Shown piece after piece: positions 1 to 34,418 of a stretch of DNA of 34,418 nt. The position numbers were made by a program, and so were the translations under genes. The stretch is from NCBI GenBank assembly GCA_027306755.1, contig DAHUZE010000073.1, forward strand, positions 1-34,418, written 5' to 3'. Within the stretch, counting starts at the first letter, position 1; the number at the start of each line of letters is the position of its first letter. This stretch comes from Acidimicrobiaceae bacterium (GTDB lineage: Bacteria; Actinomycetota; Acidimicrobiia; Acidimicrobiales; RAAP-2). The notes beneath the pieces were generated by a model that saw only the letters and a program-made list of their open reading frames with translations, made no database searches and had not been told where the DNA came from.

Positions 1-4
1 CGAC

Positions 5-394
5 GTGCACGGCGCGGCCGCACTGGCAATGATGGGACCCGTGGCCGACCTCCTCTCCTACCTGGACGCCGTTGACGGTTCGCTCCTGCGCTACCTCGAC
101 GATCACCACGAGCTCTCGGGGGAGACGGTGCGACGGCTGCACCGGTTTGCCGTCGCCCTGTCCGAAGGGTCCATGACCCCCGGCCTGGCACTCGCCGATT
201 GGGCCGACTTCTTCCCACTGGCGGCGGCCTTCGTGGTGGTCTGCGGCAGCGCCGAGCTGGCCGACCTCTACGACCAGTCCACGGTGTTCAGTGCCGTCGT
301 CCGCGGCGACGTGCCCTTGACCGACGCCGATCGCGTCTTCGTCGTGGTCCTGGCCGACGAGCTCGAGGCGTATACGGACGACTTGACCGCTTGA
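5..394 (+). CDS. Hypothetical protein, possibly 5'-partial
   Basis: I do not recognise this family. The frame is open to the window edge, so the gene may begin upstream; inside the window the candidate starts are GTG at 5 and two adjacent ATGs at 29 and 32. The product of up to 129 residues is acidic, soluble and largely helical in appearance, with many Leu, Ala and Asp and no signal peptide or membrane segment. Third-position GC is high, as in the neighbouring genes, which supports coding. It ends 141 bases before the next gene, which has its own promoter, so it is probably not in that operon. A function cannot be assigned. Confidence 0.55.
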   Translation: MHGAAALAMMGPVADLLSYLDAVDGSLLRYLDDHHELSGETVRRLHRFAVALSEGSMTPGLALADWADFFPLAAAFVVVCGSAELADLYDQSTVFSAVVRGDVPLTDADRVFVVVLADELEAYTDDLTA

Positions 395-497
395 GCGGCT
401 GCGCTGGCCGCCCGGCACTTCCCCGCCCCGGCTGATTCGATCCCTGCGGACGGGACCGGACCCCGAGCTCGGGCCGCCGGTGCTCGATTCTCCCGAA

Positions 498-528
498 TTG
501 TACGTACATCCGTACAACCCCCTACAAT
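498..528 (+). promoter_or_regulatory. tauE operon promoter with overlapping GntR/HutC-type operator
   Basis: A -35 like TTGTAC (498-503) and a -10 TACAAT (523-528) are separated by 19 bases. The perfect 10-bp palindrome TGTACGTACA lies at 499-508, and a wider inverted repeat pairs TTGTACG (498-504) with CGTACAA (511-517). HutC-subfamily GntR regulators are known to bind sites of the form GT-N-TA-N-AC, such as the TreR operator TTGTATATACAA. The third gene of this operon is such a regulator, so autorepression is the natural inference. The -10 lies 7 bases before the GTG at 536, which fits a leaderless transcript. Confidence 0.6.
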
Positions 529-535
529 GGGAGCC

Positions 536-1375
536 GTGACGCCCCTGGACCTCGTGCTCTCGCTGGCCGCGGTCTCCGTGCTGGCGGGCGTGCTCGGCTC
601 CCTCGTCGGGCTCGGCGGCGGCGTGGTCGTGGTGCCGGTGCTCACGCTCCTGTACCACGTGGACATTCGACTGGCCATCGGCGCCTCCATCGTGTCGGTC
701 ATCGCCACGTCTTCGGGCGCGGCGGCGGCGTACGTGCGAGACCGCATGTGCAACCTGAGGGCCGGCATGTTCCTAGAGATCGCCACCACGATCGGGGCGC
801 TGTCCGGAGCGTTCCTCACCACGCTTCTGCCTGCCCGAGCCCTCTTCGTCGTATTCGCTGTCGTGCTCGGGTACTCCGCGTTCGCCACGTTCCGCAAGCG
901 GCACGCGGCCGCCGTGCTCACCACGTCCAACGACCGGATTGCCAACGCCCTCCAGCTGCACGGGTCGTACTACGACCTGGCCGAAGGCCGCGAGATCGCC
1001 TACAAGGTGGTCGGCACCAAGCTCGGGCTGTCGGTCATGTACGTGGCCGGGTTGGTGTCCGCCCTGCTGGGAATCGGGTCCGGGGCGCTCAAGGTGCCGG
1101 CCATGGACCTGGCAATGCACCTTCCAATGAAGGTGTCCACCGCAACCAGCAACTTCATGATCGGGGTGACGGCCGCCGCCAGCGCCGGGGTGTACTTCGC
1201 CCGCGGACAGATCGACCCGGTGATCGCCGCCCCCGTGGCCGTCGGAGTGCTGTGCGGATCGCTCGTGGGGTCCCGGGTGCTGGGGCGGATCACCTCGTCC
1301 ACTGTGCGCTGGGTGTTCGTGGTCGTGCTGACGGTGATCTGCGTCGAGATGCTGCAGCGGGGGATCACCGGATGA
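536..1375 (+). CDS. TauE/SafE family sulfite/anion exporter
   Basis: This is an integral membrane transporter of the TauE/SafE (DUF81) family, whose members export sulfite, sulfoacetate or related organic anions. The protein of about 280 residues has roughly eight hydrophobic segments arranged as two halves. The N-terminal glycine-rich motif GLGGGVVVVPVL and the equivalent GIGSGALKVPAMDL of the second half are typical of the family. I prefer GTG at 536 over ATG at 527, because the likely -10 hexamer (523-528) overlaps that ATG and no ribosome binding site precedes it. The stop overlaps the start of the DUF1634 gene by 4 bases (ATGA). The substrate cannot be read from the sequence. Confidence 0.88.
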   Translation: MTPLDLVLSLAAVSVLAGVLGSLVGLGGGVVVVPVLTLLYHVDIRLAIGASIVSVIATSSGAAAAYVRDRMCNLRAGMFLEIATTIGALSGAFLTTLLPARALFVVFAVVLGYSAFATFRKRHAAAVLTTSNDRIANALQLHGSYYDLAEGREIAYKVVGTKLGLSVMYVAGLVSALLGIGSGALKVPAMDLAMHLPMKVSTATSNFMIGVTAAASAGVYFARGQIDPVIAAPVAVGVLCGSLVGSRVLGRITSSTVRWVFVVVLTVICVEMLQRGITG

Positions 1376-1809
1376 GCGCGGAGGCCATGCCCGGAAAGAG
1401 GCTCCCGCAGGAGGACACCGGCGTGCACCGCGTAGAGGGGGCCATCAGCGTGGTCCTGCGGGTCGGCGTCCTCCTCAGCGTGGGGGTGATCGCAGTGGGG
1501 CTGGGGCTCATGTTCGCCCATCACCCGGGGTACGGCTCGTTCACCGGGCACTTCTCCTACCATCGCCTCACGTCCCCGTCCACGACCTTCCCGCACACGC
1601 TGACCCAGCTCGGCTCCTCGCTGTCCAAGGGCAACGGGCGCGGCATCGTCGTGGTGGGCGTCCTCCTGCTGATCGCCACCCCCGTCGTTCGCGTTGCCGT
1701 GTCCGTGCTTGCGTTCGTGCTCGAGCGAGACCCGGCGATGACGGCGGTGACCCTCGTCGTCCTCGGGGTGCTTGTGCTCTCCTTCGTGCTCGGCGGCCAG
1801 CTGGGATGA
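1372..1809 (+). CDS. DUF1634 domain membrane protein
   Basis: A 145-residue protein with three hydrophobic segments: near residues 20-45 (VVLRVGVLLSVGVIAVGLGL), about 85-105 (GIVVVGVLLLIATPVVRVAV), and a C-terminal segment ending in LGVLVLSFVLGGQLG. The invariant-looking arginine near the start of segment one and the RVAVSVLAFVLERD stretch match DUF1634 proteins. These are small membrane proteins usually encoded directly after a TauE/SafE exporter and presumed to be its accessory subunit. It overlaps the upstream exporter gene and the downstream regulator gene by 4 bases each, so translation of all three is probably coupled. Confidence 0.85.
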   Translation: MSAEAMPGKRLPQEDTGVHRVEGAISVVLRVGVLLSVGVIAVGLGLMFAHHPGYGSFTGHFSYHRLTSPSTTFPHTLTQLGSSLSKGNGRGIVVVGVLLLIATPVVRVAVSVLAFVLERDPAMTAVTLVVLGVLVLSFVLGGQLG

Positions 1810-2525
1810 GCTCCGTGGACCGGTCCAGCGCGCTCCCGTTGTGGGCGCAGATCGTGGCCGACCTTCGGGAGCGCATGGCCGGCGGAGCGTTCGACCAGCG
1901 GTTCCCCACCGAGCACGAGCTGGCCGCCACCTACGGGGTGAGCCGCCAGACGGTCCGCGAGGCGGTCAGGCGCCTCCAGGACGAGGGCCTGCTGGAACGC
2001 CATCGGGGACGGGGGACGACCCTGTCCCGGCCCGTGCTGGAGCAACCCCTGCGGACGCTCTACAGCCTGGCGAGCACGGTGAGCGGCCACGGCTTGCGGG
2101 AGCGAAACGAGATCCGGGCAGCCGAGCGTCGCCCGGCGCCCCCGGAGGTGGCCGAGATCCTGCAACTGGCGCCGGGCGCACCGGCCGTCTATCTCGAGCG
2201 GCTCCGCTTTGCCGGAGACGACCCGCTGTCCCTGGAACGCTCGTGGCTCCCGTGGTCCACGGCCCGCGGGCTCCTGCATGCCGACTTGGCCCACGGTCCC
2301 CTGTACCAGGCGCTCCTCGATCGGTGCGGCGTGCGCGTCACCTCGGGCCGCGAGCGGATCGCGCCGGCGCTCCCGTCCCCGGTGGAGCGACGAGCCCTGC
2401 GGATGCGCGCCGGAGTGGCGGCCTTCCTGGTCGAGCGCCAGGCGCGGGCAGGTGAGGTGGTGGTGGAGCTCCGCTGGTCGACGGTTCGCGGGGACCGGTA
2501 CCGGTTCCTGGCCGAATGGCCGTAA
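1806..2525 (+). CDS. GntR-family transcriptional regulator, HutC type with UTRA domain
   Basis: A 239-residue regulator. Residues about 10-75 form the winged helix-turn-helix, with LPLWAQIVADLRERM, FPTEHELAATYGVSRQTVRE and LQDEGLLERHRGRGT, the classic GntR signature. Residues about 95-235 form a UTRA ligand-binding domain (APAVYLERLRFAGDDPLSLE, then a C-terminal VELRWSTVRGDRYRF), which places it in the HutC subfamily. It starts at an ATG overlapping the DUF1634 stop. It probably senses the exported compound or a relative, and represses the operon from the palindromes at 498-517. The effector is unknown. Confidence 0.9.
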   Translation: MSSVDRSSALPLWAQIVADLRERMAGGAFDQRFPTEHELAATYGVSRQTVREAVRRLQDEGLLERHRGRGTTLSRPVLEQPLRTLYSLASTVSGHGLRERNEIRAAERRPAPPEVAEILQLAPGAPAVYLERLRFAGDDPLSLERSWLPWSTARGLLHADLAHGPLYQALLDRCGVRVTSGRERIAPALPSPVERRALRMRAGVAAFLVERQARAGEVVVELRWSTVRGDRYRFLAEWP

Positions 2526-2859
2526 CCTGCTGGCAACGGTCCCGGCCTGCAAGGATGGGGGGGATGTCGGGCCACTCCACCGTTCTCTGGCGACGCGGTG
2601 CCTTGCCACACCCGGGCGGGGCCTGCGCCGCGGCCCGGGCGGTGGCCTGGGTGGCGGTTCTGTGAGTGCTCGAGAATGGAGAGGGCCCGGTTCGCCGGAT
2701 GGCCGCGCCGCCGACCCCGGCGCCATGCGGCGGCGCCCGCCACCCCCGGTGCGTCGCTCGCGGCCCTCGCCTCCGCAACGGGGGGGGCGAACCCGCGCCG
2801 CCAGCGCCACAGGCAGGGCATTCATCGAACCTTCATCACGGGTTCGTATGCTGAACCAG
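2526..2859. other. Intergenic gap with a GC-rich hairpin
   Basis: No convincing gene is seen; the long open frames crossing it look like shadows of high-GC sequence. A hairpin pairs CCCGGGC (2611-2617) with GCCCGGG (2633-2639) and could end the gntR operon, although no T-tract follows. Near the right end TATGCT (2847-2852) looks like a -10 hexamer 7 bases before a GTG at 2860. TTCATC occurs twice just upstream (2821 and 2832), of unknown meaning. Confidence 0.35.
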
Positions 2860-4242
2860 GTGACCTCGGACCCGGCACAGCGGGCGGCCGACGGCGAGGG
2901 GGACGACGACCAGGTGTTCAGTCGGGCCGTCGGTACGCGACGGCCCGTGACCCAGACCCGCGCCCTGCACGCGGCGCGACCCACCGAGCTCCGCCCACCT
3001 GGGGGACTCGGAGGCAACCGTCCAGAGGGCAATCGGCCCGTTCCGCCGCGCCCGCCTGCCGTCCGCCGTGGCCGGCGCCATGGCCGTGGCCGTGGCCGTC
3101 GACTGTCGGTGCGAGCCCGGCGCATCCGCGCCGGGATCCTGATGGTGCTGGCAGCGCTCTTGCTCTGGGCGGCCGTATCGCTGGGCGGCGCCCTCATGAA
3201 CCCCCAGCTGGGGGTCACCCTGCCGGCGCGGGGCGCAGAGTGGGTGCGAGAGCACGGCGGGGCCAGCATCGTGAACTGGATCGAGAACGTCTGGTACTCC
3301 CATCACGCGCCGAAAGTCGGCGGGGCGCCCCCACCGACAGCAATCAAGCGAACCACCAGCTCTACCGCGATTCCCGCCAACGTCGGGCCTCCCCACCTTC
3401 CCCAGCCGGCGCCGATCAAGCCGTTCGCCTCTCCCGCCCTGCCGGGTGAGGGCCAGTGGTCACCCGCCGGCCGGCTCGTGAAGGGCATCCCCGCCGTCTA
3501 CACCACGAGCCTGCGGCCGGACGCCGTCCACACCAGCTACGTGGTGGGCGCGGCCTGGATGGACACCAAGCTCCTGCGGGCCACGCTCTACTCGGGGAGC
3601 CAGATCCCCGGAGGCGGCCCGTACCCCCATACGGCCCCCATCCCGCCATCCGCGGCCACCAGCCTCGTCGCGGCCTTCAACGCCGGGTTCCTCATGAGCG
3701 CAGCCAACGGCGGGTACTACACCGACGGCCACACCATCATCCCGTTGCGCACGGGCGCCGCCTCGGCCGTGGTCTACAAGAACGGGACAATGACGGTGGG
3801 CGCGTGGAACCAGCAGGTGCACATGACGCCCACAGTGGTTTCTGTGCGCCAGAACCTGGACCTGCTCGTGACACACGGAAAGCCGGTTGCCGGGCTGACA
3901 GCCACAACAACGACCAAGTGGGGCGCCACGCTGGGCAATGCCGTCTACGTATGGCGCTCGGGACTCGGTGTCACCGCCAACGGCGCTCTCGTCTACGTGG
4001 GCGGCCCCACACTGAACATCACTGACCTGGCGAACATCCTGGCCCGAGCCGGGTGTGTGAGGGCCATGGAGCTCGACATCAACACCACATGGGTCAACTA
4101 CACGGTGTTCAAGCCGGCGACACCCAACGGTCCGGCCACGGGCACAAACGGCACCTTGCTCCAATCCCAGATGTCAGGCACGACGGCGCGGTACTTTCAG
4201 ACGTGGTGGGTCCGAGACTTCTTCACCATGTCCTCCCGGTGA
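2860..4242 (+). CDS. Membrane-anchored phosphodiester glycosidase family protein (NAGPA/DUF2233)
   Basis: The C-terminal half matches the phosphodiester glycosidase family, named after human GlcNAc-1-phosphodiester alpha-N-acetylglucosaminidase. Visible features are AAFNAGFLMSAANGGYYTDG, repeated GG turns, and the late MELDINTTWVNYTVF motif where the family carries its conserved D and N residues. The N-terminus is basic and Arg/Pro-rich, followed by one membrane segment near residues 93-113 (ILMVLAALLLWAAVSLGGAL), so the enzyme should face outward. The start is uncertain: ATG 2848 is in frame but overlaps a likely -10 TATGCT, so GTG 2860 is preferred (460 residues). The stop overlaps the next gene by 4 bases, linking it to arabinan precursor synthesis; a role in trimming wall glycans is inference. 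Confidence 0.8.
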   Translation: MTSDPAQRAADGEGDDDQVFSRAVGTRRPVTQTRALHAARPTELRPPGGLGGNRPEGNRPVPPRPPAVRRGRRHGRGRGRRLSVRARRIRAGILMVLAALLLWAAVSLGGALMNPQLGVTLPARGAEWVREHGGASIVNWIENVWYSHHAPKVGGAPPPTAIKRTTSSTAIPANVGPPHLPQPAPIKPFASPALPGEGQWSPAGRLVKGIPAVYTTSLRPDAVHTSYVVGAAWMDTKLLRATLYSGSQIPGGGPYPHTAPIPPSAATSLVAAFNAGFLMSAANGGYYTDGHTIIPLRTGAASAVVYKNGTMTVGAWNQQVHMTPTVVSVRQNLDLLVTHGKPVAGLTATTTTKWGATLGNAVYVWRSGLGVTANGALVYVGGPTLNITDLANILARAGCVRAMELDINTTWVNYTVFKPATPNGPATGTNGTLLQSQMSGTTARYFQTWWVRDFFTMSSR

Positions 4243-5177
4243 CGAGGTCGGCCACGCAGCCCCTGGAGGACGCGAGCCTTCCCCCCCACCGGCAACCCAC
4301 GCGGGCAGGTGATCTGCTCCGGCTGCTCCGACCCACCCAATGGACGAAGAACGTCCTGGTCTTCGTGGCGCCGGGCGCCGCGGGCTCGCTCGTCCACGCG
4401 GAGCTGGCGCTGAAGTCCGTGGGAGCATTCGCCATCTTCTGTGCCGCGGCGTCGGCCACGTACTGCCTGAACGACACGCTGGACGCCGAGACCGACCGCG
4501 TCCACCCGGTCAAGCGCCACCGGCCGGTGGCTTCGGGCCGGGTCAGCCCGGCCACGGCGGTCGGCCTGGCGGTGCCGCTCATCCTCGCCGCCCTGGCGGG
4601 TTCCTGGTTCCTGGCAGGCTGGAAGCTCACGGTGGTCACCGCGCTGTACGTCGCCATCACGCTCTCCTACAGCGCGTGGCTCAAGCGGGTTGCCGTGATC
4701 GAGCTGGTTGCGGTGGCGGTGGGGTTCGTGCTGCGGGCCATTGCGGGCGGGGTGGCGGTGGGGGTCGGCCTGTCGGAATGGTTCCTGCTGGTCACGTCGT
4801 TCGGCGCCCTGTTCCTGGTCATCGGCAAGCGGGCTGGGGAGCACGAGACGCTGGGTCCTGACCGGGCGCTGCACCGCCACACCCTCTCCCTGTACTCCCC
4901 TGAGTACCTGCGCTCCGCGCTCACTCTCACCGCTGCCGGCGCCGTGACCACGTACTGCCTCTGGGCATTCAACCAGACCGGTCTCGCTCGCCGCGGTGAC
5001 CACCTGGTATGGATCGAGCTGTCGGTGGCGCCTGTGGTCACCGGCGTCCTCTACGTGCTGCGGCTGCTGACCGACGGCCACGGGGAGTCACCCACCGACC
5101 TGGCGCTCAGCGACCGGACGTTGCAGGTGATCGGGGCCGCCTGGGCGCTCCTGGTCGGCCTCGGCGTGTATGGCTGA
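4239..5177 (+). CDS. ubiA: Decaprenyl-phosphate phosphoribosyltransferase (UbiA family)
   Basis: A polytopic UbiA-superfamily prenyltransferase of 312 residues. In mycobacteria the homologue (Rv3806c) joins 5-phosphoribosyl pyrophosphate to decaprenyl phosphate, giving decaprenyl-phosphoryl-5-phosphoribose, the first committed step to decaprenyl-phospho-arabinose. The diagnostic Mg/diphosphate motif NDTLDAETDRVHPVKRHRP lies at residues 78-96, close in form to the mycobacterial enzyme. The family-typical GKRAGEHETLG and LYSPEYLRS stretches follow in the second half. About eight or nine hydrophobic helices are visible. The start is GTG 4239, overlapping the upstream TGA; the stop overlaps dprE1 by 8 bases. 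The immediate dprE1/dprE2 context makes this the DPPR synthase rather than a quinone prenyltransferase. Confidence 0.9.
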   Translation: MTRSATQPLEDASLPPHRQPTRAGDLLRLLRPTQWTKNVLVFVAPGAAGSLVHAELALKSVGAFAIFCAAASATYCLNDTLDAETDRVHPVKRHRPVASGRVSPATAVGLAVPLILAALAGSWFLAGWKLTVVTALYVAITLSYSAWLKRVAVIELVAVAVGFVLRAIAGGVAVGVGLSEWFLLVTSFGALFLVIGKRAGEHETLGPDRALHRHTLSLYSPEYLRSALTLTAAGAVTTYCLWAFNQTGLARRGDHLVWIELSVAPVVTGVLYVLRLLTDGHGESPTDLALSDRTLQVIGAAWALLVGLGVYG

Positions 5178-6522
5178 GCCCGGCCTCCTTACGGGGTGGG
5201 GCCGCACGGCCCCCACGCACGCCGTATCGGTCGAGCCGGGCCACCTCTCGGACCTGCGCAAGCTGCTGGAGACCGCAGACGGCTCCGGTCTCATCGCCCG
5301 GGGCATGGGTCGAAGCTACGGGGACGCTGCGCAATGCGCGGGAGGCACCGTCGTCCGGCTTGCGCACCTGTCGGCGATCGGGGAGATCGACGAGGTGCAC
5401 GGCACCGTCGAGGCAGAGGGTGGCGCCACCCTGGACGCGCTCATGCGATGCACGCTCCGGCGTGGCTGGTTCCCGCCAGTCACCCCGGGGACCCGGCAGG
5501 TGACGCTGGGGGGCGCCGTGGCCGCGGACGTGCACGGCAAGAACCACCACCGCGACGGGAGCCTGTGCCGCCACGTGACCGCGCTCACGCTCGAGTCGCC
5601 CGGCGGGACCTTCGAGGTCGGGCCGGGCAAGGACCCCGACCTGTTCTGGGCCACCGCCGGCGGCATGGGGCTGACCGGGATCGTCAGCCGGGCCACGCTC
5701 CAGCTCATCCCCGTGGAGTCCGAGCTCATGGTGGTCGACACTGACCGGTTCGGCGACCTGGACTCGGTCATGGCGGCGATGGAGGAAGGCGACGACCGCT
5801 ACCGGTACTCGGTGGCGTGGGTGGACTGCACGTCGCCCGGTCGGCGCGCCGGCCGGTCCGTGCTCACCCGTGGCGACCATGCCCTGCTCGAGCAGCTCCC
5901 GGTCCGCCGGGCGCGCGCGCTGTCGTCAGGTATCGGCGATGCGCGGCTCAAGGTGCCGCGGCGCCTGCCCGCGCACCCGCTCAACGGGCCGACGATCCGG
6001 GCGTTCAACGAGGCCTGGTACCGCCGGGCTCCCCGCCGCCGGCATGGTGAGCTCCAGCCCCTGGGGCGCTTCTTCCACCCGCTGGACGGAGTGGCGGACT
6101 GGAACCGGCTCTACGGGCCCCGGGGTTTCGTCCAGTACCAGTTCGCGGTGGGCCCGGATCACGCCGATGTCGTCCGCCGGGCGGTCGGGCTCCTGTCCCA
6201 GCGCCGCCTTCCGTCCTTCTTGGCCGTCCTCAAGCGGTTCGGTCCGGGAGATCCTGGCCCGATGTCGTTTCCCATGGCAGGGTGGACCCTGGCCCTGGAC
6301 CTTCCGGTCGGCCCTCCGGCCCTGCCGGACAGCCTGGACGAGCTGGACACCATGGTCGCCGAGGCGGGCGGCCGCGTGTACCTGGCCAAAGACGCCCGCC
6401 TTCGGCCGGACCTGCTGGCCGTGATGTACCCCCGCAGCCCCGAACTGGCCGCCGCACGCCGACGGGTCGACCCGGATGGCCTGCTGCGCTCGGATCTCTC
6501 GCGCCGGCTTGGGATCGACTAG
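5170..6522 (+). CDS. dprE1: Decaprenylphosphoryl-beta-D-ribose 2'-oxidase (DprE1)
   Basis: This FAD-dependent oxidase converts decaprenylphosphoryl-ribose to the 2'-keto intermediate, acting with DprE2 as the epimerase that makes decaprenyl-phospho-arabinose. The 450-residue product has the FAD-binding ARGMGRSYGD (43-52), PGTRQVTLGGAVAADVHGKNHH (ending at residue 127), the substrate-site QYQF, LKRFGPG, and the catalytic-lysine motif YLAKDAR. At the position of M. tuberculosis Cys387, the covalent target of benzothiazinones, it has Ala375 (GWTLALDLP), and Asn385 is replaced by Thr373. Alanine at the Cys387 position is known from naturally benzothiazinone-resistant mycobacteria such as M. avium. 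Length and domain order are those of DprE1. Confidence 0.92.
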   Translation: MAEPGLLTGWGRTAPTHAVSVEPGHLSDLRKLLETADGSGLIARGMGRSYGDAAQCAGGTVVRLAHLSAIGEIDEVHGTVEAEGGATLDALMRCTLRRGWFPPVTPGTRQVTLGGAVAADVHGKNHHRDGSLCRHVTALTLESPGGTFEVGPGKDPDLFWATAGGMGLTGIVSRATLQLIPVESELMVVDTDRFGDLDSVMAAMEEGDDRYRYSVAWVDCTSPGRRAGRSVLTRGDHALLEQLPVRRARALSSGIGDARLKVPRRLPAHPLNGPTIRAFNEAWYRRAPRRRHGELQPLGRFFHPLDGVADWNRLYGPRGFVQYQFAVGPDHADVVRRAVGLLSQRRLPSFLAVLKRFGPGDPGPMSFPMAGWTLALDLPVGPPALPDSLDELDTMVAEAGGRVYLAKDARLRPDLLAVMYPRSPELAAARRRVDPDGLLRSDLSRRLGID

Positions 6523-6610
6523 GCAGATGCTCGACGGTCCGTCTACCCGATCGGGCGGCGGGTCCGGCGCCGGTGATCGAGCCGCTCACGCAGCGGGAAA
6601 GGGACGGACC

Positions 6611-7372
6611 GTGCTGGACGCTTTCGGTCAACCGCAGTCCATCGTGGTGCTCGGTGGCACCTCTGACATCGCCGCGGCCGTGGTCGACCGACTGTGCGCC
6701 CACCGCTGCCGGACCGTCGTCCTTGCCGGTCGGGACGCCGGGAGGCTGGCGTCGGCGCGCGATCGTGCCGCCACGGCGGGAGCGGATCGGGTGGCCGAGG
6801 TGGCATGTGACGCCCTGGACGTGCGCGGGGCGCCCGACGTCGTGGACCGGTGCTTCGACGCTGCAGGCGGCGACGTAGACGTGGTGCTCGTGGCCATGGG
6901 CGTGCTCTCGGGGAGGGAGAACGAGCTCGACGCCGGGCATGCGGCCGACGTCGCCGCGGCCACCTACGCCTGGCCCGTGGCCGCGGTGACCCGCGCCGCG
7001 GCGCGGCTGCGTGACCAGGGGTACGGCCGGATCGTGGTCCTCTCCTCCGTGGCCGGCGTCCGCGTGCGCCGGGCCAACTTCGTGTACGGCTCGGCCAAGG
7101 CCGGCCTCGACGCCTTCGCGCTCGGGCTCAATGAGGCCCTCGAGGGAACGGGCGTGAGCGTCCAGGTCGTCCGTCCGGGCTTTGTCCGGACGAAGATGAC
7201 CGCCGGCCTCCAGGCAGCTCCCTTCGCCACGACCGCTGGCGCCGTAGCCGACCAGGTCGTTGCCGGCCTCGGCACTGCAGCGCCAGTGGTGTGGGCGCCT
7301 CCGGTGCTCCGCCTGGTGTTCGGGGTGCTCGCCCGGCTCCCGGCGGCGGCCTTCAAGCGGCTGCCGGGCTGA
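6611..7372 (+). CDS. dprE2: Decaprenylphospho-2-keto-ribose reductase (DprE2), SDR family
   Basis: A short-chain dehydrogenase that reduces the DprE1 product with NAD(P)H to decaprenyl-phospho-arabinose. The start is GTG 6611: it gives MLDAFGQPQS, matching the N-terminus of mycobacterial DprE2, and is preceded by a purine-rich site GGGAAAGGGA (6595-6604). The open frame extends upstream to 6476, but that extension is not conserved-looking. The product of 253 residues carries a Rossmann motif LGGTSDIA (14-21), active-site Ser around 145-146, and YGSAK with Tyr159 and Lys163. RVRRANFVYGS and VVRPGFVRT are very close to the M. tuberculosis protein. It lies 88 bases after dprE1 and ends the arabinan precursor operon. 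Confidence 0.92.
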   Translation: MLDAFGQPQSIVVLGGTSDIAAAVVDRLCAHRCRTVVLAGRDAGRLASARDRAATAGADRVAEVACDALDVRGAPDVVDRCFDAAGGDVDVVLVAMGVLSGRENELDAGHAADVAAATYAWPVAAVTRAAARLRDQGYGRIVVLSSVAGVRVRRANFVYGSAKAGLDAFALGLNEALEGTGVSVQVVRPGFVRTKMTAGLQAAPFATTAGAVADQVVAGLGTAAPVVWAPPVLRLVFGVLARLPAAAFKRLPG

Positions 7373-7475
7373 GGGACCCCGGTCCTCCCCAGGCCCGGGC
7401 TACGGCGACGGCGGCGCCTCCGGCCAACGTGCCCCGGGCCGCCGCCGAGGGCGCCACCTAGTTAGGATGGACCGC

Positions 7476-8366
7476 ATGATCGAGCGCAGGCCGTTCGGTC
7501 GGACTGGGCACCAGAGCGCCCGCGTGATCTTCGGCTCGGCCGGAGTAGGCGCGGTGGATCAGGACACCGCCGACCGGCTCCTCCCCCTCCTGGACGAATT
7601 CGGGGTCAATCACCTGGACACGGCGGCCGACTACGGAGATGCCGAGCTCCGCCTCGCGCCCTGGCTCCGCGGCCGCCGGGCGGACTTCTTCATCGCCACC
7701 AAGACGTCGGAACGATCGGGCGAGGGGGCGCGCCGGAGCTTGGAGCGCTCCCTGGAGCGGCTCGGAGTCGACCACGTCGAGCTGATCCAACTCCACAACC
7801 TGGTGGAGGAGGACGAGTGGCAGACGGCCCACCGGCCCGGCGGCGCATTGGATGCTCTCGTCCAGGCTCGAGAGGAGGGGCTGGTGCGGTTCATCGGCGT
7901 CACCGGCCATGGCCTGCGCATCCCCACCATGCACCTCCGGAGCCTGGAGCGCTTCCCCTACGACTCGGTGCTTTTCCCCTACAACTTCGTCTTGCTGCGG
8001 GACCGGGCCTACCGTGCTGACGTGGAAGCCCTCCTGGCGGTGTGCGATGAGCGCGGAGTGGCTGTCCAGACGATCAAGTCCACTGCCCGTCGCCGCTGGC
8101 CCGATCAGGATTCAGCCGAGGCCCGCGCCGGCCACAGCTGGTACGAGCCGTTGCGCGACGCCTCGGCGATCAGCCGTGCTGTGCGCTTCGTCCTGGACCG
8201 GCCGTCCCTGTTCGTGGACTCGTCATCGGAGTTCGAGACCCTCAGGTCGGTGCTGATGGCTGCCGACTCGCCATCGCCGGCCCCGCGAGCCGACGAGCTC
8301 GAGGCCGATCTGGCCAGCCTGGAGATGGCTCCGCTGTTCGACGGCGCCGCACTGGAGCGGATCTAG
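7476..8366 (+). CDS. Aldo/keto reductase
   Basis: A 296-residue NADPH-dependent aldo/keto reductase. The catalytic tetrad can be seen: Asp and Tyr in LDTAADYGDAE, Lys in FIATKTSER and His in VELIQLHN. The C-terminal half holds FIGVTGHG and SAISRAVRFVLDRP-type segments of the TIM barrel. The start is ATG 7476 or ATG 7467; TAGGAT (7463-7468) looks like a -10 that overlaps the first ATG and lies 7 bases before the second, so 7476 is preferred as a leaderless start. It is separated from dprE2 by about 100 bases and is likely a separate unit. The substrate is unknown. Confidence 0.88.
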   Translation: MIERRPFGRTGHQSARVIFGSAGVGAVDQDTADRLLPLLDEFGVNHLDTAADYGDAELRLAPWLRGRRADFFIATKTSERSGEGARRSLERSLERLGVDHVELIQLHNLVEEDEWQTAHRPGGALDALVQAREEGLVRFIGVTGHGLRIPTMHLRSLERFPYDSVLFPYNFVLLRDRAYRADVEALLAVCDERGVAVQTIKSTARRRWPDQDSAEARAGHSWYEPLRDASAISRAVRFVLDRPSLFVDSSSEFETLRSVLMAADSPSPAPRADELEADLASLEMAPLFDGAALERI

Positions 8367-8708
8367 CCCTTCGCCTGCTCCCGCAGGTCGTTGGCCGCTT
8401 CGGCTGCTGAGTCACCGAGCTGCTCTGCTGCGTGCTCGGCCTGCCCTTGGACGGCGCCGGCCGCTCCATCTTGGATGCTGGCACAAGCGACGCTCCGAGG
8501 ACTCCCAAGCCGAGTGCGATCAGGCCGGCGGCAAGCGGGGTGTCCTGCGTGGCACCGACAACCTGGTGGGGTGCCTGCCCGCCGGCGGCACCCCGCCCCG
8601 GAGCGGCAACCTGGTCGCTGCGCCCAGCTAGTCGGTCTGCGCCAGGGCTTGTCCCTGCAGATGGGCCTTCGCGTCGTCCAAGAGCGCGCTCACGTGCAGC
8701 TTGCCCCC
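8363..8708 (-). pseudogene. Decayed gene for a small helical membrane-associated protein (DUF3618/YtxH-like)
   Basis: Three minus-strand frames together spell one plausible protein. Plus positions about 8708-8631 give HVSALLDDAKAHLQGQALAQTD and then a stop. About 8630-8470 in another frame gives DRLAGRSDQVAA and PLAAGLIALGLGVLGASLVP, a membrane helix. About 8466-8363 in a third frame gives GQAEHAAEQLGDSAAEAAND and ends in REQAKG with a stop. This order (helical repeat, hydrophobic segment, Ala/Glu-rich amphipathic tail) resembles the actinobacterial DUF3618/YtxH-like stress proteins. At least two frameshifts are needed, so it is read as a pseudogene or as carrying sequencing errors. It converges on, and overlaps, the stop of the aldo/keto reductase gene. 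Confidence 0.5.
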
Positions 8709-8891
8709 CTGCCTGCCCGCTCGGAGCCGACCGCACGCGGGCCCTCGCCGAAGCGAACAAGCCGAGGCGACTGTCCGGACAGGGGGTTCACCGCCTGCGT
8801 CGTCGGTGATCGATTGGCGGCAGCGATACCCCGGCCTGCGGCCTCCCACGCTCCCACGAGCGCAAAGTTCCGGGCTCCCTCCCTGGAACGG

Positions 8892-8935
8892 CGGTTGGAT
8901 GGCGATTGGATGGCGGTTGGATGGCGGTTGGCGGG
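8892..8935. repeat. 11-bp tandem repeat (minisatellite), about four copies
   Basis: Four consecutive units follow the pattern CGGTTGGATGG: exact at 8892-8902, CGATTGGATGG at 8903-8913, exact at 8914-8924, and CGGTTGGCGGG at 8925-8935. The repeat lies in non-coding sequence between the decayed minus-strand gene and the YihY gene. Confidence 0.85.
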
Positions 8936-9090
8936 CGGTGCGTGGCGATGAGCGGCGGCTTGTGCGGGGAGATCGCGGGGCGTGGGTCAGATCCTCCCCG
9001 GCGGGTAAGCACACGAGGACGACCGCGCCAGCGCCGGCGCCGCGGCGGATCGCGGCGGGAAGGCGTGCGGGCGTCAAGGCGAGTTCCGGG

Positions 9091-10101
9091 ATGGACCACG
9101 AGACGGGAACGAGCAGCATGCAGAGATCGGCCCAGCAACCGTCCGAAGATTCGATCGTCAACGTCGTTGGCGAGGGGAGCGGCGCAGTGCACCCGGCACA
9201 GTTCGATTCGCACAACTGGCGTGGCACGTTGCAACGGACGAAGGCTCGGATCAAGGACGACCGCGTCACCATGGCCGCGGGAAGCCTCGCCTACCATTGG
9301 TTCCTGGCACTGTTTCCCGCGGTCATCGCCGCCCTCGGGGTGCTCACCCTCGTGCACGTGGGGACGGCGACATTGCACCGGCTCACCCATGGCATCTCCA
9401 AGGCCCTTCCATCGGGCACCGCGGGCGTCTTCAATGCGGCGGTCCGGGCAGCAACGAAGAAGGCTGCCGCATCTACGGTCGCGGTGATCGTCGGCATTGC
9501 CGTCGCACTGTGGAGTGCCTCGAGCGGGATCGCCGTTCTGCAACAGGCTCTCGATATCGCCTATGAGGTGCAATCAGACCGGAAGTTCCTCGCCCGTCGC
9601 ATCCACAGCTTTCCCATCATGGTCCTGATCGCCGTCGTGGGGGGCTGTGCAGCAGCGCTGATCGTGTTCGGGCAGCCCATCGGAGCCGCCATCAGGGGCG
9701 CGATCCCGATCAGCGGTGCGGCGTTCACGGTGGTCTGGACGGTCGTCAGATGGGCCGTCACGCTGATGCTGCTGACCGCCCTGTTCTCTGCCGTCTACCA
9801 CTTCGCGCCGAACCGCAAGAGCCCCTCTTGGCGATGGGTGAGCATCGGTGGAATGGTCGCCACGGCGGTATTCCTCGTTGCGTCGCTCGGATTCTCGTAC
9901 TACGTCAGTGCCTTCGGCTCGTACTCGAAGACGTACGGGGCGTTTGCCGGCGTCGCAATTCTCATCTTCTGGCTGTGGCTCGTCGGGTTGGCGGTGCTCG
10001 TCGGCGGAGAGATCAATGCCGAGGTCGAGCGCGAGGCGGCCGCGAAGGCCACGGGGAGGAACGAGCCGGCCACGGTGGCTTCACCATCAGGGCGGCGGTA
10101 G
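9091..10101 (+). CDS. YihY/virulence factor BrkB family membrane protein
   Basis: A polytopic inner-membrane protein of the YihY/BrkB (formerly 'RNase BN') family, function not firmly known. Conserved family features are MAAGSLAYHWFLALFPAVIA, the central hydrophobic helices, YHFAPNRKSPSWRWVSIGG, and the C-terminal YSKTYGAFAGVAILIFWLWL followed by GGEINAEVE, which is diagnostic. About six membrane segments are visible. The frame is open from 8701, but the upstream part includes the minisatellite and is Arg/Pro-rich shadow sequence. ATG 9091 (after AAGGCGAG) or ATG 9118 are the realistic starts; 336 or 327 residues are usual for the family. Base composition seems slightly less GC-rich than the neighbours. 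Confidence 0.85.
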   Translation: MDHETGTSSMQRSAQQPSEDSIVNVVGEGSGAVHPAQFDSHNWRGTLQRTKARIKDDRVTMAAGSLAYHWFLALFPAVIAALGVLTLVHVGTATLHRLTHGISKALPSGTAGVFNAAVRAATKKAAASTVAVIVGIAVALWSASSGIAVLQQALDIAYEVQSDRKFLARRIHSFPIMVLIAVVGGCAAALIVFGQPIGAAIRGAIPISGAAFTVVWTVVRWAVTLMLLTALFSAVYHFAPNRKSPSWRWVSIGGMVATAVFLVASLGFSYYVSAFGSYSKTYGAFAGVAILIFWLWLVGLAVLVGGEINAEVEREAAAKATGRNEPATVASPSGRR

Positions 10102-10175
10102 CCAGTGGGGAGGCTACCCGTCTTCCAGCGCATCCTCCGGATGTTTATTGCAACATAAATGGATATTGGTCGGTG

Positions 10176-10249
10176 TGGAGGCGATGGGACTTGAACCCAC
10201 GAACCTCTTGACTGCCAGTCAAGCGCTCTACCAACTGAGCTACGCCCCC
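10176..10249 (-). tRNA. tRNA-Ala (anticodon GGC)
   Basis: The minus strand folds as a cloverleaf: acceptor GGGGGCG pairs with CGCCTCC, D stem GCTC/GAGC, anticodon arm CTTGA-CTGGCAG-TCAAG with anticodon GGC, and T arm GTGGG-TTCAAGT-CCCAT. The acceptor has the G3-U70 wobble pair that is the identity element for alanine, with A as discriminator. CCA is not encoded. The variable loop AGGTTC is one base longer than usual. It decodes GCC, a very frequent codon in this genome. Confidence 0.95.
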
Positions 10250-10368
10250 GAGGTCGGACGCACACGTTACCAGCAGATGGCCGTGCACAGTACCTGGGAG
10301 GGCGTCGTGGCCTGGCCCCCGCGGCGGGGATCTCGGGGCTGGGGCCATCGGCGGTAGCATCGCCGCCC

Positions 10369-12858
10369 ATGGCACGGGCCTACGACGCGCAGGCGATCGA
10401 GCAGAAGTGGCAGGCCAGATGGCGTGACGAGGGCACGTTCGAGGTAGACAACGACGACCCGAGGCCGCCTTTCTACGCCCTGTGCATGTACCCCTATCCG
10501 TCCGGGCCAGCCCACCAGGGGCACGTCCGGAACTACACCTTCGGGGACCTGGTCACCCGCTACCAGCGGATGCAGGGCAGAGCCGTGCTGTCTCCCCTGG
10601 GCTTCGACTCCTTCGGTCTGCCGGCTGAGAACGCGGCCATCCGGACCGGCACCCACCCGAGGGAGTTCACTGAGGCCCGGATCGCCGAGCTGAAGGAGTC
10701 GCTGGTGCGGCTGGGTGCGGTCTACGACTGGCGCCGCGAGGTCCGGAGCCACGATCCGAGCTACATCCACTGGAACCAGGTGATCTTCCTCCGGTTCTTG
10801 GAGGCCGGCCTCGCCTACCGGGCCAACGCCCCCGTCAACTGGTGCCCGGGGTGCCAGACGGTGCTGGCCAACGAGCAGGTCCTGGCCGACGGGACGTGCG
10901 AGCGGTCCGGGGACCCGGTTGTCACCCGGGACCTCGAACAGTGGTTCTTTCGCATCACCGGCTACGCCGACGAGTTGCTGGACGCCCTCGAGGACCTGGA
11001 GTGGCCAGAGCGGGTGAAGGTGATGCAGCGCAACTGGATCGGCCGGTCCGAGGGGGCCGAGATCGACCTGGCGGTTGCGGGCCGTCCCGGCATGACCCTC
11101 ACCGTCTTCACCACCCGACCGGACACGCTCTTCGGCATGACCTATGCCGTGATGGCGCCCGAGCACCCGCTGGTGGACGAGCTCACCGCCGAGGCGTGCC
11201 GATCCGACGTGGAGGACCTCCGCGAGCGGGCGGCGAGTGAGTCGGAGATCCAGCGCATGTCGTCGGCCGAGGCCGGCCCGCTGGACAAGCGGGGGGCGTT
11301 CACGGGCAGCTCCGTCGTGAACCCCTTCACCGGGGACGAGGTGCCCCTGTTCGTCGCCGACTACGTCCTCATGCGCTACGGGACGGGGGCCATCATGGCC
11401 GTCCCGGCCGAGGACCAGCGCGACTGGGCGTTCGCCAAGCTCCACCGCCTGCCGGTGGTGCGCACCGTCGCGCCGCCGGCAGGCTGGGACGAGCAGGGTG
11501 GGGAGGCGTACAGCGGCGACGGCGCCAAGATCAACAGTGGGTTCCTCAACGGCTTGGGCGTGGCGGACGCCAAGGCGCGGGCCATCGAGCGCCTGGAGGA
11601 GCAGGGCATCGGCCGGAGCACGGTCAACTACCGCTTGCGTGACTGGCTGGTCTCGCGCCAGAGGTTCTGGGGATGCCCCATCCCGATCGTCCACTGCCCG
11701 GTCCATGGGCCGGTGCCCGTGCCGACGGACCAGCTCCCGGTGCTCGCGCCCACAGACGTCGAGTTCCTGCCCACCGGGCAGTCGCCCCTCGCCGCCCACC
11801 AGGGGTTCCTCCACACGACTTGCCCGGTGTGCGGGGGCCCGGCCACGCGTGAGACCGACACGATGGACACGTTCGTGGACTCGAGCTGGTACTTCCTGCG
11901 CTTCTGCGACCCGTTCGACGCGAACGAGGCCATCGAGCCGGCCGCCGCCATCCGCTGGATGCCAGTGGACCAGTACATCGGGGGCATCGAGCACGCGATC
12001 CTGCACCTGATGTACGCCCGCTTCTACACCCGGGCGCTCGTGGACGTGGGCCTGGCCCCCGCCGGCCTGGGCCGCGAGCCGTTCCGCCGGCTCTTCACCC
12101 AGGGCATGATCCGCATGGACGGTTCCAAGATGTCCAAGTCCAAGGGGAACCTGATCGCCCCCTCGCGCTACTACGACACGGTGGGCGCCGACGCTCTCCG
12201 GCTCTTCCACCTGTTTGTGGGGCCGCCCACGGACGACTTCGACTGGACGGACCAGACGGACGAGGTGATCGAGGGGTGTGGCCGGTTCCTGGACCGGCTG
12301 TGGCGGCTCGCGGCGCCCCGCGGCCCGGACGCCGCCGAGGCTGCCTCCGGGCGCACCGGACCGCTCACCGGTGAGGACGATGCCGTCCGCCGGACGGTGC
12401 ACCGGGCCATCCAGCAGGTCCAGTCCGACATCGAGCGCTGGTCCTACAACACGGCCGTCGCCCACTGCATGGAGCTGGCCAACGTCTTGCGCGCCTACGC
12501 CCGCAAGGACCCGAACGCCGGGGTGCTGGCGGCGGGCTGCGACACCCTGCTGCTGCTGCTGGCGCCGATGACCCCTCACCTCGCTTGTGAGCTGTGGGAA
12601 CGCCGGCACGGGACCCGGCTCGAGACCCAACCCTGGCCTTCCTTCGACGCGTCTCTGGTGGCCGAGGAGACGGTGACCATGGTTGTGCAAGTGAACGGCA
12701 AGGTTCGGGACCGGGTGCAGGTGCCGGCCACCATCGGCGAAGAGGATGCCCAGGCAGCGGTCCTCACGTCGCCGAGGGTGATCGAGGCCCTGGGCGGTGC
12801 GGCGCCGGCCCGCGTGGTGGTCCGCGTGCCCCGCCTGGTGAACATCGTCACCGCTTGA
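10369..12858 (+). CDS. leuS: Leucyl-tRNA synthetase
   Basis: The class Ia synthetase that charges tRNA-Leu in the cytoplasm, 829 residues (bacterial LeuRS is usually 800-970). The class I signature appears as YPYPSGPAHQGH near residues 42-53, a variant of HxGH. The editing domain CP1 carries TTRPDTLFGMTYAVMAPEHP and GTGAIMAVPAEDQRDWAFA. A Cys pair motif CPVCGG precedes ETDTMDTFVDSSWYFLR, and GSKMSKSKGN is the KMSKS loop. The anticodon-binding and C-terminal tRNA-binding parts follow, ending in a VQVNGKVRDRVQVPA stretch. TAGCAT (10355-10360) lies 8 bases before the ATG, suggesting a leaderless start. Its 3' end overlaps the convergent oxidoreductase gene by 11 bases. Confidence 0.97.
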   Translation: MARAYDAQAIEQKWQARWRDEGTFEVDNDDPRPPFYALCMYPYPSGPAHQGHVRNYTFGDLVTRYQRMQGRAVLSPLGFDSFGLPAENAAIRTGTHPREFTEARIAELKESLVRLGAVYDWRREVRSHDPSYIHWNQVIFLRFLEAGLAYRANAPVNWCPGCQTVLANEQVLADGTCERSGDPVVTRDLEQWFFRITGYADELLDALEDLEWPERVKVMQRNWIGRSEGAEIDLAVAGRPGMTLTVFTTRPDTLFGMTYAVMAPEHPLVDELTAEACRSDVEDLRERAASESEIQRMSSAEAGPLDKRGAFTGSSVVNPFTGDEVPLFVADYVLMRYGTGAIMAVPAEDQRDWAFAKLHRLPVVRTVAPPAGWDEQGGEAYSGDGAKINSGFLNGLGVADAKARAIERLEEQGIGRSTVNYRLRDWLVSRQRFWGCPIPIVHCPVHGPVPVPTDQLPVLAPTDVEFLPTGQSPLAAHQGFLHTTCPVCGGPATRETDTMDTFVDSSWYFLRFCDPFDANEAIEPAAAIRWMPVDQYIGGIEHAILHLMYARFYTRALVDVGLAPAGLGREPFRRLFTQGMIRMDGSKMSKSKGNLIAPSRYYDTVGADALRLFHLFVGPPTDDFDWTDQTDEVIEGCGRFLDRLWRLAAPRGPDAAEAASGRTGPLTGEDDAVRRTVHRAIQQVQSDIERWSYNTAVAHCMELANVLRAYARKDPNAGVLAAGCDTLLLLLAPMTPHLACELWERRHGTRLETQPWPSFDASLVAEETVTMVVQVNGKVRDRVQVPATIGEEDAQAAVLTSPRVIEALGGAAPARVVVRVPRLVNIVTA

Positions 12859-13849
12859 GGGCGGCGATCACCTCGGCCAAGTGGCCCTCGGGCAGCGGGG
12901 CATAGAAGCTGAAGCGGTCCACGATGCCGTTCCAGCGCTCCTTGATGCGGGCGGCCACCTCGTCTGGGGGCGCGACCACGCAGAAGGTCTCGAGCACGGT
13001 TGTGTCGATGAGCTCGCCCATGGTGGCCCACTCGCCCCGCTTGCTCCGGGCATTGAGCTCCGGCTGGAGGTCGCCCCACCCGTGTAGCTCCAGGACCGGG
13101 CGGTACGCGGGGGTGGAGCCGTAGAACGCAAGCTGGGCTCTCGCCGCGGCCGCGCTGGCTGCCATCTCCTTCGCGGTGGCCCCGGTCACCACGAAGCCGG
13201 GGAGCGCCACGGTGAGGTCGGCTCGGGACTTGCCGGTCGCCGCCGCACCGCGCTCGAGAGCCGGGATGCTGACCTCGGAAAGATAGCGGGCCGTCGTGAA
13301 GGGATGGACCAGCAGGCCGTCCCCGGCCTCTCCCGCGACCTCGGCCATGCGCGCCCCGACCGCCGCCACCAGGATGCGGGGGTTTCCGTACGGGTTTGGG
13401 CCCGGGTTGAAGAAGGGCGTCATGAGGGTGTGGGTGTAGAACTCGCCGCGGAAGGCCAGGGTTCCGTCCGTCGCCCAAGACGCCCAGATGGCCCGGATGG
13501 CCAGGATGAGCTCGCGCATACGAGGGGCCGGGTGGGACCAGGGCATGGAGAAGCGCTTCGTGATGTGGGGCTTGATCTGCGAGCCGAGGCCGAGGATGAA
13601 GCGGCCCTTGGACAGCTGGTGCATGTCGTTGGCCAGCATGGCCAGGGTCATGGGATTCCGGGCGAAGGCCACGGCGATGCCGGTGGCCAGCTCGATCCGC
13701 TCGGTGGCCTCGGCGGCCACCGCCAGCGGCAGGAACGGGTCGCGCCCCGTTTCCGCCGCCCAAGCGCCGTCGTAGCCGGCGGCCTCCAAGCGCCGGGCCG
13801 CCGCCCCGATCCCGTTCGGGTCGAACCCGAGCGCGCCGTCGATCTTCAC
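12848..13849 (-). CDS. F420-dependent LLM-class oxidoreductase (TIGR03617-like)
   Basis: A luciferase-like monooxygenase (LLM) family protein of 333 residues, a TIM barrel expected to use coenzyme F420. It begins MKIDGALGFDPNGIGAAARR, has GYDGAWAAETGRDPFLPLA, then IELATGIAVAFARNPMTLA, and GRFILGLGSQIKPHITKRF, the pattern of the TIGR03617 subgroup. The start is GTG 13849 with GGAGG 5 bases upstream, overlapping the stop of the PAC2 gene. It is the last gene of a minus-strand trio. The substrate is unknown; oxidation of an alcohol or acyl-CoA related compound is only a guess. Confidence 0.88.
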   Translation of the reverse strand: MKIDGALGFDPNGIGAAARRLEAAGYDGAWAAETGRDPFLPLAVAAEATERIELATGIAVAFARNPMTLAMLANDMHQLSKGRFILGLGSQIKPHITKRFSMPWSHPAPRMRELILAIRAIWASWATDGTLAFRGEFYTHTLMTPFFNPGPNPYGNPRILVAAVGARMAEVAGEAGDGLLVHPFTTARYLSEVSIPALERGAAATGKSRADLTVALPGFVVTGATAKEMAASAAAARAQLAFYGSTPAYRPVLELHGWGDLQPELNARSKRGEWATMGELIDTTVLETFCVVAPPDEVAARIKERWNGIVDRFSFYAPLPEGHLAEVIAALKR

Positions 13850-13857
13850 CGTGCCTC

Positions 13858-14730
13858 CTAGCGCTCCTCGCCCCGGAGGTAGCGCTCGAGCTCAGCCGCC
13901 AGCTCGTCCGCCGAGGGAACCTCCTCCAGGCCCAGCGGGTTTCCCTCGGACGCGTCGATCGCCTCCTCCAACTTGCTCACCATGGCCCCGTGCTCGGCGT
14001 TCCCGGCGATCAGCTCGTCCACCTGGCTCTGGGCCCGGTCACCGGCTGCCCGCAGGACAGTGGCGTCCAGCACCAGCCCCGAGACGGCGGCCAGGCCGTC
14101 CACCAGCGCGGCGCTGGCCATGGGGAACGGCATGGCGGAGACGTAGTGGGGCACTCGGGCCCACAGGCTGATCGTGGGGATGGCGGCCTCTCCGAGACCG
14201 AGCTCGAGTGCCGACAGCGCCCCGGCCGGCACCTCGATCTCCCCCTGGACGACGCCAACCTGGGCAACCAGGTCCGCCGATCCGGCCGGCGCCGTGGCAG
14301 CGAGCTTCACCGGCCGGGTGTGGGGAGCAGGGGCCGGGAACGCGCCCAGCCCGACCACGAGCCGCACTCCGTGCCGCATGGCCAACTGGATGACGTCTTC
14401 GACGAATTCCCGCCAGTGGTAGTCGGGCTCCGGGCCGACCAGGAACAGCATGTCGGCCCCCGCCTGGTCGTGCCCGTGGCGCAGCTGGGTCTTCGGCCAC
14501 AGCAGCTCGGTGGTGACGCCGTTCACGATGCGGGCCACCGGCCGCCGGGCCCGGAGGTCCAAGAAGTAGTCGGCGTCGAAGGTGACGACGCCGACGGCGG
14601 GCGGGTGCTCGCTCAGCAGCTCCACGGCGTTGGCCGCGCCGAGCCCGGCGTCGAGCCAGCCCTCCATGGCCACCACCATGACCGGTGCGTTGAGGACGGG
14701 GGTGGTGTGAACCTTGTAGTGATCGGTCAC
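13858..14730 (-). CDS. PAC2 family protein (proteasome assembly chaperone-like)
   Basis: A 290-residue PAC2-family protein, homologous to archaeal and eukaryotic proteasome assembly chaperones and common in actinobacteria, where the partner is not established. Visible features are VMVVAMEGWLDAGLGAANAV near the start, FDADYFLDLRARRPVARI, LLWPKTQLRHG, MLFLVGPEPDYHWREFVEDV and ISLWARVPHYVSAMPFPMAS. The C-terminal third is a Glu-rich helix with a coiled-coil look ending in ELERYLRGEER. The chosen start GTG 14730 overlaps the phosphotransferase stop by 3 bases, in keeping with translational coupling; the open frame continues to 14871 inside the upstream gene. Confidence 0.87.
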   Translation of the reverse strand: MTDHYKVHTTPVLNAPVMVVAMEGWLDAGLGAANAVELLSEHPPAVGVVTFDADYFLDLRARRPVARIVNGVTTELLWPKTQLRHGHDQAGADMLFLVGPEPDYHWREFVEDVIQLAMRHGVRLVVGLGAFPAPAPHTRPVKLAATAPAGSADLVAQVGVVQGEIEVPAGALSALELGLGEAAIPTISLWARVPHYVSAMPFPMASAALVDGLAAVSGLVLDATVLRAAGDRAQSQVDELIAGNAEHGAMVSKLEEAIDASEGNPLGLEEVPSADELAAELERYLRGEER

Positions 14731-15788
14731 GAGAGCTCGAGGGTAGTGGCCGCCAGTCGGGCCAGGCGAGCCACGGTGGCGGGGACGTGCTCGACGCCCT
14801 GGGGGTCGCCGGCGGCTGCGCCGCCCCGGTAGCGGGCGTAGACGCCCTGGAGGATGCAAGCCAGGCGCCAATACCCGAAAGCCATGAAGAAGGCGATGTC
14901 GCCTACGTCACGGCCCGACGTCGCGGCGTAGCGGGCAACAAGCTCCTCACCGGTGGGGAAGCCTCGCAGGGCGCTGGCGGGCGTGCGCCCGAGGATGGGG
15001 GCGCCGTCGTCGGGAAGCGACCAGTAGTCGAGCAGCGTGCCCAGGTCGGCCATGGGGTCTCCCAGGGTGCACAGCTCCCAGTCCAAAACTGCGGCCACGT
15101 CCCCCTGCGCCGTCACCACCGCGTTGTCGAGCCGGAAGTCCCCGTGGACGATCGTCGTCTCCCGCTGGGGCGGCACGCGCCGGGCCAGGGATTCGCCCAC
15201 GGCTTCGACGGCGCCCGGCTCCTCCACGCCCGCCGCCGCGGACTGGGCGAACTGTGCGGACCACCGGCGGAGCTGCCGATCCACGTAGGCGTCGCGACGG
15301 GCGAGCGTCCCGAGGCCCACGGCGTCCACGTCCACCCGGTGCAGCTCGGCCAGGGCGTCGGCCAGCTGCTCGCCCGTCCGCCGGCGGGCGCGCAGGTCCG
15401 GCATGGCCTCCTCGGCTGTGGGAGCGTCCCGCAGGACCAGGCCCTCCACGAACGACATCACGTAGAACGGGGCTCCGGTGACCGACGGGTCGTCGCACAC
15501 CCCGAGCGCAACGGGGACGGGGACCGGCGTCGTTGAGAGGGCCCGGAGGATGCGGTGCTCCCGGCCCATGTCGTGGGCGGTTGGCAGGACGTGGCTGGTC
15601 GGCGGGCGCCGGAGGGCCAGCGACCGACCGCCGACGTCGTCAACCCGGAACGTGAGGTTGGAGCGACCGCCGGCCACCAGCTCGAAGCGAAACGGGGGTG
15701 CCACTCCGGGTACGGTGGCCGCGATCCACTCGGTCACCGAGGCGATCCGGATCCCGTCCACTGCGGACGGGTCGGCGGCGGTGCCCAT
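14727..15788 (-). CDS. Phosphotransferase family protein (APH/ACAD10-like kinase fold)
   Basis: A 353-residue aminoglycoside-phosphotransferase-fold protein. The catalytic loop is IVHGDFRLDN and the metal-binding segment is VLDWELCTLGDPMADLG, as in the actinobacterial group related to the kinase domain of ACAD10, which is commonly found with acyl-CoA dehydrogenases. The N-terminal lobe contains ELVAGGRSNLTFRV and LALRRPP, where the Arg stands where a Lys is frequent. No resistance function is implied. It is the first gene of the trio with PAC2 and LLM. TAGCGT lies 6 bases before its ATG on the minus strand, a likely leaderless promoter. Confidence 0.88.
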   Translation of the reverse strand: MGTAADPSAVDGIRIASVTEWIAATVPGVAPPFRFELVAGGRSNLTFRVDDVGGRSLALRRPPTSHVLPTAHDMGREHRILRALSTTPVPVPVALGVCDDPSVTGAPFYVMSFVEGLVLRDAPTAEEAMPDLRARRRTGEQLADALAELHRVDVDAVGLGTLARRDAYVDRQLRRWSAQFAQSAAAGVEEPGAVEAVGESLARRVPPQRETTIVHGDFRLDNAVVTAQGDVAAVLDWELCTLGDPMADLGTLLDYWSLPDDGAPILGRTPASALRGFPTGEELVARYAATSGRDVGDIAFFMAFGYWRLACILQGVYARYRGGAAAGDPQGVEHVPATVARLARLAATTLELS

Positions 15789-15845
15789 CGCGTGACGCTA
15801 GCGCCCACCGGCCCGCAGCCGTGAAGGAACCGGTATCGTCCAGGA
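15789..15845. promoter_or_regulatory. Divergent leaderless promoters between phosphotransferase and thioredoxin genes
   Basis: The 57-base gap holds two -10-like hexamers pointing outward. TAGCGT on the minus strand (15800-15795) is 6 bases from the ATG at 15788, and TATCGT on the plus strand (15834-15839) is 6 bases from the ATG at 15846. No Shine-Dalgarno is seen on either side and no clear -35 boxes are recognisable. Confidence 0.5.
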
Positions 15846-16550
15846 ATGGTGGACGTCACGGATGCCACGTTCCAGCAGGCGGTGCTCGACCGGTCGGCAG
15901 AGGTGCCGGTGGTGGTGGATCTCTGGGCTCCGTGGTGCGGTCCGTGCCGCACGTTGGGACCGATGTTGGAGCAGGCCGTCGCCGCCACTGGAGGGGCGGT
16001 GGAGCTGGCCAAGGTCAACGTGGACGAGAGCCCCCAGGTGGCTTCCACGTTCCAGGTCCAGTCCATTCCCGCGGTCTTCGCCCTGCGGGACGGGAACGTG
16101 GTGGACGGGTTCGTCGGAGCGGTTCCCCAGGCAGAGGTCGACGCGTTCGTGGGCCGGCTGGCCCCGCCTCCGAGCGAAGCGGACCAACTGGCGGCCAAGG
16201 GGGACGAGCAGTCGTTGCGCCAGGCCCTGGAGATCGAGCGCGGCCATCCGGGTGCGGTAACGGCCCTGGCACGGCTCCTTGTCGACCGGGGGGAGCCGGA
16301 CGAGGCCCTGGAGCTGCTGGGGCGGGTGCCTGAGACGGCGGACGTCCGGGCCCTGGCCGCAGAAGCCCGGCTGGCGGCTCGTGGCGGGGGGCCCGGCGCG
16401 GACGTTACGGCCCGCTTGGACGGCTTGCTGGATCGGGTGCGTGACGACGAGGACGCCCGCCAGGAGTACGTGGACCTGCTGGAGACGCTCGGGACGGACG
16501 ACCCCCGTACCGGCACGTACCGCCGGGCGCTGGCCAGCCGGCTCTTCTAG
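15846..16550 (+). CDS. Thioredoxin-domain/TPR-like co-chaperone (CnoX/YbbN type)
   Basis: A 234-residue protein with an N-terminal thioredoxin domain (about 1-105), holding the redox-active WCGPC in VVVDLWAPWCGPCRTLGPML and the cis-proline region FQVQSIPAVFALRDG. Residues about 115-234 form Ala/Leu-rich helical repeats (AVTALARLLVDRGEPDEALE) like the TPR part of CnoX/YbbN. Those proteins hold oxidised or unfolded clients and hand them to chaperones. Both cysteines are intact, so disulfide exchange is possible, unlike in E. coli CnoX, where the first Cys is Ser. It stands alone between two minus-strand units. Confidence 0.88.
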   Translation: MVDVTDATFQQAVLDRSAEVPVVVDLWAPWCGPCRTLGPMLEQAVAATGGAVELAKVNVDESPQVASTFQVQSIPAVFALRDGNVVDGFVGAVPQAEVDAFVGRLAPPPSEADQLAAKGDEQSLRQALEIERGHPGAVTALARLLVDRGEPDEALELLGRVPETADVRALAAEARLAARGGGPGADVTARLDGLLDRVRDDEDARQEYVDLLETLGTDDPRTGTYRRALASRLF

Positions 16551-16625
16551 GCGCCCGGTCCGGGACCTCGAGACAGCGCCGCGGCGCTCGCACGTCGGAG
16601 CTGCAACCCGCCGGCCCTCGGGCCG

Positions 16626-18917
16626 TCAGCCCGTCGTCACCGCAGCCAGGCTCGTGAGGTCGATGGCTCCGCGCATGAGCAGGGGCTCCAGGTCAGCTGG
16701 TGCCAGCGGGCGCGACAGCAGGTACCCCTGCGCCCGCCGGCAGCCGAGCTGCACCAAGGTCTGGAGGTCCTCGATCGTCTCGATGCCCTCTCCCACGACC
16801 TCGAGCTTGAAGGCTCGGGCCAGGCGCACGATCGTCTCCACGATCGCCTGGTCGGTCGGGTCATGTGCGACTCCGTCCACGAACACGCGGTCGATCTTCA
16901 GCACGTCCACCGGGAGCGTCTTGAGCTGGCTCATGGAGCTGAACCCGGTCCCGAAGTCGTCGATGGCCAGCTTGACGCCCATGGAGCGGATGTCTCGGAG
17001 CACTCTGACGGCCTGCTCCACGTCCGCAATGACCGCCTGCTCGGTGATCTCGAGGCACAGCAGCTGCGGCGGGAGCCCGGACCGGCGCAGGCTGTCGGAG
17101 ACGGAGCGCACCAGCCCGGCCACCGCCAGCTGGGCCGCCGACATGTTCACCCGCATCACCAGCTCGGTGCCCGGATAGGCGCGGCGCCACCGGGCCAGCT
17201 GCGCGCATGCCTCCTCCAGCACCCAACGGTCGATGTCGGTGATCAGATGGGTCTCCTCGGCGACCGGCACGAACTGGGCGGCTTCGACCAGCCCCTGCCC
17301 GGGCCGGTGCCAGCGCACCAGCGCCTCCACCGCCAGCAGGCGGCCGTCGCAGAGGTCGAACTCGGGCTGGTAGAGCACCCGGAGGCTGTTGTCAGCCAGA
17401 GCCTGGCGCAGCAGCAGCTCGATGCTCGAGCGCTCGGCGTGCTGGCCCTCCAGCTGGTGGTCGAAGACCACGGTGCGGTTCCGGCCTTGCGACTTGGCCG
17501 AGTAGAGCGCGATGTCGGCTCGCCCGAGCAGCTCCTCGCCGGTGGCCGCCTCTGCGTCCTCGCTCAGAGCGATGCCCACGCTGCCCGTGTGCGCAACCCG
17601 CTGGCCGCGAACCTCGATGGGCAGGGCGATGAGGTCGAGCAGGCGGCTGGCCGCGGAGACGGCGCCGAGCCCCCCGTCCACGTCGTTGAGGATCACCACG
17701 AACTCGTCACCGCCGAGCCGTGCGGCAAAGTCGCTGGGGCGCAGCGACGTGCGGATGCGGTCGGCGATCACTTGGAGCACCTTGTCGCCTGCGCCGTGGC
17801 CCAGGTGGTCGTTCATCACCTTGAACCGGTCCAGGTCGATGAAAAGCAGGGCCAGCTTGTGGCCGCCGTCCTGGAGCTTGGTGACCTCGTCCAGCAAGGC
17901 GCGGCGGTTGGGCAGGCCGGTGAGGTCGTCGGTCAGGGCGCTCCGGCGGAGCCGGTCCTCGGCGTCGACTCGCAGCAGCAGCTGCACGAGCAGCGCCGCG
18001 ATCGCCCGAAGGGCGTTGACCTCTTGTTCCGACCAGGTGTAGGTGGAGAGGTAGACGAATGCCAGAACTCCCTCGGTGGTGTCGCCGTGGACAAGCGGGA
18101 CGGCCGCCCCGGTGAACTCCTCCGACCAACCTGCGTCCTTCACCCGTTGCAGGTACCGCTCGTCGGTGTCGGCCGCGTTGCGCACCACCAGGGGGACCTT
18201 CAAGTCCTTGGTGGCTGCGAAGATGGGATCTGCGTCGAACGGGACGACGCCCAGGGGGTTCTCCTCGATCGGCATCCCGAGCGGCGGGTAGAACGCCATC
18301 AGCACGCTCACGTTGCGGGCGCGGTCGTTGCGGCGGAGGAAGGCGACGTCGGAACCGAGGAACTGTGCGAGCCTCTCCACCGCCCAGTCCAGGGCCGACT
18401 CCAACGTGGGGCCCGTCGTCGACATGAGACGCTCACTGATGGTGGAGACCAGGTCGTCCAGGCGCCTCTGGCGTGTCAGCGCCCCTGTCGACGCACTGGC
18501 CGAGGTGGTCTTGCCGCAGAGGCGGGCGAGCAGGGCAACCGTGGACCGCTCGTGCTCGGTGAGGCTGCCGCGATCGCGCAGCGCCAGGGCGAGCACGCCG
18601 GCCAGCTCCCCGTCCGGCGATGTCCCGGACTCGCCGGACGGGATGGGCTCCACCCACCCGGTCCACGTCTCGGCGACGTTCTCGCCCCATGGTCCGTTGT
18701 CCGCCAGCGCCTTTGCCGCCAGTGAGCTCAGACCGGTAGCCACGTCCGCGTGCACGAGGTCGGCCCAGACGACTGGGCTCTTGGTGGACGCGCGCGGTAC
18801 GAGCGCGGCGGCCACCGCCCCCTGCACGAGCCGGACGCTGCCTGCAAGAAGGTCATCGATGGTGCCTTCTTGCAGGCGGTCAGTCGCGAATACCGAGTCT
18901 TCGCTCATCTTCCCCAT
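16626..18917 (-). CDS. GAF-GGDEF-EAL cyclic-di-GMP cyclase/phosphodiesterase (Rv1354c-like)
   Basis: A bifunctional-type c-di-GMP enzyme of 763 residues. The N-terminal 310 residues contain a GAF-like sensor region (WAVERLAQFLGSDVAFLRR to TYTWSEQEVNALRAIA). The cyclase domain has DDLTGLPNRRALL and an intact RLGGDEF (GGDEF at 402-406) with the inhibitory RxxD site (RPSD, 393-396) five residues before it. The EAL domain has EAL (531-533), NMSAAQL, EITEQAVI, AIDDFGTGFSSM, LKIDRVFV and VVGEGIET, all the usual metal and catalytic positions. ATG 18917 is chosen; ATG 18908 is also possible. Domain order matches M. tuberculosis Rv1354c, and the neighbour is Rv1355c-like, as in that species. It is separated from that gene by 198 bases. 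Confidence 0.92.
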   Translation of the reverse strand: MGKMSEDSVFATDRLQEGTIDDLLAGSVRLVQGAVAAALVPRASTKSPVVWADLVHADVATGLSSLAAKALADNGPWGENVAETWTGWVEPIPSGESGTSPDGELAGVLALALRDRGSLTEHERSTVALLARLCGKTTSASASTGALTRQRRLDDLVSTISERLMSTTGPTLESALDWAVERLAQFLGSDVAFLRRNDRARNVSVLMAFYPPLGMPIEENPLGVVPFDADPIFAATKDLKVPLVVRNAADTDERYLQRVKDAGWSEEFTGAAVPLVHGDTTEGVLAFVYLSTYTWSEQEVNALRAIAALLVQLLLRVDAEDRLRRSALTDDLTGLPNRRALLDEVTKLQDGGHKLALLFIDLDRFKVMNDHLGHGAGDKVLQVIADRIRTSLRPSDFAARLGGDEFVVILNDVDGGLGAVSAASRLLDLIALPIEVRGQRVAHTGSVGIALSEDAEAATGEELLGRADIALYSAKSQGRNRTVVFDHQLEGQHAERSSIELLLRQALADNSLRVLYQPEFDLCDGRLLAVEALVRWHRPGQGLVEAAQFVPVAEETHLITDIDRWVLEEACAQLARWRRAYPGTELVMRVNMSAAQLAVAGLVRSVSDSLRRSGLPPQLLCLEITEQAVIADVEQAVRVLRDIRSMGVKLAIDDFGTGFSSMSQLKTLPVDVLKIDRVFVDGVAHDPTDQAIVETIVRLARAFKLEVVGEGIETIEDLQTLVQLGCRRAQGYLLSRPLAPADLEPLLMRGAIDLTSLAAVTTG

Positions 18918-18940
18918 CCCGAGGATCGACGTCGCCTCAC

Positions 18941-18960
18941 ATAATAGTCCCTGAGCAGGG
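18941..18960 (-). promoter_or_regulatory. Probable promoter and small inverted repeat before the GGDEF-EAL gene
   Basis: On the minus strand TATTAT (18946-18941) is a strong -10 hexamer, 23 bases before the ATG at 18917. Just upstream, CCCTG-CT-CAGGG (18960-18949) is a 5+2+5 inverted repeat that could bind a regulator. No good -35 is visible. This suggests that the GGDEF-EAL gene can be transcribed separately from the MoeY-like gene. Confidence 0.45.
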
Positions 18961-19115
18961 CAAGGTCGGACTGCTTCCCCCCTTGAGCCGGTGCGAGCGC
19001 TTGTTCGGGGCCCGGGCAAGCGTTCGCAGGACCGGGGGAGCGCCCTCGGGAAGCTGCCGTCGTCCGCCGAAGGCGATCACGAAGTTCGGATAACGGGAGC
19101 GGGACCTGCCGACCG

Positions 19116-21977
19116 CTAGACCGTTTGGGCGCCGGCTACCTCCAGCAGGGCGTCAAGGGGGAGGCGGAGGCTACGGCGCGTGGGCGCAGGCGCGTGGCTC
19201 AGGCGCAGCACGAGCGCCATGGCTGTGGAGCTCCCGATGCCCACCACGGAGCGAAAGCGGTCGGCCAGGTTGCGCAACTCGGGAGCCCACCGCGGCCCGC
19301 AGAGTGCCTCGTAGTCCGCCTCCTTCACCGCGTAGAGGAAGGCCGGGCCCACCGCGTGCACCGCGAGGCCCCCCGATTGCGCCTCGATCCATACGCGCTC
19401 GAGCGCCATACCGCCCTTCACGTACGATGCAGGGCTGCTGCTGGCCATCGAGATCACGGCCAGCGCCGAGCTCGAACGGACGGCGAGCTTGAGGTAATCG
19501 CCGAGTGCATGGCCGGCGTCCCAGCGTTCCAGCAGCTCCATCACATCGCCGCGGCGCATCAGGGAAAGGGATGCCGTCTCGAAGCTGGACAGCTCCAGCG
19601 TCGAGACGTCGATGCCGGTCCGCACATCGTCGCCGGGGAAGCGCATCTCCCGCACGGTCGCCTCCCGCAGCTGGCGCGTGAGGAAACGGACCCGCTCCGT
19701 GGCCGCCAGCACGTCGGCGCACCCGGCCATGCGCTCCTGGTCGGTCACCAGGTGGAGCGTGGCCCCTTCCAGCGAGGCGGCACGCGTCATGGCTTCCACC
19801 ACATCCAGGTCCAGCGCTTCGGGAACGCCGTGATGCCGATTGCAGCACCGGGCCAGCATCGGCTCGTAGAGCGTGGCCAGGGAGCCTCCGTCCGGTTCGA
19901 CCCCGGGCTCTTCGGGCACGCAGTGCAGTGCGGCCACCACGTCCGACAAGGGATGGGGGAAGAGGTCCACCCGACCGGCGAGCCCGCGATGGGCGGCGGC
20001 CACCCGCCCGTTGAACGCCGCCGCGCCGATGCCCACGTAGCTCGCCCGGTGCCGGACGTCCATCACGCCGCAGCCGCGCTCGGAGACGAGCTCGAGCTCC
20101 AGCGTGCGGCCGCGCAGCACGAAGCGCCATGGCTGCCCGTTGCCGCACGACGGGGCGAGGGCGGCAGCCCGGGCAACTGCAAGCATCGGATCGGCCGGCG
20201 CGTCCCCCGTCAGTGTCGAGCCGTCGGGCGCGACCTCCGGAGCGGAGGGCTCGACCCCTGTCCGCTCGCCTCCAGTGTCCGGGGGATCCCGGAGTGAGCG
20301 CAGAGCCTCGTCCATGTCCAGGCGGGTCCGTCCCGAGGGTACGGGCTCGCCGATCCCGATCCGGCGCACGGCGGCGGCGATCGAGGCTCCCCCGAGCGCG
20401 ACCTCGGATCCGAGCTGAGGCCAGGTCGAGAGCGTCCTGCCGATCTCTGCCATCGACGCCGCTCCCCGCGCCGACGCCTGGTCCGCCTCTACGATGGCCA
20501 GGACGTACGGGATCTTCTGGGCCACCGACAGGGAGCGCATCTGCTCAGCGCTCATGTCGCCGAGCAGGCCGTGGAAGAGCGGGCGATCGGGCTCCACGTC
20601 GAAGCGCTCCACGTCCAGCAGGCCGCGGTCGCTCGTCTCCATGACCACCGCCACTCCCTGGCGGCGGGCGATCTCACGGACGAGGAGCTTCACGTCCAGC
20701 TCGTCGCACTGCTCGATCACGATATCCAGCCCGGCCACGAACTCGTCGGCGTTCTCCAAGTTGATGCCCTGCGGAACGAGGTGCACCGGCAGGTAGGGGT
20801 CGATCTCGGCCACGCGGCGGGCGGCCGCCACCGCCTTGTTGACGCCCACGTCGAAGACCGACGCCGGGATCCGGTTGAGGTTCGTCAGCTCGATCTCGTC
20901 AAAGTCCGCAAGTCGGAGCTCGCCGCAGAGTCCCTCCAGGGCGATCGTCGCTGCCGCTGCGTGCCCGGAGCTCAGGCCGACGATCCCCACGCGCTGGCGC
21001 CGGAGACGGTCCTGCTCGACGCGGGTGATCCGGTTGCGGTTGCGGTCCAGGCGCACGCTCGAGAACGCGTCCGGGCCCAGCATGCGGACGACGACACGCC
21101 GCCACGGGAAGTAGACGTGGCGCGGCGCCTCGTCCGCCAGGGTGGGATCAGGGGCGGGGAGGAGCCGCAGCAGCTCGGCCCGCTGACGCTCCACGACGTC
21201 CAGCACGGACACCGTGGGATCGGTGCTCAGGTTGGCCAGGACGTGGCGATCGGAACGCTGGCGGCTGTCGAGCACCACCGGGCGCCAACCCGTGGGCACT
21301 GCGGTGCGCGACGTCCGAGCCAGCTCTTCCGCCTCCTCGCGCAGAAGTTGCGCCCGCGCTGGGTCCACCACATCGCGATAGCGCGCCCGGCGCAGCCCGG
21401 TGAGGATCGTGCGGTACTTCTCGCTGGGGTACGGCGCGGACTCCGTACCCATCATGAGGCTCCCCACGCTGGCTAGCAGGGGCTCCATGCGATCGGCCAC
21501 CGCGGCCAACATCACCTCGGCGCCCAGCCACTCCACCGCATGCACGCAGCACCGGGCCAGCGCGGCGGAAACGGCGTGGTTCCCGTCGCCGCTCAGCTGG
21601 CGCCACGCGCCTTTCATCTCCACGACTCCGTAGGCTGTGGCAGCGTCCACCGTCTCCCGGTGGTCGTCCCATTCAGGTGAGTCGGCCATCTCGGCGAGTG
21701 CCTGGGAAGCTGACGCCTCGTCGAGCGGACCGTGGCAGCGGAGGCCGGCCACCACGCGGTCGTCGGGGTCCACGCCAACAAAGAAGATGGAGACGCCGTC
21801 ACCCCGCTGGAATGCCCGTGGGTCAACGAGGGAGCGGATCCCGTAGCGCTCGTACTCCCGCGCCGCGCCCTCCAGATATGCCGCCCACCGGTCCGGGCGG
21901 CTGGCCGGGTGGTGCGCCTCCCAGCGAAGGGCGCTGGCCCGGTCAAGGAAGGAGGCGCCGTAGCTGAACGAGCTCAT
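19116..21977 (-). CDS. Rv1355c/MoeY-like fusion: acyltransferase-like, ThiF/E1-like and nitroreductase domains
   Basis: A 953-residue multidomain protein of the Rv1355c family; the M. tuberculosis member is named MoeY, but I know of no demonstrated function. Residues 1-230 look like a GNAT/autoinducer-synthase-like fold (tentative). Residues about 315-560 are ThiF/E1-like: VGIVGLSSGH (330-339) is an altered nucleotide loop, followed by ADFDEIELTNLNRI (about 358-371), the acidic and Asn/Arg signature of E1 enzymes. Residues about 595-900 are nitroreductase-like, with SCGNGQPWR at 610-618, where the FMN-binding family often reads SxxNxQPWR. No CxxC zinc pairs of canonical ThiF/MoeB are obvious. 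The ATG overlaps the stop of the upstream gene by 3-4 bases (ATGA), so the two are coupled. It may adenylate and oxidise a small substrate; that is inference. Confidence 0.85.
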   Translation of the reverse strand: MSSFSYGASFLDRASALRWEAHHPASRPDRWAAYLEGAAREYERYGIRSLVDPRAFQRGDGVSIFFVGVDPDDRVVAGLRCHGPLDEASASQALAEMADSPEWDDHRETVDAATAYGVVEMKGAWRQLSGDGNHAVSAALARCCVHAVEWLGAEVMLAAVADRMEPLLASVGSLMMGTESAPYPSEKYRTILTGLRRARYRDVVDPARAQLLREEAEELARTSRTAVPTGWRPVVLDSRQRSDRHVLANLSTDPTVSVLDVVERQRAELLRLLPAPDPTLADEAPRHVYFPWRRVVVRMLGPDAFSSVRLDRNRNRITRVEQDRLRRQRVGIVGLSSGHAAAATIALEGLCGELRLADFDEIELTNLNRIPASVFDVGVNKAVAAARRVAEIDPYLPVHLVPQGINLENADEFVAGLDIVIEQCDELDVKLLVREIARRQGVAVVMETSDRGLLDVERFDVEPDRPLFHGLLGDMSAEQMRSLSVAQKIPYVLAIVEADQASARGAASMAEIGRTLSTWPQLGSEVALGGASIAAAVRRIGIGEPVPSGRTRLDMDEALRSLRDPPDTGGERTGVEPSAPEVAPDGSTLTGDAPADPMLAVARAAALAPSCGNGQPWRFVLRGRTLELELVSERGCGVMDVRHRASYVGIGAAAFNGRVAAAHRGLAGRVDLFPHPLSDVVAALHCVPEEPGVEPDGGSLATLYEPMLARCCNRHHGVPEALDLDVVEAMTRAASLEGATLHLVTDQERMAGCADVLAATERVRFLTRQLREATVREMRFPGDDVRTGIDVSTLELSSFETASLSLMRRGDVMELLERWDAGHALGDYLKLAVRSSSALAVISMASSSPASYVKGGMALERVWIEAQSGGLAVHAVGPAFLYAVKEADYEALCGPRWAPELRNLADRFRSVVGIGSSTAMALVLRLSHAPAPTRRSLRLPLDALLEVAGAQTV

Positions 21978-23518
21978 CCGGCGCGGTGCGGGCCGGCCAG
22001 GAACCGGTTCAGCGCGGCGAGCACGGCGCGGCTGGCCGTCTCGGCGTCTGTCTCGCCGTGGGCCACGCCGATCCGCTCGGCTGCGCCCCCCCCAAGGTCG
22101 GTCGACCTGTCGCTCGGGCTGCCGGCCGGCTCGACCGCGCTGCGGGGAGCCAGCACGACCACGACCGGCTCGCCGGGGATGGTCCGGGAGCGCTCAGCGT
22201 GCACGAGGTAGAACGGCACGGCGCGGCCCACGGCCCCGAGAGCGACGAGCGTGGCCTGCGCAGCGCCGATCAGCGCTGCGGCCGGCGCCCGGCCCGTTCC
22301 CCGGGCGGCGCCGAGCGCCACCGTGACCTCGCTCACCCCTGCGTTGCTGTCGAAGCTGGCGCCGATCAGGTTGACCCTCGGGGAGTGGTTTCCGCCGACG
22401 ATGGTGCCAGCGGCCGCAACCGGCACGGCCGGTGGCGGCCCACCCGGTACGCCGGGGTCGGCGCGCCCGGCCGCGCTGGTGCCGTTCCCGTGACCCGCGG
22501 GGCCGGCGTTTGCGCCGTCGCCGGCGTTGTCGCCGTTCCCGTTTGCGTGCCCAACGGCCGGCTCGCCGCTCTCGCCGCTCTCGCATCGCGGCGCTCCGCC
22601 TTCCGGTGGGGGCGCCGTCTCCAAGTGGACCACGAGGTTCGGGGCGTGCCGCCGCACCGTCGTGTCGACGTCCGACTCGGCCGATCCCGCTCCGAGGGCG
22701 ACGACGGTCAGGGTCGGCCCGTTGCCGTTCTGCGATTCACCCACGTAGGCGACGGAGGGCAGCAGGCGGAGCTCCAACTCCAGCGCGTTCTCGGCGGGAG
22801 GTGGTGGAGCATCGGCGCCGAGCTGAGCCAGGCGCTCGGTCAGCAGCCGCCAGAGCTCTGAAGGGTCGACCGAGTCCTGCGGCGTAGTGACCGTGGCCGC
22901 CAGCAGGTCCACGTCGCCCGCACCCCGCGCGCTGAGCGCTGCCCGCACGCGGGCCAGGAACGGCCGTACCGCATCCGCCCCGGCGTTGCCGAGCAGGGCC
23001 AGGGCGGTGCCGGGGCTGACGACCCCTGCCTCGTCACCCGAACGGAGAGCCTGGTCCATGGCTGCGGCCAGCGCCCGCCAGGTGTCGCCGGTGGTGTCAC
23101 CGGGTTCGCCGCCGGCGGTCGTAACCAGGACGGCGGTGGTCGACCAGCGATGGCGGGCGCCGCAGGCGGCGACCCGGGCCAACGATGCCTCGACGGCCTT
23201 CCGGGTGAGCAGCCCGGTGGACCCGTCAACCAGGGCGTCGACCGCGGCGGCGCGTGCGGCGAATGCCGCCTCGCACACCTCGCCGAGCAGCATGCCGACG
23301 GCCGGCTCGATCGCCGGCTCTCCGTAGAGCCCGGTCGGTCGCTCAGCCAGCCGTTGGACGTCGCCTCCGGTGGGCGGATGACCACCCCGATGGCGGAACA
23401 CCTGCGCGGACAGGCCGGGGGGATGGAGCACGAGCCAGGCGTCCTGGAGCCCGTAGCGCGAAGCAGCCTCGTCGATGACGCGGTACGCGGACTCGATCGG
23501 GTCCGCGTACCGCGTCAT
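21974..23518 (-). CDS. Degenerate GGDEF-domain protein with C-terminal alpha/beta domain
   Basis: A 514-residue protein. Residues 1-90 form an N-terminal sensor-like region. DGSTGLLTRKAVEASL (98-113) corresponds to the DxLTGLxNR start of a GGDEF domain. Where the active-site loop should be, there is SPGTA (168-172) in GVVSPGTALALLGNAG, so it cannot be a normal cyclase. A Gly/Asn/Pro-rich linker rich in GNG/AGDG units follows (around 315-370). The final region is a repeat-like alpha/beta domain (VNLIGASFDSNAGVSEVTVA, then an Ala-rich helix, then VVVVLAPR and a last helix AVLAALNRFL). The frame runs back to 23728, but ATG 23518 follows a promoter-like sequence. It overlaps the MoeY-like gene. 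Function is unknown; it may be a c-di-GMP sensor or scaffold. Confidence 0.75.
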   Translation of the reverse strand: MTRYADPIESAYRVIDEAASRYGLQDAWLVLHPPGLSAQVFRHRGGHPPTGGDVQRLAERPTGLYGEPAIEPAVGMLLGEVCEAAFAARAAAVDALVDGSTGLLTRKAVEASLARVAACGARHRWSTTAVLVTTAGGEPGDTTGDTWRALAAAMDQALRSGDEAGVVSPGTALALLGNAGADAVRPFLARVRAALSARGAGDVDLLAATVTTPQDSVDPSELWRLLTERLAQLGADAPPPPAENALELELRLLPSVAYVGESQNGNGPTLTVVALGAGSAESDVDTTVRRHAPNLVVHLETAPPPEGGAPRCESGESGEPAVGHANGNGDNAGDGANAGPAGHGNGTSAAGRADPGVPGGPPPAVPVAAAGTIVGGNHSPRVNLIGASFDSNAGVSEVTVALGAARGTGRAPAAALIGAAQATLVALGAVGRAVPFYLVHAERSRTIPGEPVVVVLAPRSAVEPAGSPSDRSTDLGGGAAERIGVAHGETDAETASRAVLAALNRFLAGPHRAG

Positions 23519-23521
23519 CGA
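23472..23521. repeat. Near-perfect 50-bp palindrome over the start of the degenerate-GGDEF gene
   Basis: The arms 23472-23492 and 23501-23521 are exact reverse complements over 21 bases. The 8-base centre TCGATCGG is itself palindromic except for one pair (T23493/G23500). In the minus-strand mRNA the start codon (23518-23516) lies in the 5' arm, so the transcript would fold into a very stable hairpin burying the AUG. Both strands read a similar peptide beginning MTRYAD. The plus-strand version is not taken as the gene start of the neighbouring cyclase. Confidence 0.93.
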
Positions 23522-23532
23522 GGGCGCTGAAG

Positions 23533-23560
23533 AAAATCCGTCCTCGTTGGCGCGCGGCAA
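23533..23560 (-). promoter_or_regulatory. Probable promoter of the degenerate-GGDEF/MoeY-like operon
   Basis: On the minus strand TTGCCG (23560-23555) and GATTTT (23538-23533) are spaced by 16 bases. The start of transcription would be near 23526, about 8 bases before the ATG at 23518 and just 5 bases before the 50-bp palindrome, so the hairpin would form the very 5' end of the message. Confidence 0.45.
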
Positions 23561-23780
23561 GTGGATCACACCCTTCCCCTCCAGGGCCGGGATCCGGCGC
23601 AGGCGCCGTACCCCGGGAGGTCCCCTGGACCCTCTTACTGCCATTGCGTACTGCAGAGATCCTAGGCATCGTTCGGCACTGCCGGGTGGATCCGATCGAA
23701 AGGTGACGCTGGCGACCCCGCCCGGCATCCACCGGCCCTCAGTCCGGTGGAATGGACCACCCGCGGTCTACGGTTTGCCA

Positions 23781-25562
23781 ATGGTGGATGTGGCGACGCA
23801 CAGGCCTGTCGGCGAGGTGCTCGAACTGGCGCTCGACCTGTGCCTGGGCGCGGCGGCGTTCAGGGTGACGCGGACAGGATCGGTTGACGTCGTGCTGGCG
23901 GACCCGGGGGCAACGGAGGACGCACTCGAGAGGATCCGGGCCTTGGCCAGGAGCTGTCTCGCGCATCCCGGAGCCGGTCGCCGGCCCTTCTTCTGGAACG
24001 CCGAGGTATCGACAGAAGCCGACGCCGCGGACCGGTCCCTCGCCTGCGTGGCTGTCCCGGTCTGGAACGACCACGGTCCGAACGGGGTGCTTGGCGTGGT
24101 GGACACCTGGTTGCCCGAGCCCGACGATGCCCAGCGGGGCGCCCTGCTCAGGCTGGCAGCCGAGCTGGCCCTCGACGGCCTGACCGACGAAAGCCACGTC
24201 GATGCAGGCGTCCGGACATGGACAGAGGACCTGGTCGTCGCCGGTTCACCCGCGCCGCCGGGAACACCGACGGGCACAAGCGCGGCGGAGCGGCGGTTCC
24301 TCGGTGAAGTGCTGCGCAGCCTGCCCGACGCTGTGGTCATCACCAAGGGGGACGGGACGATCCTCCTCGCCAACGACGCGTTCGCGCGCATGGTGGGCTG
24401 TGGACCGGAACGCCTGACCGGTGGCAACGTCCGGACCATGATGACGGCCACGGGGACGGGACGTGGACTGGGCGCCAGTTCCGGACGGCCGGAGGACCAG
24501 CCCTCTCGGCGACGCCTTACCGTCTCCGGGCCCGACGGCCTGATGCCGGTGACGTCGACGGATGTGCGCGTCGGCGGGAACGGCGGGCGCGCCGCGGGTG
24601 GGGGCCATGACGGGGACGACGACTTCTATGTTTCCGTGCTGCGTCCGGCGCCGTCGCCCGAGGGTTGCGCAGCCACCGAAGCGGTGGACTGCCTTGATCT
24701 GGTGGGCAGCCTGGACGACGGAATCCTCTGCCTGGACGGTACGGGCACGGTCGTGCTGGCGAACCGGGCGGCCGAGATCCTCCACGGCGCGGCCGCCCGC
24801 CGCACCCTCGTCGGCTTGCCGCTGCCCGATCCGAGCGGCCTGCGCACCGGCGACGGCCAGGCTCTCCCCTGGGACGCCCATCCCGGGCTGATCGCGATCA
24901 GGGACGGCACATGCACCACGCAACAGCTGGTCTTGGGAGGCGAAGGCGACAGCCAGCGCCACGTGACTGTCACGGCCCGCCCGTTCCCGGTGGACGGCGC
25001 GCGTGGCGCGCTGGTGGTCCTGCACGACTCGACCAGGGAGCGGCTCGAGCAGCAGCGCCTGACCCAGTACGCCCTCTACGACCCGCTGACCGGCTTGGCC
25101 AATCGCTACCTCCTCTTGGAGGAGCTGCGCCGCATGCTCCTGCTCCTCGGACGGCAGGGCGGGGCGGTCGCCCTCGTCTACCTGGATCTGGACGGCTTCA
25201 AGGCCATCAACGACGAGTTCGGGCACGACACCGGCGATGAGGTCCTGGCCGCAGTTGCGCGACGGCTGCGCGGCACGGTGCGCAGCGACGACGTGGTGGC
25301 CAGATTGGGGGGTGACGAATTCGTCATCGCCCATGCCAGCACGGAGCGGCTTCCGGACGGGGACCTCGTCGTCTCGCGGCTGCGCAAGGTACTGTCGGCT
25401 CCCTTCAGGGTGCGCAGTCAGGCGTTCGACGTGGGCGCGTCGATCGGCTGGGTCAGCACCGACAAGGGTGAGGAGGGTCCGGAGGCGTTGCTGGCGAAGG
25501 CGGATCGTGCGATGTACCTGCAGAAGCGCAACCGCGCCTCGGCGCGGCGCGCCCCGGCCTGA
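23781..25562 (+). CDS. GAF-PAS-PAS-GGDEF diguanylate cyclase
   Basis: A soluble sensor cyclase of 593 residues. Residues 1-140 resemble a GAF domain (SLACVAVPVWNDHGPNGVLGVVDTW-type core). Two PAS domains follow, about 173-290 (SLPDAVVITKGDGTILLAND) and about 304-420 (SLDDGILCLDGTGTVVLANR). The cyclase domain begins YDPLTGLANRYLLLEELRR and has intact RLGGDEF (GGDEF 510-514), with the inhibitory RSDD placed five residues upstream, so activity and product feedback are both expected. The frame is open from 23475, but the N-terminal extension is Arg/Pro-rich. ATG 23781 is preceded by TACGGT (23769-23774) at 6 bases, which suits a leaderless start. It is divergent from the degenerate-GGDEF gene, with a 262-base gap. 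Confidence 0.88.
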   Translation: MVDVATHRPVGEVLELALDLCLGAAAFRVTRTGSVDVVLADPGATEDALERIRALARSCLAHPGAGRRPFFWNAEVSTEADAADRSLACVAVPVWNDHGPNGVLGVVDTWLPEPDDAQRGALLRLAAELALDGLTDESHVDAGVRTWTEDLVVAGSPAPPGTPTGTSAAERRFLGEVLRSLPDAVVITKGDGTILLANDAFARMVGCGPERLTGGNVRTMMTATGTGRGLGASSGRPEDQPSRRRLTVSGPDGLMPVTSTDVRVGGNGGRAAGGGHDGDDDFYVSVLRPAPSPEGCAATEAVDCLDLVGSLDDGILCLDGTGTVVLANRAAEILHGAAARRTLVGLPLPDPSGLRTGDGQALPWDAHPGLIAIRDGTCTTQQLVLGGEGDSQRHVTVTARPFPVDGARGALVVLHDSTRERLEQQRLTQYALYDPLTGLANRYLLLEELRRMLLLLGRQGGAVALVYLDLDGFKAINDEFGHDTGDEVLAAVARRLRGTVRSDDVVARLGGDEFVIAHASTERLPDGDLVVSRLRKVLSAPFRVRSQAFDVGASIGWVSTDKGEEGPEALLAKADRAMYLQKRNRASARRAPA

Positions 25563-25570
25563 CGTCCGCC

Positions 25571-26866
25571 GTGGACGGCCAGTCCGCAAACGGCGGCGCC
25601 ATCGCCAACCTCCTTCGGGTGGCGCGTACGGAGTGCCGCGCCACGGCCGCCTTCGCGGTCGTGAAGGACGGCCACGAGGATCTCCAGGTCCACCGGATGC
25701 CTCCGTCCGACGACGGAGCACTCGGCATCTCCGACGACACGCTGGCCCAGATCGCCCGGCGCGCTTCGGGAGATCCGGAGTTCGGCAGCGGTCGCCCGTT
25801 CGTGCGAACCGTCCAGCTCGCGCCGGCCACGATCCTGGGCGTGGCACCCATCCCGGGGCACGGCTCCGGCGCGATGGTCGGCGTCCTGTGCGACGACCTC
25901 TCCGCGCTCGGCCAGCCGCAGCTGGACCTCCTGGACCGGTTGGCCCGGCGGGTAGACCGGCACATCCGCGCCCTGCGCACCGTCGGCCCGGCAAAGGCCC
26001 CGTCGGATGCCCCCGCCACCGCCGCCATCCCGGCGGAACCGGCGATGAGGACCCCCGCCCGGGTGGAGGGACCGGGCACGGCCGCCCCGACAGCGGGCAC
26101 GGCCGCCCCCATAGGAAGCCTGTTCGATCGGCCGCCTCCGATGCCGCCGCCGCTCGGCCTGGGGGGCTTCGGAGACGAGCCCCGTGGAGCGGTCGCGCCG
26201 TCGGGGTGCGATCCGGGAGGGGCGCGCACGTGGCCGGGCCGGGCCGAAAGGTCTTGGAATGCCGCTGCCGGGAGCCTGACCGGCGATCTGGACCTCCATC
26301 CCGAGCCCCGGGGTCCGCATCCCGAGCCCCGGGGTCCGCTTCCCGGCTGGCCCGGGGCAACCGCGGCGGCGGTCCCGCCAGAGGGTCGCCCCCCGGAGCC
26401 CCCGGAGCCGCCGGAGCCCCCGGCCCCGGGAGCGTGGTGGGCACCCTCGGATCCCGTGGCCGGGCTCCCCGGCCTGGGCCAGTTCTTCAGCCGGGCCGGC
26501 CGGCTGCTGGGCAGCGAGGCCCGGTTGTCGGGGGCGGTGGCACTGGTGCTGGTGGAGGTGCCGGGCGAGCAGACAGCGGCGGCCGCGGCGCGGGCACTCG
26601 CGGCGCAGCTCCGGTTCTCCGATCCGCTGGCCCGGGTGGACCGGGACCTGTTCGCGGCCGCGGTACTGCTCTTCCCGGACAGCATGCGAGGTGACAGCGT
26701 GGAGGAGCGTCTGGGTGCAGCCGTGCGATCGGCGCTGGACTGGCTGGCTCCCGTCCGCACGACCCACGTGCTTGCGGAGCCTGGCGACCGGCGGGACGTT
26801 GACGAGTTGCTGCGTCAGGCGCTGATCGGGTTACCGGGCCGGACGGCGGATCGGAACGCTCGATAG
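25571..26866 (+). CDS. GAF-like protein with Pro-rich linker and degenerate GGDEF domain
   Basis: A 431-residue protein starting at GTG 25571, 8 bases after the cyclase stop, so in the same operon. Residues 1-140 look like a GAF domain (ILGVAPIPGHGSGAMVGVLCDD). Residues 140-295 are a disordered Pro/Gly/Ala linker that contains short DNA repeats. Residues about 299-430 fit a GGDEF fold: GQFFSRAGRLLG, AVALVLVEVPG, then SDPLARVDRDLFAAAVLLFP. RVDRDLF (355-361) stands in the place of RLGGDEF, so the catalytic glycines are lost. It might bind or regulate the neighbouring cyclase. No close family is recognised. Confidence 0.75.
   Translation: MDGQSANGGAIANLLRVARTECRATAAFAVVKDGHEDLQVHRMPPSDDGALGISDDTLAQIARRASGDPEFGSGRPFVRTVQLAPATILGVAPIPGHGSGAMVGVLCDDLSALGQPQLDLLDRLARRVDRHIRALRTVGPAKAPSDAPATAAIPAEPAMRTPARVEGPGTAAPTAGTAAPIGSLFDRPPPMPPPLGLGGFGDEPRGAVAPSGCDPGGARTWPGRAERSWNAAAGSLTGDLDLHPEPRGPHPEPRGPLPGWPGATAAAVPPEGRPPEPPEPPEPPAPGAWWAPSDPVAGLPGLGQFFSRAGRLLGSEARLSGAVALVLVEVPGEQTAAAAARALAAQLRFSDPLARVDRDLFAAAVLLFPDSMRGDSVEERLGAAVRSALDWLAPVRTTHVLAEPGDRRDVDELLRQALIGLPGRTADRNAR
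26297..26338. repeat. Exact 21-bp direct repeat in the linker of the degenerate-GGDEF gene
   Basis: Two adjacent identical 21-base copies (26297-26317 and 26318-26338) encode a repeated HPEPRGP heptapeptide. Other small repeats lie nearby: GGGCACGGCCGCCCC occurs twice near 26075-26110, and a Pro-Glu-Pro unit runs near 26395-26425. Slippage in a disordered linker is the likely origin. Confidence 0.85.
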
Positions 26867-26870
26867 ACCG

Positions 26871-26910
26871 GCGGCGGAGCCCCCTGGCGGGGGGCGGGGG
26901 GCTCCGCCGC
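26871..26910 (+). terminator. Strong GC hairpin after the GGDEF operon
   Basis: A 14-bp perfect stem, 26871-26884 (GCGGCGGAGCCCCC) with 26897-26910, encloses a 12-base loop and begins four bases after the stop codon at 26866. No T-tract follows, as is common for actinobacterial terminators. It may also stabilise the mRNA 3' end. Confidence 0.65.
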
Positions 26911-27330
26911 TCGGCTCCCCATCCCCTAGGGTGACCTCGTGAGGGTCGCGGCAGGAACGTTGCCGACGCGTCGTGCCACGCACAGGTCGACTCCGGAGAG
27001 CCAGAGCGGCAGCCTTCGCATTGAGCGCTGTGGCTGACTTTCTCCCATGCGGGTTGCTTCCCCTCCTGCTCGGCTCGTCGAGCCGTCCGGAGGTGCCGGG
27101 AGAGCGGTCGCCTGGTGCGGCCGATTCGGCAGTCCGGCTGGCTCGGGGAGCTCCGTGACTTTGCGTCCCCTCCTCGCGGAGGGTTTGCCCTTTTCGTCGG
27201 CGCCTGCATGAGCGCACCGCGTACCCGGCACCATACAGCTTCGTTGCAGCGTCCGCAAGGGGGGAGCCGCAACGCTCGCCAGCGCCGGACGAGCAGGCTC
27301 CTGGCACCCCATTGGTAGCGTTCGCCCCGC
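26911..27330 (+). other. Intergenic region with possible leaderless small ORF and a second hairpin
   Basis: No known protein is recognised in this gap. TAGGGT (26927-26932) lies 6 bases before a GTG at 26939 that opens a 32-codon frame ending at 27037 (begins MRVAAGTLPTRR); it has the same layout as the leaderless genes of this window but may be chance. A perfect hairpin CCCTCC-TCGC-GGAGGG (27168-27183) followed by TTTGCCCTTTT looks like an intrinsic terminator. A short transcript from about 26939 to 27195 is therefore possible. TAGCGT at 27316-27321 probably serves the folP-like gene. Confidence 0.35.
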
Positions 27331-28239
27331 ATGGCGCGCCGACCCACCAGCAACGAGGCTGATGCCGGGCCGATCGGGACCGCCGCACCGGGGCCCCGGC
27401 TCCTGACCCTCGGCCCCCACCGCTACGACATCACCGACCGGGCGCTGGTCATGGGGATCCTCAATCGGACCCCGGACTCGTTCTACGACCGCGGCGCCAC
27501 CTTCGCGCTGGATGCCTGCCTGGCCCGGGCGGAGCAGCTCGTGGCTGACGGCGCGGACATCCTGGACGTGGGCGGTGTGAAGGCGGGGCCCGGGCCCGAG
27601 GTCACCGAGGACGAAGAGCTCGAGCGCGTCGTCCCTGCGGTGGCGGCGCTCACGGACCGCTTTGCCGTGCCGGTGTCGGTGGACACCTGGCGTGCCTCGG
27701 TTGCCGAGCGGTGCTACGAGGCCGGCGCCGTGCTGGGCAACGACATCAGCGGCTTCGCCGACCCCCGGTACCTGGAGGCCGCCGCCGCCGCCGGTGCCTC
27801 GGTGGTCGCCACGCACATCCGGCTCGCCCCTCGGGTGCCCGACCCCGAGCCGGTGTACGGCGACGTGGTCGGCACCGTCGCGCGGTTCCTCGGGGATCGG
27901 GCCGAGCGGGCAGCCGCCGCCGGCATCCCGCCTGATCGGGTGGTGCTGGACGCTGGGCTGGACTTGGGGAAGACCGCTGCCCAGTCCCTCGCGCTGCTCC
28001 GGGCCTCCGACCGACTCGCGGACCTCGGCCACCCGCTCCTTCTCTCGGCGTCCAACAAGACGTTCCTCGGCGTGCTGCTCGGGCTGGAGCTGGCCGAGCG
28101 GCGGGACGCGTCACTGGCTGCCGCCGCGCTCGGGGTGGCGCGGGGATGCCGGCTCCTTCGGGTGCACGACGTGGCCGGCGCGCGCCGCGTGCGCGACACG
28201 CTCGAGGCGGTGCTCGGCGCAGGAGCGGGGAGACGGTGA
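27331..28239 (+). CDS. Dihydropteroate synthase homologue, FolP2 type
   Basis: A 302-residue TIM-barrel protein of the dihydropteroate synthase family. It has MGILNRTPDSFYDRGATF in place of the usual GIxNVTPDSFSDGG. It has ILDVGGVKAGPGPEVTEDEE where true DHPS has the DIGGESTRPG loop, then VSVDTWRASVAERC, VVLDAGLDLGKT and SASNKTFLG. These variants match the mycobacterial FolP2 (Rv1207) group, which is reported to lack DHPS activity, so a folate role should not be assumed. ATG 27331 is preceded by TAGCGT at 9 bases. The stop overlaps holA by 3 bases, so the two are probably cotranscribed. Confidence 0.85.
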   Translation: MARRPTSNEADAGPIGTAAPGPRLLTLGPHRYDITDRALVMGILNRTPDSFYDRGATFALDACLARAEQLVADGADILDVGGVKAGPGPEVTEDEELERVVPAVAALTDRFAVPVSVDTWRASVAERCYEAGAVLGNDISGFADPRYLEAAAAAGASVVATHIRLAPRVPDPEPVYGDVVGTVARFLGDRAERAAAAGIPPDRVVLDAGLDLGKTAAQSLALLRASDRLADLGHPLLLSASNKTFLGVLLGLELAERRDASLAAAALGVARGCRLLRVHDVAGARRVRDTLEAVLGAGAGRR

Positions 28240-29234
28240 GCCCGGCGAGCCCGCGCGCCTACCTGGTGCGCGGAGAGGATCCTGTCCTCGTGGCCCAGGC
28301 GGGACGGCGCCTGGTGGACCGGCTGGTGGGTGGGCGCGACCCGGCGCTGGTGGTGGAGGAGCACGGCACCGGGGAGGAGCTGGATGCGGGCGCCGTCGTG
28401 GACGCGTGCACCACGTCGCCGTTCCTGGTCGACCGCAGGGTCGTCGTCGTCCGCGAGGCGGGGCGCCTCAACGCGGAGGATGCCGCCCGGCTGGCCGACG
28501 CCCTCAGGCGGCCGGTGGCCGACGTCCAGGTGGTGCTGCTGGCCGGCGGAGGGACCCTCCCCCAGTCGTTGGTGAAGGCGGTGGCGAGCACCGGCGAGGT
28601 TCTGGACGCCAGCGCGGGGCGGGGAAGAGACCGCGGTCGGTGGCTGGCCGAGCGGCTCCGCCAGGCTCCGGTCCGGCTGGACGCCGCAGCAGCGCGGCGA
28701 TTGGAAGCGCACCTGGGCGAGGATCTGGGTCGGCTCGAGGGCATGCTGGAGGCCCTGGCCGCCGGGTTCGGGGCCGGCGCCCATCTCGGAGTGGATGACG
28801 TCGAGCCTTTCCTCGGGGAGGCCGGCGCCGTCCCGCCGTGGGACCTGACCGACGCCATCGACAACGGCGATGCCGGCCGGGCGCTGTCCGTCCTGCACCG
28901 GATGCTGTCGGCGGGGGGGCGTCCGCCCGTGGTGCTGCTGGCCACGCTCCACAGCCACTTCTCGGCCATGCTGCGGCTGGACGGGGCCACCGTGGTCACT
29001 CCGGAGGACGCCGCCTCACTGCTCGGCGCCAAGAGCTCGTTCGTCGCCAAGAAGGCGCTCGAGCGGGCGCGGGCCCTGGGGAGCGAGCGGATCGGGCAGG
29101 CCGTGGACCTCATCGCCACTGCGGACATGGACCTCAAGGGGCAGACGGCGCTGCCCGGCGAGCTGGTGCTCGAGATCCTGGTGGCCCGGCTCGCCCGGTT
29201 GGCCCGGAACCGGTCGGGTACCCCGCGCAGGTGA
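28236..29234 (+). CDS. holA: DNA polymerase III delta subunit
   Basis: The clamp-loader delta subunit that opens the beta clamp, 332 residues. It begins YLVRGEDPVLVAQAGRRLVD, has the SPFLVDRRVVVVREA segment of the AAA-like domain, the helical EAHLGEDLGRLEGMLEAL region and a C-terminal collar with LLATLHSHFSAMLRL and LKGQTALPGELVLEILV. These are the usual HolA landmarks. GTG 28236 overlaps the upstream stop and is preceded by AGGAG and GGGGAG. The gene converges on rpsT with a 22-base gap; in many bacteria holA and rpsT are also neighbours. Confidence 0.93.
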   Translation: MSPASPRAYLVRGEDPVLVAQAGRRLVDRLVGGRDPALVVEEHGTGEELDAGAVVDACTTSPFLVDRRVVVVREAGRLNAEDAARLADALRRPVADVQVVLLAGGGTLPQSLVKAVASTGEVLDASAGRGRDRGRWLAERLRQAPVRLDAAAARRLEAHLGEDLGRLEGMLEALAAGFGAGAHLGVDDVEPFLGEAGAVPPWDLTDAIDNGDAGRALSVLHRMLSAGGRPPVVLLATLHSHFSAMLRLDGATVVTPEDAASLLGAKSSFVAKKALERARALGSERIGQAVDLIATADMDLKGQTALPGELVLEILVARLARLARNRSGTPRR

Positions 29235-29256
29235 ACGGATGGGCGGGGCGGCCCTC

Positions 29257-29517
29257 TCAGGATGCCTTGGCGATGCGCCGCATGAGGCGCGACTTGCGGT
29301 TGGCCGCCTGGTTCTTGTGGATCACGCCCTGCGCTGCCGCCTTGTCGATGCGCTTGACCGCCGCTCGGAGCGCCTCAACCGGGTTCTCCGCCCCGCCCTC
29401 GGCCGCGGCAACCGCGGACTTGGTGCGCGTGCGCAGCTCGGAACGCACGGTCTTGTTGCGCAGCCTCCGCCGCTCGTTCTGACGGTTCCGCTTGATCTGG
29501 CTCTTGATGTTCGCCAC
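29257..29517 (-). CDS. rpsT: 30S ribosomal protein S20
   Basis: An 86-residue, highly basic S20 protein that binds 16S rRNA in the small subunit. It begins MANIKSQIKRNRQNERRRLR, has NKTVRSELRTRTKSAV and ends GVIHKNQAANRKSRLMRRIA, all typical. The start is GTG 29517, with GAGGAA 6 bases upstream on the minus strand. It is divergent from lepA across 168 bases and convergent with holA, the familiar holA-rpsT-lepA cluster. Confidence 0.96.
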   Translation of the reverse strand: MANIKSQIKRNRQNERRRLRNKTVRSELRTRTKSAVAAAEGGAENPVEALRAAVKRIDKAAAQGVIHKNQAANRKSRLMRRIAKAS

Positions 29518-29685
29518 GGGAGTTCCTCGTCTTCTTGGTGTTTTCTCGGTCGTCTTGGGTGGCCCGTCCCCCGCAGGGAACGGCTCCGGGCCGCACGGTG
29601 CGCCCGGCAAGAGCGGCTCTCGATGGTAGCAGGGTCGTGGCATCGGCGCCCGGGGTGCCCGGCGCACCACTACGATCGATGAACC

Positions 29686-31554
29686 GTGCCCATGCCAGCC
29701 CAACCCGACAGTCCGCACCGGGGGGCGGGGGACGCGCCGTCCGGCGTCGCATCGTCCAGCGCCGGCACCGTCGCACGGGACCGCATCCGGAATTTCTCCA
29801 TCATCAGCCACGTGGACCATGGCAAGTCCACCCTGTCGGACCGCATCTTGGAGTTGACCGGGGCGGTGGACCCCCGCCTGATGCGCGAACAGTACCTGGA
29901 CTCCATGGACATCGAGAGGGAGCGGGGCATCACCATCAAGGCCCAGAACGTGCGGGTGCTGTTCCGGGGCCACGTCCTGCACCTGATCGACACCCCCGGC
30001 CACGTGGACTTCGGCTACGAGGTCAGCCGCTCGCTCGCCGCCTGCGAGGGGGCAGTCCTCCTGGTGGACGCCTCGCAGGGCATCCAAGCCCAGACGTTGG
30101 CCAATTGCTACCAGGCCATCGAGCACGATCTCGAGATCGTGGCCGTCCTCAACAAGATCGACCTGCCGGCGGCCGATCCCGAACGCTGCGCCAAGGAGAT
30201 CGAGCAGGTTCTCGGGCTGCCGGCCGACGAGATCCTGCGGATCTCGGCCAAGACGGGAGAAGGGGTGGCCGAGCTGCTCGACGCCGTGGTGGAGCGGGTC
30301 CCCCCGCCGGGCGGGGACCGGGACGCCCCGCTGCGCGCCCTCATCTTCGACTCGGCGTACGACCAGTACCGGGGGGTGATCTCCTCGGTGCGGGTCATGG
30401 ACGGCGTCCTGGAGGCGGACACCCGACTGCGGTTCATGCAGGCCGGCTCGGTGCACGAGGTGGAGGAGATCGGCGTCCGCACGCCCGAGCCCAGACGGGC
30501 CGACCGGCTCGGGCCGGGCGACGTCGGCTACCTGATCGCCGGTATCAAGGACGTGGGCGAGGCTCGGTCCGGTGAGACGGTGACCACGGCGCTACGCCCC
30601 GCGGCCGAGCCGCTCGCCGGCTACCGGGACCCCAAACCGATGGTGTTCTGCGGGTTGTACCCGATCGACGGGGACGAGCTGCCCGAGCTGCGAGACTCCC
30701 TGGACAAGCTGAAGCTCAACGACGCAAGCTTCACCTACGAGCCGGAGTCCTCCCATGCGCTGGGCACCGGCTTCCGCTGCGGGTTCCTCGGGCTGTTGCA
30801 CATGGAGATCGTGCGGGAGCGCCTCGAGCGGGAGTTCGACCTCTCCCTCATCGCCACCGCGCCGTCGGTGGAGTACCGGGCCTATCTGACCGACGGCGCA
30901 GTCGTGGTCGTGGACAACCCGACGGACCTCCCCGAGCAGAGCCGGATCGACCACATCGACGAACCGGTCCTCACGGCCACCATCCTGACCCCGTCGGAGT
31001 ACACGGGAACGGTGATGGACCTGTGCCAGGGCCGCCGGGCCGAGATGCAGCGGATGGAGTACCTGTCCCCCGAGCGGGTGGAGCTCGTGTACTCGATCCC
31101 GCTGGCCGAAGTGGTGGTCGACTTCTTCGACCAGCTGAAGAGCCGCACGAAGGGATATGCGAGCCTGGACTACGAGCCGGCGACGTACGCGACGGCGGCG
31201 CTCGTCCGGGTGGACCTGATGATCAACCACACGCCGGTGGACGCCTTCTCGACCATCGTCCACCGCAGCCAGGCCGACGCCTATGGTCGGCGCATGACGG
31301 AGAAGCTGCGGGAGCTCATTCCCCGCCAGCTCTTCGAGGTGCCGATCCAGGCTGCAATCGGCGGCCGCGTGGTGGCCCGGGAGACGGTGCGGGCCCGGCG
31401 CAAGGACGTGCTGGCCAAATGCTACGGGGGTGACATCACCCGCAAGCGGAAGCTTCTGGAGCGCCAGAAGGAGGGCAAGAAGCGCATGAAGAACATCGGA
31501 CGCGTCGAGATCCCTCAGGAAGCGTTCATCTCGGCCCTGCGGCTCGGCGATTGA
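29686..31554 (+). CDS. lepA: Elongation factor 4 (LepA) GTPase
   Basis: A translational GTPase acting on ribosomes, 622 residues. G1 is [20 protein letters not shown], followed by [13 protein letters not shown] (switch 1 region), [12 protein letters not shown] (G3) and [14 protein letters not shown] (G4). The LepA-specific C-terminus is complete ([46 protein letters not shown]). GTG 29686 or ATG 29692 can serve as start. TACGAT (29671-29676) 9 bases before the GTG and the lack of a Shine-Dalgarno suggest a leaderless or near-leaderless message. Confidence 0.97.
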
Positions 31555-31628
31555 CCCGCCCCCGTCGCCCGGGTGCCTCGAGACGGAGGCCCCGGTCCGA
31601 GGCCCGGGCGATGCACCTCCCTCGTCGG

Positions 31629-31655
31629 CTGGCACTCGGTAAAATCGAGTGCCAG
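31629..31655 (+). promoter_or_regulatory. CIRCE element (HrcA operator) with embedded -10
   Basis: CTGGCACTC (31629-31637), a 9-base spacer and GAGTGCCAG (31647-31655) form a perfect 9-9-9 inverted repeat matching the CIRCE consensus TTAGCACTC-N9-GAGTGCTAA apart from the outer bases. The spacer contains TAAAAT (31640-31645), a good -10, so bound HrcA would cover the promoter. It lies 41 bases before hrcA, which implies autorepression of the hrcA-dnaJ unit. Confidence 0.93.
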
Positions 31656-31696
31656 CACGGTCTGCGGCCCAGCATGCCGCCGTGTGACGGAGAACC

Positions 31697-32806
31697 ATGA
31701 TGCCCGACCACCACGAACGGCCCGACCACCACGAGCACCCCGATCACCGCGAACTGGATCCGCGGAAGGCCGCCATCTTGGAGGCGGTCGTCAGCGAGTA
31801 CATCGGCACCGCACAGCCGGTCGGGTCACAGCATGTCGCCACGTCGTCCGGCATCAGTGTGTCCTCGGCCACGGTGCGGGCCGAGATGGTGGCGCTCGAG
31901 CGTGAGGGCTACCTGGTGCAGCCTCACACGAGCGCCGGCCGGATCCCCACGGACAAGGGGTACCGCTTCTTCGTGGACCAGCTGGCCGAGCCCGGGGTGC
32001 TCGGTCCCTCCCAGCGCCACGAGGTCAGCCGGTTCTTCGAGCAGGTCCACGGGGAGATGGAGGAGATGCTGGAGCGCACCTCGGGACTCCTCTCCGATCT
32101 CACGTCCTGCGCCTCCGTCGTGCTCCCGCCGGGCCACGAGTCCGCTGCCGTCCGGTCGGTCCAGGTGGTGGGGCTGGGGCCGCGCCTGGCCCTGGTGGTG
32201 GTGGTGCTGGCCGACGGGGCGGTCGAGAAGCGCTCGATCGAGCTGGACGACGACGTGACCGAGGTGGCCCTGGCCGCGGCGTCGAGCCGGCTCCAGACCG
32301 CCGCCCGGTCGCGGCCGCTCGGCGCGGGCATGGATCCCGTCCAGTCCGGTGACCCCTCAGTGGACCGGGTCGTGGCCCGGGCCCTGTCCGCGATGGCCGA
32401 GCTCGTGTCCGCTGACCACGACCGGGTGTTCGTGGGCGGCTCGTCGCGTCTCGCCGATGCGTTCGAGGCTGTGGACACGGTGCGGTCCGTCCTGGCCATC
32501 CTCGAGCAGCAGCTGGTGGTGGTCTCGTTGCTGCGTGACGTGCTCGAGCGGGGGCTGTCGGTGGCGATCGGCACCGAGCACGGCTACGAGTCGCTGGCGT
32601 CCTGCGCGGTGGTGGTCGCCCCGGTCCCTGTGGACGGCCAGGAAGTGGGGGCAGTCGGCCTGCTCGGCCCGACCAGGATGAACTACCCCCAGGCCCTGGC
32701 CGCGGCCAAGGTCGTCGGTGAGCGGCTGGGCCAGCGGCTGGGCTCGGGGGAGCGGGCGGGCACCCCCGCCACGCAAGGGAGGAGTCGCAGGAATGCCGGG
32801 CGCTGA
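31697..32806 (+). CDS. hrcA: Heat-inducible transcription repressor HrcA
   Basis: The heat-shock repressor that binds CIRCE, 369 residues. After a His-rich tail (PDHHE, PDHHE, PDHRE in the first 19 residues) comes LDPRKAAILEAVVSEYIGTA with the winged helix (SSATVRAEMVALEREGYLVQ, PHTSAGRIPTDKGYRFFVD), a GAF-like middle region, and the C-terminal GPTRMNYPQALAAAKVVGE. ATG 31697 or 31700 can serve; GGAG lies just upstream. The last 14 bases overlap dnaJ. The poly-His start is not a usual feature of HrcA and could bind metal. Confidence 0.95.
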   Translation: MMPDHHERPDHHEHPDHRELDPRKAAILEAVVSEYIGTAQPVGSQHVATSSGISVSSATVRAEMVALEREGYLVQPHTSAGRIPTDKGYRFFVDQLAEPGVLGPSQRHEVSRFFEQVHGEMEEMLERTSGLLSDLTSCASVVLPPGHESAAVRSVQVVGLGPRLALVVVVLADGAVEKRSIELDDDVTEVALAAASSRLQTAARSRPLGAGMDPVQSGDPSVDRVVARALSAMAELVSADHDRVFVGGSSRLADAFEAVDTVRSVLAILEQQLVVVSLLRDVLERGLSVAIGTEHGYESLASCAVVVAPVPVDGQEVGAVGLLGPTRMNYPQALAAAKVVGERLGQRLGSGERAGTPATQGRSRRNAGR

Positions 32807-33926
32807 GACGATGGGCGACCTCTACGAGCTGCTCGGGGTCGCGCCCGGCGCCTCCGACGACGAGATCAAGCGGGCGTACCGGCGGCGGGCCCGGGAGCTG
32901 CACCCGGACGCAAACGGGGGCGACCCGGCGTCGGAGGCGAAGTTCAAGGAGGTCTCCTTCGCCTACGAGGTGCTGCGCGACCCCGAGCGACGCGCCCGCT
33001 ACGACCGCTTCGGGCCGGCCAGCTTCGGCGGGGGCGCCGCCGGGGCCGGTGGCGCGGGCTTCGGCTTCGACGGCGGCCTGGGCGACCTCTTCGAGGCCTT
33101 CTTCGGATCGATGGGGGGGGCCCGCATCCGGCGCCGGGGACCCCAGAGCGGCGCGGACGCCGAGGTGGCCCTGCAGCTGCGCTTCGCCGAGGCCGTGTTC
33201 GGGGCGAAGAAGGAGCTCTCGGTGCGGCTCCCCGTGACCTGCCCGGACTGCGGGGGCAGCGGCGCCCGAACGGGAACCGAGCCGGTCACGTGCCCGGACT
33301 GCCAGGGCTCGGGCGAGATCCGGCGCATCCGCCAGTCGCTCCTGGGTCAGGTCGTGACCTCGGTGGCGTGCACGCGCTGCCAGGGCATGGGCCAGGTCAT
33401 CGCCGATCCCTGCCCGGGTTGCCGTGGCGAGGGCCGGCGCATGGAGGACCGGGAGTTCACCATCGAGGTGCCGGCCGGGGTGGACGACGGTTCGACCCTC
33501 CGGTTGGCCGACCGGGGCCCGGCGGGTCCGCGTGGTGGACCGGCGGGATCGCTCTTCGTCCACTTGGCCGTCGAGCTCGACGGGCGGTTCGAGCGGGTGG
33601 GCGACGACCTGCATACGACGATCCACGTGGGCATGGCACCCGCTGCCCTCGGCACCACCGTGACGGTGGAGACCCTGGACGAGCCCAAGCCGGTGACGGT
33701 CCCCGCCGGCACCCAGAGCGGGTTCGTGGTGCGGCTCCGGTCGCTCGGGGTCCCCCACCTGCGGGGCCGCGGGCGCGGGGACCTGCACGTCCACGTTGCC
33801 GTGGACACCCCAACGGAGCTGACGGGCCGCCAGCGGGAGCTGCTGGCCGAGCTGGCGGCGGAGAGGGGCGAGGAGGTCCACACCCACGACGGCGTGCTCT
33901 CGCGGATCCGGTCCGCCCTCGGGTGA
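32793..33926 (+). CDS. dnaJ: Chaperone DnaJ (DnaJ2 type)
   Basis: An Hsp40 co-chaperone of 377 residues. The J domain (residues about 7-70, MGDLYELLGVAPGASDDEIK) has HPD in RARELHPDANGG; a Gly/Phe-rich segment follows. Four zinc-binding motifs are present: CPDCGGSG, CPDCQGSG, CTRCQGMG and CPGCRGEG. The C-terminal substrate-binding domain ends with the RELLAELAAERGEE helix. ATG 32793 is preceded by AAGGGAGGAG (32775-32784). Placement after hrcA and before rsmE matches dnaJ2 of mycobacteria. Confidence 0.96.
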   Translation: MPGAETMGDLYELLGVAPGASDDEIKRAYRRRARELHPDANGGDPASEAKFKEVSFAYEVLRDPERRARYDRFGPASFGGGAAGAGGAGFGFDGGLGDLFEAFFGSMGGARIRRRGPQSGADAEVALQLRFAEAVFGAKKELSVRLPVTCPDCGGSGARTGTEPVTCPDCQGSGEIRRIRQSLLGQVVTSVACTRCQGMGQVIADPCPGCRGEGRRMEDREFTIEVPAGVDDGSTLRLADRGPAGPRGGPAGSLFVHLAVELDGRFERVGDDLHTTIHVGMAPAALGTTVTVETLDEPKPVTVPAGTQSGFVVRLRSLGVPHLRGRGRGDLHVHVAVDTPTELTGRQRELLAELAAERGEEVHTHDGVLSRIRSALG

Positions 33927-33936
33927 GCGGCTGCCG

Positions 33937-34418
33937 TTGAACCCCGGCGCGGCCGAGCGGCGCGCCGCCGCGGCCCAGGTGCTGGTGGACGACCCGACCC
34001 GTCCCGAGCTGGCGGTGGCCGATGCCCATCACATCGAGCGGGTGCTGAGGCTTCGCGCAGGGGAGGCGGTGGTGGCGTTCGACGGGCGCGGCGGGTGGGC
34101 GCCGTGCCGGTATGCGGGCGGCCGGCGCCTGGATCCCACCGGTCCTGCCGCCCGGGAGCCGTGTCCGTCGCCGGCGCTCACCGTCGCCTTCGCTCCGGTG
34201 AAGGGCGAGCGGCCCGAGTGGGTCGTCCAGAAGCTCACCGAGCTCGGCGTGGACCGCATCGTGGTGGTGGCTGCCGCCCGGTCGGTGGTGCGTTGGAACG
34301 GCGAGCGGGAGCGGTCGGCCATGGACCGGTTGCGGCGGGTGGCCGCAGAGGCGGCCGCCCAGTGCCGCCGGGTGTGGATCCCGCAGGTGTGCCCGAGACC
34401 CTGGTAGGCGGTGATCGC
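33937..34418 (+). pseudogene. rsmE: 16S rRNA m3U1498 methyltransferase RsmE, 3' part missing or frameshifted
   Basis: The N-terminal two-thirds of RsmE, which methylates U1498 of 16S rRNA. AHHIERVLRLRAGEAVVAFDG is the PUA-like domain, and FAPVKGERPEWVVQKLTELGVDRIV plus AAEAAAQCRRVW are the start of the SPOUT domain. TTG 33937 gives this frame 10 bases after dnaJ. The frame stops at 34407 after about 156 codons, against roughly 240 in the family, so the SAM-binding GPEGG knot is absent. From about 34383 another frame is open to the window end, which points to a frameshift. It may be real decay or a sequence error; the window end prevents a decision. Confidence 0.75.

Follow-up and report, generated by a model that had tools for sequence, protein, structure and literature searches.

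A predicted N-acyl oxazolone synthase gene accompanied by c-di-GMP signalling genes in an Acidimicrobiaceae bacterium

The closest described pathways to the central protein of the locus considered here, P0002, are TrzA-TrzS (Rv1356c-Rv1355c), OxzAB and TyzACB (PMC12856293; PMC10404671). According to the 2025 report, Rv1355c is TrzS, and TrzA and TrzS together make N-acyl tryptazolones. The c-di-GMP neighbours of the M. tuberculosis trz genes, rv1354c and rv1357c, are already remarked upon there, and the physiological role of acyl-oxazolones is named as a major unresolved question (PMC12856293). The initial annotation of the DNA analysed here (the window, 34,418 nucleotides) had pointed to the GGDEF-EAL gene beside Rv1355c in M. 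tuberculosis, with which this remark agrees; its statement that the set has no described function is not borne out by the same source.

All five genes that it had listed are present as open reading frames (Table 1). P0003, P0002 and P0001 lie on the minus strand and P0004 and P0005 diverge from them on the plus strand, with an overlap of 4 nt between P0003 and P0002 and a gap of 8 nt between P0004 and P0005. Three features had been overlooked, namely that P0002 has an N-acyltransferase domain, that P0003 has one of LeuA type and that a riboswitch lies just past position 26866. It is very likely that the composition of the locus and its class of chemistry are as proposed below. That the whole represents an N-acyl oxazolone biosynthesis gene with a c-di-GMP signalling set of its own is the reading we favour, with reasonable though limited confidence.

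Table 1. Features of the locus, in positions of the window.
Feature	Position	Strand	Assignment or basis
P0001, GAF-GGDEF-EAL, 797 aa from listed TTG	16626..19019	-	Pfam; putative Rv1354c-type c-di-GMP enzyme
P0002, TrzA-TrzS fusion, 953 aa	19116..21977	-	predicted to make N-acyl amino acid oxazolones as a single chain
P0002 flavin-dependent oxidase (nitroreductase-type) domain, ~residues 597-890	19308..20189	-	Pfam, NCBIfam
P0002 ThiF-type cyclase domain, residues 311-496	20490..21047	-	Pfam, alignment
P0002 predicted N-acyltransferase (TrzA/FeeM-like) domain, residues 1-225	21303..21977	-	structure model and fold search
P0003, 514 aa from likely start	21974..23518	-	degenerate GGDEF and predicted C-terminal LeuA-type regulatory domain
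P0003 predicted LeuA-type (allosteric) domain, ~residues 381-508	21995..22378	-	alignment with modelled relative
P0004, PAS-PAS-GGDEF, predicted diguanylate cyclase	23781..25562 (likely start 23781)	+	Pfam, motif reading
P0005, degenerate GGDEF protein	25571..26866	+	GGDEF position reads DRDLF
49-nt hairpin	26871..26919	-	between P0005 and riboswitch unit; identical in 5/5 loci of this layout
40-codon ORF	26926..27048	-	start codon exactly 76 nt past aptamer, 5/5 loci
c-di-GMP-I-GGC riboswitch aptamer, RF03167	27124..27198	-	68.2 bits (gathering 59)
Promoter-like TTGCGG-17-TATGGT	27230..27258	-	spacing identical in 5/5 loci

P0002 had been called a MoeY-like fusion. Membership of the Rv1355c family stands, with 870.3 bits against the NCBIfam model of this ThiF-nitroreductase family (NF005901; curated cut-off 476), whereas the molybdopterin chemistry implied by the old gene name does not. 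A domain of the ThiF/MoeB superfamily is indeed found by Pfam, but MoeB models remain far under their cut-offs (TIGR02355, 50.4 against 376.55 bits), an acyltransferase-type domain is fused N-terminally, and oxazolones are the product of the biochemically studied family member (PMC12856293). A molybdopterin (MoeY/MoeB) enzyme is thus extremely improbable, and we take it as ruled out by the MoeB score and that paper. The ThiF domain is followed by the flavin oxidase domain in one chain, and the motifs are largely kept across 12 aligned proteins, with D425 of the ThiF domain invariant. This residue would correspond to TrzS D217, while TrzS R540 and Q651 have no securely located equivalents. Where most relatives read APSGGN, P0002 has APSCGN.

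The N-terminal 225 residues gave a GNAT-type model (pLDDT 95) whose best PDB match in a fold search is the N-acyl amino acid synthase FeeM (2g0b, E 1.1e-7). Searches of this domain in Pfam and against PDB sequences returned no relevant family, with a weak GNAT match in 1 of 42 members, so the predicted FeeM-like fold comes from the fold search. Separate ORFs near trzS in loci of the mycolic-acid type match the P0002 N-terminus and are taken, by position, to be TrzA. The TrzA-TrzS pathway shares with the window a ThiF cyclase and flavin oxidase in one chain, an acyltransferase and a nearby gene for a c-di-GMP enzyme. It differs in that the window has the acyltransferase fused N-terminally in a single protein, with a product predicted by family, and adds extra GGDEF genes, a LeuA-type domain and a riboswitch. 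TrzA, ThiF and oxidase as one chain is new here, as are the GGDEF neighbourhood counts, the LeuA-type fold of P0003 and the riboswitch unit described below. P0002 would N-acylate an amino acid, probably an aromatic one, its ThiF domain would close the ring with ATP and its flavin oxidase domain would desaturate the ring with O2; judged from its family, the protein probably makes small oxazolone lipids.

The neighbour of this gene, P0001, is a GAF-GGDEF-EAL protein by Pfam and apparently active, as had been proposed: its GGDEF motif is intact (RPSDFAARLGGDEF) and the EAL motifs, judged by eye, are kept. It has the domain order of the bifunctional Rv1354c/MSDGC-1 and the same place beside trzS, but is one of several c-di-GMP genes in its locus (PMC2994820). 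Bifunctional proteins of the Rv1354c/MSDGC-1 type are also named DcpA. In a tree of GGDEF-EAL proteins, P0001 clusters with those that adjoin trzS elsewhere among the actinobacteria. This tree was built from the window and 30 of the best 80 of 450 trz loci; Rv1354c was absent from it, and L112 gave no row, its GGDEF-EAL ORF being split. The 30 sampled adjacent rows all share one side of a 100/99 branch with three other rows, likewise from trz loci; of the 12 rows that are not adjacent, 9 are found beyond it. The label "adjacent" requires three changes rather than one, and one suffices in 0% of bootstrap trees. Since the adjacent rows share one side of a strong branch, the pair of trz and GGDEF-EAL genes looks co-inherited, and P0001 may be described as a co-inherited, putative c-di-GMP synthase/phosphodiesterase.

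That a c-di-GMP partner is conserved beyond Mycobacterium had been suggested, with a neighbourhood survey named as what could refute it; the outcome was the opposite of refutation, GGDEF genes lying regularly beside trzS. Among the best 80 of 450 loci, a sample skewed to Acidimicrobiales MAGs, a GGDEF gene occurs within 5 kb in 76, and each of the four others has less than 1.2 kb of contig downstream. A GGDEF-EAL gene is found within 6 kb in the window and in all 18 full-length loci fetched from other genomes. Counting only GGDEF hits above 40 bits, there are 17-20 per 100 kb at up to 5 kb from trzS as against 1.0-2.4 at 5-10 kb. In the family of the window, GGDEF genes are present in 5/5 trz-positive and 2/13 trz-negative relatives; many of the latter have smaller genomes, which may account for the absence of both. 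GGDEF-EAL genes are not regularly adjacent to partial TrzS homologues. The association of trz with c-di-GMP genes exceeds chance, and its recurrence among related bacteria makes a functional link probable. Oxazolone and c-di-GMP are likely to be coupled in some direction. Neighbours could also have been inherited jointly without such coupling, and the grouping of the adjacent GGDEF-EAL genes would be expected from joint transfer as well. However, the adjacency survives a changed gene order (GGDEF-EAL downstream of trz in 71 and upstream in 2 of the best 80 of 450) and changes in the state of trzA (fused in 66 of these 80 and otherwise either separate or split), and GGDEF counts drop sharply past 5 kb, so that we regard joint inheritance as an unlikely explanation. 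In distant actinobacteria the predicted oxazolone gene thus keeps company with a single group of c-di-GMP enzymes despite fusions and rearrangements.

In one lineage the set is extended by a c-di-GMP riboswitch and a predicted amino-acid-sensor fold. The same P4-P5 arm diverges from P3-trzAS in four other loci among the best 80 of 450; in one of these, L052, the contig stops short of the GGDEF-EAL position. In P0004 the GGDEF motif is intact (RSDDVVARLGGDEF), as had been noted, and the RxxD inhibitory site is kept, but the proposed order GAF-PAS-PAS-GGDEF is not borne out by Pfam, which finds no GAF. By comparison with relatives, its first ~100 residues as listed are probably not translated. 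The P4 of L057 reads GGDSF, so the synthase there may be dead. The degenerate GGDEF domains claimed for P0003 and P0005 escape Pfam and are recovered by profile comparison (P0003: probability 98.7%, E 2.1e-16; P0005: probability 96.7%, E 4e-10). The P0005 family was seen in the five riboswitch-bearing loci only (window and best 80 of 450).

Among the best 80 of 450 loci, 55 have a LeuA-type domain, which comes after a GGDEF domain in 49; in window-type loci it is fused to a degenerate GGDEF. PF08502 (LeuA_dimer) matches 21 of 37 members at E<=1 (best 2.5e-5), with the listed member scoring 19.6 bits, under the curated 24.9. The model of a relative, L110, has 3fig as its best Foldseek match (E 4.5e-5) and a TM of 0.67 by target length against 3f6h. 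The last ~125 residues of P0003 are accordingly predicted to have the fold of the LeuA/citramalate synthase regulatory domain (3fig, 3f6g, 3f6h), but P0003 lacks the catalytic LeuA part and its partners are GGDEF proteins. The ligand would be an amino acid, an acyl-amino acid or an oxazolone, and P0003 with P0005 probably serves as a regulatory subunit or c-di-GMP receptor. No paper on GGDEF proteins with a LeuA regulatory domain and c-di-GMP was found in open-licence PMC.

Tail to tail with P0005 lies the riboswitch, which shares aptamer sequence and structure with RF03167 and is predicted to bind c-di-GMP. With a search model that included the five positive loci, it was found in 5/5 loci with P5 and 0/76 others (best 80 of 450 plus the window), so that a general trz feature is ruled out. 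A sigma-70 consensus scan found no promoter, and the promoter claim derives from the identical spacing in five loci. The hairpin, with a C-rich loop, is invariant in 49/49 columns, compared with 34% over the ORF region and 11% further out. It is present once in its own genome, apart from the other-strand self-match, so that a repeat element was rejected, and it is absent from the other 295 class genomes drawn even at up to 3 mismatches.

What this transcript does can be read in three ways. Translation of a small protein of 40-43 aa, in the ordinary sense direction, is plausible yet somewhat short of an even chance. The start position and 40-43 open codons are held in 5/5 loci, amino-acid changes are fewer than expected under the null for window-L051 (P 0.045), window-L057 (0.001) and L051-L057 (0.012), and elsewhere in the class riboswitch targets lie in the sense direction; L052-L053 show no such constraint (P 0.915), however, the frame is not the same in two groups of loci, and three peptides scanned gave no Pfam match. 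The invariance and uniqueness of the hairpin would suit a c-di-GMP-regulated small RNA of which it is the functional end. We hold this to be doubtful, as a search of the Rfam small-RNA families gave no match up to E 5, which also speaks against known small RNAs such as 6C, and a two-way terminator between convergent genes could explain the conservation. Alternatively, the transcript would enter the 3' end of P0005 as antisense, with c-di-GMP deciding whether it stops at the hairpin. The tail-to-tail co-occurrence of riboswitch and P5 gene in 5/5 loci fits this, among riboswitch classes those for c-di-GMP most often lie antisense (PMC9943018), with the 3'-end, convergent placement seen here, and RNAalifold pairs an aptamer strand with the 5' arm of the hairpin. 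Such an antiterminator is disfavoured, as the hairpin alone (~ -39 to -44 kcal/mol) would probably beat the 8-pair alternative. Moreover, no T-run terminator was found, the hairpin and short ORF intervene between aptamer and target, unlike in the antisense-acting cases described there, and a G-rich stretch followed by a short ORF would account for the RNA without antisense action, which makes this reading rather improbable.

From gene content, fusion, fold similarity, co-inheritance and the identity and conservation of the riboswitch, all established computationally, a circuit, in our view the likeliest one, may be proposed around the favoured oxazolone synthase. P0001 would make and degrade c-di-GMP with P0004 as a second synthase, and P0003 would link its LeuA-type sensor of small molecules to an inactive GGDEF domain. 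The LeuA-type, GAF and PAS domains would sense the status of amino acid, acyl-amino acid or oxazolone and set (local) c-di-GMP turnover, which the riboswitch would read in controlling the short transcript opposite P0005. This particular route from sensed status through c-di-GMP to riboswitch is tentative, including the direction of control and the riboswitch target. A fully closed circuit, in which oxazolone synthase, LeuA-type sensor with GGDEF proteins and a riboswitch driving a tiny peptide or small RNA act together, is a little less likely still. If this is true, acyl-oxazolones would either feed into c-di-GMP signalling or come out of it, and the short transcript, which carries the invariant 49-nt hairpin and is directed towards a gene for a dead GGDEF protein, would represent a new kind of riboswitch target. 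In open-licence PMC, searches for riboswitch, c-di-GMP and oxazolone returned nothing relevant, only an unrelated review, and those for N-acyl amino acid, cyclic di-GMP and nitroreductase only PMC12856293. With the conserved pairing, the riboswitch and the sensor fold, the remark on neighbours becomes a set of testable predictions concerning the LeuA-type ligand, the interdependence of c-di-GMP and oxazolone and the role of the riboswitch transcript.

A 66-nt palindrome at 23464-23529 was dropped, not being conserved in L051 or L053. No paper on c-di-GMP riboswitches in Acidimicrobi- was found in open-licence PMC. Two extra riboswitch hits, in L077 (E 0.044) and L069 (E 0.61), were taken as chance. 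Elsewhere in the class, among the 15 of 31 surveyed loci that the motif search recovered, RF03167 lies mostly ahead of pilin-like or secreted-looking ORFs, whereas in the window it is followed by the 40-codon ORF and the invariant hairpin and points towards a gene with a degenerate GGDEF domain.

The initial annotation had described a five-gene c-di-GMP locus around an Rv1355c/MoeY-like protein, with two of the neighbours carrying degenerate GGDEF domains. All five ORFs (P0001 to P0005) are present where it had placed them in this 2.55-Mb, 82%-complete genome assembly. P0003, P0002 and P0001 lie on the minus strand, the first two overlapping by four bases, and P0004 and P0005 lie 8 bases apart on the plus strand; judging from comparison with relatives, P0004 was probably assigned a start about 300 bases too far upstream. 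P0001 has GAF, GGDEF and EAL domains (Pfam) with intact GGDEF and RxxD motifs and EAL motifs identified by eye; in P0004, two PAS domains accompany a GGDEF domain that is intact and carries an RxxD inhibitory site. A Pfam search of P0003 and P0005 gave no GGDEF match. Profile-profile alignment bears out the two degenerate domains, with the family profiles of P0003 (98.7% probability, E 2.1e-16) and P0005 (96.7% probability, E 4e-10) both matching the GGDEF profile and both having lost the signature. With ORFs, domains and degenerate profiles as described, the five-gene observation therefore holds. Among named relatives, the survey places Actinomycetes and Acidimicrobiales MAGs closest to the locus, so the window probably belongs to this group. 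At its 5' end the P0003 frame also carries a near-perfect palindrome of 66 nt, whose 33-nt arms are 88% complementary and adjoin without a gap; it may serve as a regulatory hairpin or result from an assembly fold-back; a counterpart was sought in two relatives of the same layout, L051 and L053, and is absent from both.

Coordinates of features in the window and in related loci
Feature	Locus	Coordinates	Strand
Near-perfect palindrome	Window	23464-23529	
Hairpin element	Window	26871-26919	minus
Short ORF, 40 codons	Window	26926-27048	minus
c-di-GMP-I-GGC aptamer (68.2 bits, Rfam)	Window	27198-27124	minus
TrzA and TrzS domains in one ORF	L109, M. hubeiense (Mycobacterium)	9785-12763	
GGDEF-EAL gene split into two overlapping ORFs	L111	12941-15269	
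GGDEF-EAL gene split into two overlapping ORFs	L112	12796-15125	
GGDEF-EAL gene split into two overlapping ORFs	L104	8417-10617	
GGDEF-EAL gene split into two overlapping ORFs	L084	9862-12079	
Second c-di-GMP-I riboswitch of the same genome	L017 (G000:C10)	1824-1898	
Riboswitch of the same class, relative without trz	L018 (G231:C36)	9766-9840	

The MoeY part of the description did not survive. The central protein, P0002, scores far under the MoeB cut-offs, and it reaches 870 bits against the NCBIfam Rv1355c model (cut-off 476). Rv1356c has been described as TrzA, which N-acylates tryptophan, and Rv1355c as TrzS, which cyclises the product through its ThiF domain and desaturates it through its flavin oxidase domain to give an N-acyl tryptazolone, the M. 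smegmatis protein having been used for the in vitro TrzS assay (PMC12856293, published 2025). The discussion of that paper notes that the trz locus adjoins the c-di-GMP genes rv1354c and rv1357c, a placement said to fit a role in signalling. According to the same paper, oxazolones do not survive exposure to acid or to alcohols. P0002 joins both proteins in one chain, the TrzA part lying N-terminal to TrzS. In mycolic-acid-type loci, a profile seeded from P0002 residues 1-225 matches a free-standing ORF close to trzS that is taken, from its position, to be TrzA. The AlphaFold2 model of these residues (pLDDT 95) finds its top PDB match in FeeM, an N-acyl amino acid synthase (2g0b, E 1.1e-7, TM 0.58 by query); numerous further GNAT-fold acyltransferases come next, acyl-homoserine lactone synthases among them. 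The fusion is not confined to the window, as it occurs in 66 of the 80 survey loci, themselves the best 80 of 450 relatives. The other 14 encode TrzA separately, L108 in split form. One M. hubeiense ORF holds both TrzA and TrzS domains, whereas in M. tuberculosis these are described as separate genes.

How regularly do c-di-GMP genes accompany trz? Among 296 genomes drawn from the class, the Rv1355c family is above cut-off in six: the window's genome plus five from its family. One further match there covers ThiF only. Among 396 drawn from the phylum, 17 match, 16 of them above cut-off. A GGDEF-EAL ORF lies within 6 kb, mostly adjacent, in all 18 full-length loci fetched from both draws and in the window, being farthest in L039 and L040 (more than 5 kb). 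Proximity is less regular at four partial homologues: two have GGDEF without EAL (L016, L048), one has GGDEF-EAL about 6 kb off (L050) and one has no GGDEF within 12 kb (L049). The claim that c-di-GMP neighbours are kept at Rv1355c homologues agrees with the survey, in which a GGDEF ORF is found within 5 kb at 76 of the best 80 of 450 loci and within 300 bases at 74. The four others (L066, L068, L097, L099) have less than 1.2 kb of contig downstream, and upstream of trz no GGDEF was found in 9.9 kb of L066 or 5.1 kb of L097. Counting GGDEF domains above 40 bits, density per 100 kb of flank is 19.7 at 0-2.5 kb, 17.2 at 2.5-5 kb, 1.0 at 5-7.5 kb and 2.4 at 7.5-10 kb. The nearest GGDEF-EAL gene lies on the same strand as trz, downstream in 71 and upstream in two of these best 80 loci. 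Seven have no GGDEF-EAL in a single ORF within 5 kb; six of them have at most 3.1 kb of contig downstream, and in L111 the gene is split in two. Such splits, also seen in L112, L104 and L084, are probably sequencing or assembly frameshifts.

Phylogenetics separates the neighbouring GGDEF-EAL proteins from most of the rest. In a tree of 42 sequences, rooted at midpoint only, a branch with support 100/99 sets all 30 adjacent proteins (the window and survey loci) apart from nine of the 12 non-adjacent ones. The other three non-adjacent proteins group with the adjacent side and are likewise from trz loci; two are tandem copies (L122, L125), and the third, L041_5789, sits on a long branch and is of unsure placement. 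The adjacent label needs three changes on this tree, a value reached by none of 500 shuffles. Within the window's family, GGDEF genes occur in 5/5 trz-positive relatives versus 2/13 trz-negative ones, a pattern that could possibly reflect joint loss through genome reduction, since many trz-negative genomes are smaller. The 2.3-Mb genome G250 offers a natural minimal system, its sole two GGDEF matches sitting in its trz locus.

A third component is a LeuA-type domain, present in 55 of the best 80 of 450 loci. It corresponds to the C-terminal part of P0003, which in most relatives having it is a gene of its own. In 49 of the 55 it begins at most 415 bases past the end of a GGDEF domain, in the same ORF once (L054); four window-type loci have it fused to a degenerate GGDEF, and L072 and L080 have it alone ahead of trzAS. 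With an E limit of 1, Pfam LeuA_dimer matches 21 of 37 members; the best E is 2.5e-5, and the listed member stays under the curated cut-off. For a clean L110 member, the model (pLDDT 86) counts among its top PDB matches leucine-bound LeuA (3fig, E 4.5e-5) and, from citramalate synthase, the regulatory domain with isoleucine bound (3f6g/3f6h); unrelated folds such as MreB are near by E-value (1.5e-4), yet have a TM near 0.2. We infer that the domain senses an amino acid or an amino-acid-derived ligand and acts on its GGDEF partner.

Beyond the end of P0005, an aptamer lies between that gene and a folP-type gene and is directed toward P0005. All four relatives with a P0005-type gene have a c-di-GMP-I aptamer in the same place (RF03167 in L052, L053 and L057; RF01051 in L051; Rfam). 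A model built from ten aptamers, the window's and these four among them, was run on the 76 remaining loci, some of them on short contigs, and gave no credible copy. The five loci share a common build: a promoter-like TTGCNN-17-TANNNT comes first, then the aptamer, and exactly 76 nt further on an ATG opens an ORF of 40 or 43 codons that has a Shine-Dalgarno-like, G-rich stretch ahead of it. A hairpin element follows, starting between 1 nt before and 6 nt after the stop-codon end; a generic scan found no consensus promoter and no T-run terminator. The hairpin element is identical at 49/49 bases. Elsewhere the share of invariant columns is 79% for the aptamer, 34% for the ORF region, 29% for the upstream stretch, 23% for the leader and 11% for the sequence beyond. 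The element is single-copy in the window's genome and absent from the other 295 class-draw genomes.

For the riboswitch here, one of three roles is likely: driving a peptide, being itself a small RNA, or antisense action against P0005. Amino-acid changes in the short ORF are below expectation among the window, L051 and L057 (null P 0.045, 0.001 and 0.012); L052 versus L053, where the frame differs, has no such deficit (null P 0.915). The P0005-type frame reads through the hairpin before its stop in L052, L053 and L057 and ends ahead of it in the window and L051. In a published survey, c-di-GMP riboswitches are reported to be placed antisense more often than any other class (PMC9943018).

The locus as a whole probably works as follows, its activities being drawn from family knowledge and their coupling solely from gene context. 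P0002 would act as a synthase yielding an acyl-oxazolone, and the LeuA-type, GAF and PAS domains would respond to a small molecule related to it. The active GGDEF/EAL proteins would set the c-di-GMP level, with the degenerate GGDEF proteins as partners or receptors, and the riboswitch would read it. The trz neighbour in M. smegmatis is presumably MSDGC-1. This Rv1354c homologue is reported both to make and to degrade c-di-GMP and to be needed for long survival under starvation (PMC2994820, where a deletion of its gene is also described), which suggests a stationary-phase or stress role. The oxazolone chemistry and the mycobacterial trz/c-di-GMP adjacency are already in print; in the open-licence literature, we found no report that pairs the fused synthase with a LeuA-type protein, and none that places a riboswitch in a trz-type locus.

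Across the class draw, the riboswitch class matches in 30/296 genomes, ten of them above the gathering score. Of 31 riboswitch loci, 15 were read, including the window's, and by eye their sense-direction ORFs include five pilin-like and seven signal-peptide-like ones. The second c-di-GMP-I riboswitch of the window's genome has just behind it a 70-codon ORF with several Cys/His residues. In a relative without trz, the same class precedes a large secreted-looking protein, the start of which (MGQGQ...) bears some likeness to that of the 40-codon ORF.
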